Shown piece by piece: positions 1-64,000 of a stretch of 64,000 nt of DNA. The notes under the pieces were generated by a model. It was not told the DNA's origin. It saw only the letters and a program-made list of their open reading frames with translations, and did no database searches. This DNA comes from an uncultured Bacteroides sp. (GTDB lineage: Bacteria > Bacteroidota > Bacteroidia > Bacteroidales > Bacteroidaceae): NCBI GenBank assembly GCA_944322345.1, contig CALUOO010000014.1, positions 1 through 64,000 on the forward strand, written 5' to 3'. A program made the translations under genes and the position numbers. Numbering within the stretch: position 1 is the first letter of the stretch; each line of letters opens with the position of its first letter.

Positions 1-73
1 CAGAGTGGCCAAATGGGGCAGACTGTAAATCTGCTGGCTTACGCCTTCGGTGGTTCGAATCCATCTTTGCCCA
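1..73 (+). tRNA. tRNA-Tyr (GTA), 5' end cut by window
   Basis: The anticodon stem GCAGA/TCTGC (18-22 and 30-34) encloses a 7-base loop with anticodon GTA at 25-27. A long variable arm, the T-loop TTCGAAT and the 3' acceptor strand TTTGCCC (66-72) with discriminator A73 are visible. A long variable arm with GTA is typical of bacterial tRNA-Tyr. The 5' acceptor strand lies outside the window. It leads a tRNA cluster directly ahead of tuf. Confidence 0.95.
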
Positions 74-97
74 CAATAAGCAAAAATGCTTATTTAT

Positions 98-170
98 GCG
101 GAAGTAGCTCAGTTGATAGAGCATTAGCCTTCCAAGCTGAGGGTCGCGGGTTTGAGTCCCGTCTTCCGCT
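98..170 (+). tRNA. tRNA-Gly (TCC)
   Basis: The acceptor arms GCGGAAG (98-104) and CTTCCGC (163-169) pair perfectly. The anticodon stem TTAGC/GCTGA encloses anticodon TCC at 131-133, and the T-loop TTTGAGT is present. CCA is not encoded. It sits 24 bases after tRNA-Tyr and 11 bases before tRNA-Thr, so the three are probably one transcript with tuf. Confidence 0.97.
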
Positions 171-181
171 CTTTTTCTCTT

Positions 182-253
<72 letters not shown>

Positions 254-301
254 CATAAAAGTGTAAGCTGATTATTAATCAAATAAATAACAAGTAAAGC
301 T

Positions 302-1486
302 ATGGCTAAAGAGAAATTCGAACGTACCAAACCTCACGTAAACATTGGTACTATTGGTCACGTTGACCACGGTAAGACAACATTGACCGCTGCTATTACT
401 GCTGTATTGGCAAAAAAAGGTCTTTCAGAAGTTAAGTCTTTCGATCAGATCGATAATGCTCCTGAAGAGAAAGAAAGAGGTATTACTATTAATACTGCTC
501 ACGTTGAGTATGAAACTGCTAACCGTCACTATGCACACGTAGACTGTCCGGGACACGCCGACTACGTAAAGAACATGGTAACTGGTGCTGCTCAGATGGA
601 TGGTGCTATCATTGTAGTTGCTGCAACTGATGGTCCGATGCCTCAGACTCGTGAACACATCCTGTTGGCTCGTCAGGTAAACGTACCGAGACTTGTTGTA
701 TTTATGAACAAGTGCGATATGGTAGACGACCCTGAAATGTTGGAACTCGTTGAAATGGAAATGCGTGAACTGTTGTCTGCTTATGAATTTGATGGTGACA
801 ACACTCCGTTTATCCAGGGTTCTGCTCTCGGCGCATTGAACGGCGTTGAAAAGTGGGAAGAGAAAGTTATGGAGCTGATGGATGCTTGCGATACTTGGAT
901 TCCTCTGCCTCCGCGTGATATTGATAAACCTTTCTTGATGCCTGTTGAGGACGTATTCTCAATTACTGGTCGTGGTACTGTAGCAACTGGTCGTATCGAA
1001 GCTGGTGTTATCAAGGTTGGTGACGAAGTTGAAATTCTCGGTTTGGGCGAAGACAAGAAGTCTGTTGTAACTGGTGTTGAAATGTTCCGCAAACTGTTGG
1101 ACGAAGGTGAAGCTGGTGATAACGTAGGTCTGTTGCTCCGTGGTATCGACAAGAACGAAATCAAACGTGGTATGGTTCTCTGCAAGCCGGGTCAGATTAA
1201 GCCTCACTCTAAGTTCAAAGCTTCTATCTATGTTTTGAAGAAAGAGGAAGGTGGTCGTCACACTCCGTTCCACAACAAATACCGTCCTCAGTTCTATCTG
1301 CGTACTATGGACTGTACAGGTGAAATCACTCTTCCTGAAGGTGTAGAAATGGTAATGCCTGGTGATAACGTAGAAATCACTGTTACTTTGATCTATCCGG
1401 TTGCTTTGAACGTAGGTTTGCGTTTCGCTATCCGCGAAGGTGGTCGTACAGTAGGTTCTGGCCAGATTACAGAAATTCTGGACTAA
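302..1486 (+). CDS. tuf: Translation elongation factor Tu
   Basis: EF-Tu is the cytoplasmic GTPase that delivers aminoacyl-tRNA to the ribosome. The 394-residue length is standard. The P-loop GHVDHGKT lies at residues 19-26, DCPGH begins at about residue 81 and the guanine-specificity motif NKCD is at 136-139; domains II and III follow. The ATG at 302 gives the conserved start [12 protein letters not shown]. It follows three tRNA genes and is followed by a hairpin and tRNA-Trp, an arrangement common in bacteria. Codon choice is strongly biased, as expected for a highly expressed gene. Confidence 0.99.
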
Positions 1487-1502
1487 TAGTCTAAATATAA
1501 TA

Positions 1503-1535
1503 AATCAGTTCCCGGTCTTCAGCTGGGAACTGATT
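1503..1535 (+). terminator. Perfect 11-bp hairpin after tuf
   Basis: Arms 1503-1513 (AATCAGTTCCC) and 1525-1535 (GGGAACTGATT) are perfect complements with an 11-base loop. No T-run follows, so it may be a weak terminator, an mRNA 3' end stabiliser, or a processing site between tuf and tRNA-Trp. Confidence 0.6.
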
Positions 1536-1543
1536 ATGTTCAA

Positions 1544-1616
1544 ACGGGAGTAGCTCAGTTGGTAGAGCACCGGTCTCCAAAACCGGGTGTCGGGAGTTCG
1601 AGCCTCTCCTCCCGTG
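1544..1616 (+). tRNA. tRNA-Trp (CCA)
   Basis: The acceptor arms ACGGGAG (1544-1550) and CTCCCGT (1609-1615) pair, with discriminator G1616. The anticodon stem CCGGT/ACCGG encloses loop CTCCAAA with anticodon CCA at 1577-1579. It lies 14 bases ahead of secE, the usual tRNA-Trp/secE/nusG arrangement. Confidence 0.97.
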
Positions 1617-1630
1617 CTAATATTATAGAA

Positions 1631-1822
1631 ATGAAAAAAATAGCATCTTATATTAAAGAATCTTACGACGAACTTGTACATAAAGTTTCGTGGCCTACAT
1701 ACTCTGAACTCGCTAACAGTGCAGTAGTTGTTTTATATGCTTCCCTGCTTATTGCATTGGTGGTATGGGGTATGGATGTTTGTTTCCAAAACTTCATGGA
1801 GAAAATCGTTTATCCACATTAA
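1631..1822 (+). CDS. secE: Preprotein translocase subunit SecE
   Basis: SecE is the small essential membrane subunit of SecYEG that clamps SecY. The protein has 63 residues: an amphipathic N-terminal segment with the conserved VSWPT motif at about residues 19-23, then a single transmembrane helix at about 30-50. This is the short one-helix form found outside the enterobacteria. The ATG at 1631 is chosen because the frame upstream runs into tRNA-Trp. nusG follows after 12 bases, the conserved secE-nusG pairing. Confidence 0.96.
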   Translation: MKKIASYIKESYDELVHKVSWPTYSELANSAVVVLYASLLIALVVWGMDVCFQNFMEKIVYPH

Positions 1823-1834
1823 ATCGGGATTAAA

Positions 1835-2377
1835 ATGGCTGAGGTAGAAAAAAAATGGTACGTTTTGCGTGCTATTAGCGGAAAAGAAGCTAAGGTAAAA
1901 GAGTATCTTGAAGCTGATATTAAGAATAGCGATCTTGGCGAATATGTATCTCAGGTATTGATTCCGACTGAAAAGGTATACCAGGTTCGCAATGGAAAAA
2001 AAATTGTGAAAGAGAGAAGTTATCTTCCTGGGTATGTCTTGGTGGAGGCAGCTTTAGTTGGTGAGGTTGCTCATCACTTGCGTAATACTCCAAATGTGAT
2101 TGGCTTTTTAGGTGGTTCGGATAAACCTGTGCCTCTAAGACAATCTGAAGTGAATCGGATACTGGGAACAGTAGATGAACTACAGGAGACGGGTGAAGAG
2201 CTTAGCATCCCTTATGTAGTAGGAGAAACTGTAAAAGTTACTTTTGGACCTTTTAGCGGATTCAGTGGTGTCATTGAAGAAGTGAATAGTGAAAAAAAGA
2301 AACTGAAGGTCATGGTGAAGATATTCGGGCGCAAAACGCCGCTTGAATTAGGCTTTATGCAAGTGGAAAAAGAATGA
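1835..2377 (+). CDS. nusG: Transcription termination/antitermination protein NusG
   Basis: NusG binds the RNA polymerase clamp, promotes processivity and links transcription to translation or Rho. The protein has 180 residues. The N-terminal NGN domain begins at KKWYVLRAISGKE and includes SYLPGYVLV at about residues 62-70. The C-terminal KOW domain holds VKVTFGPFSGFSGVIEEV. Its position between secE and rplK is the classic bacterial order. It is housekeeping NusG rather than the capsule-locus paralogue UpxY, judging by context and domain layout. Confidence 0.97.
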   Translation: MAEVEKKWYVLRAISGKEAKVKEYLEADIKNSDLGEYVSQVLIPTEKVYQVRNGKKIVKERSYLPGYVLVEAALVGEVAHHLRNTPNVIGFLGGSDKPVPLRQSEVNRILGTVDELQETGEELSIPYVVGETVKVTFGPFSGFSGVIEEVNSEKKKLKVMVKIFGRKTPLELGFMQVEKE

Positions 2378-2437
2378 CACGGTTTGTTACGCTGCTGTTG
2401 TTTTTTCGTTTAATGTTTATTATAAATCAATAAAAAA

Positions 2438-2881
2438 ATGGCTAAAGAAGTTGCTGGACTAATCAAGTTACAGATTAAAGGAGGCGCTGCAAATCCATCA
2501 CCTCCCGTTGGACCTGCCTTAGGTTCTAAGGGTATTAATATTATGGAGTTTTGCAAGCAATTCAATGCCAGAACCCAAGACAAGGCAGGTAAGATTTTGC
2601 CTGTTATCATTACTTACTATACAGATAAGTCTTTTGATTTTGTTATTAAGACTCCTCCTGTTGCTATTCAGTTGCTTGAAGTAGCTAAGGTTAAGAGTGG
2701 TTCTGCTGAGCCTAATCGTAAGAAAGTTGCTGAGTTAACTTGGGATCAAATTCGTGCGATTGCTCAAGACAAAATGGTTGACTTAAACTGTTTCACTGTT
2801 GAAGCTGCCATGAGAATGGTTGCAGGTACAGCTAGAAGTATGGGTATCGCTGTAAAAGGGGACTTCCCGGTTAATAACTAA
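2438..2881 (+). CDS. rplK: 50S ribosomal protein L11
   Basis: L11 forms the GTPase-associated centre with 23S rRNA helices 43/44 and is needed for stringent-response sensing. Its 147 residues give a usual length. The N-terminal domain shows the proline-rich [13 protein letters not shown] segment (about residues 20-32), and the C-terminal RNA-binding domain ends in [15 protein letters not shown]. It heads the rplKAJL cluster, with L1 15 bases downstream. Confidence 0.98.
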
Positions 2882-2896
2882 TAAACTTCAATTGTA

Positions 2897-3595
2897 ATGG
2901 GTAAACTGACAAAAAATCAAAAGTTAGCTGCAGAGAAAATTGAAGCAGGGAAAGCATACTCACTGAAAGAAGCTGCATCTTTAGTAAAAGAAATTACTTT
3001 TACTAAGTTTGATGCTTCATTAGATATTGATGTACGTTTAGGCGTCGATCCTCGTAAAGCTAATCAGATGGTAAGAGGTGTTGTTTCTCTTCCTCATGGA
3101 ACTGGTAAGCAAGTACGTGTGTTGGTGCTTTGTACACCAGATGCTGAAGCTGCTGCAAAAGAAGCGGGTGCTGACTATGTTGGTCTTGATGAATATATCG
3201 AAAAGATCAAAGGTGGATGGACTGATATTGATGTAATCATTACAATGCCTTCCATTATGGGAAAAATTGGTGCCCTCGGACGTGTACTTGGTCCGCGTGG
3301 ATTGATGCCTAATCCGAAGAGTGGTACTGTGACTATGGATGTTGCTAAGGCTGTAAGAGAAGTAAAGCAAGGTAAGATTGACTTCAAAGTTGATAAGAGT
3401 GGAATTGTTCATACTTCTATTGGTAAGATTTCATTCAGTGCAGAGCAAATTCGTGATAATGCAAAAGAATTTATTTCTACATTGATTAAATTGAAACCGA
3501 CTGCAGCAAAAGGTGCATATATTAAGAGTATTTATCTTTCTAGTACAATGAGTGCGGGAATCAAGATTGACCCGAAATCAGTGGAAGAAATCTAA
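2897..3595 (+). CDS. rplA: 50S ribosomal protein L1
   Basis: L1 builds the mobile L1 stalk at the ribosomal E site, and in many bacteria it represses its own operon by binding mRNA. Its 232 residues match the family. The conserved segment [16 protein letters not shown] lies at about residues 130-145. The L11-L1-L10-L7/L12 order is preserved. The gene starts with ATG without a Shine-Dalgarno site, as is usual for this lineage. Confidence 0.98.
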
Positions 3596-3610
3596 TAAAA
3601 CGGAGTAATA

Positions 3611-4129
3611 ATGAGAAAGGAAGATAAAAGTACGATTATAGAGCAAATTGCTGCTACTGTTAAGGAATATGGTCACTTCTATTTGGTAGATGTTACAGCT
3701 ATGGATGCTGTTGCTACCAGTGCATTGAGAAGAGAATGTTTTAAGGCTGGCATTAAACTGATGTTGGTAAAGAATACGTTGCTTCACAAGGCATTGGAGA
3801 CAATGGAAGAAGACTTCTCTCCTCTTTATGCTTGTCTGAAAGGTACGACTGCTGTAATGTTTTGCAATACAGCAAATGTTCCTGCTAAACTGATTAAGGA
3901 TAAAGCACAGGATGGTATTCCTGGACTTAAAGCTGCATATGCAGAAGAAAGTTTCTATATTGGTGCTGACCAATTAGATACTCTCGTTGCCATCAAGAGT
4001 AAAAATGAAGTTATTGCTGATATTGTTGCATTGTTGCAATCTCCAGCCAAGAATGTTATTTCTGCTCTTCAATCAGGTGGTAACACACTTCATGGAGTTC
4101 TTAAAACTCTTGGTGAAAGACCCGAATAA
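3611..4129 (+). CDS. rplJ: 50S ribosomal protein L10
   Basis: L10 anchors the L7/L12 dimers to the GTPase centre. The protein has 172 residues, with an N-terminal rRNA-binding domain and a C-terminal helix for L12 dimers. Only 15 bases separate it from rplA, so the long folded L10 leader known in enterobacteria is absent here. Autoregulation, if any, must use another site. rplL follows after 44 bases. Confidence 0.97.
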   Translation: MRKEDKSTIIEQIAATVKEYGHFYLVDVTAMDAVATSALRRECFKAGIKLMLVKNTLLHKALETMEEDFSPLYACLKGTTAVMFCNTANVPAKLIKDKAQDGIPGLKAAYAEESFYIGADQLDTLVAIKSKNEVIADIVALLQSPAKNVISALQSGGNTLHGVLKTLGERPE

Positions 4130-4173
4130 TTATCAAAATCAATTAAGTATTAAACAATTAAAATCATATAAAA

Positions 4174-4551
4174 ATGGCAGATTTGAAAGCTTTTGCAGAA
4201 CAATTAGTTAACTTGACAGTAAAAGAAGTTAATGAACTTGCAACTATCCTTAAAGAAGAGTACGGTATTGAACCTGCTGCTGCAGCTGTAGCTGTTGCTG
4301 CTGGTCCTGCAGCTGGTGGTGCTGCTGCCGCTGAAGAAAAGACTTCTTTCGATGTAGTATTGAAGAGTGCTGGTGCAGCAAAACTTCAAGTTGTTAAGGC
4401 TGTGAAGGAAGCTTGCGGTCTTGGCTTGAAAGAGGCTAAAGATTTGGTTGACGGTGCTCCTAGCACTGTAAAAGAAGGTTTGGCTAAAGACGAAGCAGAA
4501 TCACTGAAGAAAACATTAGAAGAAGCTGGAGCTGAAGTTGAACTTAAATAA
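4174..4551 (+). CDS. rplL: 50S ribosomal protein L7/L12
   Basis: L7/L12 forms the stalk that recruits EF-Tu, EF-G and other translational GTPases. The 125 residues show the standard layout: an N-terminal dimerisation helix, an alanine/glycine-rich hinge at about residues 34-52 and a C-terminal domain with the conserved [16 protein letters not shown] segment. It is followed by a strong hairpin that separates the ribosomal protein part from rpoBC. Confidence 0.98.
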
Positions 4552-4576
4552 CATTAGCCTGTTTATCAGGTAATTC

Positions 4577-4614
4577 GGTTAGGAATCCTTCACAAGAGGA
4601 TTCTTAACCTTTTT
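4577..4614 (+). terminator. Intrinsic terminator/attenuator between rplL and rpoB
   Basis: Arms 4577-4590 and 4596-4609 form a 14-bp stem with two G-U pairs and a 5-base loop, followed immediately by TTTTT. No clear promoter was recognised between it and rpoB, so partial read-through is expected. That would lower RNA polymerase subunit synthesis relative to L7/L12, as is known for rplL-rpoB attenuation in other bacteria. Confidence 0.85.
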
Positions 4615-4655
4615 GTGTATATATTTAAAATTAAGTTCTTCAAATTCATTGACAG

Positions 4656-7600
4656 ATGTCTTCAAATACTGTAAATCAAAGAGTTAATTTTGCTTCTACT
4701 AAGAATCCGTTGGAATATCCGGATTTCCTCGAAGTACAATTGAAGTCATTCCAAGACTTTCTACAATTAGACACCCCACCTGAAAAGCGTAAGAATGAGG
4801 GCTTGTATAAAGTATTTGCTGAAAACTTCCCCATTGCTGATACAAGAAACAATTTTGTTCTTGAGTTCTTGGATTATTATATTGATCCGCCGCGTTATAC
4901 CATCGATGATTGTATAGAGCGTGGGCTCACTTATAGTGTTCCATTAAAGGCTAAGCTTAAGCTTTATTGTACAGACCCTGATCATGAGGACTTTGATACG
5001 GTGATTCAAGATGTATTTCTTGGACCAATCCCTTATATGACGGATAAAGCAACTTTTGTGATCAACGGTGCCGAACGTGTAGTTGTTTCACAGCTTCATC
5101 GTTCTCCGGGTGTATTTTTCGGTCAAAGTATACATGCCAATGGTACTAAACTTTATTCTGCCCGTATTATCCCGTTTAAAGGATCGTGGATAGAGTTCGC
5201 TACTGATATCAATAATGTGATGTATGCTTACATTGATCGTAAGAAGAAATTACCTGTTACGACATTGTTGCGTGCTATTGGTTTTGAAAATGATAAAGAC
5301 ATTCTTGAAATTTTCAATCTTGCAGAAGATGTGAAGGTCAACAAAACTAACCTGAAGAAGGTTTTGGGTCGTAAGTTGGCTGCCCGTGTTTTGAAGACAT
5401 GGATTGAAGATTTTGTTGATGAAGATACTGGTGAGGTCGTTTCTATCGAACGTAATGAAGTTATTATCGACCGTGAAACAGTTCTTGAAGAGGAACATAT
5501 TGATGAAATTCTAGAATCAGGGGTTCAGAATATTCTTTTGCATAAGGAAGAACCGAATCAGTCTGATTATTCTATTATATATAATACATTACAGAAGGAT
5601 CCAAGTAACTCTGAAAAAGAGGCAGTATTGTACATTTATCGTCAGTTGCGTAATGCTGATCCTGCTGATGATGCGAGTGCTCGTGAGGTTATTAATAACT
5701 TGTTCTTTTCTGAAAAAAGATATGATCTTGGTGATGTGGGTCGTTATAGAATTAACAAAAAATTAAATCTGACAACCGATATGGATGTCCGCGTCCTCAC
5801 CAAGGAAGATATTATTGAGATTATCAAGTATCTGATTGAATTAATTAATTCGAAAGCAGATGTTGATGATATTGACCACTTGAGTAATCGTCGTGTACGT
5901 ACTGTAGGTGAGCAACTATCTAATCAATTTGCAGTAGGATTGGCGCGTATGTCACGTACTATTCGTGAACGTATGAATGTGCGTGATAATGAAGTGTTTA
6001 CGCCTATTGATCTGATTAATGCTAAGACGATTTCTTCTGTCATTAATTCGTTCTTTGGTACGAATGCTTTGTCTCAGTTTATGGATCAGACTAATCCGTT
6101 GGCTGAGATTACGCACAAACGCCGTATGTCTGCGTTAGGTCCTGGAGGTCTTTCTCGTGAACGTGCTGGTTTTGAAGTTCGTGACGTTCACTATACACAT
6201 TATGGTCGTCTTTGTCCGATTGAAACTCCGGAAGGTCCGAATATCGGTTTGATTTCTTCATTGTGTGTATTTGCTAAGATCAATGATCTTGGATTCATCG
6301 AGACTCCTTATCGTAAGGTTGAGAATGGAAAGGTAGATCTTTCTGATGAAGGATTGGTTTATTTGTCTGCCGAGGAGGAGGAAGGAAAAATTATAGCTCA
6401 GGGTAATGCTCCGTTGAATGATGATGGAACTTTTGTACGTAACAAAGTAAAAGCTCGTCAAGATGCAGACTTCCCGTTGGCTGATCCTTCTGAAGTAGAT
6501 TTGATGGATGTATCTCCTCAGCAAATTGCTTCTATTGCGGCTTCATTGATCCCATTCTTGGAGCATGATGATGCTAACCGTGCATTGATGGGTTCGAACA
6601 TGATGCGTCAGGCAGTTCCTTTGCTGAGAAGCGAGGCTCCTATTGTTGGTACTGGTATTGAGCGCCAATTGGTAAGAGATTCTCGTACTCAGATTACAGC
6701 AGAAGGTGATGGAGTTGTAGATTTTGTCGATGCAACTACTATCCGTATTTTGTATGATCGTACGGAAGATGAGGAATTTGTAAGTTTTGAACCAGCTTTG
6801 AAAGAGTACAGAATCCCGAAATTCCGAAAGACTAATCAGAATATGACGATTGATTTGCGTCCTATTTGTGATAAGGGGCAGCGTGTAAAGAAAGGTGACA
6901 TTTTAACTGAAGGATATTCGACAGAAAATGGAGAATTGGCTTTAGGTAAAAATCTTTTGGTCGCTTATATGCCATGGAAGGGGTATAACTATGAGGATGC
7001 TATTGTTTTGAACGAACGAGTAGTTCGTGAAGATTTGTTGACCTCTGTTCATGTTGAAGAATATTCACTGGAAGTCCGTGAGACCAAACGTGGTATGGAA
7101 GAACTTACTTCTGATATCCCGAATGTAAGTGAAGAAGCAACTAAGGATCTGGACGAAAATGGTATCGTCAGAGTTGGTGCACGTATTGAACCGGGTGATA
7201 TTATGATTGGTAAGATTACTCCGAAAGGAGAATCTGATCCTTCACCTGAGGAAAAATTGCTTCGTGCAATTTTCGGTGACAAGGCTGGTGATGTCAAGGA
7301 TGCTTCATTGAAGGCTTCTCCTTCTTTGAAAGGTGTAGTTATCGATAAGAAATTGTTCTCACGTGTTATCAAAAACCGTAGCTCGAAATTGGCAGATAAG
7401 GCATTGCTGCCAAAGATAGATGATGAGTTTGAGTCTAAAGTTGCTGACTTGAAGCGTATCTTAGTTAAGAAACTGATGATTCTTACTGATGGCAAGGTTT
7501 CTCAGGGCGTGAAGGACTATTTGGGAACTGAAGTTATCGCTAAGGGTGCTAAATTTAATGCTTCAGATTTTGATTCTTTAGATTTCACTTCTATTCAGTT

Positions 7601-8468
7601 GAGCGGTTGGACCAGTGATGATCATACTAATAATATGATTCGTGATCTGGTGATGAACTTCATTAAGAAATATAAAGAACTGGATGCCGAGCTGAAACGT
7701 AAGAAGTTTGCCATTACAATTGGTGATGAGCTTCCTGCTGGTATTATTCAAATGGCAAAAGTCTATATTGCTAAGAAACGTAAGATTGGTGTAGGTGATA
7801 AGATGGCTGGTCGTCACGGAAATAAGGGTATTGTTTCACGTGTTGTACGTCAGGAAGATATGCCGTTCTTAGCAGATGGAACTCCGGTTGATATAGTGTT
7901 GAATCCGTTGGGTGTGCCGTCTCGTATGAATATTGGCCAGATTTTCGAGGCAGTGTTGGGACGGGCAGGAAAAACACTTGGTGTGAAATTTGCTACCCCA
8001 ATCTTTGATGGAGCGACTATGGAAGATTTGGATGAATGGACAGACAAGGCTGGCTTGCCTCGCTATTGTAAGACTTATCTGTATGATGGTGGTACTGGTG
8101 AGCAGTTTGACCAACCGGCTACAGTAGGAGTTACTTACATGCTGAAGTTAGGGCACATGGTTGAAGACAAAATGCACGCTCGTTCTATTGGTCCGTATTC
8201 ATTGATTACTCAGCAACCTCTTGGTGGTAAAGCTCAGTTTGGAGGTCAACGCTTCGGAGAAATGGAGGTTTGGGCACTCGAAGGATTTGGTGCTGCTCAT
8301 ATCTTACAGGAAATTCTGACGATTAAGTCCGATGATGTTGTTGGACGATCAAAGGCATACGAAGCGATCGTAAAAGGTGAACCGATGCCGCAACCGGGTA
8401 TCCCAGAATCTCTGAATGTATTGTTACACGAGTTGAGAGGTTTAGGTTTGAGCATCAACCTTGAATAA
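4656..8468 (+). CDS. rpoB: DNA-directed RNA polymerase subunit beta
   Basis: This is the catalytic beta subunit. Its 1270 residues match Bacteroidales. The rifampicin pocket is visible with SQFMDQ at residues 473-478 and H487 in ITHKRR, and no common resistance substitution is seen at the D477, H487 or S492 equivalents. Small natural differences from E. coli (T after DQ, A before EITHKRR, M before SALG) appear to be lineage variation. The C-terminal region shows the conserved [20 protein letters not shown] segment. rpoC follows after 32 bases. Confidence 0.99.
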
Positions 8469-8500
8469 TTAATATTCCATTTTCAATATAAATATAAAGT

Positions 8501-11500
8501 ATGGCTTTTAGAAAAGAAAATAAGACGAAAAGTAATTTCTCGAAAATCTCTATAGGATTGGCTTCTCCGGAAGAAATTCTTGAGAATTCGAGTGGTGAAG
8601 TATTGAAGCCTGAAACCATTAATTACCGTACTTACAAGCCAGAACGTGACGGCTTGTTCTGTGAACGAATTTTCGGTCCTGTTAAGGATTATGAGTGTCA
8701 CTGTGGTAAGTACAAACGTATTCGTTATAAGGGAATCGTTTGTGATCGCTGTGGAGTAGAAGTTACAGAAAAGAAAGTACGTCGCGAACGTATGGGACAT
8801 ATCCAGTTGGTTGTACCTGTAGCCCATATTTGGTATTTCCGTTCATTGCCAAATAAGATTGGTTATTTATTGGGATTACCTACAAAAAAACTGGATTCCA
8901 TTATATATTATGAACGCTATGTCGTTATTCAGCCTGGAGTAAAGGCCGAGGATGGCATTGCCGAATATGATTTGCTTTCAGAGGAAGAATATTTGGATAT
9001 TCTGGATACACTTCCAAAAGACAATCAATATCTTGAAGACAGCGATCCTAACAAGTTTATTGCGAAAATGGGAGCAGAAGCCATCTATGACTTGTTGACT
9101 CGTTTGGATTTGGATGCTTTGTCTTATGAATTGCGTCACCGTGCAAGTAATGATGCTTCACAACAGAGAAAGAATGAAGCGTTGAAACGTTTGCAGGTGG
9201 TAGAATCGTTCCGTGCTTCTCGCGGACGTAATAAGCCGGAATGGATGATTGTACGTATTGTTCCGGTTATACCTCCAGAACTTAGGCCATTGGTACCTTT
9301 GGATGGTGGACGTTTTGCAACATCTGATTTGAATGATCTTTATCGTCGTGTGATTATACGTAATAATCGTTTGAAACGATTGATTGAGATTAAAGCTCCG
9401 GAAGTGATTCTGCGTAATGAGAAGCGTATGCTTCAGGAGTCTGTTGATTCACTCTTTGATAATTCTCGTAAGTCAAGTGCTGTTAAGACAGATGCAAACA
9501 GACCATTGAAATCTTTGTCTGATAGCTTGAAAGGAAAGCAAGGACGATTCCGTCAGAACCTGTTGGGTAAGCGTGTTGACTATTCTGCGCGTTCAGTTAT
9601 TGTTGTAGGTCCTGAATTGAAGATGGGTGAATGCGGTATTCCTAAATTGATGGCTGCTGAACTTTATAAGCCGTTTATTATCCGTAAGCTGATTGAACGC
9701 GGTATTGTGAAGACTGTAAAATCTGCAAAGAAAATTGTAGATCGGAAGGAGCCTGTTATTTGGGATATTTTGGAACACGTGATGAAAGGTCATCCTGTGC
9801 TTTTGAACCGTGCCCCGACACTGCACCGCTTAGGTATTCAGGCTTTCCAGCCAAAAATGATTGAGGGAAAAGCAATTCAGTTGCATCCATTGGCATGTAC
9901 TGCATTTAATGCCGACTTCGATGGTGACCAGATGGCTGTGCATTTGCCTTTAAGCAACGAAGCTATCCTTGAGGCTCAGATGTTGATGCTTCAGTCACAT
10001 AATATTTTAAATCCGGCTAATGGTGCTCCTATCACAGTGCCTGCACAGGATATGGTTCTAGGTCTGTACTATATTACAAAACTTCGTGCAGGAGCTAAGG
10101 GAGAAGGCCTGACATTCTATGGACCTGAAGAAGCGTTGATAGCTTACAATGAAGGCAAGGTAGATATCCATGCTCCAGTGAAGGTGATTGTTAAGGATGT
10201 CGATGAAAATGGAAATATCGTTAGCGTAATGCGTGAAACTTCTGTAGGACGTGTAATTGTTAACGAAATAGTTCCACCAGAAGCAGGTTATATTAATGAA
10301 ATTATTTCTAAGAAATCTCTGCGCGACATTATTAGTAATGTAATCAAAGTTTGTGGTGTTGCCAAAGCTGCTGATTTCTTGGATGGAATTAAGAACTTGG
10401 GTTACCAGATGGCTTTCAAGGGAGGCTTGTCGTTCAACTTAGGTGATATTATTATTCCTAAGGAGAAAGAAGCACTGGTACAGAAAGGTTACGAAGAAGT
10501 AGAACAGGTAGTGAATAACTATAATATGGGATTCATTACTAATAACGAACGTTATAATCAGGTTATTGATATTTGGACACATGTCAATTCAGAGTTGTCT
10601 AATATCTTGATGAAGACTATTTCTTCCGACGATCAGGGATTCAACTCTGTGTATATGATGCTTGACTCTGGAGCTCGTGGATCTAAAGAGCAGATTCGTC
10701 AGTTGTCTGGTATGCGTGGTTTGATGGCAAAACCGCAAAAAGCTGGAGCAGAGGGTGGTCAGATCATTGAAAACCCGATTTTGTCGAACTTTAAAGAGGG
10801 ATTGTCTGTGCTGGAGTACTTTATCTCTACTCACGGTGCTCGTAAAGGTTTGGCGGATACTGCGTTGAAGACTGCTGATGCTGGATATTTGACTCGTCGT
10901 CTGGTTGATGTCTCTCACGATGTAATTGTAACAGAAGAAGACTGTGGCACATTGCGTGGCTTAGTTTGTACAGACTTGAAGAACAATGACGAGGTTATTG
11001 CTACTCTGTATGAACGTATCTTAGGTCGTGTTTCTGTACATGATATTATCCATCCTACTACAGGTGAATTGCTGGTTGCTGGTGGTGAAGAAATCACTGA
11101 AGAAATAGCGAAGAAGATACAGGATTCTCCGATTGAGAGCGTAGAGATCCGTTCTGTACTTACTTGTGAGGCTAAGAAGGGCGTTTGTGCAAAATGCTAC
11201 GGACGTAATTTGGCTACCAGTCAGATGGTACAGAAGGGCGAGGCTGTTGGTGTGATTGCGGCACAATCTATTGGTGAGCCGGGTACACAGTTGACATTGC
11301 GTACTTTCCACGCCGGTGGTACTGCTGCCAACATAGCAGCTAATGCAAGTATCGTAGCAAAGAATAATGCTCGTCTCGAATTCGAGGAACTGCGTACTGT
11401 AGATATTGTGGACGAAAGTGGCGAGGCTGCAAAAGTGGTAGTTGGACGTTTGGCCGAAGTTCGTTTCGTTGATGTCAATACTGGCATAGTATTGTCTACA

Positions 11501-12784
11501 CATAATGTACCTTATGGTTCTACACTGTATGTTTCCGATGGTGACTTGGTTGAAAAAGGAAAACTGATTGCAAAATGGGATCCGTTCAATGCTGTTATCA
11601 TAACAGAGGCTACAGGTAAGATTGAATTTGAAGGTGTAATTGAAAATGTCACTTATAAGGTTGAGTCTGATGAAGCAACCGGACTTCGCGAAATCATTAT
11701 CATTGAGTCTAAGGATAAGACAAAAGTTCCTTCTGCTCATATCCTGACTGAAGATGGAGATCTGATCCGTACTTACAACTTGCCGGTGGGTGGACACGTT
11801 ATCATTGAGAATGGTCAGAAAGTAAAAGCTGGCGATGTTATCGTGAAGATTCCTCGTGCTGTAGGTAAGGCTGGTGATATCACTGGTGGTCTTCCTCGTG
11901 TTACTGAGTTGTTCGAAGCACGTAACCCGTCAAATCCTGCTGTTGTTTCTGAAATTGACGGTGAGATTACAATGGGTAAGATCAAACGTGGTAATCGTGA
12001 AATTATTGTAACGTCTAAGACTGGTGAAGTGAAGAAATATCTTGTAGCTTTGTCTAAACAGATATTGGTACAGGAAAATGACTATGTACGTGCCGGCACT
12101 CCGTTGTCTGACGGTGCTATCACACCTGCGGATATTTTGGCGATCAAAGGTCCTACAGCTGTACAAGAATACATTGTGAATGAAGTTCAGGATGTATATC
12201 GCTTACAGGGTGTGAAGATCAACGATAAGCATTTTGAAATTATCGTTCGCCAGATGATGCGTAAGGTACAGATTGAAGAACCGGGTGATACTCGCTTCTT
12301 GGAACAACAAGTAGTGGATAAACTGGAATTCATGGAAGAGAACGATCGTATTTGGGGTAAGAAGGTTGTTGTGGATGCTGGTGATTCACAGAACTTACAA
12401 CCCGGTCAGATTGTTACTGCACGTAAGTTGCGCGATGAAAACAGTATGTTGAAGCGTCGTGATTTACGTCTGGTTGAGGTACGCGATGCTGTTCCTGCAA
12501 CGTCAACTCAGATTCTTCAGGGTATTACACGCGCAGCTTTGCAGACTTCAAGCTTTATGTCTGCAGCTTCTTTCCAGGAGACTACAAAAGTGTTGAATGA
12601 AGCGGCTATTAATGGTAAGGTGGACAAGTTGGAAGGTATGAAGGAGAACGTAATTTGCGGTCACTTGATTCCAGCTGGTACCGGTCAGCGTGAGTTTGAT
12701 AAGATTATTGTCGGTTCAAAAGAAGAATACGACCGTATCTTGGCGAACAAGAAGACAGTGCTTGACTATAATGAAGTAGAGTAA
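8501..12784 (+). CDS. rpoC: DNA-directed RNA polymerase subunit beta'
   Basis: This beta' subunit has 1427 residues. The catalytic motif NADFDGDQ is at residues 470-477, with Mg-binding aspartates D472, D474 and D476. The N-terminal zinc-binding cysteines (CHCGKYKR...CDRCG) and the second cysteine cluster ([15 protein letters not shown]) are both complete. The trigger-loop region is followed by a long C-terminal insertion before the end. A bidirectional-looking terminator follows at 12809. Confidence 0.99.
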
Positions 12785-12808
12785 TCTATTATTTGGTTTT
12801 ATAATAAG

Positions 12809-12850
12809 AAGGAGGAGAAGATGCCAATAGCAAATTCTCCTCCTTTTGTT
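12809..12850 (+). terminator. Rho-independent terminator after rpoC
   Basis: AAGGAGGAGAA (12809-12819) pairs perfectly with TTCTCCTCCTT (12835-12845) around a 15-base loop and runs into a T-rich tail. It closes the tuf-to-rpoC transcript. Confidence 0.9.
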
Positions 12851-12897
12851 TTCTTTAGGATTAAAGCCCTTACTGTTCGAGGAAAATCTGAGGCGTT

Positions 12898-13006
12898 TGT
12901 CAGCAAAGGTTAGCTGTCGTGTTGGGAAAGGTTAGCTGACATGCCAGCAAAGGTTAGCCAACATATTGGGAAAGGTTAGCTGACAAGAGCCGTAAGGTTG
13001 ACCAAT
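12898..13006 (+). repeat. Intergenic 22-bp tandem array (four units plus a degenerate fifth)
   Basis: Units start at 12898, 12920, 12942, 12964 and 12986. All of the first four share the core AAAGGTTAGC. Units 1 and 3 begin with CAGC before the core, and units 2 and 4 begin with TTGGG, so the array alternates A-B-A-B. The linkers between cores are partly palindromic: GCTGACA next to TGCCAGC, and GCCAACA next to TATTGGG. A related array lies at 34767-34860. This array fills the rpoC to DUF3467 gap; function unknown. Confidence 0.9.
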
Positions 13007-13106
13007 AAACTATTAAAATGGATGTGTGATGCATTCATCTTAATATGTGCGTTTGGGTAGACTATAAATAATTTGGGCAGTATGAGCAATATCTGAAAGA
13101 AATATG

Positions 13107-13114
13107 TTATTTTG
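13107..13114 (+). promoter_or_regulatory. Probable promoter -7 element for the DUF3467 gene
   Basis: TTATTTTG resembles the Bacteroides -7 consensus TAnnTTTG with one mismatch. It lies 31 bases upstream of the ATG at 13146 and downstream of the rpoC terminator. No clear -33 element is seen. Confidence 0.45.
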
Positions 13115-13145
13115 CATCGCTTTAAACATTTATAAAAAAAACGAT

Positions 13146-13454
13146 ATGGAAAATCAGAACAACGAAGGACAGTTACAGATTGAATTGAAAGAAGAAATAG
13201 CACAAGGAACTTATGCAAATCTGTCTATTATTACGCATTCCAGTTCGGAATTTGTACTTGATTTTATACGCGTTGTTCCCGGTATAAGGAAAGCGGGTGT
13301 TCAGTCTCGTGTTATTTTGGCACCGGAACACGCTAAGCGATTGTTAGCAGCTTTGGAAGATAATGTCTTGAAATATGAACGTATGTTCGGGACTATCAAG
13401 CTGCCCGATGAACGTCCGATTATCCCATTGGATAGCGTAAAAGGCGAAGCATGA
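13146..13454 (+). CDS. DUF3467 family protein
   Basis: This small soluble protein has 102 residues and matches the DUF3467 family, with the features SEFVLDFIRVVPGIRKAGVQ and SRVILAPEHAKRLLAALEDN followed by a proline-containing C-terminus. The biochemical role of the family is unknown. The ATG at 13146 is preferred over one 42 bases upstream, because the latter overlaps the probable -7 promoter element. It sits alone between the rpoC terminator and the rpsL promoter, and I recall this placement from other Bacteroidetes. No signal peptide or membrane segment is seen. Confidence 0.85.
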   Translation: MENQNNEGQLQIELKEEIAQGTYANLSIITHSSSEFVLDFIRVVPGIRKAGVQSRVILAPEHAKRLLAALEDNVLKYERMFGTIKLPDERPIIPLDSVKGEA

Positions 13455-13497
13455 GGAAGATATGAATTCTTAAAAAACAAAAAAAAGAAGTGAGGCA

Positions 13498-13527
13498 TTG
13501 AAATATCAAATATTATTCGTAATTTTG
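13498..13527 (+). promoter_or_regulatory. Promoter of the rpsL-rpsG-fusA (str) operon
   Basis: TAATTTTG at 13520-13527 is an exact match to the Bacteroides -7 consensus TAnnTTTG. A TTG at 13498-13500 lies 19 bases upstream, where the -33 TTTG element is expected. The leader to the rpsL ATG would be about 55 bases. Confidence 0.7.
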
Positions 13528-13590
13528 CAGCCCGAAATGTATAGTTACGAAATTAATATAACATAATATATAAATTAAAAAACAATTAAA

Positions 13591-13992
13591 ATGCCTACAA
13601 TTCAGCAATTAGTAAGAAAAGGACGCCAAGTGTTGGTGGACAAAAGTAAGTCGCCGGCGTTGGATTCTTGTCCTCAAAGACGTGGCGTTTGCGTGAGAGT
13701 ATATACAACTACTCCGAAAAAACCGAACTCTGCAATGCGTAAAGTCGCTCGTGTGCGTTTGACTAACCAAAAAGAGGTGAACTCATACATCCCGGGTGAA
13801 GGACACAACTTGCAGGAACACTCTATCGTATTGGTACGTGGCGGTCGTGTAAAAGACCTTCCGGGTGTACGTTATCACATTGTACGTGGTACTCTTGATA
13901 CAGCCGGTGTTGCAGGACGTACTCAAAGACGTTCTAAATATGGCGCTAAGCGTCCGAAACCAGGACAAGCTGCACCTGCTAAGAAGAAATAA
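13591..13992 (+). CDS. rpsL: 30S ribosomal protein S12
   Basis: S12 sits at the decoding centre and controls accuracy; it is the target of streptomycin-resistance mutations. The 133 residues carry the conserved loops [11 protein letters not shown] and [13 protein letters not shown], with lysines at the usual resistance positions, so the allele looks wild type. It heads the str operon. rpsG follows after an unusually long 147-base gap in which I see no gene. Confidence 0.98.
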
Positions 13993-14139
13993 TGATCTTA
14001 GAGTCAATTGTTAATATTTAAGAGTAATAACTTTCGTTTTAGTTTGTTGGAGATGCTAAAGGTTGAGTAAATTTTCCAGAGGGAGAATTGAAGACGTCAG
14101 AGGTAGACAACCAATAACAAAACATTATTTTTCAAACAA

Positions 14140-14616
14140 ATGAGAAAAGCTAAACCAAAGAAACGCGTTATCCTTCCGGATCCCGTGTTTAACGATCAAA
14201 AAGTTTCTAAATTTGTGAATCATCTGATGTATGATGGAAAGAAAAATACATCATATGAAATTTTCTATGCTGCATTAGAGACTGTAAAGGCTAAACTTCC
14301 TAACGAAGAAAAGACTGCACTCGAAATTTGGAAGAAAGCGTTGGATAATGTGACTCCTCAAGTGGAAGTAAAATCTCGCCGTGTAGGTGGTGCAACTTTC
14401 CAAGTTCCTACTGAAATCCGTCCGGATCGTAAAGAATCTATTTCAATGAAGAACCTGATTCTGTTTGCTCGTAAGAGAGGCGGCAAATCTATGGCTGACA
14501 AGCTGGCTGCTGAAATTATGGATGCTTACAATGAACAGGGTGGTGCATTTAAGCGTAAAGAAGATATGCACAGAATGGCAGAAGCTAACCGTGCATTCGC
14601 TCATTTCAGATTCTAA
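14140..14616 (+). CDS. rpsG: 30S ribosomal protein S7
   Basis: S7 nucleates assembly of the 30S head by binding the 3' domain of 16S rRNA. Its 158 residues match the family, with the N-terminal [16 protein letters not shown] and the conserved [18 protein letters not shown] stretch. The upstream 147 bases after rpsL carry no recognisable gene and could hold translational control, since S7 is the regulator of this operon in E. coli. fusA begins 23 bases downstream. Confidence 0.98.
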
Positions 14617-14639
14617 TTTTTAACGACTGGATTTAGAAT

Positions 14640-16757
14640 ATGGCTAAGCAAGATTTACATTTGACCCGTAACATCGGTATCATGGCTCATATTGATGCCG
14701 GTAAAACTACAACTTCAGAACGTATTCTGTTTTATACAGGTCTGACTCACAAAATTGGTGAGGTGCACGATGGTGCTGCTACAATGGACTGGATGGAGCA
14801 GGAGCAGGAACGTGGTATTACTATTACATCTGCGGCTACAACTACTAGATGGAAATATAATGGTAATACTTATAAGATTAACTTGATTGATACTCCGGGA
14901 CACGTCGATTTTACTGCTGAAGTAGAGCGCTCATTGCGTGTGCTTGATGGTGCAGTGGCTACTTATTGTGCTGTTGGTGGAGTTGAACCTCAATCGGAAA
15001 CGGTGTGGCGACAGGCAGATAAGTATAACGTGCCACGTATCGGTTATGTGAATAAGATGGATCGTTCGGGGGCAGATTTCTTTGAGGTGGTTCGTCAGAT
15101 GAAGGACATCTTGGGGGCAAATCCATGTCCGATTGTTGTGCCTATTGGTGCAGAGGAAACTTTCAAAGGTCTGGTTGATCTTATTAAAATGAAGGCGATC
15201 TATTGGCATGATGAAACAATGGGTGCAGACTACTCTGTTGAAGATGTCCCTGCAAACATGGTTGACGAATGCAACGAATGGCGTGATAAGATGCTTGAAA
15301 AAGTTGCAGAGTTTGACGATGCTTTGATGGAAAAATATTTTGATGATCCTTCTACAATCACAGAGGAAGAAGTGCTTCGCGCATTACGTAATGCAACTGT
15401 GAAGATGGCTGTTGTTCCGATGTTGTGTGGATCTTCATTCAAGAATAAAGGTGTTCAGACTCTGCTTGACTATGTGTGTGCTTTCTTGCCTTCTCCACTG
15501 GATACAGAGAATGTGATTGGTACAAATCCTGAAACTGGTGCTGAAGAAGACCGTAAGCCGAGCGAGGATGAAAAGACTGCAGCTTTGGCGTTCAAGATCG
15601 CTACAGACCCATATGTTGGTCGTCTGACATTCTTCCGTGTTTATTCTGGTAAGGTAGAAGCTGGCTCTTATATTTACAACTCTCGTTCTGGTAAGAAAGA
15701 ACGTGTGTCTCGTTTGTTCCAGATGCACTCAAACAAGCAGAACCCTGTTGATGTAATTAGTGCTGGTGATATAGGTGCAGGTGTAGGATTTAAGGATATT
15801 CGTACAGGTGATACATTGTGCGACGAAACTGCTCCGATCGTACTTGAATCTATGGACTTCCCCGAACCGGTAATCGGTATTGCTGTTGAGCCTAAGACTC
15901 AGAAAGATATGGATAAGCTTTCTAACGGCTTGGCTAAACTTGCAGAAGAGGATCCTACATTTACAGTTAGAACTGATGAGCAAACAGGTCAGACAGTTAT
16001 CTCTGGTATGGGTGAGCTCCACTTGGATATCATTATCGACCGTCTGAAACGTGAATTTAAAGTAGAATGTAACCAAGGTAAGCCTCAGGTTAACTACAAA
16101 GAGGCTATTACTAAGACTGTAGATCTGCGTGAAGTTTACAAGAAGCAGTCTGGTGGTCGTGGTAAGTTCGCTGATATCATCGTTAAGATTGGTCCGGTTG
16201 ATGAAGATTACAAGGAGGGCGGACTGCAGTTTATTGATGAAGTGAAGGGTGGTAATATTCCTAAGGAATTTATTCCTTCAGTTCAGAAAGGTTTCCAGAC
16301 GGCTATGAAGAACGGTGTGTTGGCAGGTTATCCAATGGATTCAATGAAAGTTGTTTTGGTTGATGGTTCTTTCCACCCGGTTGACTCAGACCAGTTGTCA
16401 TTCGAAATCTGTGCAATTCAGGCTTACAAGAATGCTTGTGCCAAGGCAGGTCCTGTCCTGATGGAGCCTATTATGAAACTGGAGGTTGTAACTCCGGAAG
16501 AAAATATGGGTGATGTTATTGGTGACTTGAACAAACGTCGTGGTCAAGTTGAAGGTATGGAGTCAAGCCGTTCAGGTGCTCGTATTGTAAAAGCTATGGT
16601 TCCGCTGGCAGAAATGTTTGGTTATGTTACTGCTTTGCGTACTATCACTTCAGGACGTGCAACTTCGTCTATGACTTATTCTCACCACGCTCAAGTTTCA
16701 ACTTCTATTGCTAAGGCAGTGTTGGAAGAAGTGAAGGGACGTGCTGATTTACTTTAA
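14640..16757 (+). CDS. fusA: Translation elongation factor G
   Basis: EF-G is the GTPase that drives ribosomal translocation. The 705 residues carry the P-loop AHIDAGKT at 16-23, the [17 protein letters not shown] switch region and NKMDR for guanine binding, followed by domains II to V. The gene is in the str operon with rpsL and rpsG. Bacteroides genomes carry additional EF-G-like genes elsewhere; this one is the operon copy. Confidence 0.98.
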
Positions 16758-16772
16758 ACAATAAAAATAGAT

Positions 16773-16808
16773 GGCAGCAGGTTAGCGAATGACTCTTAAC
16801 CTGCCGCC
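16773..16808 (+). promoter_or_regulatory. Hairpin in the fusA-rpsJ spacer (S10 leader)
   Basis: Arms 16773-16784 and 16797-16808 pair over 12 positions with one A/C mismatch and a 12-base loop. A T-rich but interrupted stretch follows. It could be a partial terminator for the str operon or a leader structure for the S10 operon. Confidence 0.5.
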
Positions 16809-16844
16809 TCTTACATTTATATTATTTTTTAATTAAAATCTATA

Positions 16845-17150
16845 ATGAGTCAGAAAATTAGAATTAAATTGAAATCTTACGACCACAACCTGGTTGACAA
16901 GTCTGCTGAGAAGATTGTAAGAACTGTGAAGGCTACTGGTGCCATTGTAAGTGGTCCGATTCCTTTGCCTACACACAAGCGTATTTTTACAGTAAACCGT
17001 TCGACTTTCGTTAATAAGAAGTCACGTGAGCAATTTGAGCTTTCATCTTATAAGAGATTGATTGATATCTATAGCTCAACTGCTAAGACTGTAGACGCTT
17101 TGATGAAGCTGGAATTACCAAGCGGTGTGGAAGTAGAAATTAAAGTTTGA
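16845..17150 (+). CDS. rpsJ: 30S ribosomal protein S10
   Basis: S10 is a head protein of the small subunit that also pairs with NusB/NusG in antitermination complexes. Its 101 residues show the conserved [22 protein letters not shown] loop and the C-terminal [11 protein letters not shown]. It opens the S10 ribosomal protein cluster, followed by L3 after 21 bases. Confidence 0.98.
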
Positions 17151-17171
17151 TTGATTTAAAATTTAAGTGAA

Positions 17172-17789
17172 ATGCCAGGATTATTAGGAAAAAAAATCGG
17201 AATGACATCCGTTTTCAGTGCCGATGGTAAAAATGTACCATGCACTGTTATCGAAGCAGGTCCTTGTGTTGTTACTCAAGTGAAGACTGTAGAAAAAGAC
17301 GGTTATGCTGCAGTACAGTTGGGCTTTCAGGATATGAAAGAAAAACATGCAAACAAGCCGTTGATGGGTCACTTTAAGAAGGCCGGAGTAACACCGAAGA
17401 GACACTTGGCTGAGTTCAAGGAATTTGAAACAGAATTGAACCTTGGTGATACTGTTACTGTAGAACTGTTCAACGATGCTACTTTTGTAGACGTTGTCGG
17501 AACATCTAAAGGTAAAGGTTTCCAAGGCGTTGTTAAGAGACATGGTTTTGGTGGTGTAGGTCAGACTACTCACGGTCAGCACAATCGTGCTCGTAAGCCG
17601 GGTTCTATTGGTGCTTGTTCTTATCCTGCAAAAGTATTCAAGGGAATGCGCATGGGTGGACAAATGGGCGGTGACAGAGTTACTGTTCAGAATTTGCGAG
17701 TTTTAAAGGTAATCGCGGAGCACAACCTTCTTTTGATTAAAGGTTCTATCCCGGGTTGCAAAGGTTCAATCGTATTAATTGAGAAATAA
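17172..17789 (+). CDS. rplC: 50S ribosomal protein L3
   Basis: L3 is an early-assembling large-subunit protein whose long loop reaches the peptidyl-transferase centre. Its 205 residues contain the typical [12 protein letters not shown] start and the central loop [19 protein letters not shown]. Its TAA stop overlaps the ATG of rplD by one base, implying tight translational coupling. Confidence 0.98.
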
Positions 17790-18415
17790 TGGAAGTTAAC
17801 GTATATAACATTAAAGGTGAAGACACTGGGAGAAAGGTTACGTTAAACGAATCTATCTTCGGAATTGAGCCCAACGACCATGCTATCTATTTGGATGTGA
17901 AACAATTCATGGCTAATCAGCGTCAGGGTACTCACAAGTCTAAAGAAAGAAGCGAAATAAGTGGTTCTACTCGTAAGATCGGTCGCCAGAAAGGTGGCGG
18001 TGGAGCTCGTCGTGGTGATTTGAATTCTCCTGTTTTGATTGGTGGTGGACGTGTTTTCGGTCCTAAACCAAGAGATTATTACTTTAAGCTGAATAAAAAA
18101 GTTAAGACATTGGCTCGTAAGTCAGCTTTGTCTTACAAAGCACAGAACAATGCAATTATTGTGTTGGAAGACTTCACTTTTGAGGCTCCGAAGACTAAAG
18201 ATTTCGTTGCTGTGATAAATAATCTTAAAGTTTCTAACAAGAAGCTGCTGATGGTTTTACCAGAAGCAAATAAAAATGTATATTTGTCAGCTCGTAACAT
18301 TAAGGGAGCAAATGTACAGACTATCTCAGGATTAAATACTTACAGAGTATTGGATGCTGGGGTTCTTGTGCTTACTGAAAACTCTCTGAAAGCTATTGAC
18401 AATATCTTAATTTAA
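17789..18415 (+). CDS. rplD: 50S ribosomal protein L4
   Basis: L4 lines the peptide exit tunnel, and in some bacteria represses the S10 operon. Its 208 residues carry the extended tunnel loop with [20 protein letters not shown] and [13 protein letters not shown]. The start overlaps the rplC stop by one base. The spacer to rplW contains a rare perfect Shine-Dalgarno sequence. Confidence 0.98.
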
Positions 18416-18416
18416 A

Positions 18417-18423
18417 AAGGAGG
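18417..18423 (+). promoter_or_regulatory. Perfect Shine-Dalgarno site before rplW
   Basis: AAGGAGG at 18417-18423 lies 8 bases before the ATG at 18432. Such sites are uncommon in this window, where most genes show only A-rich leaders. Confidence 0.85.
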
Positions 18424-18431
18424 CTTAAATA

Positions 18432-18722
18432 ATGGGAATTATTATTAAACCGTTGGTGACAGAGAAAATGACTGCAATTACTGATAAGCTGAATCGTTTT
18501 GGCTTTGTTGTACGTCCTGAAGCTAACAAACTGGAAATTAAGAATGAAGTTGAAGCTCTTTATAATGTTACAGTAGTTGATGTGAATACTGTGCGGTATG
18601 CAGGCAAAAATAAGAGCCGCTATACAAGAGCCGGTATCATCAATGGTCGTACGAATGCTTTCAAAAAAGCTATCGTAACATTGAAAGAAGGAGATACTAT
18701 TGATTTTTATAGCAATATTTAA
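18432..18722 (+). CDS. rplW: 50S ribosomal protein L23
   Basis: L23 sits at the tunnel exit and docks trigger factor and SRP. The 96 residues start with MGIIIKPLVTEKMT, typical of the family, and contain the NTVRYAGKNKSRYTRAG loop. It is preceded by a strong Shine-Dalgarno site. rplB begins 7 bases after its stop. Confidence 0.97.
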   Translation: MGIIIKPLVTEKMTAITDKLNRFGFVVRPEANKLEIKNEVEALYNVTVVDVNTVRYAGKNKSRYTRAGIINGRTNAFKKAIVTLKEGDTIDFYSNI

Positions 18723-18729
18723 ATAGAAA

Positions 18730-19554
18730 ATGGCAGTACGTAAATTTAAGCCCACAACACCGGGGCAAAGACATAAAATTATTGGTACTTTCGAAGAAAT
18801 TACTGCATCAGTACCAGAAAAGTCTCTTGTATATGGCAAAAAATCATCTGGTGGCCGTAATAATGAGGGTAAGATGACAATGCGCTATATTGGCGGTGGT
18901 CACAAAAAGGTGATTCGAATTGTTGATTTCAAGAGAAATAAAGACGGTGTTCCAGCAGTTGTTAAAACAATTGAGTACGATCCGAATCGTTCGGCTCGTA
19001 TCGCTTTGTTGTATTATGCTGATGGAGAAAAAAGATATATTATTGCTCCCAATGGATTGCAAGTAGGTGCAACTTTGATGTCTGGTGAGAATGCAGCGCC
19101 TGAGATTGGTAATGCTCTCCCGCTTCAAAACATTCCGGTCGGTACTGTAATTCATAACATTGAATTGCGTCCGGGACAAGGTGCTGCTTTGGTTCGTTCG
19201 GCAGGTAATTTTGCTCAGTTAACTTCTCGTGAGGGAAAATACTGTGTTATTAAATTGCCCTCAGGTGAAGTAAGACAGATTCTTAGTACTTGTAAGGCTA
19301 CTATCGGTAGTGTCGGTAACTCAGATCATGGATTGGAAAGTTCAGGTAAAGCTGGACGTTCTCGTTGGTTAGGACGTCGTCCTCGTAACCGTGGTGTTGT
19401 TATGAACCCGGTTGATCACCCGATGGGTGGTGGTGAAGGACGTGCTTCAGGAGGTCACCCACGGTCTCGTAAGGGATTGTATGCTAAGGGACTTAAGACT
19501 AGAGCTCCGAAGAAACAATCGTCTAAGTACATTATTGAGAGAAGAAAAAAGTAA
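18730..19554 (+). CDS. rplB: 50S ribosomal protein L2
   Basis: L2 supports the peptidyl-transferase centre and subunit joining. Its 274 residues match the usual length, with the conserved RNA-binding core and the C-terminal histidine-bearing segment [20 protein letters not shown]. It lies in the S10 cluster between L23 and S19. Confidence 0.98.
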
Positions 19555-19574
19555 TCTGATTAATTGAGTAAACT

Positions 19575-19844
19575 ATGAGTCGTTCATTAAAAAAAGGTCC
19601 ATATATTAACGTTAAGCTTGAGAAAAAGATACTTGCTATGAATGAATCAGGCAAGAAGACGGTTGTTAAGACTTGGGCCAGAGCTTCAATGATTTCACCT
19701 GATTTTGTAGGTCATACAGTTGCAGTTCACAACGGAAATAAATTTATTCCTGTTTATGTTACCGAAAATATGGTTGGACACAAGTTGGGTGAATTCGCTC
19801 CAACTCGTACATTTAGAGGACATGCTGGTAACAAGAAGAAATAA
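19575..19844 (+). CDS. rpsS: 30S ribosomal protein S19
   Basis: S19 is a small-subunit head protein that forms a complex with S13. Its 89 residues start [18 protein letters not shown] and end [18 protein letters not shown], both family hallmarks. Its place between L2 and L22 is the conserved order. Confidence 0.98.
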
Positions 19845-19876
19845 CAGGTCAATCGAAATAATAAAGAATAAATATA

Positions 19877-20287
19877 ATGGGAGCAAGAAAGAAAATATCG
19901 GCTGAAAAAAGAAAAGAAGCCCTTAAGACCATGTATTTTGCTAAGTTGCAAAATGTTCCTACTTCTCCGCGTAAGATGCGCTTGGTCGCAGATATGATTC
20001 GTGGTTTGGAAGTGAACAAAGCACTTGGCGTTTTGAAGTTTTCTTCAAAAGAAGCTGCTGCAAGAGTGGAAAAATTGCTTCGCTCTGCAATTGCTAACTG
20101 GGAGCAGAAAAACGAACGTAAGGCAGAAAGTGGTGAATTGTATGTAACTAAGATTTTTGTTGATTGTGGCGCTACTTTGAAAAGAATGAGACCGGCACCA
20201 CAGGGTAGAGGTTACAGAATTCGTAAACGTTCAAATCACGTAACTTTGTTCGTTGGTTCTAAAAGTAATAACGAAGATCAAAATTAA
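19877..20287 (+). CDS. rplV: 50S ribosomal protein L22
   Basis: L22 spans the large subunit and forms part of the exit-tunnel constriction. Its 136 residues include the beta-hairpin tip region [20 protein letters not shown], which meets the macrolide site. rpsC follows after 8 bases. Confidence 0.98.
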
Positions 20288-20295
20288 GGTAGTAA

Positions 20296-21024
20296 ATGGG
20301 ACAAAAAGTTAATCCAATAAGTAACCGTTTAGGAATTATTAGAGGTTGGGATTCTAATTGGTACGGTGGAAATAATTACGGAGATTCTTTGTTGGAAGAT
20401 AGCAAAATCCGTAAATATCTTAATGCAAGACTTGCAAAAGCAAGTGTTTCAAGAATCGTGATTGAACGTACGTTGAAACTTGTGACTATTACTGTTTGTA
20501 CTGCTCGTCCTGGTATTATCATTGGTAAAGGTGGTCAAGAGGTTGACAAGCTTAAAGAAGAGTTGAAGAAGATCACTGATAAAGATATCCAGATTAATAT
20601 TTTTGAAGTAAAAAGACCTGAACTTGACGCTGTAATCGTTGCTAATAATATCGCTCGCCAGGTAGAAGGCAAGATTGCTTATCGTCGTGCTATCAAAATG
20701 GCTATTGCCAATACAATGCGTATGGGAGCTGAAGGAATTAAAATTCAGATTTCAGGACGTTTGAATGGTGCCGAGATGGCTCGTTCGGAGATGTATAAAG
20801 AAGGAAGAACTCCGTTGCATACCTTTAGAGCAGATATCGACTATTGTCATGCTGAAGCTTTGACTAAGGTTGGTTTGTTAGGTATTAAAGTTTGGATTTG
20901 TAGAGGTGAAGTTTTCGGTAAAAGAGAGTTAGCTCCAAACTTTACACAAGCTAAGGAAAGCGGTCGTGGTAACAATGGTAACAACGGCGGAAAAAACTTC
21001 AAAAGAAAGAAAAATAATCGCTAA
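20296..21024 (+). CDS. rpsC: 30S ribosomal protein S3
   Basis: S3 lines the mRNA entry channel and carries helicase activity together with S4 and S5. The 242 residues hold the KH motif [18 protein letters not shown] and the C-terminal S3 domain. The protein ends in a low-complexity Gly/Asn/Lys tail (about 20 residues) beyond the folded domain, longer than in E. coli. Confidence 0.98.
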
Positions 21025-21046
21025 ACGAATTTGATTTTTAGGAACT

Positions 21047-21481
21047 ATGTTACAACCGAAAAAAACAAAATTCAGAAGACAGCAGAAAGGTCGTCAGAAA
21101 GGTAATGCTCAGAGAGGAAACCAGTTGGCCTTTGGCTCTTTTGGTATAAAGGCGCTGGAGACAAAGTGGATTACAGGCCGTCAGATTGAGGCTGCTCGTG
21201 TTGCAGTGACTAGATATATGCAACGTCAAGGACAGATTTGGATTCGCATATTCCCGGATAAACCAATTACTCGCAAACCTGCGGATGTACGTATGGGTAA
21301 AGGTAAAGGTAGTCCAGAAGGATTTGTGGCTCCGGTTACTCCAGGTAGAATTCTTATTGAAGCAGAAGGAGTATCTTACGAGATTGCAAAAGAAGCTTTG
21401 CGTTTAGCAGCTCAGAAGCTTCCTATTACAACGAAGTTTGTTGTAAGACGTGATTACGATATTCAAAATCAAAATGCGTAA
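21047..21481 (+). CDS. rplP: 50S ribosomal protein L16
   Basis: L16 organises the A-site region of the 23S rRNA. Its 144 residues contain the conserved [16 protein letters not shown] and [19 protein letters not shown] segments. It is followed closely by rpmC, with a 5-base gap. Confidence 0.98.
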
Positions 21482-21486
21482 GGTTT

Positions 21487-21684
21487 ATGAAAATTGCAGA
21501 AATTAAAGAAATGACTACTAATGATTTAGTAGAAAGAGTAGAGGCTGAAATGGCTAATTATAACCAAATGGTTATTAATCACTCTATTTCTCCTTTGGAA
21601 AATCCTGCTCAAATTAAACAATTACGCAGGACTATTGCGCGTATGAAAACAGAGTTGCGCCAAAGAGAACTTAACAATAAATGA
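21487..21684 (+). CDS. rpmC: 50S ribosomal protein L29
   Basis: L29 is a small two-helix protein at the tunnel exit beside L23. Its 65 residues include the family segment [23 protein letters not shown]. Its TGA stop overlaps a possible upstream ATG of rpsQ in an ATGA junction. Confidence 0.97.
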
Positions 21685-21692
21685 TCAGCTTG

Positions 21693-21950
21693 ATGGAAGC
21701 AAGAAATTTAAGAAAGGAAAGAACAGGAGTGGTGTTGAGCAATAAGATGGATAAGACCATCACTGTTGCTGCTAAGTTTAAGGAGAAACACCCTATATAT
21801 GGTAAGTTCGTTAGTAAAACTAAGAAGTACCATGCTCATGATGAAAAGAATGAATGCAATGTAGGTGATACTGTACGCATTATGGAGACTCGTCCTTTGA
21901 GCAAGACTAAAAGATGGAGATTAGTAGAAATAATTGAAAGAGCTAAGTAA
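21693..21950 (+). CDS. rpsQ: 30S ribosomal protein S17
   Basis: S17 is an OB-fold protein needed early in 30S assembly. I chose the ATG at 21693 because the family begins [14 protein letters not shown] (85 residues). An in-frame ATG at 21681 would add MISL and overlap the rpmC stop as ATGA, so the choice is not certain. The motif [11 protein letters not shown] is conserved. rplN follows after 2 bases. Confidence 0.95.
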
Positions 21951-21952
21951 TT

Positions 21953-22318
21953 ATGATACAAGTAGAATCCAGACTTACAGTATGTGATAACAGTGGAGCA
22001 AAAGAGGCTTTGTGTATCCGTGTTTTAGGCGGTACTGGTCGTCGTTATGCTTCAGTGGGGGATGTAATCGTTGTTTCTGTAAAGAGCGTTATCCCTTCAA
22101 GTGATGTTAAAAAAGGTGCAGTATCTAAGGCTTTGATTGTACGTACAAAGAAAGAAATCCGTCGTCCGGATGGTTCTTATATACGTTTTGATGATAATGC
22201 CTGTGTGTTGTTGAACAATGCAGGTGAAATTAGAGGTAGTCGTATTTTCGGTCCTGTAGCAAGAGAGCTTCGTGCTACAAATATGAAAGTTGTATCACTT
22301 GCGCCTGAGGTACTTTAA
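21953..22318 (+). CDS. rplN: 50S ribosomal protein L14
   Basis: L14 contacts the 30S subunit across the interface and binds the silencing factor RsfS. Its 121 residues start [20 protein letters not shown] and end [14 protein letters not shown], both family signatures. It opens the spc-type part of the cluster with no terminator before it. Confidence 0.98.
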
Positions 22319-22338
22319 TTTTGTAAAAGATTTAAGTA

Positions 22339-22659
22339 ATGAGTAAATTACATATTAAAAAAGGCGATACAGTTTATGTAAATGCGGGTGAAGATAAAGG
22401 CAAAACTGGTCGTGTATTGAAGGTTCTTGTTAAAAAGGAACGTGCCATTGTTGAGGGTATCAATATGGTATCTAAGAGTACAAAACCTAATGCTAAGAAT
22501 CCGCAAGGTGGTATTGTGAAGCAAGAAGCTTCTATCCACATTTCAAACTTGAATCCGGTTGACCCGAAAACTGGTAAAGCAACGCGAGTTGGGAGAAGAA
22601 AAAGTTCTGAAGGAACTTTAGTGCGTTATTCTAAAAAGTCAGGAGAGGAGATTAAGTAA
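22339..22659 (+). CDS. rplX: 50S ribosomal protein L24
   Basis: L24 initiates large-subunit assembly. The 106 residues begin with a KOW motif ([20 protein letters not shown]). Its final base is also the first base of the rplE ATG, so the two are translationally coupled. Confidence 0.97.
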
Positions 22660-23216
22660 TGAGTAATACTGCAAGTCTAAAGAAAGAATATGCAGAGCGT
22701 ATTGCTCCTGCATTGAAGTCACAATTCCAATATTCTTCTGCAATGCAGGTACCCGTGCTTAAGAAGATTGTGATCAATCAAGGATTGGGTATGGCTGTAG
22801 CCGATAAGAAGATCATTGAAGTTGCAATTAACGAAATGACAGCTATTACTGGTCAGAAAGCTGTAGCTACAATTTCTCGTAAGGATATTGCAAACTTTAA
22901 GCTACGTAAGAAAATGCCTATTGGTGTGATGGTTACTTTGCGTCGTGAGAGAATGTATGAATTCTTGGAGAAATTAATTCGTGTAGCTCTTCCCCGTATT
23001 CGTGACTTTAAAGGCATTGAAAGCAAGTTTGATGGTAGAGGTAACTATACTCTTGGTATTCAAGAACAGATCATCTTCCCGGAAATCAATATTGATAGTA
23101 TAACTAGAATTTTAGGTATGAATATTACTTTTGTAACTTCTGCCCAGACTGACGAGGAAGGTTATGCTTTGTTGAAGGAGTTTGGATTACCGTTTAAAAA
23201 CGCTAAAAAAGATTGA
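22659..23216 (+). CDS. rplE: 50S ribosomal protein L5
   Basis: L5 binds 5S rRNA and contacts P-site tRNA. Its 185 residues include [19 protein letters not shown] and [20 protein letters not shown], conserved in the family. It overlaps rplX by one base and is followed by rpsN after 6 bases. Confidence 0.98.
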
Positions 23217-23222
23217 TAGAAT

Positions 23223-23522
23223 ATGGCAAAAGAGTCAATGAAAGCACGTGAAGTAAAACGTGCTAAATTAGTAGCCAAGTATGCTGAGAAACGCGCTGCG
23301 TTAAAGAAGATCGTGAGAACTGGAGAACCGGCAGAAGCATACGAAGCTGCACAGAAACTGCAAGCATTACCTAAGAATTCAAATCCGATTCGTATGCATA
23401 ATCGCTGCAAATTGACAGGTCGTCCGAAAGGATATATTCGTCAGTTTGGAATTTCAAGAATTCAGTTCCGCGAAATGGCTTCTAACGGATTGATCCCGGG
23501 TGTAAAAAAAGCAAGCTGGTAA
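23223..23522 (+). CDS. rpsN: 30S ribosomal protein S14 (zinc-free form)
   Basis: S14 assembles late in the 30S head. Its 99 residues are the long form without the CxxC...CxxC zinc ribbon. Only one cysteine ([11 protein letters not shown]) is present. The C-terminal [25 protein letters not shown] is conserved. The missing zinc ligands agree with the zinc-free L36 found further along. Confidence 0.98.
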
Positions 23523-23573
23523 TTATTGTTTAAATATTGTCAGGGTAGTCCTGATTAATTTAATTTATTTTAT

Positions 23574-23969
23574 ATGACTGATCCAATAGCAGATTATTTG
23601 ACGAGGTTACGGAACGCGATTAGCGCAAAACACAGAGTTGTTGAAGTTCCTGCTTCAAATTTGAAAAAAGCGATCACTAAGATCCTTTTTGAAAAAGGCT
23701 ACATCCTTAATTATAAGTTTGTAGAAGATGGTCCTCAGGGCACTATTAAAGTGGCTTTGAAGTATGATTCTGTTAACAAAGTTAACGCAATCAAAAAATT
23801 AGAAAGAGTATCTTCTCCGGGTATGCGTAAGTATACTGGATATAAAGATATGCCGCGTGTAATTAATGGGTTGGGTATTGCTATAATATCTACTTCTAAG
23901 GGTGTAATGACAAACAAAGAAGCTGCTGAGCTAAAGATTGGCGGTGAAGTTTTGTGTTATGTTTATTAA
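23574..23969 (+). CDS. rpsH: 30S ribosomal protein S8
   Basis: S8 binds the central domain of 16S rRNA and is the translational repressor of the spc operon in E. coli. Its 131 residues start MTDPIADYLTRLRNA and end with ISTSKGVMTNKEA...GGEVLCYVY, as expected. The 51-base leader contains a small hairpin TCAGG/CCTGA near 23540, which might serve regulation. Confidence 0.97.
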   Translation: MTDPIADYLTRLRNAISAKHRVVEVPASNLKKAITKILFEKGYILNYKFVEDGPQGTIKVALKYDSVNKVNAIKKLERVSSPGMRKYTGYKDMPRVINGLGIAIISTSKGVMTNKEAAELKIGGEVLCYVY

Positions 23970-23971
23970 TT

Positions 23972-23978
23972 AAGGAGG
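23972..23978 (+). promoter_or_regulatory. Perfect Shine-Dalgarno site before rplF
   Basis: AAGGAGG at 23972-23978 lies 7 bases before the ATG at 23986. It is one of three such sites in the whole ribosomal cluster. Confidence 0.85.
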
Positions 23979-23985
23979 AATAGCA

Positions 23986-24555
23986 ATGTCAAGAATAGGA
24001 AAATTGCCCATTAGTATCCCTGCTGGAGTAACAGTTACTTTGAAGGATAATACGGTTACTGTAAAAGGACCGAAAGGCGAGATGAATCAATATGTTAATC
24101 CTGCTATTAATGTAGCGATTGAGGATGGACATGTTGTGTTGACTGAGAATGAGAATGAAATGCTTGATAATCCGAAGCAAAAACACGCTTTCCACGGTTT
24201 GTATCGTGCGTTGCTTCACAATATGGTTGTTGGTGTTTCTGAAGGTTATAAAAAAGAACTTGAGCTTGTCGGCGTTGGTTACCGTGCTTCTAATCAAGGT
24301 AATATTATAGAGCTGGCTTTAGGTTATACACACAATATTTTCATTCAATTACCTCCTGAGGTAAAAGTTGAAACTAAGTCTGAAAGAAATAAGAATCCTC
24401 TTATTATATTGGAATCATGTGACAAACAGTTGCTTGGTCAAGTTTGCTCAAAAATACGTTCTTTCCGTAAACCTGAGCCATATAAAGGTAAAGGTATTAA
24501 GTTTGTTGGCGAAGTTATTCGTAGAAAGTCTGGTAAATCTGCCGGTGCTAAATAA
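23986..24555 (+). CDS. rplF: 50S ribosomal protein L6
   Basis: L6 lies near the GTPase centre. Its 189 residues contain two repeated alpha/beta domains and the C-terminal signature PEPYKGKGIKFVGEVIRRKSGKS. A strong Shine-Dalgarno site precedes the ATG. rplR follows after 24 bases. Confidence 0.98.
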   Translation: MSRIGKLPISIPAGVTVTLKDNTVTVKGPKGEMNQYVNPAINVAIEDGHVVLTENENEMLDNPKQKHAFHGLYRALLHNMVVGVSEGYKKELELVGVGYRASNQGNIIELALGYTHNIFIQLPPEVKVETKSERNKNPLIILESCDKQLLGQVCSKIRSFRKPEPYKGKGIKFVGEVIRRKSGKSAGAK

Positions 24556-24579
24556 TAATTCATATAAAATTAGAATGTT

Positions 24580-24924
24580 ATGACAACAAAAATAGAAAGA
24601 CGAATTAAAATCAAATATAGAGTACGCAACAAGGTTTCAGGCACTGCTGAGCGTCCTCGTATGAGTGTATTTAGAAGTAATAAGCAAATCTATGTCCAGA
24701 TTATTGATGATTTATCTGGAAAAACTTTGGCTGCTGCTTCTTCTTTGGGCATGACAGAGAAACTTGCTAAGAAAGAACAAGCTGCTAAGGTTGGTGAGCT
24801 GATTGCTAAGAAAGCCCAGGAAGCAGGTATTACAACTGTTGTTTTCGACCGTAATGGTTACTTATATCATGGGAGAGTAAAAGAAGTGGCAGATGCTGCT
24901 CGTAACGGTGGACTTAAATTTTAA
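24580..24924 (+). CDS. rplR: 50S ribosomal protein L18
   Basis: L18 binds 5S rRNA in the central protuberance. Its 114 residues include [20 protein letters not shown] and end [26 protein letters not shown], both typical. rpsE starts 5 bases after its stop. Confidence 0.97.
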
Positions 24925-24929
24925 TCATT

Positions 24930-25448
24930 ATGGCTGGAGTTAATAATAGAGTTAAGATTACTAATGATATAGAACTGAAAGATAGATTAGTTGCTATTAA
25001 TCGTGTTACTAAGGTAACCAAAGGAGGTAGAACCTTTAGTTTTTCTGCAATTGTAGTTGTAGGTAATGAAGACGGTATTATCGGTTGGGGCCTTGGTAAA
25101 GCAGGTGAAGTAACAGCTGCCATTGCAAAAGGCGTTGAGTCTGCTAAAAAGAATCTGGTTAGAGTCCCTGTTTTGAAAGGTACTGTTCCTCACGAACAAT
25201 CAGCTAAGTTTGGTGGTGCTGAAGTATTTATCAAACCTGCCTCTCATGGTACTGGAGTTGTTGCTGGTGGTGCTATGCGTGCTGTGTTGGAAAGTGTTGG
25301 TGTTACTGATGTCTTGGCTAAATCAAAAGGCTCTTCTAATCCGCACAACTTGGTAAAGGCAACTATTCAAGCCTTGAGTGAAATGCGTGATGCAAGAATG
25401 GTAGCTCAGAACAGAGGTGTGAGTATTGAAAAAGTTTTTAGAGGATAA
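24930..25448 (+). CDS. rpsE: 30S ribosomal protein S5
   Basis: S5 affects decoding accuracy and mRNA unwinding. Its 172 residues include [20 protein letters not shown] and the [15 protein letters not shown] segment. Its stop codon (25446-25448) lies within the Shine-Dalgarno site of rpmD. Confidence 0.98.
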
Positions 25449-25454
25449 GGAGGT
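25447..25454 (+). promoter_or_regulatory. Perfect Shine-Dalgarno site before rpmD
   Basis: AAGGAGGT at 25447-25454 overlaps the rpsE stop codon and ends 3 bases before the rpmD ATG at 25458. The spacing is tighter than the usual 5-9 bases. Confidence 0.8.
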
Positions 25455-25457
25455 AAC

Positions 25458-25634
25458 ATGTCAACTATAAAGATTAAACAAGTTAAGAGTAGAATTGGTG
25501 CTCCGATTGATCAGAAAAGAACACTTGATGCACTGGGACTTCGTAAATTGAACCGTGTGGTTGAGCACGAATGTACTCCTTCAATTCTTGGAATGGTAGA
25601 TAAGGTAAAACACTTGGTTGCCATTGTGAAGTAA
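25458..25634 (+). CDS. rpmD: 50S ribosomal protein L30
   Basis: L30 is a small large-subunit protein of the spc cluster. I translated 58 residues by eye, beginning MSTIKIKQVKSRIG and ending MVDKVKHLVAIVK. The conserved segment TLDALGLRKLNRVVEH is clear. It fills the gap between rpsE and rplO exactly as in other bacteria. Confidence 0.96.
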   Translation: MSTIKIKQVKSRIGAPIDQKRTLDALGLRKLNRVVEHECTPSILGMVDKVKHLVAIVK

Positions 25635-25665
25635 TTATTTGTTGAACAAAAAAGGAAATTACAAT

Positions 25666-26112
25666 ATGAACTTAAGTAATTTAAAACCTGCAGAAGGATC
25701 TACTAAGACAAGAAAAAGAATTGGCCGTGGTGCTGGTTCTGGATTGGGTGGTACTTCTACAAGAGGTCATAAAGGTGCAAAATCAAGATCTGGATATTCT
25801 AAGAAAATTGGTTTTGAAGGTGGTCAGATGCCACTCCAACGCCGAGTTCCTAAATTTGGTTTTAAGAATATCAATCGTGTTGAATATAAAGCTATCAACT
25901 TGGATACAGTACAAAAGCTTGCAGAAGCTAAGAATCTGTCAAAAGTTGGTGTAAGCAATTTTATTGAAGCAGGATTTATTTCTTCAAATCAGTTGGTAAA
26001 AGTATTAGGTAACGGAACTTTGACTAATAAGCTTGAAGTAGAAGCTCATGCATTCTCTAAGTCTGCAATGGCTGCTATTGAAGCTGCTGGTGGAACTGTA
26101 GTAAAACTCTGA
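25666..26112 (+). CDS. rplO: 50S ribosomal protein L15
   Basis: L15 is a late-assembling large-subunit protein. The ATG at 25666 gives the family start MNLSNLKPAEGSTKTRKRIG and 148 residues; an in-frame TTG 27 bases upstream is less likely. The glycine-rich N-terminus (RGAGSGLGGTSTRGHKG) and the GGQMPLQRRVPKFGF segment are conserved. secY follows after 4 bases. Confidence 0.96.
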   Translation: MNLSNLKPAEGSTKTRKRIGRGAGSGLGGTSTRGHKGAKSRSGYSKKIGFEGGQMPLQRRVPKFGFKNINRVEYKAINLDTVQKLAEAKNLSKVGVSNFIEAGFISSNQLVKVLGNGTLTNKLEVEAHAFSKSAMAAIEAAGGTVVKL

Positions 26113-26116
26113 TTCA

Positions 26117-27460
26117 ATGAGAAAAGCTATTGAAACATTAAAAAATATATGGAAGATTGAGGATCTGAGACAACGGATCCTCATCACCATATTGTTTGTA
26201 GCAATTTACCGTTTCGGTTCTTATGTCGTATTGCCGGGAATTAATCCTGCTATGTTGGCAAAATTGCACGAACAGACAAGTGAAGGGCTATTAGCCTTAT
26301 TGAATATGTTCTCTGGAGGAGCATTTTCTAATGCATCTATTTTTGCGTTGGGAATAATGCCTTATATCTCTGCATCTATCGTGATTCAGTTGTTGGGTAT
26401 TGCGGTTCCGTATTTCCAAAAAATGCAACGCGAGGGTGAGAGTGGCAGAAGAAAGATGAACCAATATACTCGTTATTTGACGATTGCAATCTTGCTGGTT
26501 CAGGCCCCTTCTTATTTGCTCAATCTTAAGATGCAGGCTGGACCTTCCTTGAATGCTTCATTAGATTGGACTCTATTTATGATTACCTCTACCATTATCT
26601 TGGCAGCAGGTAGTATGTTTATTTTGTGGCTTGGTGAAAGAATTACTGATAAAGGTATTGGTAATGGTATTTCCTTCATTATCTTGATTGGTATTATTGC
26701 TCGTTTCCCTGATGCTTTGATTCAAGAGGTTGTTTCAAGAGTTGCCAATAAGAGTGGTGGTTTGATTATGTTTATAATCGAAATCGTGTTCTTATTGCTG
26801 GTAATTGCAGCTGCTATTCTGCTGGTTCAAGGTGTACGAAAGATTCCTGTACAATATGCAAAAAGAATTGTTGGAAACAAGCAATATGGAGGTGCTAGAC
26901 AGTATATTCCTTTAAAGGTGAATGCTGCTGGTGTTATGCCTATTATCTTTGCTCAGGCAATTATGTTTATTCCAATTACGTTTATTGGTTTTTCAAATAA
27001 TGTAGAGAATGCAGGTGGTTTCTTGCATGCGTTTACAGATCATACAAGTTTCTGGTATAATTTGGTATTTGCAGTAATGATTATATTGTTCACTTATTTT
27101 TATACTGCAATTACAATCAATCCGACTCAGATGGCTGAAGATATGAAACGGAATAATGGTTTTATTCCGGGAATCAAGCCAGGAAAGCAAACTGCTGAGT
27201 ATATCGATGACATTATGTCTCGTATTACTTTGCCGGGTTCTTTCTTCTTGGCATTGGTTGCAATTATGCCTGCGTTTGCTGGTATTTTTGGTGTGCAAGC
27301 AGGTTTTGCTCAGTTCTTCGGCGGTACATCTTTGTTAATTCTTGTAGGTGTTGTTCTTGATACATTACAGCAAGTAGAAAGTCATCTATTAATGAGACAT
27401 TATGATGGCTTGTTAAAATCTGGACGTATTAAGGGCCGTGCTGGCGTAGCAGCATATTAA
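26117..27460 (+). CDS. secY: Preprotein translocase subunit SecY
   Basis: SecY is the protein-conducting channel of the inner membrane. The 447 residues fit ten transmembrane helices, with the plug-region segment LLNMFSGGAFSNASIFALGIMPYISASI and the cytoplasmic loop GVRKIPVQYAKR. It sits between rplO and map, as in many bacteria. With secE at 1631, two of the three core translocon subunits are in this window. Confidence 0.98.
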   Translation: MRKAIETLKNIWKIEDLRQRILITILFVAIYRFGSYVVLPGINPAMLAKLHEQTSEGLLALLNMFSGGAFSNASIFALGIMPYISASIVIQLLGIAVPYFQKMQREGESGRRKMNQYTRYLTIAILLVQAPSYLLNLKMQAGPSLNASLDWTLFMITSTIILAAGSMFILWLGERITDKGIGNGISFIILIGIIARFPDALIQEVVSRVANKSGGLIMFIIEIVFLLLVIAAAILLVQGVRKIPVQYAKRIVGNKQYGGARQYIPLKVNAAGVMPIIFAQAIMFIPITFIGFSNNVENAGGFLHAFTDHTSFWYNLVFAVMIILFTYFYTAITINPTQMAEDMKRNNGFIPGIKPGKQTAEYIDDIMSRITLPGSFFLALVAIMPAFAGIFGVQAGFAQFFGGTSLLILVGVVLDTLQQVESHLLMRHYDGLLKSGRIKGRAGVAAY

Positions 27461-27474
27461 TTCTTTAAATAGAA

Positions 27475-28272
27475 ATGATATTTCTTAAAACTGAAGATGA
27501 AATAGAACTGCTTCGTCAGAGTAATTTGCTTGTCGGTAAGACATTGGCGGAAGTTGCTAAATGGGTCAAGCCGGGAGTTACCACTGGGCAATTGGATAAA
27601 ATAGCGGAAGAGTTCATTAGAGATAATGGAGCAATTCCAACTTTTAAGGGATTTCCCAACCAATATGGTGATCCATTTCCTGCTTCGATTTGTACATCTG
27701 TAAATGAGCAAGTGGTTCATGGTATTCCGGGAGATATCGTTCTGAAGGACGGTGACATCGTTTCTGTTGATTGCGGAACTTATATGAATGGCTTTTGTGG
27801 CGATTCTGCATATACATTCTGTGTTGGTGAAGTTGAAGATGAAATTCGGAATCTTTTAAAGGTGACTAAAGAAGCTCTTTATATTGGAATTCAGAATGCT
27901 GTACAAGGAAAGAGAATTGGTGATATTGGATATTCTATTCAACAATATTGTGAGTCTCATTCATATGGTGTAGTACGTGAGTTTGTAGGCCATGGAATTG
28001 GGAAGGAAATGCACGAAGATCCTCAGGTTCCTAACTATGGGAAACGAGGTTACGGCACATTGTTGAAAAGAGGACTCTGTATTGCGATTGAACCAATGAT
28101 TACGTTAGGTGATAGGCAAGTTATGATGGAACAGGATGGATGGACAGTAAGAACCCGAGACAGAAAGTGTGCTGCACATTTTGAACATACAGTTGCTGTT
28201 GGAATGGGTGAAGCTGATATTTTATCTTCATTCCAATATGTAGAAGAAGTTTTAGGAGATAAAGCAATATAA
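27475..28272 (+). CDS. map: Type I methionine aminopeptidase
   Basis: This enzyme removes the initiator methionine from new proteins. The 265 residues carry the five metal ligands of the family: the two aspartates of [19 protein letters not shown], the histidine of [12 protein letters not shown], the glutamate of AIEPM and that of FEHTVAV. No N-terminal zinc-finger extension is present. It lies between secY and infA, with 1 base separating it from infA. Confidence 0.97.
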
Positions 28273-28273
28273 T

Positions 28274-28492
28274 ATGGCGAAGCAATCTGCAATAGAACAA
28301 GATGGAGTTATAGTTGAAGCATTGTCAAATGCAATGTTTCGTGTTGAATTAGAAAATGGACATGAGATTACTGCACATATTTCTGGTAAGATGAGAATGC
28401 ACTACATCAAGATATTACCAGGAGATAAAGTCAGAGTTGAAATGTCTCCTTACGACTTATCGAAAGGAAGAATTGTATTTAGATATAAATAA
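28274..28492 (+). CDS. infA: Translation initiation factor IF-1
   Basis: IF-1 occupies the A site during initiation. Its 72 residues form an S1-like OB fold, beginning [22 protein letters not shown] and ending [14 protein letters not shown], both standard. It begins one base after the map stop. Confidence 0.98.
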
Positions 28493-28501
28493 AATTAAGA
28501 T

Positions 28502-28618
28502 ATGAAAGTAAGAGCATCATTAAAAAAACGCACGCCAGAATGTAAGATCGTTAGACGTAATGGCCGTTTGTATGTTATTAATAAGAAGAATCCTAAGTAT
28601 AAACAACGTCAAGGATAA
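28502..28618 (+). CDS. rpmJ: 50S ribosomal protein L36 (zinc-free form)
   Basis: L36 is the smallest large-subunit protein. I translated 38 residues by eye, beginning [19 protein letters not shown] and ending KYKQRQG. Of the four zinc ligands of the zinc-binding form (C11, C14, C27, H33), only C14 remains; the others are T, N and Y. It is therefore the zinc-independent type. Its position between infA and rpsM is conserved. Confidence 0.96.
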
Positions 28619-28650
28619 TTTTCTATTTTTGCAAAAAATTTATTTAGTAT

Positions 28651-29031
28651 ATGGCTATAAGAATAGTTGGTGTAGATTTGCCTCAGAATAAAAGAGGTGA
28701 AATTGCGTTGACCTATGTGTATGGTATAGGTCGCAGTAGTTCAGCTAAGATTTTGGAAAAGGCTGGCGTAGATAAAGATATCAAAGTGAAAGACTGGACA
28801 GATGATCAAGCAGCTAAGATTCGTGAGATTATCGGTGCTGAGTACAAAGTTGAAGGAGATCTTCGTTCTGAAGTACAATTGAACATTAAGAGATTAATGG
28901 ACATTGGTTGTTATCGTGGTGTGCGTCATCGTATTGGCTTGCCTGTAAGAGGTCAAAGCACTAAGAACAATGCACGTACTCGTAAAGGTAGAAAGAAAAC
29001 CGTTGCAAATAAGAAAAAAGCTACTAAATAA
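28651..29031 (+). CDS. rpsM: 30S ribosomal protein S13
   Basis: S13 forms bridges to the 50S subunit from the small-subunit head. Its 126 residues include [21 protein letters not shown] and the C-terminal [17 protein letters not shown]. It starts the alpha-operon part (rpsM-rpsK-rpsD-rpoA-rplQ). Confidence 0.98.
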
Positions 29032-29042
29032 TAATTGTTGAT

Positions 29043-29432
29043 ATGGCAAAAAAAACAGTCGCAGCTAAGAAGAGAAACGTGAAAGTTGATGCTAATGGAC
29101 AGTTGCATGTTCATTCATCTTTCAATAATATTATTGTTTCTCTTGCAAACAGTGAAGGGCAGATTATTTCGTGGTCATCTGCTGGTAAGATGGGATTTAG
29201 AGGTTCTAAGAAGAACACTCCTTATGCAGCTCAAATGGCTGCTCAAGATTGTGCAAAAGTAGCGTACGATCTTGGTCTGAGAAAGGTAAAAGCTTATGTA
29301 AAGGGTCCGGGTAACGGACGTGAGTCTGCTATTAGAACTGTTCATGGAGCTGGTATTGAAGTTACTGAAATTATTGATGTAACTCCACTTCCTCACAATG
29401 GTTGTCGTCCTCCAAAAAGACGTAGAGTTTAA
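29043..29432 (+). CDS. rpsK: 30S ribosomal protein S11
   Basis: S11 lies on the 30S platform near the mRNA exit and the Shine-Dalgarno helix. Its 129 residues contain [19 protein letters not shown] and end [16 protein letters not shown], the family signature. A 115-base gap without a gene follows, where S4-dependent control could act. Confidence 0.98.
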
Positions 29433-29547
29433 TTTACCTTTTTATAAAAATGATCTTGATTTTGTTTTTGGATTGCATTAAATTCTTCTCTGTAATCGCG
29501 GCTGCAACAAATTAAGTTCATGAATAAACAATTAAATTTTAGAAAAA

Positions 29548-30153
29548 ATGGCTAGATATACTGGACCAAAATCAAGAATCGCCCGTAAGTTTGGTGAGGG
29601 AATTTTTGGAGCTGATAAAGTTTTATCAAAGAAGAATTATCCTCCTGGACAACATGGAAATTCTAGAAAAAGAAAAACTTCTGAATATGGTGTGCAACTT
29701 CGCGAAAAGCAGAAAGCAAAATACACTTATGGAGTTTTGGAAAAACAATTCCGCAATTTGTTTGAGAAAGCCGCTACAGCAAAAGGTATTACCGGTGAGG
29801 TGCTTTTGCAATTGTTAGAGGGGCGTCTTGACAATGTTGTTTACCGTTTAGGTATTGCTCCTACTCGTGCTGCTGCTCGTCAGTTGGTAAGCCACAAACA
29901 TATTACAGTAGATGGTGAAGTGGTAAATATTCCTTCTTATGCAGTAAAACCGGGACAACTGATTGGTGTTCGTGAAAGATCTAAATCTTTGGAAGTTATT
30001 GCTAATTCGCTTGCAGGTTTCAATCACAGTAAATATCCTTGGTTGGAGTGGGATGAAACTTCAAAGGTAGGTAAAATGCTGCACGTGCCTGAAAGAGCAG
30101 ACATTCCTGAGAACATTAAAGAACATTTGATCGTTGAATTGTATTCTAAATAA
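29548..30153 (+). CDS. rpsD: 30S ribosomal protein S4 (no zinc cysteines)
   Basis: S4 nucleates 30S assembly, and in some bacteria represses the alpha operon. Its 201 residues show the S4 RNA-binding domain ([31 protein letters not shown], read in parts). The N-terminal zinc cysteines of some S4 proteins are absent. The leader from 29433 contains no gene. Confidence 0.98.
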
Positions 30154-30164
30154 TAATTAATTTC

Positions 30165-31157
30165 ATGGCGATATTAGCATTTCAAAAACCTGATAAAGTA
30201 TTGATGTTGGAAGCGGATTCTAAGTTCGGCAAGTTCGAATTTCGTCCGTTGGAACCGGGTTTTGGTATTACTGTCGGTAATGCATTACGCCGTATCCTTC
30301 TTTCATCATTGGAAGGTTTTGCCATCACAACCATCAGAATTGAGGGTGTGGAGCATGAGTTTTCCAGTGTTCCAGGTGTAAAGGAGGATGTTACCAACAT
30401 TATCTTGAATTTGAAGCAAGTAAGATTCAAGCAAATAGTTGAAGAATTCGAGAGCGAGAAAGTAAGCATCACTGTTGAGAATTCCACTGAATTTAAAGCA
30501 GGTGACATTGGTAAATATTTGACTGGATTTGAAGTGTTAAATCCGGAATTAGTTATTTGTCATTTAGATTCTAAGTCAACTATGCAGATTGATATTACTA
30601 TTAACAAAGGTCGTGGTTATGTTCCTGCTGATGAAAATCGCGAATACTGCACCGATGTTAATGTAATTCCAATCGATTCTATTTATACTCCGATACGTAA
30701 TGTCAAGTATGCCGTAGAGAATTTCCGTGTAGAACAGAAAACAGACTATGAAAAATTGATACTTGAGATTACGACGGACGGTTCTATACATCCGAAAGAA
30801 GCTCTGAAAGAGGCTGCGAAAATTCTGATTTATCATTTCATGCTGTTCTCTGACGAAAAGATTACTCTTGAGAACAATGATACGGATGGCAATGAAGAAT
30901 TTGATGAAGAAGTATTACACATGCGTCAGTTGCTGAAGACTAAGCTTGTTGATATGGATTTGTCTGTTCGTGCTTTGAACTGCTTGAAAGCGGCAGATGT
31001 TGAAACTCTCGGCGATTTGGTTCAGTTTAATAAGACTGACCTTTTGAAGTTCAGAAACTTCGGAAAGAAGTCACTCACTGAGCTTGATGATTTACTGGAA
31101 AATCTGAACTTATCGTTTGGAACCGATATTTCTAAATATAAATTAGATAAAGAATAA
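30165..31157 (+). CDS. rpoA: DNA-directed RNA polymerase subunit alpha
   Basis: Alpha dimerises to start polymerase assembly, and its C-terminal domain contacts UP elements and activators. Its 330 residues show the N-terminal domain ([20 protein letters not shown]) and a C-terminal helix-hairpin-helix domain ([19 protein letters not shown]...FGKKSLTEL). It lies between rpsD and rplQ, with a 3-base gap to rplQ. Confidence 0.99.
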
Positions 31158-31160
31158 AAG

Positions 31161-31649
31161 ATGAGACATAATAAGAAATTCAACCATTTAGGTCGTACGG
31201 CTTCTCACAGAAATGCGATGTTGGCTAATATGGCATGTTCTTTGATTAAGCATAAGAGAATTACTACGACTGTTGCAAAGGCTAAAGCTTTGAAGAAGTT
31301 TGTTGAGCCTTTGATTACAAGATCTAAAGATGACACTACCAATTCACGTCGTGTTGTATTTAGCAACTTGCAAGATAAAATTGCCGTAACTGAATTGTTT
31401 AAGGAAATCTCCGTTAAGATTGCTGATCGTCCGGGTGGTTATACTCGTATTATCAAGACTGGTAATCGTTTGGGTGATAATGCTGCAATGTGCTTCATTG
31501 AGTTGGTTGACTACAATGAAAACATGGCTAAAGAGAAAGTGGCTAAGAAAGCAACTCGTACTCGTCGTTCTAAGAAGAGTGCAGCAGCTGCTGCTCCTGC
31601 TGCTGAAGCACCTGCTAGCGAAGAGCCGAAAGCTGAATCAGCTGAATAA
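31161..31649 (+). CDS. rplQ: 50S ribosomal protein L17 with Ala-rich tail
   Basis: L17 lies near the tunnel exit. The 162 residues comprise the usual core of about 120 ([20 protein letters not shown]...) plus a C-terminal tail of roughly 40 residues. The tail goes from Lys/Arg-rich to Ala/Glu/Pro-rich and looks disordered, an extension seen in Bacteroidetes-type L17. It is the last gene of the ribosomal protein run. Confidence 0.97.
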
Positions 31650-31670
31650 TCCAATTATTCTATCAGATAG

Positions 31671-31703
31671 AAAAGGTCGTTCTTTAAAGGACGGCCTTTT
31701 TTT
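31671..31703 (+). terminator. Terminator of the ribosomal protein cluster
   Basis: AAAAGGTCGTTCT (31671-31683) pairs with AGGACGGCCTTTT, with two G-U pairs and a 4-base loop TTAA, followed by a run of T. It ends the S10-spc-alpha transcript. Confidence 0.9.
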
Positions 31704-31772
31704 ATTCTGCTTATTTATACTAAAGTAATATTAAAAGAGTTTAGAGATACTCAGGTCTGGATGATATTCTTT

Positions 31773-31780
31773 TATCTTTG
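31773..31780 (+). promoter_or_regulatory. Promoter -7 element before the 31793 gene
   Basis: TATCTTTG is an exact TAnnTTTG match just upstream of the ATG at 31793. Transcription would start around 31787, leaving a very short leader. No -33 element is obvious. Confidence 0.55.
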
Positions 31781-31792
31781 CCCTCCGAAGAA

Positions 31793-32191
31793 ATGGTGAA
31801 GTCTTTAAAACTGATATGGTTTGTATTGTGGGCTGTTGTTTTGATTAACATAGTGAGCCATGTTTCCATTGATGCAATGGAATGGGGAAAGTGTGTCAAT
31901 GCAGTTTCTCTGGTAGAACATCAGATTGATGTTGCCGGCAATCCTTCTTCGTCATCTGAAGCAGAACTGGTTAATATTTTACCGACCTATCAGTCGGTTG
32001 TATCTCGCATCCAGCGGGTACAGACCGATGAATATTTTTCTGTTTTAAAACGTGTTTTACAACAAATAGCTTATTGGGAGAGTTCCTTGTCGTTGCACTC
32101 GGAACGTATATACCCATCTACTGTTTCCTGTTATTATTGTCATCCGGTAAGTGAATATTATGTATTCGCTTTAAGACATATTATTATATAG
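31793..32191 (+). CDS. Hypothetical protein with N-terminal membrane segment
   Basis: I do not recognise this protein. The 132 residues begin MVKSLKLIWFVLWAVVLIN, a signal peptide or single transmembrane helix at about residues 5-24. The rest is polar, with a YYCHP motif near the C-terminus. The ATG at 31793 is preferred because the in-frame TTG upstream falls inside the promoter element. The next gene starts 110 bases downstream and also encodes a small membrane protein, so the pair may share a transcript. Confidence 0.6.
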   Translation: MVKSLKLIWFVLWAVVLINIVSHVSIDAMEWGKCVNAVSLVEHQIDVAGNPSSSSEAELVNILPTYQSVVSRIQRVQTDEYFSVLKRVLQQIAYWESSLSLHSERIYPSTVSCYYCHPVSEYYVFALRHIII

Positions 32192-32300
32192 GAGAGTCTA
32201 TACTTTTTCTGTGAGATTCTTTTTATTTACTCAGGCTATTGTATTTGTAACGGTGTTTACGGATAGTGTAGTTTGTCGAATTTTTAAACTTTACAATGAT

Positions 32301-32828
32301 ATGTCTACATCAACAATTTTTTCTTCCCTTCATTCTGATATTACAAAACGAGTGAGTGTTTCCGGAATAGTTATATCCTCTCTTATGCTTCTGGCCGGAA
32401 TTCTGTTTTTTGTCCTTACATTTGAATTACATGTACATTCGTCAACTATAAGTATGGCTTTGATGGTTGTCGGTACTGGACTATTCCTTTGGGGAGTTTT
32501 CCGTCTGTTTTGGAAGTCCAGACAATTAGTCTATCTTCCTACCGGTAGCGTTGTCAAGGAACGTTCAATGTTTTTTGATGTGAAAGATCTGGAGTCATTG
32601 ACTCAAATGGTGAACGCCAAAGATTTCTCGGCAGGTATGGATGTCCAGCGGTGTGTCAGTGGCAATGTGAGAATGGATTTACTCCTTTCTGCCGACCACC
32701 AGTTTATTGCAGTCCAGCTGTTTCAGTTTGTTCCTTATAACTATCAGCCAGTGACTCAGGTACGTTATTTCACGGGTAATGACGCTGCTGTGTTTGCTAC
32801 TTTTGTTGAGAAGAACAGTAAGCACTGA
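32301..32828 (+). CDS. Hypothetical two-helix membrane protein
   Basis: Function unknown. The 175 residues contain two transmembrane helices near the N-terminus (about residues 20-42 and 50-68) and a soluble domain of about 100 residues that includes KERSMFFDVKDLESL and LSADHQFIAVQLFQFVPYNY. I use the ATG at 32301, which directly precedes MSTSTIFSSLHSD; a GTG 90 bases upstream is possible but unlikely. A terminator follows inside the 3' end of the convergent MutS-like gene. Confidence 0.65.
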   Translation: MSTSTIFSSLHSDITKRVSVSGIVISSLMLLAGILFFVLTFELHVHSSTISMALMVVGTGLFLWGVFRLFWKSRQLVYLPTGSVVKERSMFFDVKDLESLTQMVNAKDFSAGMDVQRCVSGNVRMDLLLSADHQFIAVQLFQFVPYNYQPVTQVRYFTGNDAAVFATFVEKNSKH

Positions 32829-32885
32829 TGGCAGGCATCATCGTTTCTATGAGGAAAAAAGAGTGAAAGAAATCCGATATGTTGC

Positions 32886-32925
32886 ATGGGGATTAGTCGT
32901 CGACGACGGCAATCCCCATTTTTTT
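32886..32925 (+). terminator. Terminator overlapping the 3' end of the convergent gene
   Basis: ATGGGGATT (32886-32894) pairs with AATCCCCAT (32911-32919) and is followed by a run of T. The loop contains the palindrome GTCGTCGACGAC. It can stop + strand transcription from 32828, and it overlaps the last codons of the - strand gene. Confidence 0.8.
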
Positions 32926-34707
32926 CATTAGAAAACAGGCATTCATGTTTTGGGCAACACCATCTCTCATCCGATATGAGAAAGTCAGCTCGTTGTCCGT
33001 GATGTCGGCTTCGAAGCAGTGATTCCGGATATACTTGGGGAAGGATTCTGCCAAACTGCTCAGCATCAGATCGTGAGTGGCGATAATACCGTTGGTGTTC
33101 ATATTTACAAATTGCCTGATCAGTGCGAGCGATCCTTTCTGTTTGTCGACAGAATTTGTCCCTTTCAGAATCTCGTCCAGAATGATAAACAGCTCTTCTC
33201 CTGCCTGAAGTTTGTCTATAATCAGTTTCAGACGCTTCAGCTCGGCAAAGAAGTATGATTCGTTGTCTGTCAGCGAGTCGCTGGTGCGCAGGCTGGTGAT
33301 TAGCCGTGCCGGATAGAGCTCCATTTGCCGGCTCCACACCGGAAGCCCGATACAGGCAAGCAGGTAGTTGACTCCTACTGTACGCAGATAGGTGCTTTTA
33401 CCAGCCATGTTGGCACCGGTAATAATGATGAAGAAGGGGCGTTTCTCAATAGATATGCCGTTGCGTACACATTTGTCACGATCCATCAGCGGATGTCCCA
33501 GTGCCTCTGCTTTCAGACAGAAAGGATGTTGGCTTATGGTCGGATAAACGTAGTCGGGATGGTTGTAGGCAAAGGTGGCCAGCGAGCAGTAGGCATCCAT
33601 CCGGCCGACGGCATTGAGCCATTGTGTCAGGTCGGCGGCATGCTCTTCTTTCCATTGTTCGATGCGCATCACCTGACGGAGCTCCCAAAAGAACAGCCCG
33701 TTGAGCACTGTACTCATCAGCACATTGTTCCGCTGGTCAAGTGCGTTCATCAGTTTCGAAAGCCGGCGGACTGCATGCGAGGCAGACTGCTTGCCGTTGT
33801 TCAGTATCGTTTTGATTTCTTGCAGGGCAGCACTGTTCAGTTCCTTCTGCTCGATTTGTAGAATCTGTTCGGCATAAGTAGACAGAATCTGTAGCTTCTC
33901 TCCGTATGTTGCCTGCATTTTGGTGATTCCTTTTGAAAAAACAAAACTGAAGATGACGAAACACACGAAAACAACTCCAGCCAATGAAGCCGGAAGCAAT
34001 CCGAGAAAGGCACAGGCAATGCAGACGATATTGATTGCGCTGACTGCCCCCGGCAACAGCCTGAGTAGCTGGTGGCGGCGATATTGTGTAGGGGCAGATG
34101 CCCATTGTTCGATTTCCGACATGTCTGCGGGCTTTCCTTTATAAAGGAGACCTGATATGCGGAATGTCTGTCGGAACGTCACCTCCGGAGCCAGTTCGCG
34201 TATGGCTTGTTGTCGTTGTTCTATTTCTTCTTTCTTTTCTAAGTGAGTATTCAGCCACGCTGCCAGCTGCACTTTTCCGGCAGGTGTCGAGCTTCGGTTG
34301 ATCGATTGGAACAGCGAATGTTCGCCAAACACATCCAGATCGTAAGTATACAGGTGCGCCGGATCGATGTATTCTTCTCCTCCGTCGAACGAAGAAAAGT
34401 CGTAGCCGATGGCTTGCAGCTCCTGTTGGTTGATTTCAATCTTTTTTTTCAGAAAATCTTTCCGGTGGAACCATACGTTGTGCCTCTTTACCAGCCAGAC
34501 GAATGCCAAAAACGGCATTCCGGCACAGACTAGCAGAATGCGCCAGTCGTCTCCCCAAAAATAGGAGACGCCGACTACGGCTGCTACAAACAGCAACAAC
34601 CGCAGCAGGCTGATGTTACGAATCCTTTGTCTGACCTTCTGCAGTTCCTTTTCCGTAGTCCGGCAGATATGCTGATAGTTCTCTATGATGTTTTGCAATG
34701 TTTCCAT
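32893..34707 (-). CDS. Membrane-anchored MutS-family ATPase
   Basis: The 604 residues contain a complete MutS ATPase domain: Walker A GANMAGKST at 431-439, the signature region SDSLTDNESYFFAEL at about 475-489, Walker B FIILDE at 507-512 and a histidine in IIATHDLM at 545. The N-terminal mismatch-binding domain of true MutS is missing. Instead there are hydrophobic segments at about residues 34-50 and 55-73, and two more at about 218-258, so the protein is probably in the inner membrane. It is therefore unlikely to do classical mismatch repair. A TATCTTTG promoter is at 34733-34740. Confidence 0.85.
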   Translation of the reverse strand: METLQNIIENYQHICRTTEKELQKVRQRIRNISLLRLLLFVAAVVGVSYFWGDDWRILLVCAGMPFLAFVWLVKRHNVWFHRKDFLKKKIEINQQELQAIGYDFSSFDGGEEYIDPAHLYTYDLDVFGEHSLFQSINRSSTPAGKVQLAAWLNTHLEKKEEIEQRQQAIRELAPEVTFRQTFRISGLLYKGKPADMSEIEQWASAPTQYRRHQLLRLLPGAVSAINIVCIACAFLGLLPASLAGVVFVCFVIFSFVFSKGITKMQATYGEKLQILSTYAEQILQIEQKELNSAALQEIKTILNNGKQSASHAVRRLSKLMNALDQRNNVLMSTVLNGLFFWELRQVMRIEQWKEEHAADLTQWLNAVGRMDAYCSLATFAYNHPDYVYPTISQHPFCLKAEALGHPLMDRDKCVRNGISIEKRPFFIIITGANMAGKSTYLRTVGVNYLLACIGLPVWSRQMELYPARLITSLRTSDSLTDNESYFFAELKRLKLIIDKLQAGEELFIILDEILKGTNSVDKQKGSLALIRQFVNMNTNGIIATHDLMLSSLAESFPKYIRNHCFEADITDNELTFSYRMRDGVAQNMNACFLMKKMGIAVVDD

Positions 34708-34732
34708 AATGAATCTACTGTTTATTTTGAGC

Positions 34733-34740
34733 CAAAGATA
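34733..34740 (-). promoter_or_regulatory. Promoter -7 element of the MutS-like gene
   Basis: On the - strand this reads TATCTTTG, an exact TAnnTTTG match, about 26 bases upstream of the ATG at 34707. Confidence 0.6.
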
Positions 34741-34766
34741 GGCTATTTCCAGTCTCTATACAACCC

Positions 34767-34860
34767 GTTTGTTGGGAAAGGTTAGCTATCGTGTTGGGAA
34801 AGGTTAGCCAACACATTGGGAAAGGTTACCTGACACGTCAGCTAACCTTTCCCAACAAAC
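34767..34860 (+). repeat. Second 22-bp repeat array with a terminal inverted copy
   Basis: Three direct units start at 34770, 34792 and 34814 and share GGGAAAGGTTA with the array at 12898. A fourth copy is inverted at 34840-34860. The 21-base segment 34767-34787 is perfectly complementary to 34840-34860, so the whole array can fold as one large hairpin. It lies between the divergent promoters of the MutS-like and TetR genes. Confidence 0.9.
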
Positions 34861-34988
34861 CACCTCTTTATCCCTTTCCCGGTTTCTTAAAATTAACATT
34901 CATTCTATGTTTACCATCCTAAATAATAATATTTATGAATAGATATATAAATGGAGGAAAACGCATCAGAGTTTTAAAGTTTTCTGTT

Positions 34989-34996
34989 TATCTTTG
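34989..34996 (+). promoter_or_regulatory. Promoter -7 element of the TetR gene
   Basis: TATCTTTG is an exact match to TAnnTTTG, 26 bases upstream of the ATG at 35023. Confidence 0.6.
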
Positions 34997-35022
34997 TTCT
35001 ATACATTAATAGAAGGCGAGTG

Positions 35023-35661
35023 ATGGAACATGGAAAAGATGCTTCTCAACGTATAGCACTGCGAGAACGGATTGTGGTTACAGCTATGGATGCATTTGCT
35101 TCGGAAGGAATCAAATGTATAACGATGGATGATATTGCGTCGTCACTGGGAATTTCTAAGCGTACGCTTTATGAGGTGTTTTCGAATAAGGAGGAATTGC
35201 TGAGAGAGTGCATATTGTATCGTCAGCAACTGCTGGACGATTATATGCAAAAAATCTATAGCCACTCTTCTAATGTGCTGGAGGTCATATTTGCTGCTTT
35301 CCAGAGGAGTATCGAGATTTTCCATCAGACGAATAAGCTATTCTTTGAAGAGATAAAAAAATATCCCAGTGTATGGGAAATGATAGTAGAGCGTCGCAAG
35401 CAGGATTCCGAGAAGCGGATCTCTTTCTTTAAGCAAGGTGTCGAACAGGGGCTTTTCCGGTCGGATATTAATTTCTCCATTGCCAACCTACTGGTAAGCG
35501 AGCAGTTTGATTCACTCATACATACGGATATTTGCAGTGAATACCCTTTCATAGAGGTATACGAATCAATCATGTTTACTTATTTGCGCGGCATTTCTAC
35601 GGAGAAAGGTGCAAAGGTGTTGGAAGAGTTTATTCAGGAATACAGAAAAAGGGGAAAATAA
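35023..35661 (+). CDS. TetR/AcrR-family transcriptional regulator
   Basis: The 212 residues carry an N-terminal TetR helix-turn-helix: AMDAFASEGIKCITMDDIASSLGISKRTLYEVFSNKEELL (read in parts, about residues 21-60). The C-terminal ligand-binding domain is helical and unassigned. ATG 35023 is used; a GTG directly before it is also possible. The SGNH-SGNH-MBOAT operon starts 211 bases downstream on the same strand behind its own promoter, so the regulator may control it, itself, or distant genes. Confidence 0.88.
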   Translation: MEHGKDASQRIALRERIVVTAMDAFASEGIKCITMDDIASSLGISKRTLYEVFSNKEELLRECILYRQQLLDDYMQKIYSHSSNVLEVIFAAFQRSIEIFHQTNKLFFEEIKKYPSVWEMIVERRKQDSEKRISFFKQGVEQGLFRSDINFSIANLLVSEQFDSLIHTDICSEYPFIEVYESIMFTYLRGISTEKGAKVLEEFIQEYRKRGK

Positions 35662-35830
35662 AACGGAATAGTGGATCTGATGCTATTGTGGTGGGATATA
35701 TTAATAGCACCTCGTCTGAGTATCGGTATGTTTAGGAGTAAATTTACCGATGAATAGGGATATTTTCTGCAGCACTGCCGGACGAGTGTAATTTGTAGTT
35801 GGATTCTCTGTATCTTTTCTTGCTTTTCCC

Positions 35831-35838
35831 TATCTTTG
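35831..35838 (+). promoter_or_regulatory. Promoter -7 element of the SGNH-SGNH-MBOAT operon
   Basis: TATCTTTG, exact TAnnTTTG, 34 bases upstream of the ATG at 35873. No clear -33 element is seen. Confidence 0.6.
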
Positions 35839-35872
35839 CGGTCGTTTCAAAACGCTGTACATTAGGAAGATT

Positions 35873-37246
35873 ATGAAGAATTACCTCAACCGTTCGTTAG
35901 GTTTGACTTTACTTGTATTATGCATACTGATAGCCTTGCACTGGATGCCGGACTTCTCTATTGCCGGGCACTCTATGAGGCGTGTGGATTTGTTGAGCGA
36001 ATTACGCCCTCCCAAACCGGTGGAAGAGGTTGCAGATTCGGATAGCGTGGTGCTGCCTCCGGTGGTCAAACCGGTTTTTATAGATACTTGCCGGACAGGA
36101 ATGACCTGCATTGAGGACTATAGTGATTCTACCGAGCGTGGTATGGTCCCTTTCTATAAGGCGCTCGACCGTCTGTCGTCCGACGGAGGTCTGGTACGGG
36201 TGGCTGTATTTGGTGATTCGTTTATCGAAGCGGATATTTTTACTGCCGATTTGCGTGAGATGCTGCAGAAACGTTACGGAGGATGCGGCGTCGGTTTTGT
36301 GACAATTACTTCCATTACCAATGGATTCCGTCCTACGGTGCGTCATACGTTTGGCGGGTGGAACAGTCATGCTGTGACCGATACAATCGGGTTCGACAGA
36401 AAGAAGCAGGGAATCTCCGGGCATTATTTTATTCCTTCACCGGGAGCATATGTCGAGCTAAAAGGTCAAAACAAATATGCTTCTTTGCTTGATACATGTG
36501 CCAGAACATCTATCTTCTTCCATAACAAAGGAGAAATGCAGCTGACTGTCCGGGTTAACCAGCAGGAGGGGCAGACCTATTCATTCTCTCCATCAGGCAG
36601 TCTACGGGAACAGCAGGTGAGGGGAGAGATTGGTGCAGTACGCTGGACAGTCGATAAGGCAGACTCCACGTTGTTCTACGGTGTTGCGATGGACGGTGAC
36701 AAAGGGATTGTTGTAGACAATTTCTCGTTGCGGGGAAGCTCCGGCCTTTCCATTCGGGGTATTCCGGAGGAGTCGATGAAACAGTTCAACCGTCTGCGCC
36801 CTTACGATCTGATTATTTTGGAGTATGGCTTGAATGTGGCTACCGAGCGTGGACGAAACTACGATAATTATAAGAAGGGTTTATTGACTTCTATCGAACA
36901 CCTGAAGCGTTGTTTCCCCCAAGCTGGTCTGTTGCTGCTGAGTGTGGGCGATCGTGATTATAAGACTGAGGAAGGTGAAATCCGTACCATGCCGGGAGTC
37001 CGTAATCTGGTGCGCTATCAGCAGAACATCGCTGCCGAGAGCGGCATTGCCTTTTGGAATATGTTCGAAGCAATGGGAGGTAACGAAAGCATGATTGAAC
37101 TGGTAAATGCCAAGCCTCCGATGGCGAACTATGATTATACGCATATCAATTTCCGGGGCGGAAAGCATCTGGCAACTCTTTTGTATGAAACACTGATGTA
37201 TGGTAAAGAGCAATACGACAGGAGGCGTTCTTATGAAGAAAACTAG
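35873..37246 (+). CDS. Secreted or anchored SGNH/GDSL-family hydrolase-like protein
   Basis: The 457 residues begin with a hydrophobic segment (about 8-25) that is a signal peptide or anchor. A GDS motif lies at residues 114-116 in VAVFGDSFIEAD, and the block-V motif DYTHINF at 421-427 supplies the likely catalytic Asp/His. A beta-rich insertion lies between them. The family hydrolyses or transfers acyl groups on carbohydrates. It overlaps the next gene, another SGNH protein, and an MBOAT gene follows, so transfer of acetyl groups to an envelope glycan is the likely job; the glycan is unknown. Confidence 0.82.
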   Translation: MKNYLNRSLGLTLLVLCILIALHWMPDFSIAGHSMRRVDLLSELRPPKPVEEVADSDSVVLPPVVKPVFIDTCRTGMTCIEDYSDSTERGMVPFYKALDRLSSDGGLVRVAVFGDSFIEADIFTADLREMLQKRYGGCGVGFVTITSITNGFRPTVRHTFGGWNSHAVTDTIGFDRKKQGISGHYFIPSPGAYVELKGQNKYASLLDTCARTSIFFHNKGEMQLTVRVNQQEGQTYSFSPSGSLREQQVRGEIGAVRWTVDKADSTLFYGVAMDGDKGIVVDNFSLRGSSGLSIRGIPEESMKQFNRLRPYDLIILEYGLNVATERGRNYDNYKKGLLTSIEHLKRCFPQAGLLLLSVGDRDYKTEEGEIRTMPGVRNLVRYQQNIAAESGIAFWNMFEAMGGNESMIELVNAKPPMANYDYTHINFRGGKHLATLLYETLMYGKEQYDRRRSYEEN

Positions 37247-38150
37247 CCGGTTGCCACTTATTGCCCTGATTCTGTTCTGCCTTTGGGGCAGTTGGAGGCA
37301 GTGTGTGTTTGCTCAAGACCAGATTCCTCATCGTCCGGCACTGGAACGCCCGTTGAAACGGGTGCTTGAGGTACATGAAATGGGCTGGATGGCCGACACT
37401 GTTTCATTGCCCCCATTTACATTCCCTTCGGCTTTTAAAGGAACGGCAACAAACGAAATCTCCGACAGCATATCATTACTTTCACCCGTATTCGAGCATC
37501 TCAGGCAGGTTCGTGCTGGGCTGGCAACGGATACGGTAAGAATTGTTCATATTGGCGATAGTCATATCCGTGGGCATATTTTCCCGCAAACAACGGATAG
37601 CTTGATGAGGAAAGCTTTCGGTTCTGTCTGCTATACGGATATGGGGGTGAATGGTGCAACTTGCCTTACCTTTACTCATCCGAAGCGGGTAGCAGACATT
37701 GCTGAGCTGAAACCGGAACTGCTGATACTTTCATTTGGAACAAACGAAAGCCATAACCGGCGTTATGATGCCAATGTGCATTATCATCAGATGGATGAAC
37801 TGATTGGACTTTTGCAGGAAAGTATGCCCGATGTCCCTATTCTGCTGACCACTCCTCCAGGATCTTACGAGAGTTTTCGCCAGCGTCGGAAGAAACGAAC
37901 TTATAAGATTAATCCGCGTACTGTGACAGCGGTAGAGACCATTCGTAAATATGCCGAGGAGCATCACCTGCTGGTATGGGATATGTATAATGTAGTAGGA
38001 GGTGAGGAGCGTGCCTGTCTCAACTGGACGGAAGCCGGACTGATGCGTCCCGATCATGTACATTACCTGCCGGAAGGATATACGTTGCAAGGAAATCTGT
38101 TGTATCAAGCAATTGTTCAAGCCTATAATAAGTATGTTATTACCCGTTGA
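37233..38150 (+). CDS. Periplasmic SGNH/GDSL-family hydrolase-like protein
   Basis: The ATG at 37233 is chosen because it directly begins a signal peptide (MKKTSRLPLIALILFCLWG...), giving 305 residues and a 14-base overlap with the preceding gene. GDSH is at residues 108-111, a GTNESHN segment stands in for block III, and DHVHY at 274-278 supplies the Asp/His pair. It is a second, different SGNH protein in the operon. Two SGNH partners with one MBOAT recalls the split donor/acceptor roles of alginate and peptidoglycan acetylation systems. Confidence 0.83.
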   Translation: MKKTSRLPLIALILFCLWGSWRQCVFAQDQIPHRPALERPLKRVLEVHEMGWMADTVSLPPFTFPSAFKGTATNEISDSISLLSPVFEHLRQVRAGLATDTVRIVHIGDSHIRGHIFPQTTDSLMRKAFGSVCYTDMGVNGATCLTFTHPKRVADIAELKPELLILSFGTNESHNRRYDANVHYHQMDELIGLLQESMPDVPILLTTPPGSYESFRQRRKKRTYKINPRTVTAVETIRKYAEEHHLLVWDMYNVVGGEERACLNWTEAGLMRPDHVHYLPEGYTLQGNLLYQAIVQAYNKYVITR

Positions 38151-39624
38151 TATAGATTTTAGCCGTCTGAAAGATGTTTTGCTGTATAATCCGCAAGAAC
38201 CGATGATATTTAGTACCGGTATTTTCTTGTGGTTGTTTGCTGCATTCATGTTGGTGTATGTCTTATTGCAGCACAAGTATACAGCTCGTATCCTGTTTGT
38301 CACTCTTTTTTCCTATTATTTCTATTATAAAAGTAGTGGCACTTATTTCTTCCTGCTTGCTATCGTCACGGTGTCCGATTTTTTGTTGGCACACTGTATG
38401 GAGCGTACCGAAGGGGTGTGGAAACGTAAAGGACTGGTGACGCTGAGCCTCTGCATTAATTTGGGTTTGCTTGCCTATTTTAAATATACCAACTTCTTGG
38501 GTGAGATGATTGCATCGTTCACCGGAGGCGAATTTACGGCGCTGGACATTTTCCTGCCCGTAGGAATCTCTTTCTTCACCTTCCAGTCGTTGAGTTATAC
38601 CATCGATGTGTACCGTCGGGAGATTAAACCGCTGACCAGCCTGCTGGACTATGCGTTCTATGTTTCTTTCTTCCCGCAACTGGTGGCAGGACCGATAGTC
38701 CGTGCACGCGATTTTATTCCTCAGATCCGGAAACCGCTTTATGTGTCGCAGGAGATGTTCGGGCGTGGCATATTCTTGATTGTTTCCGGACTGTTCAAAA
38801 AGGCTGTCATATCCGATTATATCAGCATCAATTTTGTGGAGCGCATCTTCGACAATCCTACTCTCTACTCCGGAGTAGAGAACCTGATGGGAGTCTATGG
38901 TTATGCATTGCAAATCTATTGTGACTTCTCTGGGTATAGTGATATGGCAATTGGTATTGCGCTGTTGCTGGGGTTCCATTTCAATCTGAACTTCGATTCT
39001 CCTTACAAGTCAGCTTCAATTACCGAATTCTGGCGTCGTTGGCATATCTCACTATCCAGTTGGTTGCGAGATTATCTGTACATATCGCTTGGTGGTAACC
39101 GGAAAGGCAAGTTCCGCCAGTATCTGAATCTGATTATAACCATGTTTTTGGGTGGTCTTTGGCACGGAGCTTCATGGAACTTTGTACTTTGGGGATTGTT
39201 TCATGGTGTGGCTTTGGCACTCCATAAGATGTGGATGGCCCTTACCGGGCGAAAGAAAGGGGAAACGAGTCACGGATGGCGTCGTGTGGCTGGCGTTGTC
39301 ATTACGTTCCACTTTGTCTGTTTCTGCTGGATTTTCTTCCGAAATGCCGATTTCAGCAATTCGATCGACATGTTACGCCAGATATTTACCGCTTTCCATC
39401 CCCAACTTTTCCCGCAACTGATTGAAGGCTATTGGCGTGTGTTTGCATTGATGCTTCTCGGTTTCTTATTGCATTTTGCTCCTCAACGTTTGGAGAATGC
39501 ATGTTGTCGGGGTGTCATCCGCCTGCCGTTCTTAGGAAAAGCGTTGCTTATGGTGGCAATGATCTATCTGGTTATCCAGATGAAGAGCACGGAGATACAG
39601 CCCTTCATCTATTTCCAGTTCTGA
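38134..39624 (+). CDS. MBOAT-family membrane O-acyltransferase (AlgI/PatA/DltB-like)
   Basis: This multi-span membrane enzyme is predicted to move an acyl group from the cytoplasm to an exported glycan. The ATG at 38134 (MLLPVDIDFSRLKD) gives 496 residues and overlaps the preceding gene by 17 bases. Family features include FLPVGISFFTFQSLSYTIDVYR, YCDFSGYSDMAIG and FWRRWHISLSSWLRDYLYISLGG. The likely catalytic histidine is H344 in GLWHGASWNF, with H357 nearby. It ends 9 bases before the convergent GH78-like gene. Acetyl is the most likely acyl group; the acceptor is unknown. Confidence 0.9.
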   Translation: MLLPVDIDFSRLKDVLLYNPQEPMIFSTGIFLWLFAAFMLVYVLLQHKYTARILFVTLFSYYFYYKSSGTYFFLLAIVTVSDFLLAHCMERTEGVWKRKGLVTLSLCINLGLLAYFKYTNFLGEMIASFTGGEFTALDIFLPVGISFFTFQSLSYTIDVYRREIKPLTSLLDYAFYVSFFPQLVAGPIVRARDFIPQIRKPLYVSQEMFGRGIFLIVSGLFKKAVISDYISINFVERIFDNPTLYSGVENLMGVYGYALQIYCDFSGYSDMAIGIALLLGFHFNLNFDSPYKSASITEFWRRWHISLSSWLRDYLYISLGGNRKGKFRQYLNLIITMFLGGLWHGASWNFVLWGLFHGVALALHKMWMALTGRKKGETSHGWRRVAGVVITFHFVCFCWIFFRNADFSNSIDMLRQIFTAFHPQLFPQLIEGYWRVFALMLLGFLLHFAPQRLENACCRGVIRLPFLGKALLMVAMIYLVIQMKSTEIQPFIYFQF

Positions 39625-39633
39625 TAGTTGTAT

Positions 39634-42087
39634 TTAGTCGAAGAAGAGTGCCGAGCAGACGGCATTGTCTCCACGTACCTGACAGATGCGGATGCGTACA
39701 GGTCTGTCTATGGTAAAGGTAAGATACTTTCCGTTGCGGTAGGCGCGTACCATTTGTACAGGCATTAATATGCGCCGGTTGTCGAGGTCGAACAGTTCGA
39801 TGGCGCTTCTTCGGCCTCCCGTCGGGTCTACCATATAGAGGCTGAGTCTATAGGGTTTTTCGCTCCGGTAGTCTACATCGATGGTAAAAGATTGCATGCA
39901 AACATTTGGGTCTCCGGTAATAGAACCTCCCATTCTCTTTTGTCCTGGATAAGAGGGATCTTCTAGTGCTCCCGGAGTATCGGCCAAGGTGTTGTCGTGC
40001 CAGTTGACATTCTTGTTCAGGATAATGCTGCGACATTCAGTTGGTAGCTTTACTCGGTGTGCTCCGGCTTCGTCATAGCTGAACAGCATATATCCTTTGC
40101 TTCCATATTTCCCTATCCAATTGCCTTGTGTATCCTCGTCTACCTCAACATGGCTTTGGTCGTAGCGGTAGGCAATCTTTTCCGTCTCCCTTGGGCTGTT
40201 CACCGTGTCTGCATACGAAATCTTGAAAGTATATGTACCCATACTGAGGGTAGGGAGATAGACAAACGATTCGTCTTTGTCCGTCGGCGTCATGTTCTTA
40301 CCATTGACGGATATGGTTACATCTTTTGTCTGCATCAGTGGAATGGCTACCCGGGCAGAGGTTTGGGGTGGAACCGTAAGGCTGGCTTCCCCTTTTTGTG
40401 TATCAATGGCAAAGGAAATTTTTCCATGTGGAGTAGGTACGTCACCGCTCACATTGGTCAGACCGTTGGTCAGGTGTGGCTGTACGCTGAACTCCGAAAA
40501 ACCGGGGCGTAAGGGAGTTATTCCCAGTATTTCTTCGCTCAGCCATTTCAGGACGCCGCTGCTCCACGGGTGGGTGAAGCTGGTGTAGCCACATTGGTTG
40601 TTGACCGGAGCGTCGTTGGGGGCTTTCTTGAACAGATTCCACGATGGACGGAACACCTCGAAGAAGGTGGTGGCTCCATAGCGGATTTGTCCTCCCCAAC
40701 AATCGTCGATGGTATTCAGCGCTTCGGCATGCTTGTTGAGTCGTGCCATTGCGTTGATGATGAAGTATTGATTAAACGGTGAGTAGGATACCCGTTGGAT
40801 ACGGTCGCCGAATGCTGTCTGCCAAACAGCTTCCTCTTCGTCCTCATCGACTATGCCTGCATTGATGGCATCGGAAAGGGCAAAAATATCGTATCCTTTA
40901 TACCAGTTGGCAGTACAGCATAGTTGTCCAGCCTTCTCTTTGGCATATTGTTGGTACAGGGTTGCCAGTTCCGGTTTTCCACATTCTTGCATCATGTCCG
41001 CAAAGCGTTTCCAGGTCTGGATGGCAAGTGACCGGTAGGCAAGTTGCGTTTCGGGTACATTGGGCTGCTCGAATCCTCCTCCCAGACGTTCGTCCCATCC
41101 ATAGAAAGAGAGCGATGGCATATCGTTGAAGAACTGATAGGCTCTATTTAGTTTGTTGCAGGCATTTGCTGTCAGTTGAAGAACCGTTTCTACGTCATTA
41201 GTATAGTAGAAATAATCGATGAGGCTTTGTACCCAATAAAGTGAATAGCTTTCTATCCCGTTATATTGTTCTGAAGTATAAAGTAAATTTTTGCGGACAA
41301 AGTCGTAGTTACCGAAAGCAACCAGCGACGCCGCTTGGGAAGTGTGTGCGTCGCCTGTCCATGAATGACGGTCGCTTCGTTCCATCAGGATAGCTCCGAA
41401 GTAGTCTTTCAGCAGATTGAGCCGGACGGTGTAGGCCGCCGTGTACCAGATGCGGTTCAGTGTGGAGTCATTTGAGGAAAAGCTACCTTCGTAATTGACA
41501 GGTTTGGTTTGGCACACTAGGCGGACATTCTTTATCGTCAGTTTCGCAGTTACATGTTTCAGATGTATCCATGCATAACGGACTCCCTCGTAGAGCTGTT
41601 TGTTCAGTTCAAGCCGATAAGTGTTACCATACCGGGTGGGAGTTGCTGTCTTCATGGGATGTTCCGAGCCGATATTGAATCTGGCAGGTTCGTTGAATTC
41701 ACTGATACTGCATGTGACGTCTGCGGGCAGATGGTTACATTCAAACTCTAGCCAACCGGCATTTACTTGCCCGAAGTCGAACATAAGATTGCAGTCGCCA
41801 GTCACTGTAATATGTTTTCCAGAATGAGTGCATTCGATAGCGTCCGGGTAGTCCGAAACCACATTTTGTGGCTTGATTGTGTAGATTTCCAGGTCGTCGT
41901 CGGCAGAAGGATGTTGCCAGCGGTATGTAACCAGTGGGTCGGGCGAAGCGGCTACTTTGTTTCCTGTGGCTTTACCCGTAATTTTCTTGTATGGTTCTTT
42001 GATTGTTGTGGCTTCATTAAAGTAAGCATCGGCTTTGCTGGAGAAACCCAGCAGGCAGATTAATAAGTGTATGGTGTGAAATCTCAT
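39634..42087 (-). CDS. Secreted GH78-like alpha-L-rhamnosidase-type protein
   Basis: The 817 residues have a signal peptide (about 1-21), N-terminal beta-sandwich domains, a linker GSFSSNDSTLNRIWYTAAYT (201-220), an (alpha/alpha)6 catalytic region and a C-terminal beta domain with HPWSSGVLKWLSEEILGITPLRPGF. This layout matches GH78 enzymes, which remove alpha-L-rhamnose from plant or microbial glycans. The usual ...ERxGWxGD catalytic segment reads SDRHSWTGD at 238-246, so the acid position carries D239 instead of Glu. Activity is therefore not assured. Its upstream 79-bp element is shared with the gene at 47548. Confidence 0.82.
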   Translation of the reverse strand: MRFHTIHLLICLLGFSSKADAYFNEATTIKEPYKKITGKATGNKVAASPDPLVTYRWQHPSADDDLEIYTIKPQNVVSDYPDAIECTHSGKHITVTGDCNLMFDFGQVNAGWLEFECNHLPADVTCSISEFNEPARFNIGSEHPMKTATPTRYGNTYRLELNKQLYEGVRYAWIHLKHVTAKLTIKNVRLVCQTKPVNYEGSFSSNDSTLNRIWYTAAYTVRLNLLKDYFGAILMERSDRHSWTGDAHTSQAASLVAFGNYDFVRKNLLYTSEQYNGIESYSLYWVQSLIDYFYYTNDVETVLQLTANACNKLNRAYQFFNDMPSLSFYGWDERLGGGFEQPNVPETQLAYRSLAIQTWKRFADMMQECGKPELATLYQQYAKEKAGQLCCTANWYKGYDIFALSDAINAGIVDEDEEEAVWQTAFGDRIQRVSYSPFNQYFIINAMARLNKHAEALNTIDDCWGGQIRYGATTFFEVFRPSWNLFKKAPNDAPVNNQCGYTSFTHPWSSGVLKWLSEEILGITPLRPGFSEFSVQPHLTNGLTNVSGDVPTPHGKISFAIDTQKGEASLTVPPQTSARVAIPLMQTKDVTISVNGKNMTPTDKDESFVYLPTLSMGTYTFKISYADTVNSPRETEKIAYRYDQSHVEVDEDTQGNWIGKYGSKGYMLFSYDEAGAHRVKLPTECRSIILNKNVNWHDNTLADTPGALEDPSYPGQKRMGGSITGDPNVCMQSFTIDVDYRSEKPYRLSLYMVDPTGGRRSAIELFDLDNRRILMPVQMVRAYRNGKYLTFTIDRPVRIRICQVRGDNAVCSALFFD

Positions 42088-42443
42088 ATAGTTTTGAATT
42101 GTTATAGTGAGTTACAGTAATTTCCTGACACTGTTGTGACTTTGGAATTTTGCATTGCTTGATATACTGCAGGCAATGGTTAGAAGAAATATCGGTAAGA
42201 AGTTTTTCAGATTTATACTTTTTTCTTCTTAGTTTGCTTTAGTTATCGGGTAGACAAGTTGGCAAGTATACATCAGCTTTTTGAGATTTTAAGCTTGGTA
42301 CTGATATACCTTTGTTTTTTAGTGTTCACTATCCTATCTATTTTACTTTTATCTATTTGCTCTTATCTATTCGTCACTATTGATTTTTCATCAGCTGTTC
42401 ACTTCTTACTCTCTTGTCGCTTCGTCTACTCGTCAACTTGTTT
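42088..42443 (-). other. Long leader of the GH78-like gene with a repetitive motif ladder
   Basis: I see no gene here. On the - strand the first 200 bases carry loosely repeated words such as GACGAGTAGACGAAGCGAC, GAATAGATAAGAG, AAATAGATAAAAG and AAATAGATAGG. TAGACAAGTTGGCAAGTA at 42251-42268 is an imperfect inverted partner of CTACTCGTCAACTTG at 42426-42440. If the promoter is in the 79-bp element, the mRNA leader would be about 350 bases. Confidence 0.5.
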
Positions 42444-42522
42444 TACCGACACTGCAAATAAAGCTCTTTTGTAGTATTAATGGCATATCTTTTTTGACAC
42501 AAGTAATTGAATTTTTGATTTT
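42444..42522 (-). promoter_or_regulatory. 79-bp conserved element, left copy
   Basis: The reverse complement of this segment matches 47442-47520 at about 72 of 79 positions; the inner 43 bases (42444-42486) match at 41 of 43. It contains a TTTATTTG word resembling the Bacteroides -7 element, oriented toward the GH78-like gene. It lies between that gene and the stop of the AraC gene. The simplest reading is a promoter/operator shared by both glycosidase genes. Confidence 0.75.
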
Positions 42523-42612
42523 TTTTTTTTGCGATGGATACTTTTTGTGAAGACAAGTAGAGAAACTGGAGAAAGCAATATGAAGTATATAATATTGAGG
42601 AGCAATGAAGCT

Positions 42613-43539
42613 TTATTTTTCTTCTTCTTCTTTTATGTCTAATACTGCCTTTTTCCCATATTTTTCTCTGAACGTAGTTGGTGAGATTCCTACGTGTTTT
42701 TTAAATAGAGAAGAGAAGTAGAGAGAATCATCATAATTCAGATAGATGGCAATTTCTTTGATACTTTTGTCTGTGTTCATCAACAGTTTTCGTGCAGCCT
42801 GCAATCTTAGTTCAATGACATATTGTATAGGTGAAAGGTCTGTATATGCTTTGAATGCTTTGCGAAACAGCGAATAGCTCATGTGTATCATTTCTGCTAC
42901 TTTTTGTGGAGTAATGTCTGTCAGGTAATTTTCACGTAAGATAGTACGTGCCTGCTCAATGAGCTGTACGTTTCTGTCGCTTATGAAAGTCTGATTGGTG
43001 TCTTGATATAAGGCCAGCGAGAATATCATGTTGGCAAGTCCAGCCAACACTTGTTGGTAGTTGGGCATTTCCGTCAGGGCTATTTCCGATGCGCGGCGAT
43101 AGTATCCGATAATCTCCTCGTTATAACCGATTTTGAATATTCGTTGGGCGGGCGTGACAAATCCGTTACGGAACCGGTTCTCTATGGTGCTTCCACGCAT
43201 TCCGATCCAGTGCTCATGCCATCCGGTCGAATGGTCGGGATAATAACTGTGCCATGTATAAGGAGGGATGATTAGCATGTCTCCGGCTGTTACTTTTACC
43301 GGTGTTTCGGGAGTAAAGAAACACTCTCCTTGTCCGTGCGAGATGTAGATGAACTGGTAATTGTCCAGTATTCGCCCTTTGTCTGTGCGGAAATAATAAT
43401 TGTTCGGATGTCCGCACTGAGGAGGATAGCATTTGTATCCGGGTTCTATTTCCGCACTGCCGACATTGTCTACCGTAATGCCCCACAGCATATCTTTCTT
43501 GCTGCTTATCAGGTATTTGAACTGTCTTTCGTCCTTCAT
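42613..43539 (-). CDS. AraC-family transcriptional regulator
   Basis: The 308 residues have an N-terminal cupin-like effector domain (about 30-140, including GDMLIIPPYTWHSYYPD) and a C-terminal double helix-turn-helix of AraC type (about 200-295, including KVAEMIHMSYSLFRKAFKAYTDLSPIQYV and the NYDDSLYFSSLFKKHVGISPTTFR signature, read in parts). Such proteins usually activate sugar-use genes on binding a monosaccharide. It lies directly beside the left 79-bp element and is a candidate to bind both copies. The C-terminus ends in KEEEEK. Confidence 0.9.
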   Translation of the reverse strand: MKDERQFKYLISSKKDMLWGITVDNVGSAEIEPGYKCYPPQCGHPNNYYFRTDKGRILDNYQFIYISHGQGECFFTPETPVKVTAGDMLIIPPYTWHSYYPDHSTGWHEHWIGMRGSTIENRFRNGFVTPAQRIFKIGYNEEIIGYYRRASEIALTEMPNYQQVLAGLANMIFSLALYQDTNQTFISDRNVQLIEQARTILRENYLTDITPQKVAEMIHMSYSLFRKAFKAYTDLSPIQYVIELRLQAARKLLMNTDKSIKEIAIYLNYDDSLYFSSLFKKHVGISPTTFREKYGKKAVLDIKEEEEK

Positions 43540-43576
43540 GGCGACTACGTCTGTTATTTTATGTTATGTGACTTCG

Positions 43577-43600
43577 ATAATCTGTTTTTAAACAGATTAT
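43577..43600. promoter_or_regulatory. Perfect palindrome upstream of the AraC gene
   Basis: ATAATCTGTTT (43577-43587) and AAACAGATTAT (43590-43600) are exact inverted repeats with a 2-base centre, 38 bases upstream of the AraC start and 73 bases past the stop of the next gene. It could be an operator. As an RNA hairpin with a 2-base loop it is less likely to be a terminator. Confidence 0.5.
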
Positions 43601-43672
43601 AAGATTTTATATCACAAAAATAACAGTTCTGCCAGTTAATTCCAAAAAATGTGAACCTAAAAAACAATTTAG

Positions 43673-44476
43673 TTATTCCAGTACATACATTTCCGAAGGT
43701 GTGTTTCGCTTTAAGGTTACCACTTGAAGATCCTTTCCGACGATGATGCCTTTACTTTTCAGCTTCATTTCTACAGTCTTGTAGGCCAGCTCCGGATGGT
43801 TGTTGTCTTTGCTCAGGTGGCATAGCCAAACGTATCGTAAACGATCGTTGAAGTGTTCTGACAGAAAATTGGCTGTATCTTCATTACTCATGTGGCCTAT
43901 TCGGCTCATGATCCTCTCTTTCAGATATGGTGGATATACACCGTTTCGCAGCATCTCCTTGTCATAGTTTGCTTCCAGAATCAGATAATTGGCTTTGTCG
44001 ATATAGCGGGCAGCGGTGGGAGTTATCTCTCCAAGGTCAGTCAGGAAAGAGAATACCTTGCCGTCTATCTCGATGCAGTATCCCACATTGTCTGTAGCGT
44101 CGTGGGGTACTTCGAACGACTCAATTTGGAAATCCTTCAGCGTCATCGGCGTCTCTTTCTCCAGATAGCGTACTGACGAGGAGAGGCGTTCTGTGACACA
44201 ATAGCTATGGTTGATGCCTCTGTGCACCATCTGAGTTGCATAAATCGGAATATGCAGTTTCTCACCCAAGTGCCCCACGGCTTTGATGTGGTCGGCATGG
44301 TCGTGAGTAATGAAAACGGCATAGATGCTTTCCATCGGTATGCCGAATTCCGACAGCCTTTTTTTTATGGTGCGTATGCTGATTCCGGCATCTATCAGTA
44401 TTCCGTATGTATCGGTGCCCAAGTAATAGCAGTTGCCGCTGCTTCCGCTTGCCAGACTTATAAATTTTATCTTCAT
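43673..44476 (-). CDS. MBL-fold hydrolase of the WalJ/YycJ type
   Basis: The 267 residues form a metallo-beta-lactamase fold with the metal motif THDHADH at 57-63, an early ASGSSGNCYYLGTD segment, and further ligands in EVPHDAT, LTDLGE and WLCHLS. It closely resembles the YycJ/WalJ (VicX) family, which has nuclease activity in some members. No signal peptide is seen, so it is cytoplasmic. It is not obviously linked to glycan use and may be a core gene next to accessory genes. Confidence 0.85.
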   Translation of the reverse strand: MKIKFISLASGSSGNCYYLGTDTYGILIDAGISIRTIKKRLSEFGIPMESIYAVFITHDHADHIKAVGHLGEKLHIPIYATQMVHRGINHSYCVTERLSSSVRYLEKETPMTLKDFQIESFEVPHDATDNVGYCIEIDGKVFSFLTDLGEITPTAARYIDKANYLILEANYDKEMLRNGVYPPYLKERIMSRIGHMSNEDTANFLSEHFNDRLRYVWLCHLSKDNNHPELAYKTVEMKLKSKGIIVGKDLQVVTLKRNTPSEMYVLE

Positions 44477-44489
44477 TCCAAAATCATTT

Positions 44490-44585
44490 TTTTACTACGG
44501 ATTGCACAGATGAACACAGATTAATCGGTTTGTTTATATAATAAAATGTATCTGCGCTCATCTGTGTAATTCGGGCGTGTCACAT
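44490..44585. repeat. Imperfect inverted repeat with ACACAGAT words
   Basis: The arm at 44498-44521 (contains GCACAGATGAACACAGAT) is complementary, with about five mismatches, to 44550-44573 (contains GCGCTCATCTGTGTAAT). It fills the gap between two - strand genes and could form a REP-like hairpin. From memory, similar ACAGATTAACACAGATT words are scattered in Bacteroidetes genomes. Confidence 0.65.
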
Positions 44586-45967
44586 CATACACCTCGCTTC
44601 TTGTCTATTGCCTTCGTAATCCGGGCAAACACCAGCAGGGCGAAAGCCGCAATCACTCCGATGCCTGCAAAGTAGTACCAGATGTAGTGTGCGTTGGCGC
44701 TTGCCGCCTCCCATGCTTCGCGCGTGTCGAACAGTGCCGGGTCGGGACAATACTCTGTCAGCAACACACCTGCCAGCCCGAATCCCAATATGGAAGAAAG
44801 GAAAGAGTGCAGATGGCTAAAGCCTAAGTACATGCCTTCTTCACCTTTGGGGGCTTGCAACGAAAAATATTCCAGATAACGGGGCGATATGAAACATTCC
44901 GCCAGTGCCTGCACCACGATGCCGAGCACCATCATCAGCGTAATGTTGCTCATGCCGCCGATAAGGTCGTTCTGAAACAGGTTGCCGCATGCCATCAGCA
45001 GTGCCGAAACCGGAATCAGAAACATACCGATGTTCATCGAAGTGATGGCACTGCGTTTTGCCATTAGCCGTGTGATGAAACTTACACAGCACACTACGAC
45101 AAACGGATTCACATTGGCAATCCATCCCGGCTTTGCTGCATCGCCCGCCATGCGGATCACATATTTCGGCATGGTGGCATAGAGTTGCTGTTGTACAATC
45201 CAGAATCCCGTCACAATCAGTATCAGCACCAGCAGCCGCCAGTTGGTCATAATCCGGATGAATCCGTCGCCTATCTCCTTGAGGCTTTTTCCCTCGCCCG
45301 ATGTATGGGTCGACTTGTAGAAAAAGAAGACTGCAATCAGAGCCAGCACAGTCATGGCTCCCGAGAAATAATTGATGTAGATGTACGCCTGTTCGCCAAT
45401 CTCGTCCCGCAGAGGGTCGATAATCGTCTTACCTGTAAATGCACCGATATTCACCATCATGTAGAATATGGAGTAGCCTCGTGCACGCGTAGCTTCGGTA
45501 GTCTCTTTTGCCACCGATGCAGATATGATGGACTTGATGAACGAACCACCGATCATCAGCACCACCAGAATCGGAACAATAATCCAGCGGGCTGAGCTTT
45601 CTTGTAGTCCGTTGAAATGAGTGGTTTCTCCGTAGTCAACAAGTCCCATTGCTTCCAACAGTGTAGGGAAGATGCCCAGCCCTATATAGGCGACAGAAAG
45701 CAGTGAGAATGCAATCAGCATCGACTGGCGGAAACCTATCTTGTCGGCGTATGCACCCGAGAAAATGGGAAGCAGATACAATCCTCCGGAGAATAGACCC
45801 GAGATGAGGCTTGCTTCGAAATCGTTGAATCCCAAAATGGTCGACAGATAAATGGTAAGTACTATGAATACGGCATAATACGCCATACGCTCAAGTAGTT
45901 CGACGGATGTACTTACCCAAAAGGCTTTTGTAAACCGTCCGGACGTTTGTTGAGTGAATTTGTTCAT
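44585..45967 (-). CDS. POT-family proton-coupled oligopeptide transporter
   Basis: The 460 residues form a multi-span major-facilitator protein. The POT proton-coupling motif ExxER is present as ELLER at residues 23-27, followed by MAYYAVFIVLTIYL; FYMMVNIGAFTGKTI is a second family segment. It should import di- or tripeptides across the inner membrane. A -7 element (TAATTTTG on the - strand) lies at 46013-46020. It is separated from the MBL gene by the inverted-repeat spacer. Confidence 0.85.
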   Translation of the reverse strand: MNKFTQQTSGRFTKAFWVSTSVELLERMAYYAVFIVLTIYLSTILGFNDFEASLISGLFSGGLYLLPIFSGAYADKIGFRQSMLIAFSLLSVAYIGLGIFPTLLEAMGLVDYGETTHFNGLQESSARWIIVPILVVLMIGGSFIKSIISASVAKETTEATRARGYSIFYMMVNIGAFTGKTIIDPLRDEIGEQAYIYINYFSGAMTVLALIAVFFFYKSTHTSGEGKSLKEIGDGFIRIMTNWRLLVLILIVTGFWIVQQQLYATMPKYVIRMAGDAAKPGWIANVNPFVVVCCVSFITRLMAKRSAITSMNIGMFLIPVSALLMACGNLFQNDLIGGMSNITLMMVLGIVVQALAECFISPRYLEYFSLQAPKGEEGMYLGFSHLHSFLSSILGFGLAGVLLTEYCPDPALFDTREAWEAASANAHYIWYYFAGIGVIAAFALLVFARITKAIDKKRGV

Positions 45968-46012
45968 ACGTTGTTTTTTGTTTGTTTGTTACTGTTAATA
46001 TAAACCGAAAAG

Positions 46013-46020
46013 CAAAATTA
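46013..46020 (-). promoter_or_regulatory. Promoter -7 element of the POT transporter gene
   Basis: On the - strand this reads TAATTTTG, an exact TAnnTTTG match, 46 bases upstream of the ATG at 45967. Confidence 0.6.
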
Positions 46021-46064
46021 GTGATAAAATAGAGATTATTATGTATTTCCGTTTTAAAAAATAA

Positions 46065-46156
46065 TTCGTATCACATAGGTTGTCCTTTCGTATCACTTAA
46101 GTAATACGAAAGGAATACTAATGTGATACGAAAGGATGACTTAAGTGATACGAAAG
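46065..46156. repeat. 22-bp-period array of TACGAAAG units with inverted copies
   Basis: Two reverse units (CGTATCAC at 46067 and 46089) and three forward units (TACG ending at 46108, 46130 and 46152) are each spaced exactly 22 bases. The word ACTTAAGT sits at the junction of reverse and forward units and again in the last linker. The 18-base segment 46085-46102 is perfectly complementary to 46139-46156. It lies between the POT gene start and the lipoprotein gene end. Confidence 0.85.
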
Positions 46157-46220
46157 AAAAATGCGGATTCAGGTGGGTAATTATCGGTTTGCGGGGGACT
46201 AAGCTATGCGATCTCTCCTT

Positions 46221-46994
46221 TTATTTGAATAAGCGTGCAAAATCTTCACCTGCTTTCAGCGCGCAGGAGAGGATGTCGGCTTGCGGTTCTTTGTCCTTGG
46301 GGTTCCAGAATCCTCCATTTTGCAAGATAGTTTGTTTCCGGAATCCACTCTCTTCCGAATTGTCTTTCCAGTAGAGGCTCCAGTGGGCTAGGTAGTAGAC
46401 GGTGGAGGAATAGGAGTAGGTTCCGCTCATGAAGGGCAGTCCGGATGTTACACCAAGTGCTTGGTCGGATGTGATTATTTCATTACTATAACGGTTGGAC
46501 GTAAAGGATTGCTTGGTGGATTCTTGGTTGATGGAAAAAGCAATGCCTTCGTTGATAATTACCAAATCAATCTGCTTGGCTGTGCAGACAGAATCAAGCG
46601 CCCGTTCGGAAGAGATTTTTGAATTGTCTGCTTCAAAAAGAAGTGCCTGTTGCCTTAAGCTGTTCATTGCTTTGGCAGAGGCGACTTGACTATAAAAGCG
46701 GTTCCTTTCTTCTCCCGTTACCTTTTCTATATATATTCCGTCGTTTCTGGTTAATTTCCCTATCTGCATTGTATCGGTTGACGGGGTTGAAAAGCTCTTT
46801 TCGTTGTTCTCAATACGATTCACCAATAAAATGCGGAGTCCTTTTATAGGAAGGCTTTCTTCTTTTATAGTGATGGAATCTGTTCCCTTTAGGCTGATAG
46901 CTTGTGTGGAAACTTTGTACGTGGCGTGGCAGCTGCTTAGGACGAGAAGCAGGAGCAAGACAATGAGGCTGTGGTGATTATTATATAGTTTCAT
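46221..46994 (-). CDS. Lipoprotein of unknown function
   Basis: The 257 residues start MKLYNNHHSLIVLLLLLVLSSC, a lipoprotein signal with the cysteine at about residue 22; ATG 46994 is preferred over an in-frame TTG nine bases upstream. The mature part is predicted periplasmic or outer-membrane attached. It includes QIDLVIINEGIAF and a Ser/Tyr-rich GTYSYSSTVYYLAHWSLYWK. It resembles Bacteroidetes lipoproteins of the DUF6340 kind, but I cannot confirm this. A mini-lipoprotein ORF lies just upstream on the same strand. Confidence 0.75.
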   Translation of the reverse strand: MKLYNNHHSLIVLLLLLVLSSCHATYKVSTQAISLKGTDSITIKEESLPIKGLRILLVNRIENNEKSFSTPSTDTMQIGKLTRNDGIYIEKVTGEERNRFYSQVASAKAMNSLRQQALLFEADNSKISSERALDSVCTAKQIDLVIINEGIAFSINQESTKQSFTSNRYSNEIITSDQALGVTSGLPFMSGTYSYSSTVYYLAHWSLYWKDNSEESGFRKQTILQNGGFWNPKDKEPQADILSCALKAGEDFARLFK

Positions 46995-47085
46995 GATTGT
47001 CAAGTTTTTGTAAACCGTTAATAATTCCTATTTGTATTGATGAACCAGTACAGAAATGTATATTATATTAAGTAAAGGAAGAGCA

Positions 47086-47262
47086 TTAGACTTCTATCTT
47101 AGGCATACATTGACCTCCAAGACATTCGTTTGCCAGTTTTCCTGTTTTCTACGTTAGTTCCAATTCTTCTGCATTGGGATTGACTACAGTATCCTCCTGT
47201 GTGCAGGAGATGATGCTTGTAAAAACAAGCATTGTTCCGATAAGTAATAAAAGGCCTCTCAT
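47086..47262 (-). pseudogene. Mini-lipoprotein ORF with an in-frame TAG
   Basis: On the - strand, the ATG at 47262 begins MRGLLLLIGTMLVFTSIISC, a lipoprotein signal with lipobox cysteine C20. Translation reaches a TAG at 47149-47151 after 37 residues (ending NAEELELT). The same frame then continues for 20 more sense codons with a protein-like sequence, KTGKLANECLGGQCMPKIEV, ending at TAA 47086-47088. It may be a real 37-residue lipoprotein, a 58-codon gene broken by a nonsense mutation, or a read-through gene. It precedes the lipoprotein at 46994 on the same strand. Confidence 0.5.
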
Positions 47263-47441
47263 AATATTTTATTTTTATAGTTCGTTACTTTTATTGGAGG
47301 TCGTGTCTTTTTGTGAATAAGAATAGAATAGTGAGAGTATGTTTTTTGTTGAATAACAATTGAAAATGATAGATTGTTCGTTAGTTTTGTAGTAAATTAT
47401 AGTCTCTTTTTAACTGTTCGAGAAAAAAGTACGTTGTGGAA

Positions 47442-47520
47442 AAATCAAAAAATCAATTACTAGTATCAAAAAAAACATGCTATTAATACTATAAAAGAGC
47501 TTTATTTGCAGTGTCGGTAA
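47442..47520 (+). promoter_or_regulatory. 79-bp conserved element, right copy
   Basis: This matches the reverse complement of 42444-42522 at about 72 of 79 positions. Here it sits directly upstream of the ATG at 47548. The TTTATTTG word at 47502-47509 is a plausible -7 element that would give a leader of about 30 bases. No TTTG is found at -33, as expected for an activator-dependent promoter. Confidence 0.75.
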
Positions 47521-47547
47521 ATAGTCAACGATAATAAAGCATATAAT

Positions 47548-50016
47548 ATGATGAACTTGTTACAGAAAATAACAGCAATAGGACTGTTGCAATTTTTGTG
47601 TATGCCTGTCAGCGTGTGTGCAACGGATACAGGGCAGGTAATCGAACTCAGCGACCGAACAGGGAAACTATCTTGTAAGATTGATTGTTCGGAAGGATGC
47701 AGTTTTCAGAACTTGAGTGTAAACGGACGTGATGTGTTGAGTCAACAGGGTATTTATACTTTTATCGTGACTTCGGAAGGGAACTTTTCCAGCCGGAAGT
47801 CAAATAAAACTCCGGACGTGAAGAAACGCGGGAAATCGTACCTTATTGATAATATCCAATATGGAGATGGAAATCTGATGGTTGATGAAGTTTGGACGCT
47901 GACTCCGAACGACAGCACCATTGTGTGGCGCATTGAACGTACCTATTCCAATGATGCCGTATTGGAGGATATGGGCTTCCCGATGTGGAACTTTGCCCGA
48001 ATGGATACATGGAAGGGAGGCATCTTGGACAACGGTGGCATGGTGTGGTGTAAATACTTGGATGGGGAGAACACAACGTATGCTGTCCATACTCCGGGAG
48101 TCACTTATTGGGAACCTATATTAGGAGATGCATTGTCTATATCGGTAGACAGAGATGGGGATGCCGTCTATACGGGAGCCGCTTACTCGCAGGAACCGCA
48201 AGGAGTCTTTTCATGCAGACAATATGTGGCTGATGTTCCGTTGAAGCAGCGTTATCATTTGAGTCGTTTCGTGAGAGGACACAAAGATGTGTTTGCTCCC
48301 TTCGAAGTAAAGAAAGGGACTGAAACAGTTACGGTCACGATTGCTTATAAGAACTACAACGATGTCTATTCGCGTGGTGATCTAAAAGAAATTGATGCAA
48401 ATACGGTACGTGAATTGCTGAATACAACAGCCCGTTATGGAGTGGTGGACAATGGGATCGTCGGAGGAAACGGTTGGACTACCAATTGGAAGTGTATGCA
48501 CGAACCTTTCTTCGGACGTATCGCATGGGCTGTGAACGATACCAACTATACGGCCAATTTGGCTTATTCTTTAGATCAGGAACGCGATTATGCGCTTCTG
48601 CCCGACGGACGGATGCTTTCACGCTGGCACGATGTGCAGGGCGATGAGATTCCCGGTACGTATGATAAAGAAACAGGATATTACGAGGCAATGTGGGGAT
48701 ATACTATCGATTCTCAACCCGGATACGTGTTGAATGTGTCAGACCTTTTTGCTTTGACTGGCGATGTAGAGTGGGTACGCTCTCATAAGGAGAGCTGCGA
48801 GAAGGTGCTTGAATGGCTGATTCGGCGTGACAGCAACGGGAATGGCATCTTCGAGATGAAGAACGGCCATATCCGAGAGGCGAAAGCAAGTGATTGGACG
48901 GACATTGTGTGGGCAAGTTTTGAAAATGCTTTTGTCAATGTGCAGATGTATGCAGCTCTTGTGGCGTGGGCGGATATAGAAGAGAGTGTATTGGGTGATT
49001 TGGAACATGCCAGTCGCTATCGGGCGATAGCCGACAGGTTGAAGCAGGCATACAACAAACCTGTGTCTGAGGGAGGCTTCTGGCATCCGGAAAAACATCA
49101 GTATGTCTATTGGCGTGATAATGATGGGGTGATTCATGGAGACAATTTGTTTACACCGGTCAATTTTGCTGCTATAGCATACGGTATTTGCGATGACGGG
49201 CAGCGGATTTCCCAGCTGCTGGATCAAATTGAGAAACGTATGAATCAGGAACAACTCTTCCATTGGCCACTATGCTTTGATTCTTTCCGGCGTGAAGAAG
49301 TAAGTGCAGGTAATTGGCCTTTCCCAAATTATGAAAACGGAGATATATTCCCTACTTGGGGATATTTGGGAGTAGGTGCTTATGCAAGGTATAAGCCGGA
49401 ACTGGCTGTTAAGTATATACAATTGTTGCTTAAGCAATATCAGAAGGATGGTCTTTCTTCTCAACGGTATAGCCGGATAAATCAACAAGGAGTTGGTAGT
49501 GATATTTTATCGGGAATATGTACAAGCATCACGGCTTTATATAGCGATGTTTACGGTGTTCGTCCTCACTGGAATTATCTGGAACTTAATCCGCGCATGA
49601 CTCCGGAGTTGGATGGGACTACGTTCCGCTATCCGTTGCGTGGAGTGGACTACTTGTTGCAGCTTTCTTCGGACGGTTATAGTGTATCATTCAACCATTG
49701 TAAGGTTGACAGTAAAGTTGCTGTCGGAGTAGCTCCTTCGGATAAGGGATTATTGCTTTATTGGAAAGGAGATATCAGCCCGATCCGGTTGGAGCAAAAA
49801 GGGAAGAGAATGATAAGTGTATCTGTTGATAAGAATACGGAAACGACATGTGAGTTCGCGCTGTCCCAAAAAGGTAAATACAAACTGTCATTGGATGAAG
49901 ACTATATGGTGACAATGAATGGTAAGCCGTTAACATTAGCTGGTGAGAACGGGCGATATACATGCTCGATAAATTCGAAGGGAAATACGGTAGTATCTAT
50001 AAAAAAGGTAAAATAA
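47548..50016 (+). CDS. Secreted six-hairpin glycosidase-like protein
   Basis: The 822 residues begin with a signal peptide (about 1-25). An N-terminal beta domain is followed by an (alpha/alpha)6-type region from about residue 290 (GNGWTTNWKCMHEPFFGRIAW, then SDWTDIVWASFENAFVNVQMY) and a C-terminal beta domain. The fold class resembles GH78/GH63/GH94-like six-hairpin enzymes, but I cannot assign a family. It shares the 79-bp upstream element with the GH78-like gene and should be co-expressed with it. It ends at a bidirectional terminator facing the GH106-like gene. Confidence 0.75.
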   Translation: MMNLLQKITAIGLLQFLCMPVSVCATDTGQVIELSDRTGKLSCKIDCSEGCSFQNLSVNGRDVLSQQGIYTFIVTSEGNFSSRKSNKTPDVKKRGKSYLIDNIQYGDGNLMVDEVWTLTPNDSTIVWRIERTYSNDAVLEDMGFPMWNFARMDTWKGGILDNGGMVWCKYLDGENTTYAVHTPGVTYWEPILGDALSISVDRDGDAVYTGAAYSQEPQGVFSCRQYVADVPLKQRYHLSRFVRGHKDVFAPFEVKKGTETVTVTIAYKNYNDVYSRGDLKEIDANTVRELLNTTARYGVVDNGIVGGNGWTTNWKCMHEPFFGRIAWAVNDTNYTANLAYSLDQERDYALLPDGRMLSRWHDVQGDEIPGTYDKETGYYEAMWGYTIDSQPGYVLNVSDLFALTGDVEWVRSHKESCEKVLEWLIRRDSNGNGIFEMKNGHIREAKASDWTDIVWASFENAFVNVQMYAALVAWADIEESVLGDLEHASRYRAIADRLKQAYNKPVSEGGFWHPEKHQYVYWRDNDGVIHGDNLFTPVNFAAIAYGICDDGQRISQLLDQIEKRMNQEQLFHWPLCFDSFRREEVSAGNWPFPNYENGDIFPTWGYLGVGAYARYKPELAVKYIQLLLKQYQKDGLSSQRYSRINQQGVGSDILSGICTSITALYSDVYGVRPHWNYLELNPRMTPELDGTTFRYPLRGVDYLLQLSSDGYSVSFNHCKVDSKVAVGVAPSDKGLLLYWKGDISPIRLEQKGKRMISVSVDKNTETTCEFALSQKGKYKLSLDEDYMVTMNGKPLTLAGENGRYTCSINSKGNTVVSIKKVK

Positions 50017-50036
50017 GTTTTTGGGATAAAAGGATT

Positions 50037-50077
50037 AAAGGACATACTCAATGATGGAAACTGAGTATGTCCTTTTT
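50037..50077. terminator. Bidirectional terminator between convergent genes
   Basis: AAAGGACATACTCA (50037-50050) pairs perfectly with TGAGTATGTCCTTT (50062-50075) around an 11-base loop. T-runs on the + side and A-rich sequence on the other side allow termination from both strands. Confidence 0.9.
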
Positions 50078-50113
50078 GTTTGACAATTTTTATTCTGACA
50101 AATAGGATGCAAG

Positions 50114-52330
50114 TTATAGCGAAAACAACTTTCTGTCGGAGATAAAGAAAGAGTGTTTCCCTTTTACAGCTATTGTGATAACCGTAACGGGGATGCCAGA
50201 CGGTGTCTGTTCGTACCGGTAGGTTGGTTCGAAATGGCTTCCCGTATGTGGATCGAGAGCAAGAGGCATGATTTTTCCACGCAGACGGATTTCCGTAGTA
50301 CAATCGTCGGGCCGCAGATTGGCGAAGTAGTAGAGGTCTGTTCCTTCTATCCGTTTGTGGATATATCTGAGTTCGTTGTCTGCGGAAAACGTGATGTCGG
50401 GCAGACGTTCCGATTCGTTCAATGCAGCAAGCAGTGTGGTGGAAGTGGGCTGCTGGATGAATACTGTTTTTCCTTCTTTCTTTCCGTTCCAGTCGAACAA
50501 TTGTCGGATGCCTTTTCCCACTTGCTCCGTTTTGCCGGGCTCTACGGCACGGACTGGAAGCTGCGAGGTGAAGATGACTGTTCCTCCCTGTGCCCTGAAT
50601 TTCTTGAGCTTTTGCACGTGCGACCACGCAATGGTTTTCATGCCGGGTACGATGACAATATCATATTGCTCTCTATTGATGTTGTTCTGCAACAGCAGCT
50701 TACCGTTCTTTACGGTGCACCTTTCGTCCATGACTTCCGGATGCAGGTAGGTGAAGTCGCGACAGAGGCTGTCGGTCAGTATGGCAGAAACCTGCGGATA
50801 GTCTGTGTGGGGAATATCGACACCGCCTTCGTAGAAACCTTTGGCTCCGTCCAAGTAGTGTTCCGCTTGCAGGCTTTGGATGGGATAGAGCATGGCGATA
50901 TCTGCCACATGTCCTCCATCCGGGCGTAGCAGATAGTTGAGGCGGGCAAGAAAACGGTTGAAGTCGGGAAGGGCTTGGTTGTAGAGAGGATTACGGTACG
51001 ACAGTTCGGGCAGGAAGGTGACGTTCTGATCGTTATACCATACGGCGTGTGGAATCAGTCGGTTGATTCCTTTGGTGTATTGGTCCATAGCGATGGAGTA
51101 GAGCTGGTCGACAGGGATATTGCCCATTGCGCCGTAGGTTTCGGACATCACCTGTGTCTTGTCCCAATTGTAGGCTGCTGACGAGACCACTTTATAGAAC
51201 AGTTCCGTAGGTCGTCCTCCTCCGATTTTGTCGATACCTGGAATCTGCTGGTATTTCATACTCAGCATCAGGTCGCCCGATACGCTGACCGGATTGGCAA
51301 TCTCTTCTTGGTCCTGATGTCCGGTAGCCTCGATGCGGTGTTTTTCCGCCCATTCGGCTATACCTTTCATGAATCCTTCGGAATAGAGTTTGCTGCGGAA
51401 TCCGAACAGATAGTTGCGTGCCGATGCTGTCTCCTCGCCGATATCCTGCCAAAGGGAAGGGTAAAGGAGTTCGGGCGAGAAGCCGTATTCTTTCTTGAAC
51501 CGTTCGTTGAAGTCGGGTGTCCACATTCGCCCCTGTGCCCTGTACATGGTCGGTTCGTCGAAAAACGTCTCGGTGATGACACTGCCGAATGCACTGCCGA
51601 AGCGGTCGGCATATCGTTGGTGTACCTCCTGTGTGAACAGGCTGACGGCTTTCGGATTCAGATAGTCTACATTCGGGTCTCCGTCTTTTACGCAGATAAA
51701 GCAGAGCACTTTCCACTTGCCCGACGGGACATTCCACGAGAGGATATCGTTTCGATTGATGAACTTCCGTAGCGAAATGATTTTCTTTGTTTCCTGCTCC
51801 ATACCTACCACAGCCATCAGTTTCCCTTCTGGCAACCGTGAGACAAATTGTGTCCCACTTTTGACGTCATATTCTTTCTTGTCCAGCCGATGGACAGTGG
51901 CATCGGGATATTTGTCCATAAACCGTGGTGTGCCGTCTCCGTTGATAGCTCCCATGCTTCCGCTTGGAAAGCCGTATTCGTCGTAGACGGACATTTGGGC
52001 ACCTTCTTTCCGTGCCTCTTCAATGATGGCACCATATAGGTTTATATACTCTTCCGACAGATATTCGGGGGCAAATTCACCTCCGAAAGGAAGGATGGCA
52101 CATCCCCCATACCCGTCCCGGTGAATCATCTGCCGGAATTGCTCGAGCGCTTTCTCCCGCTCCACGGTGGCGTTGTTCCAGAACCATAGCGGAACGGGGC
52201 GATATTCCATTGGGGGAGTCTGAAATTCTGACAGGCTACGTTGTGCCTGTATGCCAGTAACTCCCAGCAGACAGGCTATGATTCCTGTGCCAATTCTTTT
52301 TATTGTTGGTTTGTGCATTGCTATTTTCAT
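50114..52330 (-). CDS. Secreted GH106-like glycoside hydrolase
   Basis: The 738 residues start with a signal peptide (about 8-30). Family features are PLWFWNN at 47-53, GYGGCAILPFGGEFAPEYLSE, YDEYGFPSGSMG at 116-127 and FFDEPTMYR in the catalytic barrel. GH106 enzymes are alpha-L-rhamnosidases, though this protein is shorter than the longest members and the activity is unproven. The ATG overlaps the stop of the GH99-like gene in an ATGA junction, so the two are translated together. Confidence 0.8.
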   Translation of the reverse strand: MKIAMHKPTIKRIGTGIIACLLGVTGIQAQRSLSEFQTPPMEYRPVPLWFWNNATVEREKALEQFRQMIHRDGYGGCAILPFGGEFAPEYLSEEYINLYGAIIEEARKEGAQMSVYDEYGFPSGSMGAINGDGTPRFMDKYPDATVHRLDKKEYDVKSGTQFVSRLPEGKLMAVVGMEQETKKIISLRKFINRNDILSWNVPSGKWKVLCFICVKDGDPNVDYLNPKAVSLFTQEVHQRYADRFGSAFGSVITETFFDEPTMYRAQGRMWTPDFNERFKKEYGFSPELLYPSLWQDIGEETASARNYLFGFRSKLYSEGFMKGIAEWAEKHRIEATGHQDQEEIANPVSVSGDLMLSMKYQQIPGIDKIGGGRPTELFYKVVSSAAYNWDKTQVMSETYGAMGNIPVDQLYSIAMDQYTKGINRLIPHAVWYNDQNVTFLPELSYRNPLYNQALPDFNRFLARLNYLLRPDGGHVADIAMLYPIQSLQAEHYLDGAKGFYEGGVDIPHTDYPQVSAILTDSLCRDFTYLHPEVMDERCTVKNGKLLLQNNINREQYDIVIVPGMKTIAWSHVQKLKKFRAQGGTVIFTSQLPVRAVEPGKTEQVGKGIRQLFDWNGKKEGKTVFIQQPTSTTLLAALNESERLPDITFSADNELRYIHKRIEGTDLYYFANLRPDDCTTEIRLRGKIMPLALDPHTGSHFEPTYRYEQTPSGIPVTVITIAVKGKHSFFISDRKLFSL

Positions 52331-53511
52331 TTTGTCTCGGTGAAAACTCGTTTAACAGCTTCCAGATAGCCGTATCCGAAAACGTTACATGGTTGCAAAT
52401 AGCTGGTTTCTGTCCACTCGTTCCAACTGTTGATGGTGATTAACGGTGCCTGATCGGGGTGCTTGTCCACATAGTTACGGGCTTTGAGCAGTGCTTTCTC
52501 AAATTCTTCGGGAGTATTGTTTCTGACCACCGCACTCTGTCCTGTACGCGGACTGTTGTCCCATCCCACACTAACATGCGGATAGTAAGTGCAGTCGAAT
52601 GTAGAATCAATGCGATACCACTCTTTTTCAGCTCTGTCGACTATATTGGTATATTCATCGTTTACATTAGTGAAGTGAGCAAACTGATAGTGGGTAGCGC
52701 TGGTAAATCCCAATGTCTTGACAAACTCATTTTCTGGGCTTTCGGCCTTTCCTGCATCAAATCCACTGTAGTTCAAGTTGATTCCCCACATGGTAATCTG
52801 GAGTTCCAGTCCGGGAAATCCCGCTTTCTTGACCTCTTTCTTGAACCAGTTGAGAGCGTCAACTGTCTCTTCGATGCCTCCCAGCCCTGTAATTAGCTGC
52901 GGAATGTCATAAATCATGAAAACAGGCTTACCGTCTATTTTATAATATTGTGGATGCTTGAAGTATTTCTCTATGTTCCGTTTACATATTTTCTCAAACT
53001 CCTGGCGGTCTACTTTACCTGTCCAAATTACATTGTTCTCATTCACGCGTGCCAGCCGGGTGTCCCAAAGATTCAGTACATCGTGGTTGGCCCACATTAG
53101 ATAGAATTTCATCTTATCTACATTAGCGGCTTTCAGGAATCCGTTGTCCAGCGTTGTCTCCATAAATGGCCGTCCGTCGAACCAGTACCAGTCGAAGATG
53201 AATACATTGACTCCGTGTCGTGTAGCTTGGTCTATCTCCATTTCCATAACCGACGGATCGGCCTCGTTGATATATCCCCACAACGGCTTACGGTTCCAAT
53301 AATGACCGGGATAACGTTGCTGCATGGTCATGACCGTTTCCCATTCTCCGATTCCCATCGGCCAAAAAGGACGCAATCGCGGATCGTCCGAAGCATAGGC
53401 AGGATAGAGGAAAGCAGCTACATCATACTTAAATGGTTTTTCCTGCCCGTGTATACTAAAAAACGGGCAATTTAAAAAGAGCATAAATGCTAAGATTAAA
53501 TGTCGATACAT
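52327..53511 (-). CDS. Secreted GH99-like (WbsX-type) glycan-active protein
   Basis: The 394 residues begin with a signal peptide (about 1-22). Family features include AAFLYPAYASDD, LWGYINEADPSVMEMEIDQATRHGVNVFIFDWYWFDG (read in parts), and WNEWTE at 363-368. This is the WbsX/GH99-like TIM-barrel family often found in PULs and O-antigen loci; members studied act on alpha-mannosides, but substrates vary. It is first in a two-gene operon with the GH106-like gene. Two 12-bp direct repeats lie upstream. Confidence 0.85.
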   Translation of the reverse strand: MYRHLILAFMLFLNCPFFSIHGQEKPFKYDVAAFLYPAYASDDPRLRPFWPMGIGEWETVMTMQQRYPGHYWNRKPLWGYINEADPSVMEMEIDQATRHGVNVFIFDWYWFDGRPFMETTLDNGFLKAANVDKMKFYLMWANHDVLNLWDTRLARVNENNVIWTGKVDRQEFEKICKRNIEKYFKHPQYYKIDGKPVFMIYDIPQLITGLGGIEETVDALNWFKKEVKKAGFPGLELQITMWGINLNYSGFDAGKAESPENEFVKTLGFTSATHYQFAHFTNVNDEYTNIVDRAEKEWYRIDSTFDCTYYPHVSVGWDNSPRTGQSAVVRNNTPEEFEKALLKARNYVDKHPDQAPLITINSWNEWTETSYLQPCNVFGYGYLEAVKRVFTETK

Positions 53512-53944
53512 AAGGAATAAGTTTATAAGTTATAAGATTAATGCAAAGAACGGTCATTCTGCGGAAATAAGGCGTTTGTTTTTTGGCACAAATAGTTTGT
53601 TTTTTGATTGTTTTGGTGAAAAAGTGGCATTAACTTCATTTATCTGTATTCTGCGAACATAGGAAATAGCATGTTGAATAAAAAAAGATACTACTACGTG
53701 ATCGTGCTGATAGTATTGAATGGATGCTAAGATGGATGACCTTTGATATGTAAATGCTCGTATTAACATTAGTATTATATCTAATAAAAACTAAAAATAG
53801 ATTGCGGATTGAAATGTCATTTTGTCTATGTTTTGAATCAAATAATCAATGAAGCACTATATTCCAATTTCTATTTTTGTAACAGGTTAATTGTATACAA
53901 TGAATAAATCCTTAATCTAATTTAATCTAATAATCTAAAGTGAT
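53512..53944. promoter_or_regulatory. Divergent intergenic region of the PUL
   Basis: On the left side GTTTGTTTTTTG occurs at 53574-53585 and again at 53595-53606, a direct repeat with a 21-base period, placed to act as operator for the leftward GH99-like gene. On the right, TATTTTTG at 53872-53879 is an exact TAnnTTTG -7 element for susC, giving a leader of about 60 bases. I see no gene, riboswitch or sigma/anti-sigma pair here. Confidence 0.6.
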
Positions 53945-56900
53945 ATGGACATTTTTATCTTTAAATGGTTCAATAGAAGAGGTTGGATATTTGTATTATC
54001 CATTTTTCTTACATTGAATGTCTTTGCGCTGCACGAAAATGAAGATGTGCATCAGAACAAGGTTCAACTTACAGGACAGGTTCTTGACCAGGCAGGACCA
54101 CTTCCTGGAGTGAATGTATCTGTAAAGGATAGTGAGATTGGAGTAATTACAGATGTGGATGGAAACTTTGTGATTGCGGTTACGGATCCGGATCATTGCA
54201 CGTTGGTTTTCCAATACATGGGTTATGAGAGACAAGAAGTACTAGTGGGCGATCGTAGGGTGTTTCGGATTACATTGAAAGAATCTACCCAGGCTATTGA
54301 AGAAGTTACGATTGTTGCATTCGGTAAACAGAAAAAGGAGAGTGTTGTAGGTTCTATAACGACTATTAGTCCGAAGGAACTGAAGCGTCCTACCAGTAAC
54401 TTGACACAGACATTGGCAGGTAATATTGCCGGTATTATCGGTTATCAGACCAGTGGTGAACCGGGTAAGGATAATGCAAATTTCTTTGTACGAGGTGTTA
54501 CTTCGTTCGCTCGGGATGCGAGTAACCCATTAATACTTATTGATGGTATAGAGTTGACTGCTACGGACCTTGCCCGTCTGCAGCCTGATGATATACAGAG
54601 CTTTTCTGTAATGAAGGATGCAACGGCAACTGCGTTGTATGGAGCACGTGGAGCAAATGGAGTAATTTTAGTAACAACCAAAGAAGGAAAGGTGGGACCT
54701 GCTAAAATTGATGTTCGTGTAGAAAATTCGTTCTCAATGCCGACCAAAGATATAGAAATTGCCGACCCGATAACTTACATGAAAATGTATAACGAAGCTA
54801 TACAGACCCGTTATCGGGGAGGATCATCGAGTGCATTGGAAACTATCTATTCACAGGAAAAAATTGATAATACTATAGCTGGTGTTGACCCGATTTATTA
54901 CCCTTGTATAGATTGGCAGAACGCATTGTTGAGAGATGTTACAACGACGCAACGTGCAAATTTAAGTGTCAGTGGTGGAGGAGGTGTAGCACGTTATTAT
55001 GTTTCGGCCTCTGTTAATCATGACAATGGTATGTTTAAGGTCGATAGGCGGAACAATTTTAACAACAATATCAACAATAATTCATACACACTCCGTTCGA
55101 ATGTGAATATTGACTTGACAAAAACAACCGAATTTATAGTCAGATTGAGCGGAGTGTTTGACGATTACAGTGGTCCGGTCAATGGTGGGGCGGACTTGTA
55201 TAATCAAATATTACATGCCAATCCGGTATTGTTTCAACCTTATTATGAGCCGGATGAGGAACATCGCTTTGTCAAGCATACCATGTTTGGGAATGCAGAC
55301 CAGGGACAGTATAATAATCCGTATGCTCGGATGGTAAGTGGCTATAAGGACCTTTCTCGTTCACAGATGCAGGCTACAGTAGAACTTCATCAAGATTTCG
55401 GATTTCTGACTCCAGGGCTGTCGGGACGTGCCATGTTCAATGTTTCTCGTGAATCACAGTTCTCTGTCTCTCGTGCATTTACACCATTTTACTATAAAAC
55501 AACCTTACGTAATTCACAAACCGGAGCGTATGGATATGAACTGATTAATGAGAATGGTACGGAGTATTTAGGATATAGTGAGGGTGATAAAGTAACCCAG
55601 TCCACCTATTATTTTGAAGGTGCACTCAACTATAACCGTACGTTTGCAGAGAAGCATGGGGTCAGCGGAATGCTTGTTTTTACCGCACGGAACATGTTGC
55701 AGGCAAATACTGGAAGCCTCCAGCTCTCTCTCCCTCATCGGAATGTAAGTCTTTCCGGTCGTGCTACTTATTCGTGGAGTAACCGCTATTTCGGTGAGTT
55801 TAACTTTGGTTACAATGCTTCCGAACGTTTTCATAAGAGTCATCGGTGGGGATTCTTCCCGTCGGTTGGCGGTGCGTGGATGGTATCAAATGAAAAGTTT
55901 TGGGAATCGTTGAAGCCTGTATTCTCGAAGCTGAAACTGCGTTATTCGTGGGGAAAGGTAGGTAATGACCAGATAGGTTCGGCAAGTGACCGTTTCTTTT
56001 ATCTTTCTGAAGTAAACATGAATGAAGGGGAAAGAAGTGCTACATTTGGTGAAAATATGAATGTTGCTTATGGTGGTATTTATATCAATCGTTTTGCAAA
56101 TCCGGAGATTGGTTGGGAAGTCTCTACCAAGAATAATTATGCAATTGAACTGGGGTTCTTTGAAGATAAGTTGAATATTATTGCAGAGTATTTTACAGAA
56201 TATCGCGACCATATCTTGATGGATAGAGCTTCTGTTCCGTCAACCATGGGTTTGCCTGCTAAATCAAATCATGCAAATATACCTAAGGCCAATTTAGGTG
56301 CTGCTTCCGGTCGTGGTGTAGACATTAGTTTGGAGTATCAGCAGTCGTTTAATAAGGATTTTTGGGCATCGGCACGTGCCAACTATACATTTGCCCGTTC
56401 CAAGTATGAAGTTTACGAAGAACCGGCTTATAAGTATGAATGGTTGTACAGAACAGGAAGATATGTGAATCAGCGGTATGGCTATATTGCGGAACGGTTG
56501 TTTGCCGATGATGAAGAGGTGGCTAATTCACCTCGTCAGGAATTAGGAAATGAACCTGTACGTGGTGGTGATATCAAATATACCGATATTAATCGGGATG
56601 GTGTAATCAATTCAGATGATATTGTTCCTTTTGAAAGTACTTCCATTCCGGAAGTGGTATATGGGTTCGGTTTTTCAATCGGTTATAAGAATTTTGACCT
56701 TTCAGCTTTCTTCCAAGGACAGACGAATGTAGCATTCAATATCGATGCTACTAACACTACTCCATTTAATGGAGAAACTCAATTGCTTCAGGCGTATGCA
56801 GACAGTCATTGGTCGGAAGACAATCAGAATATGTACGCATTGTATCCTCGTTTGAGTGCATTTGCTCATCCAAATAATGTAGTAGGCTCTACATGGTGGG

Positions 56901-57133
56901 AGCGGGACGGTACTTTTCTACGTTTGAAAACGTTGGAATTTGGATATACCTTGCCTGAAAAACTTGGTTTGCGGAATAAACTGCGGATTGCCAACTGCCG
57001 CTTCTATGTGAATGGCATGAATCTGTTGTTATTCAGTAAATTCAAACTTTGGGATGTAGAGATGGGCGGTAGTGGTATTGGTTATCCTTTGCAGCGGGTA
57101 TTCAATGTCGGATTAAACATTACTTTTAATTAA
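53945..57133 (+). CDS. SusC-like TonB-dependent outer-membrane transporter
   Basis: The 1062 residues start with a signal peptide (about 12-30). A carboxypeptidase-regulatory-like domain follows at about 40-115 (LTGQVLDQAGPLPGVNVSVKD), then the plug domain (NFFVRGVTSFARDASNPLILIDGIE; ALYGARGANGVILVTTKEG) and a 22-strand type barrel. No N-terminal STN signalling domain is present, so control by an anti-sigma factor is unlikely. It pairs with the SusD gene 15 bases downstream and imports an oligosaccharide across the outer membrane. Confidence 0.96.
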   Translation: MDIFIFKWFNRRGWIFVLSIFLTLNVFALHENEDVHQNKVQLTGQVLDQAGPLPGVNVSVKDSEIGVITDVDGNFVIAVTDPDHCTLVFQYMGYERQEVLVGDRRVFRITLKESTQAIEEVTIVAFGKQKKESVVGSITTISPKELKRPTSNLTQTLAGNIAGIIGYQTSGEPGKDNANFFVRGVTSFARDASNPLILIDGIELTATDLARLQPDDIQSFSVMKDATATALYGARGANGVILVTTKEGKVGPAKIDVRVENSFSMPTKDIEIADPITYMKMYNEAIQTRYRGGSSSALETIYSQEKIDNTIAGVDPIYYPCIDWQNALLRDVTTTQRANLSVSGGGGVARYYVSASVNHDNGMFKVDRRNNFNNNINNNSYTLRSNVNIDLTKTTEFIVRLSGVFDDYSGPVNGGADLYNQILHANPVLFQPYYEPDEEHRFVKHTMFGNADQGQYNNPYARMVSGYKDLSRSQMQATVELHQDFGFLTPGLSGRAMFNVSRESQFSVSRAFTPFYYKTTLRNSQTGAYGYELINENGTEYLGYSEGDKVTQSTYYFEGALNYNRTFAEKHGVSGMLVFTARNMLQANTGSLQLSLPHRNVSLSGRATYSWSNRYFGEFNFGYNASERFHKSHRWGFFPSVGGAWMVSNEKFWESLKPVFSKLKLRYSWGKVGNDQIGSASDRFFYLSEVNMNEGERSATFGENMNVAYGGIYINRFANPEIGWEVSTKNNYAIELGFFEDKLNIIAEYFTEYRDHILMDRASVPSTMGLPAKSNHANIPKANLGAASGRGVDISLEYQQSFNKDFWASARANYTFARSKYEVYEEPAYKYEWLYRTGRYVNQRYGYIAERLFADDEEVANSPRQELGNEPVRGGDIKYTDINRDGVINSDDIVPFESTSIPEVVYGFGFSIGYKNFDLSAFFQGQTNVAFNIDATNTTPFNGETQLLQAYADSHWSEDNQNMYALYPRLSAFAHPNNVVGSTWWERDGTFLRLKTLEFGYTLPEKLGLRNKLRIANCRFYVNGMNLLLFSKFKLWDVEMGGSGIGYPLQRVFNVGLNITFN

Positions 57134-57148
57134 TTCTGAAGAACGATT

Positions 57149-59068
57149 ATGAAAAAGAAAATACAATTTACGATAATGATGCTACTCACCTTTTTAGGAA
57201 GTGGTTGTAGCGATTTTTTGGATGTTGTGCCGGATGGGGTAGCGGTGTTGGAAAACGCCTTTGCACGACGTACAGAGGCTAAGAAGTACTTGTATACCTG
57301 TTATTCGTATATGCCGGAAGATGGAAACCCATCCATTGATGCTTCTTTATGGGGGGATGAAAAATGGAGTATGGAGAATGCGATGCATTATGATTTTGTG
57401 GGACACGGCTTTGATATAGCCAAGGGGTTGCAGAATGCAAATGCTCCTATACTGGATCAATGGGATCATTATTACCGTGCATTGAGAGATTGCAATATTT
57501 TTTTAGAGGATGTAGGCGGTGTACCCGATTTGCCAGATTGGGAGAAAAAGCAATGGATTGCCGAAGTCAAATTTCTGAAGGCATACTATCATTTTTTATT
57601 GCTTCGCATGTATGGTCCCATTCCTATCATCCGGAAAAATCTGCCGATTGATGCACCAGTGGAACAGGTACGGGTATTTAGGGAACCGGTAGATGATTGC
57701 TTCGCTTACATTGTGCAGCTATTGGATGAGGCGAAAGGGGACTTGCCTTTGTCTATTATCAATCCGGTAGAGGAGTTGGGACGTATTACCCGCCCGATTG
57801 CGTATGCTTTGAAAGCAAAAGTGTTGGTGATGGCAGCCAGTCCTTTGTTTAATGGAAACACCGATCAGGTTACTTTGGTCAATACTAAGAGTAAAGACAA
57901 GACACCGTTATTTAATCAGACGTGGTCTTTGGATAAATGGAAACTGGCAGCGCAGGCCTGTAAGGAAGCGGTGGATTTGTGCGAAACAGAGCTTGGAATG
58001 AAATTATATGAGTATCCGGGAAATGCCCAATATGATTTGTCTGATACGATTATCACTCAAATGTCTTTGCGGAATGCTTTTTGTGAGAAATGGAACAGTG
58101 AAATAATTTGGGCAAATACGCAAAGTAATCAGTCCGATGTACAATTTCTGACTACTCCCAAATTGGATCCCCAATATCAAAATGGATCTCGAATCAGTCA
58201 ATCTTTTTGTGCCCCTTTAAAGATAGGAGATCAATTTTATACAGCTCATGGTGTACCATTGGAGGAGGACAAGACATTCGATTATGAAACCCGCTTTGAG
58301 ATTTCTACGGCTGGTGCAGCAGATCAGTTGTATATTCATCGGGGCTCAAAGACTGCGAATTTACATTTTAATCGTGAACCTCGTTTTTATGCTTGGATAG
58401 GATTTGACACTGGCGTTTGGTATGGACAGGGTAAATATGATGACAGTAACCCGAATGAATTATTTTATGTGCAAGGGCGTAAAGGACAATTACATGGTTC
58501 TATTGGACCTGATTTTGGTCCTGTAACAGGATATATACCTAAAAAATATGTCCATTTTGAAAATGTACAGAATCCGGGAAATGACAACTATTCTGTAAAT
58601 GTTTATCCTTGGCCATTGATGCGTTTGGCAGATTTGTATCTGTTGTATGCTGAAGCTCTGAATGAAGCCGATAATACAGAAGTGAATAGGGATGAAGCGA
58701 TTAAATATATAGATAAAGTACGTTCAAGGGCTGGATTAAAAGGTGTGGAAGAGTCGTGGACAAACTATTCTACCAATCCGGGTAAATTTCAAAGTCAAGT
58801 CGGATTACGGGAGATTATTCATCGGGAACGTTTGATAGAACTCTCTTTTGAGGGACATCGTTTTTGGGATTTGCGCCGTTGGAAAGAGGCAATGGATGCT
58901 TATCGTACTCCGATAGAAAGTTGGGATTTGGAACAACGAGAGCCTCAATATTATTATCGCAAGAAAGTGATAAGGAATCAGACTTTTGGGTTGAAGGATT
59001 ATTTTTGGCCGATTAGTAACGCTAATTTGAGAGTTAATCCGAATTTGGAACAAAATTTAGGTTGGTAA
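57149..59068 (+). CDS. SusD-like outer-membrane glycan-binding lipoprotein
   Basis: The 639 residues begin with a lipoprotein signal ending LLTFLGSGCSDFLDV (cysteine at about 20). The fold is RagB/SusD: helical TPR-like segments, WDHYYRALRDCNIFLEDV, the conserved KFLKAYYHFLLLRMYGPIPI, and the C-terminal RLADLYLLYAEALNEA and RERLIELSFEGHRFWDLRRWK motifs. It caps the SusC barrel and binds the target glycan on the cell surface. Confidence 0.96.
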   Translation: MKKKIQFTIMMLLTFLGSGCSDFLDVVPDGVAVLENAFARRTEAKKYLYTCYSYMPEDGNPSIDASLWGDEKWSMENAMHYDFVGHGFDIAKGLQNANAPILDQWDHYYRALRDCNIFLEDVGGVPDLPDWEKKQWIAEVKFLKAYYHFLLLRMYGPIPIIRKNLPIDAPVEQVRVFREPVDDCFAYIVQLLDEAKGDLPLSIINPVEELGRITRPIAYALKAKVLVMAASPLFNGNTDQVTLVNTKSKDKTPLFNQTWSLDKWKLAAQACKEAVDLCETELGMKLYEYPGNAQYDLSDTIITQMSLRNAFCEKWNSEIIWANTQSNQSDVQFLTTPKLDPQYQNGSRISQSFCAPLKIGDQFYTAHGVPLEEDKTFDYETRFEISTAGAADQLYIHRGSKTANLHFNREPRFYAWIGFDTGVWYGQGKYDDSNPNELFYVQGRKGQLHGSIGPDFGPVTGYIPKKYVHFENVQNPGNDNYSVNVYPWPLMRLADLYLLYAEALNEADNTEVNRDEAIKYIDKVRSRAGLKGVEESWTNYSTNPGKFQSQVGLREIIHRERLIELSFEGHRFWDLRRWKEAMDAYRTPIESWDLEQREPQYYYRKKVIRNQTFGLKDYFWPISNANLRVNPNLEQNLGW

Positions 59069-59084
59069 TTTAAAATAGGTGATT

Positions 59085-60308
59085 ATGAGAAAAATAGAAT
59101 TAATAGTGTTAATGCTTTCCGTACTCATTTCATTGTATGGGTGTAAAGAGGAAGAACGCATTGATATTCTAGATGAAAGTGCTCCGGCTCCTTTGCCTTT
59201 GACAGAAGTTTCTGTGACTCCGAAACATGGAGGGGCAGTACTACATTATCAGATACCAAAAGATAAGAATCTGTTGTGTGTAAAGGCGGTTTATGAGATT
59301 AATCCAGGACAATTTAATGAGACAAAGGCTTCTATTTATCTTGATTCTTTAGTGTTGAAAGGATTTGGCTCGAATAAGACGACTCAAGTGAAAGTGGTGA
59401 CCGTTGGTAGAAATGGGAAAGAATCAGAACCGCTGATGGTTGATGTGACTCCGTTAACGCCGGTCGTGGATTATGTGGCATCTTCTTTTCAAGTGAAAAG
59501 AGCGATTGGAGGAGTAAAGATTAGTTATGATAATAATGATTCTAAAGAAAACCTGACGTATGTATTGCTGACTAAAAAATCAGAAACCGATGAATGGAGT
59601 GAAGTAAGAAAGTTTTATTCAAGCTTGAAAGAAGGCACTCATACACAACGTGGTATGGAGGCTGTAGAGACAAATGTAGGTGTTTACGTGACAGACCGTT
59701 GGGGAAACTCATCTGATACAGTATGTTCTATAGTAACTCCTGTTTTTGAGGAAGAAATACCCAAACCATTTGCCCATAAAGAAGTGGCAGGAGATAACTG
59801 GACTCCTGGAGCTCCAAATTTTGGAATAGAAAATTTATGGGATGGTAGATGGGATATAGATGCACAGTTTATATATGCCACAGCAAAGAATACTCCTATT
59901 CCTCAGTCTTTTACTATTGATTTGAAGCATAAAGTGGAAATAACTCGTATTGTGGAACATCAACGTCCTAAATATACATATCTGGATACTAGTGTGAAAG
60001 AATTTGAATTGTGGGGTACTTGTGTTGATATGCCTAATGGTGATACGAATCATCCGGATTGGATTCCTTTAGGGCGTTTTTCTTTTTATCAGCCATCTGG
60101 ACAGACTGGTAATCCGACAGAGGAGGATTTTCAATATGGTAATGTGGATGGAGAGAATTTTGAGTTTTTAGATGAAAATGGTGATCCTAAACCGACGCCA
60201 CCTGTACGTTATTTGCGTTGGCGTACGTATGAAACATGGAACGGGGCTACTGAAATGGGAGAAGTCTTGATTGCAGAATTGGAAGTATATGGTAAAATTG
60301 TGGATTAA
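59085..60308 (+). CDS. PUL lipoprotein with DUF4959/DUF5126/DUF5000-type domains
   Basis: The 407 residues begin MRKIELIVLMLSVLISLYGC, a lipoprotein signal; ATG 59085 is preferred over a GTG six bases upstream. The N-terminal half has two Ig-like segments (about 30-125 and 130-220) and the C-terminal half is a discoidin-like beta-sandwich (IENLWDGRWDIDAQFIYAT..., ending MGEVLIAELEVYGK). These domains are typical of surface glycan-binding proteins in PULs. It follows susD by 16 bases. Confidence 0.82.
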   Translation: MRKIELIVLMLSVLISLYGCKEEERIDILDESAPAPLPLTEVSVTPKHGGAVLHYQIPKDKNLLCVKAVYEINPGQFNETKASIYLDSLVLKGFGSNKTTQVKVVTVGRNGKESEPLMVDVTPLTPVVDYVASSFQVKRAIGGVKISYDNNDSKENLTYVLLTKKSETDEWSEVRKFYSSLKEGTHTQRGMEAVETNVGVYVTDRWGNSSDTVCSIVTPVFEEEIPKPFAHKEVAGDNWTPGAPNFGIENLWDGRWDIDAQFIYATAKNTPIPQSFTIDLKHKVEITRIVEHQRPKYTYLDTSVKEFELWGTCVDMPNGDTNHPDWIPLGRFSFYQPSGQTGNPTEEDFQYGNVDGENFEFLDENGDPKPTPPVRYLRWRTYETWNGATEMGEVLIAELEVYGKIVD

Positions 60309-60325
60309 TTAAATCTGGTAAGAGT

Positions 60326-61492
60326 ATGAAAAAAATAGTATATATTGGATTCTTGTGTGCATTCTTCCTTACTTCCTGCATGCAGTTGGAAGATGCATAT
60401 GATAAATATCTTGTTCCGGGCGGATATATTTATCCTCAAAAACCTACGAATGTCCGTGCCTATTCCGGAGATGCAAGGGTAGTACTTAAATGGGATAAAG
60501 GAAACGACCCTTCTATTGCAAAAGCAGTGGTCTCTTGGAACAATGGAGAAGGCTCTCAAGAGTTTCCTATTAATGGAAATACGGAAAATGTAGAGTTGGA
60601 AGTGAACAATTTGCAGGAAAAGGATTATTCATTTCAAATACAGACATTTGATGCAGAGGGTAATAACTCTGTTCCTGTGGAGGTAAATAGCCAAGCGTAT
60701 GGGGATTTGTATAAATCTTCTATTTACGACCGGGCTATTACATTAGCTTATATAAATCAGGACAAACTTATTGTTGAATGGAATACGGGTGATATTAGCA
60801 ATGGATTGCAATATACTGAATTACGATATAAAGATGCGGGTGGTAAGGATTGTGTGTTGAAAATTGATGCCGAATCAAATGGTGAAACCATAATTAATGA
60901 TTATTTATTGGGAACTCCTATTATCACTAAGAGTTTTTATGTCCCTGATACTACTTGTGTAGATGTTTTTGAGACAACGGAGACCCAAACAGAACCGCTG
61001 AATATTATCGACCGTAGCGCTTGGACGATTACTGCCAGTTCTTATGAACCTACTGGACAAACAGGATATGGAGGAGCTAATCCTGAACGGGTGTTAGATG
61101 GATTAATAGAGTGGGCTCCTAATGCCAATGCTGATGTGCCGACTTATTGGCATAGTCAACATACAGGTAGTGGATCGAATTTTCCACATTGGTTAGCTGT
61201 AGATATGAAAAAACCGATAAATATCAAAAGGGTTGTTTTGCAGTGTAGAAATGATCCTAATTGTACATCTGGTTATTCATTTAGTAATTTTACTATTCAA
61301 GGAAGCAATGATGGAGAAAACTGGGTAGATTTGGAAACGTACGATGTATATTCGCGTACTGATAAGAACCCGCAATATTATCCGGTTGAAACCAAGGAGT
61401 ATTATTCTCATTTTAAGATTGTGATGAATACTGGATACGGACAATATGCTGATCTTTGTGAATTGGCTGTATTGGGAGTAGAACGTGAATAA
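60326..61492 (+). CDS. PUL lipoprotein: DUF4998 plus F5/8-type (discoidin-like) domain
   Basis: The 388 residues start MKKIVYIGFLCAFFLTSC, a lipoprotein signal with cysteine at 18. Two N-terminal Ig-like modules of DUF4998 type (LEDAYDKYLVPGGYIYPQKPTNVRAYSGDARVVLKW, read in parts) precede an F5/8 type C domain from about residue 235 (WTITASSYEPTGQTGYGG...PERVLDG; HWLAVDMKKP; FTIQGSNDGENW). It is probably a surface glycan-binding protein paired with the previous one. A hairpin follows before the next gene. Confidence 0.85.
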   Translation: MKKIVYIGFLCAFFLTSCMQLEDAYDKYLVPGGYIYPQKPTNVRAYSGDARVVLKWDKGNDPSIAKAVVSWNNGEGSQEFPINGNTENVELEVNNLQEKDYSFQIQTFDAEGNNSVPVEVNSQAYGDLYKSSIYDRAITLAYINQDKLIVEWNTGDISNGLQYTELRYKDAGGKDCVLKIDAESNGETIINDYLLGTPIITKSFYVPDTTCVDVFETTETQTEPLNIIDRSAWTITASSYEPTGQTGYGGANPERVLDGLIEWAPNANADVPTYWHSQHTGSGSNFPHWLAVDMKKPINIKRVVLQCRNDPNCTSGYSFSNFTIQGSNDGENWVDLETYDVYSRTDKNPQYYPVETKEYYSHFKIVMNTGYGQYADLCELAVLGVERE

Positions 61493-61508
61493 AAGATGTA
61501 ACTATAGT

Positions 61509-61542
61509 CGGCTATGCTTAGAAAGTGCTTTAAGCATAGCCG
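61509..61542 (+). terminator. Hairpin between the fourth and fifth PUL genes
   Basis: CGGCTATGCTTA (61509-61520) and TAAGCATAGCCG (61531-61542) form a perfect 12-bp stem with a 10-base loop. No T-run follows, so it is more likely an mRNA stabilising or partial-stop element than a full terminator. Confidence 0.6.
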
Positions 61543-61566
61543 CTGTATCGTAATAATTATTTAAAA

Positions 61567-62895
61567 ATGAATTGCTTGAGAGTTGTTTTTTGCTGCTGTC
61601 TGTTAGGATGGATAATAATTAGTTGCTCGAAATCAGAATTGGAATTGGGTGGAAAACGTTTTTTGACGATTAACACGGTGATCCGTGTTAATCAAATTGA
61701 GGTATCACGAGATAAGAATGTAGGAGTGGATGAGCGTGAATGGCATACACCGGAAAGAGTTGTTAATTTTAGAAATGCAGTTGAAAAAGGATTTCCAGGT
61801 GCCAAGGTGACATGGGCTTTCAGTTGGCTGGCATTGCATGATACAACGGCAAACTATCGAAATATACGTGAATTGGTTGTTGGATATCACCATAAATATG
61901 GTGATGAGATAACGTTTATTCCAGGAGCATATTTTGCAAATGCTTATAATTCGACTGAACAAGTGAATCACGATTTGCATGAGGGATTACAACGGGTATC
62001 GGAAATAGTAGGTGATTCGTATCGACCGAAAAGTATTGTGGCTGGGTTTCTATCTGCTAAAAATCAGCAATATTTGGCAGAAAAGGAAGATATACACGTT
62101 TGTCAGGGAAATATCTGGAGCCAATACGCAATAGACAATCAAGACGGAGACGGTGCTGTGAGCTATCCGTTTTATCCTTCTACTGAACATTTCTGTAAAC
62201 CTGCTCAGGGGAAAAATGATCAAGTGGATTGTGTAAATCTGGATGGTTGGACTATGGATTTTCTTGCAGCCCGTAGAGAGGGGTTTGCTGAAGGATTTAA
62301 TAGCCGGATGGGAGTTGGTCCCATAGAAACCTTACAGGCTTATGGGGAAGAAATTGGTTTGAAAGAAATGATGCATACGACCGCTATTCATTTCGACGAT
62401 GGTTTCAAGAGGAATGGCTTTGCATGGGTAACTAATTGCTGGGAGTTATGTTTAAATATTGATACGAAAGGATTGACAGACTGGTTGACTTCTATCCGCC
62501 AGCGATGGCCAGATGTGAAATGTATAACCCAAGGGGAATTTGGCCTTTTGTGGAGAGAAACTTATAAGAATAATGATTTTAACTATCGTTTTTTTGAAAG
62601 AGGTTCGGGGATCGGAGGATCGGATGCAGACAAGGAGATTATGTGGTATATGAATAAACAGTTTAGACTGGCCATTTTAAAGGAGATAAATTCTGGTAAA
62701 AAATATGTGATTGATTTCACCCGTTACGATGTAAAAGCAGAAGAGCCTGTATCCGGAACAACACGAAACTGGACTTTGTTTGGAGAAATCAATCAGAAAC
62801 AGACTCGTCCGCAGGATAAACCGCAGCCTTTGGATCAACTGTCTAAGGAACAGAGAAAGTTAATCAGTTCTTATTATCCGGAGATATTTGATTAA
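61567..62895 (+). CDS. DUF3863-type lipoprotein of the PUL
   Basis: The 442 residues begin MNCLRVVFCCCLLGWIIISC, a lipoprotein signal with cysteine at 20. The mature part fits the DUF3863 (with DUF3864) family of Bacteroides, whose function is unknown. Visible features are INTVIRVNQIEVSRDKNVGVDE, GAKVTWAFSWLALHDT, TAIHFDDGFKRNGFAWVTNCWE and CITQGEFGLLWRE. The barrel-like pattern with D/H-rich segments looks enzymatic, perhaps deacetylase- or glycosidase-like, but this is only inference. Confidence 0.75.
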   Translation: MNCLRVVFCCCLLGWIIISCSKSELELGGKRFLTINTVIRVNQIEVSRDKNVGVDEREWHTPERVVNFRNAVEKGFPGAKVTWAFSWLALHDTTANYRNIRELVVGYHHKYGDEITFIPGAYFANAYNSTEQVNHDLHEGLQRVSEIVGDSYRPKSIVAGFLSAKNQQYLAEKEDIHVCQGNIWSQYAIDNQDGDGAVSYPFYPSTEHFCKPAQGKNDQVDCVNLDGWTMDFLAARREGFAEGFNSRMGVGPIETLQAYGEEIGLKEMMHTTAIHFDDGFKRNGFAWVTNCWELCLNIDTKGLTDWLTSIRQRWPDVKCITQGEFGLLWRETYKNNDFNYRFFERGSGIGGSDADKEIMWYMNKQFRLAILKEINSGKKYVIDFTRYDVKAEEPVSGTTRNWTLFGEINQKQTRPQDKPQPLDQLSKEQRKLISSYYPEIFD

Positions 62896-62927
62896 AGCAG
62901 CTAAGAAACTTCAAACATTTTCTCATC

Positions 62928-64000
62928 ATGAAAACATTCATAAAAATAGCAACATGTTGCTTGGTATGTATCTCATGCAACAACGAATATTTACCTGAGT
63001 GGCAAAAGAAATATGCATCGGTAGAAGAAGTACGTGAGATGTTCAAGGAACCTCCTATGTTTTATGCTCCCCATACATTCTGGTTTTGGGATGATACGAT
63101 AAGAGATGAGCATCTTGCGGCGGAAATGGCCGCACAGATGGCGAAACAACGATTAAATCCGGGCTATGCTCATCCGCGGTCGGGATTCGATGCGAATGTC
63201 CCGGCTCTTCCTTCCGAACAATATTTATCGGATACATGGTTTAACACTGTAGGAAATGCTGTACAAACTGCGCACAAGAATGGCATGACATTGGGATATT
63301 GTGACGATTACAACTGGCCGAGTGGACAGGCAGCCGGCAGAATATTGGAACAATATCCGGAATTGGAGGCTGAATATCTCCAATGGAAACGTTATGAGGT
63401 TGATCAGGAACTTTTTAATTGTGGAAAAGTGACTTTTGCCGTAGCGGGAAAGAAGATAGATGGTAAGCTGGATGCCTCTTCGCTGCAAATAATCGAGAGT
63501 CAAAATGATAGTATCAGTTGGAGAATCCCGGAGAAAGGAGACTGGATTGTCTATACTTATAAAAAAGGACATCATTCGGGCATTGACGGGGGACGGGTAA
63601 ACTATTTGAACCCTAAACTTATGGAAGTATTTATTCCTATGGTTCACGAACAGTACGATAAATACTTTCAAACTGAAATGGGAAAAACGATACCGGGTGT
63701 ATTTGTGGACAACGAAGGAGACTATGGCTGGCAGATGGCATGGTCGGACTATTTGGCACAACAATATCAGGAGAAGAAAGGGCGTGATATACGTGTGTGG
63801 CTACCGTTGCTAACGGAGGATGATAAGGACGGACTGTTTGCTAAAGCACGGTGCGATTGGTTCGATGTGGTGTCGGACACTTACATCGGGTGCTATCTGC
63901 AGCCGTTGGTGGACTGGCTAAAACAACGTAATATGTATTATATTTCCAATCTTTGGGAAGAATCCCTACAACTGGAAACAATGGCTGTAGGAGACTTGAT
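62928..64000 (+). CDS. GH106-like lipoprotein glycosidase (cut by window end)
   Basis: The ATG at 62928 begins MKTFIKIATCCLVCISC, a lipoprotein signal with cysteine at 17. The frame stays open through base 64000 (357 codons). HTFWFWDDTIRDEHL (WFW at 52-54), YCDDYNWPSGQ at 124-134 and GVFVDNEGDYGWQ match the GH106-like fold and parallel the secreted relative at 50114-52330. It is the sixth gene of the rightward PUL transcript, 32 bases after the DUF3863-type gene. Expected activity is removal of rhamnose or a similar sugar, not proven. Confidence 0.82.
   Translation, partial: MKTFIKIATCCLVCISCNNEYLPEWQKKYASVEEVREMFKEPPMFYAPHTFWFWDDTIRDEHLAAEMAAQMAKQRLNPGYAHPRSGFDANVPALPSEQYLSDTWFNTVGNAVQTAHKNGMTLGYCDDYNWPSGQAAGRILEQYPELEAEYLQWKRYEVDQELFNCGKVTFAVAGKKIDGKLDASSLQIIESQNDSISWRIPEKGDWIVYTYKKGHHSGIDGGRVNYLNPKLMEVFIPMVHEQYDKYFQTEMGKTIPGVFVDNEGDYGWQMAWSDYLAQQYQEKKGRDIRVWLPLLTEDDKDGLFAKARCDWFDVVSDTYIGCYLQPLVDWLKQRNMYYISNLWEESLQLETMAVGDL

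Follow-up and report, generated by a model that had tools for sequence, protein, structure and literature searches.

The window, a stretch of 64,000 nucleotides from an uncultured Bacteroides sp., lies on an 81.5-kb contig (C14) and carries a rhamnosidase-rich polysaccharide utilization locus (PUL). A GH78-like (Bac_rhamnosid6H) glycosidase gene (39634..42087, - strand) and the gene of an AraC-family regulator, AraC1 (42613..43539, -), are followed by MBL and POT genes (43673..45967, -), which are neighbours in relatives too, and by a six-hairpin glycosidase gene (47548..50016, +), whose matches to Bac_rhamnosid6H and DUF608 are weak and both under the Pfam cut-offs. Further right lie a GH106 alpha-L-rhamnosidase gene (50114..52330, -), a WbsX/GH99-like gene (52327..53511, -), and the gene of a SusC-like TonB-dependent transporter (53945..57133, +), predicted to open the main PUL operon. 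At E 1e-60 the GH78-like gene was found in one of 149 genomes, and at E 1e-40 the six-hairpin gene in two of 149, these being its own genome and G127, where the copy is partial and contains a stop codon; a search of the six-hairpin protein against the genome contigs gave no further relative. At E 1e-150, six of the 392 further genomes searched in the order have a distant homolog of this gene.

A repeat search of the window found two inverted arms of 82 nt, 91% identical, at 42442-42523 (-) and 47440-47521 (+), hereafter copies A and B. Ungapped alignment gave 75 equal positions of 82, with seven differences and a longest identical run of 29 bp, and when the contig was BLASTed against itself the similarity was far above chance (E = 5e-26). 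Outside both arms, the adjoining 20-base windows match at 1-7 bases only. A sequence-only reading had reported 72 of 79 matching positions, with 41 of 43 in the core, and these figures hold; its coordinates need a correction, in that 42444-42522 pairs with 47441-47519, one base lower than was given, and the pair as originally set agrees at 28 of 79 positions base by base. In their own genome A and B are the sole two copies, the next matches being 59 and 18 nt long with E values of 0.06 and 0.7. The sequence-only reading had proposed searching for the element in related genomes, and a 27-base core, with up to three mismatches allowed, was found in none of the 157 other genomes of the genus. With blastn, 10 of 61 genomes including the own one were matched at E<=0.01, and the matches beyond the own genome span 22-66 nt, mostly within the A-rich end of the query. 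A mobile or multi-copy repeat is ruled out by the presence of two copies only in the own genome and of the core in 0/157 others of the genus; so is an RNA element, as no Rfam match lies near A or B at gathering score, and Rfam's five hits within the window are to tRNAs (four) and to an S4 leader (one). Carriage of one promoter along with a duplicated gene is likewise ruled out, since the two glycosidases show no mutual blastp match at E 1e-3.

Each copy contains a pair of 12-bp half-sites (TCAAAAnnnnnA), spaced at a period of 21 bp, and, 35 nt from the start of the second one, a TTTATTTG box. In copy A, the predicted operator and promoter of the GH78-like gene, the distal half-site TCAAAAATTCAA (42507..42518, -) and the proximal half-site TCAAAAAAGATA (42486..42497, -) precede the -7 box TTTATTTG at 42455..42462 (-), with the start codon 367 bases on. 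In copy B, predicted to serve the six-hairpin gene, the corresponding elements are TCAAAAAATCAA (47445..47456, +), TCAAAAAAAACA (47466..47477, +) and the same -7 box at 47501..47508 (+), 39 bases from the start codon. Both assignments come from the repeat search, the alignment and a matrix scan. As the sequence-only reading had stated, both copies hold a -7-like word and each is oriented towards its named glycosidase gene. Exact TCAAAA pairs with a period of 21 bp occur in A and B alike, and A at +11 is found in 14 of 14 half-sites from seven sites of the own genome and is invariant in 27 sites at rhamnulokinase (rhaK) genes. When periods 17-25 were compared, 21 scored highest; in this control, period 18 still reached 21.4 and period 20 reached 20.5. 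The position of the -7 box fits the 34/35-nt distance, its second letter being the one fixed letter that departs from TAnnTTTG, and TTTG is absent from where the -33 box of A and B would lie.

The layout derived from the window was recovered upstream of rhaK in other genomes, where 27 of 30 loci score at least 15/18, 26 score at least 16 and 12 are perfect, against shuffle means of 11.0-12.6; the motif is missing from the remaining three. One rhaK gene outside those 30, beside the AraC homolog of G149, is without the motif, its best upstream score being 13 with one poor half-site, and at four of the six distant loci of the six-hairpin gene (L060-L062, L067) no score above 13 stands just 5' of the gene among the best five listed. 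Upstream of 29 AraC homologs, the mean over 350 bases was 13.0 versus 12.4 shuffled, which is near shuffle level; most of these loci have no rhaK promoter, since a rha gene lies within 1.5 kb in 11 and rhaK itself in 3.

A matrix built from the 27 rhaK promoters ranked a site at 67103 (+) first in C14 (24.1), followed by A (23.8), B (21.5) and a site before the GH99 gene (17.5), although the matrix is partly circular, its training sites having been chosen with the window-derived motif and amounting to about 3.6 effective sequences. Ranks 1 and 4 are promoters of other rhamnosidase operons in the locus. The matrix maximum over 378 kb of control sequence was 18.6, and a match within a 96-aa ribosomal-cluster ORF (18640, 16.5) falls between GH99 and SusC in rank. 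Under a Markov null, the scores of A and 67103 were reached at none of 4 million positions and that of B at a frequency of 2.5e-7. A full-length model (R1) gave 30 matches listed in the own genome at E<=10 (3635 candidates, 150 scored), with A, B, GH99 and SusC not among the matches listed, and an unfiltered scan of 11.7 kb placed A third (7.2 bits) and B sixth (4.4 bits). A and B share with rhaK promoters the 21-bp direct half-sites and the half-site bases including A at +11, and do not match them at full length with spacers included. Since the full-length model leaves out A and B, and rhaK promoters show little spacer conservation even among one another, the sites are called rhamnose-type rather than strict RhaR sites.

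Diverged versions of the element precede the GH99/GH106 operon, the SusC operon and a further GH106 operon (67103+). The third site (53544..53607, -), rank 4 in C14, has half-sites at 53596-53607 and 53575-53586 and a -7 box GTTCTTTG at 53544-53551, also off TAnnTTTG, and lies 32 bases ahead of a predicted operon with the WbsX/GH99-like gene first and the GH106 gene second. An ORF of 71 aa that falls in no known class (53554-53769, -) overlaps this site. The fourth and weaker site (53817..53879, +), ahead of SusC, ranks sixth in C14 by the matrix and first in the unfiltered 11.7-kb scan; its half-sites are at 53817-53828 and 53838-53849, the distal one being poor, and its -7 box is TATTTTTG at 53872-53879. 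Beyond the locus, such sites are carried by a second PUL (SusC/SusD/GH78) on contig C1 of the own genome and by SusC genes in other genomes. The reading of the element as an activator-dependent promoter and operator is well supported from the sequence because of the half-site period, the fixed -7 distance, the lack of TTTG in the -33 region and the like architecture at rhaK in a genus whose AraC1 homologs adjoin rha genes; the element is not confined to the two glycosidase genes.

AraC1 has an AraC_binding (cupin-type) domain and is a RhaR paralog and candidate activator. A second paralog, AraC2 (C14, 65950-66868), is 53% identical to AraC1, and the genome's own RhaR on contig C15 is 38% identical to AraC1, both paralogs being 33-38% identical to RhaR. 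AraC1 and AraC2 combine an AraC-type HTH and a sensor domain with homology to rha-adjacent regulators; in fact, homologs of AraC1 in the genus adjoin rhamnulokinase, rhamnose isomerase or rhamnulose-1-P aldolase genes in 11 of 29 loci, with 1.5-kb flanks inspected. In a midpoint-rooted tree, AraC1 and AraC2 group with each other (100/100) and separately from the proteins linked to rha genes; the branch of AraC2 is long. Binding of AraC1 to the element, as the sequence-only reading had suggested, is plausible but not exclusive, AraC2 and RhaR being possible binders as well. PULs are commonly described as being under hybrid two-component systems (HTCS), SusR-like regulators or sigma/anti-sigma pairs. 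An HTCS-controlled PUL would encode an HTCS in the locus, and none was seen in 23 scanned of 25 assigned genes over 35-81.5 kb (Pfam or NCBIfam), though one encoded elsewhere might still act on it.

The closest likeness is to the RhaR operator-promoter of Bacteroides rhaK, which has a 21-bp direct repeat, TCAAAA half-sites, A at +11 and a -7 box 34/35 nt from the start of the second half-site, with candidate regulators of the same family. The 21-bp period of the RhaR direct repeat is in print (PMC3870299), RhaR is assigned a single target operon in PMC3878776, and PMC6692515, citing earlier work, describes RhaR as able to drive the rhaK promoter. Here, unlike at rhaK, the sites precede PUL genes for glycosidases and SusC, and two extra RhaR-like proteins are encoded in the locus. 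HTCS operators also consist of direct repeats averaging 21 bp apart (PMC3878776), and HTCS share with this locus an AraC-type DNA-binding domain and PUL targets, whereas the regulators here are one-component with an AraC_binding/cupin domain, as found in AraC1 by domain scan.

From the rhaK-like layout, the RhaR paralogy of AraC1 and the matrix ranks of A, B and the other rhamnosidase operons, the A/B pair appears to be part of a rhamnose-type regulon spanning the PUL. With good confidence, A and B may be regarded as two near-identical rhamnose-type operator-promoters under a RhaR-type AraC activator, which would put the whole locus on one signal; by sequence and layout, the 82-bp element is most likely a Bacteroides-type rhamnose-sensing on-switch. 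A RhaR-type activator, most likely AraC1 and/or AraC2, would bind the two half-sites, whose period equals two helical turns. The proximal half-site ends just 5' of the -33 region, and the bound activator would aid RNA polymerase at the -7 box without a -33 element. Rhamnose itself, or a product containing it, is the probable inducer, and the diverged operators at the GH99/GH106, SusC and further GH106 operons would pass the one signal to the whole locus. AraC2, the apparent last gene of the SusC operon, may provide positive feedback.

The operator might instead be served by the housekeeping RhaR and not by the locus paralogs, with the PUL as an outlying part of the regulon for rhamnose catabolism, which we consider possible but rather doubtful. 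The own RhaR locus on C15 does carry the same operator at rhaK (matrix score 25.1), the letters SYS-FR are common to AraC1 and RhaR in the first helix region, and such sites precede SusC genes elsewhere; however, two dedicated paralogs are encoded within the locus, and outside the half-sites A and B differ from the rhaK consensus.

Bacteroides invertible promoters, a basis of phase variation, are likewise associated with inverted repeats. The sequence-only reading had raised the alternative that A and B are the ends of a 5-kb invertible segment, in which homologous recombination flips the AraC1, MBL, POT and lipoprotein genes while both promoters are kept. The inverted orientation, the 91% identity over 82 bp with its 29-bp identical run, and an identity outside the functional bases beyond functional need would suit such a segment, yet we hold it to be very improbable. 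The repeats are already explained as operator-promoters, and no recombinase was seen in the same 23 scanned genes. Unlike in invertible promoters, each repeat here contains the predicted promoter, and A and B both face genes that point outward; a flip would thus switch nothing off and, as it would hardly alter expression, no clear switch function results. Among 149 genomes of the genus no second one has both glycosidase genes, and the alternative orientation is not visible there. MBL and POT adjoin in 19 of 20 loci of relatives, the 20th having POT only, and of the other window proteins tested in those loci the sole match was to an AraC protein over 100 aa (32%) in L112; the segment's orientation is not comparable in relatives because the window's other proteins are nearly absent from those loci. 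Least credible of all is a transposed or duplicated repeat fragment without regulatory role, which the sharp ends, the two copies only and the near identity even in unconstrained bases would allow, but which is at odds with the fit to a regulator site that rhaK promoters show independently, with the right orientation of A and B ahead of genes and with the diverged sites in front of further operons in the locus.

The likeness of the two operator-promoters to each other would stem from their history and not from a functional need for identity. The 91% identity of A and B in unconstrained bases, versus at most 53% for other site pairs, suggests that they were duplicated not long ago or are subject to gene conversion. 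More tentatively, and with less than even confidence, RhaR, a monosaccharide-type regulator family, may have been duplicated into the PUL to run it directly without an HTCS, the locus being an instance of a rhamnose super-regulon spread through the genus, with operators before SusC genes and the catabolic operon, in which gene conversion would hold A and B alike and keep the two enzymes flanking the core gene block in step.

As rhamnose-type operator-promoters, A and B, so far a repeat without explanation, would belong to a switch of a named type, the inducer of which can be tested. Their natural variants may be of practical use because Bacteroides genetics already employs the RhaR/rhaK promoter as a tool (PMC6692515). 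For the biology of the genus, the finding suggests that the Bacteroides rhamnose regulon extends into polysaccharide utilization loci.

A repeat search of the window returned two inverted arms of 82 nt, copy A at 42442-42523 and copy B at 47440-47521, that are 91% identical. In register they share 75 of 82 bases, with seven scattered differences, an identical run of at most 29 bp, and flanks that fall to chance level immediately; the identity counts of the sequence-only reading were correct, and copy B sits one base lower than it had placed it. Copy A lies 89 bases past the end of the gene for the AraC-family protein AraC1 (42613-43539, minus strand) and is aimed at the GH78-like gene, the start codon of which comes 354 bases later; copy B stops 26 bases short of the six-hairpin glycosidase gene. 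The GH78-like gene has a long leader rich in A (42088-42442), in which a signal-peptide-like stretch, LKNFLPIFLLTIACSISSNA, has no ATG and soon runs into a stop; it may be what is left of a gene start that was lost. Between the copies are an MBL gene, a POT transporter and a lipoprotein-like gene without Pfam match; MBL and POT are adjacent in 19 of 20 longer loci fetched from relatives, and POT is present in 37 of 80 genomes, this one counted. A near-palindrome of repeated ATACGAAAGGA-like words occupies 46065-46154, upstream of the POT gene. A repeat that is roughly 90 bases long and imperfectly palindromic occurs at two places in the window (34766-34860 and 12894-12985), the copies being 86-91% alike in parts.

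To the right of copy B, a PUL extends to about 80 kb of the contig (C14). It contains GH106, GH99/WbsX, SusC, SusD, DUF4959/5126/5000 and DUF4998 with F5/8-type domains, DUF3863, a weaker GH106, AraC2 (53% identical to AraC1), three strong GH106, an aldo/keto reductase, and at its end a 632-aa protein (C14 77438-79336; L059:15439-17337) with the Pfam GxGYxYP putative glycoside hydrolase domain and no NCBIfam match. Two distantly related (22%) lipoprotein-like genes, 46221-47003 and C14:80416-81225, both on the minus strand, flank the main PUL. Within the genus, just one relative of the right glycosidase was found, a partial copy with an internal stop in another genome (G127:C130:81426-82370; L021, L068), with AraC-like pieces nearby.

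A matrix built from A and B only found a third, diverged version at 53531-53612 (minus strand) before the GH99/GH106 operon and a fourth, weak one at C14:67098 (plus strand) before another GH106. The common layout is TCAAAA, repeated after 21 bp, with a TAnnTTTG-like box 34 or 35 nt from the start of the second TCAAAA; it recurs, weaker, upstream of SusC. Position +11 is A in all 14 half-sites of seven sites in this genome. The AraC-type HTCS motifs of Bacteroides are described as direct repeats averaging 21 bp apart (PMC3878776), and the Bacteroides RhaR motif as a direct repeat of 21-bp period (PMC3870299).

An independent test came from rhamnulokinase (rhaK), which was detected in 82 of 99 genomes; at the 30 best loci, the 300 bases preceding rhaK were examined. 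The window-derived layout scored at least 15 of 18 in 27, and 18 in 12 (shuffle means 11.0-12.6), the three lower regions being L163, L168 and L187; outside those 30, G154, where rhaK lies beside the AraC homolog, scored 16 and G149 only 13. The 82-nt element itself is present twice in its own genome, and its 27-base core, with up to three mismatches allowed, was absent from the 157 other genomes of the genus. The 27 aligned rhaK sites share invariant bases in both half-sites, an invariant A at each +11, and the -7 box.

A matrix of half-sites and box trained on these 27 sites, run over the 81,535 bp of C14, ranked 67103+ (24.1), A (23.8), B (21.5) and the GH99 site (17.5) first to fourth, followed by 16.5 inside a 96-aa ribosomal-cluster ORF and SusC at 15.4; the maximum in 378 kb of control DNA of relatives was 18.6. 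Under an order-2 Markov null from the genome's own intergenic DNA, the score of A was reached at 0 of 4 million positions and that of B at 2.5e-7 per position. Among periods 17-25 the top score fell at 21, with single scores of 21.4 (period 18) and 20.5 (period 20). This ranking is supportive and not wholly independent, because the window motif served to choose the training sites, whose redundancy leaves about 3.6 effective sequences. R1, a sequence-only full-length model of the same sites, gave its best match at the rhaK promoter of this genome (E 5e-8), followed by C14:67101 (6.5e-4) and, on contig C1, a SusC promoter (0.0017); its 30 genome-wide matches at E<=10, with 150 of 3635 first-look candidates scored, did not include A, B, GH99 or SusC of C14. 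Unfiltered over 42300-54000, it ranked SusC 1, GH99 2, A 3 and B 6. This does not establish A and B as strict RhaR sites; spacers, not conserved among rhaK promoters, and changed -7 boxes may account for the low scores.

Homologs of AraC1 (E<=1e-60, 35-46% identity) occur in 76 of 148 other genomes, 77 of 149 with its own. Several of the best loci are surrounded by rhamnulokinase, L-rhamnose isomerase and rhamnulose-1-phosphate aldolase genes, and a rha gene lies within the 1.5-kb flanks at 11 of 29; in this genome the three genes lie on contig C15 together with its RhaR. In a midpoint-rooted tree with several long branches, that of AraC2 included, AraC1 and AraC2 pair (100/100) beside rha-linked proteins. 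In B. thetaiotaomicron, the rhaK promoter can be driven by RhaR (PMC6692515, citing others). Since the AraC2 gene overlaps the GH106-like gene before it, at that gene's end, AraC2 is probably a member of the SusC operon under positive feedback. Upstream of AraC1 there is a TATTTTTG box, and no operator site stands out. The promoter consensus is TAnnTTTG at -7 and TTTG at -33 (PMC7366714); the proximal half-site ends just upstream of the would-be -33 element, and the stretch checked there contains no TTTG, which fits an activator contacting polymerase.

Unconstrained bases (spacers, downstream) are 91% alike between A and B and at most 53% in other pairs among the seven sites. Function does not require such identity, so recent duplication or gene conversion likely explains the resemblance. 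Recombination between the copies, inverting the intervening segment, is possible in principle, though it was not seen here.

Among 95 genomes with a completeness of 90% or more, the training genomes being counted in, 69 gave an R1 match at E<=0.005. Site clusters surround rha operons in G081:C1 (605-640 kb), G071:C44 (15-50 kb), G116:C113 and G163:C1 (L255-L264), four genomes picked for such clusters, so that their figures are not a rate; 27 matches were counted there, 25 listed, and the 17 within clusters examined. No ORF of more than 900 bases contains any of them. Up to 900 bases downstream on the same strand, the nearest ORF of 200 aa or more encodes a SusC-type TonB receptor in seven cases, each 78-82 bases past the match, an FGGY kinase (the family of rhamnulokinase) in three, GH88/SASA in two and GH28 in one; in four it has no Pfam match at 1e-8. 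The C1 site of the present genome (255187-255254; L018 about 2687-2756, minus strand) precedes SusC in a second PUL with SusD, DUF4998, DUF5000, GH78 and GDSL. RhaR-type operators before Bacteroides PUL genes did not appear among the titles and abstract openings listed, which mostly do not cover subscription journals, nor in passages of PMC5061871 and PMC11669328, so this silence does not prove novelty. RhaR is given one target operon in PMC3878776, and judged from these sites, RhaR-type regulons look to exceed that single operon.
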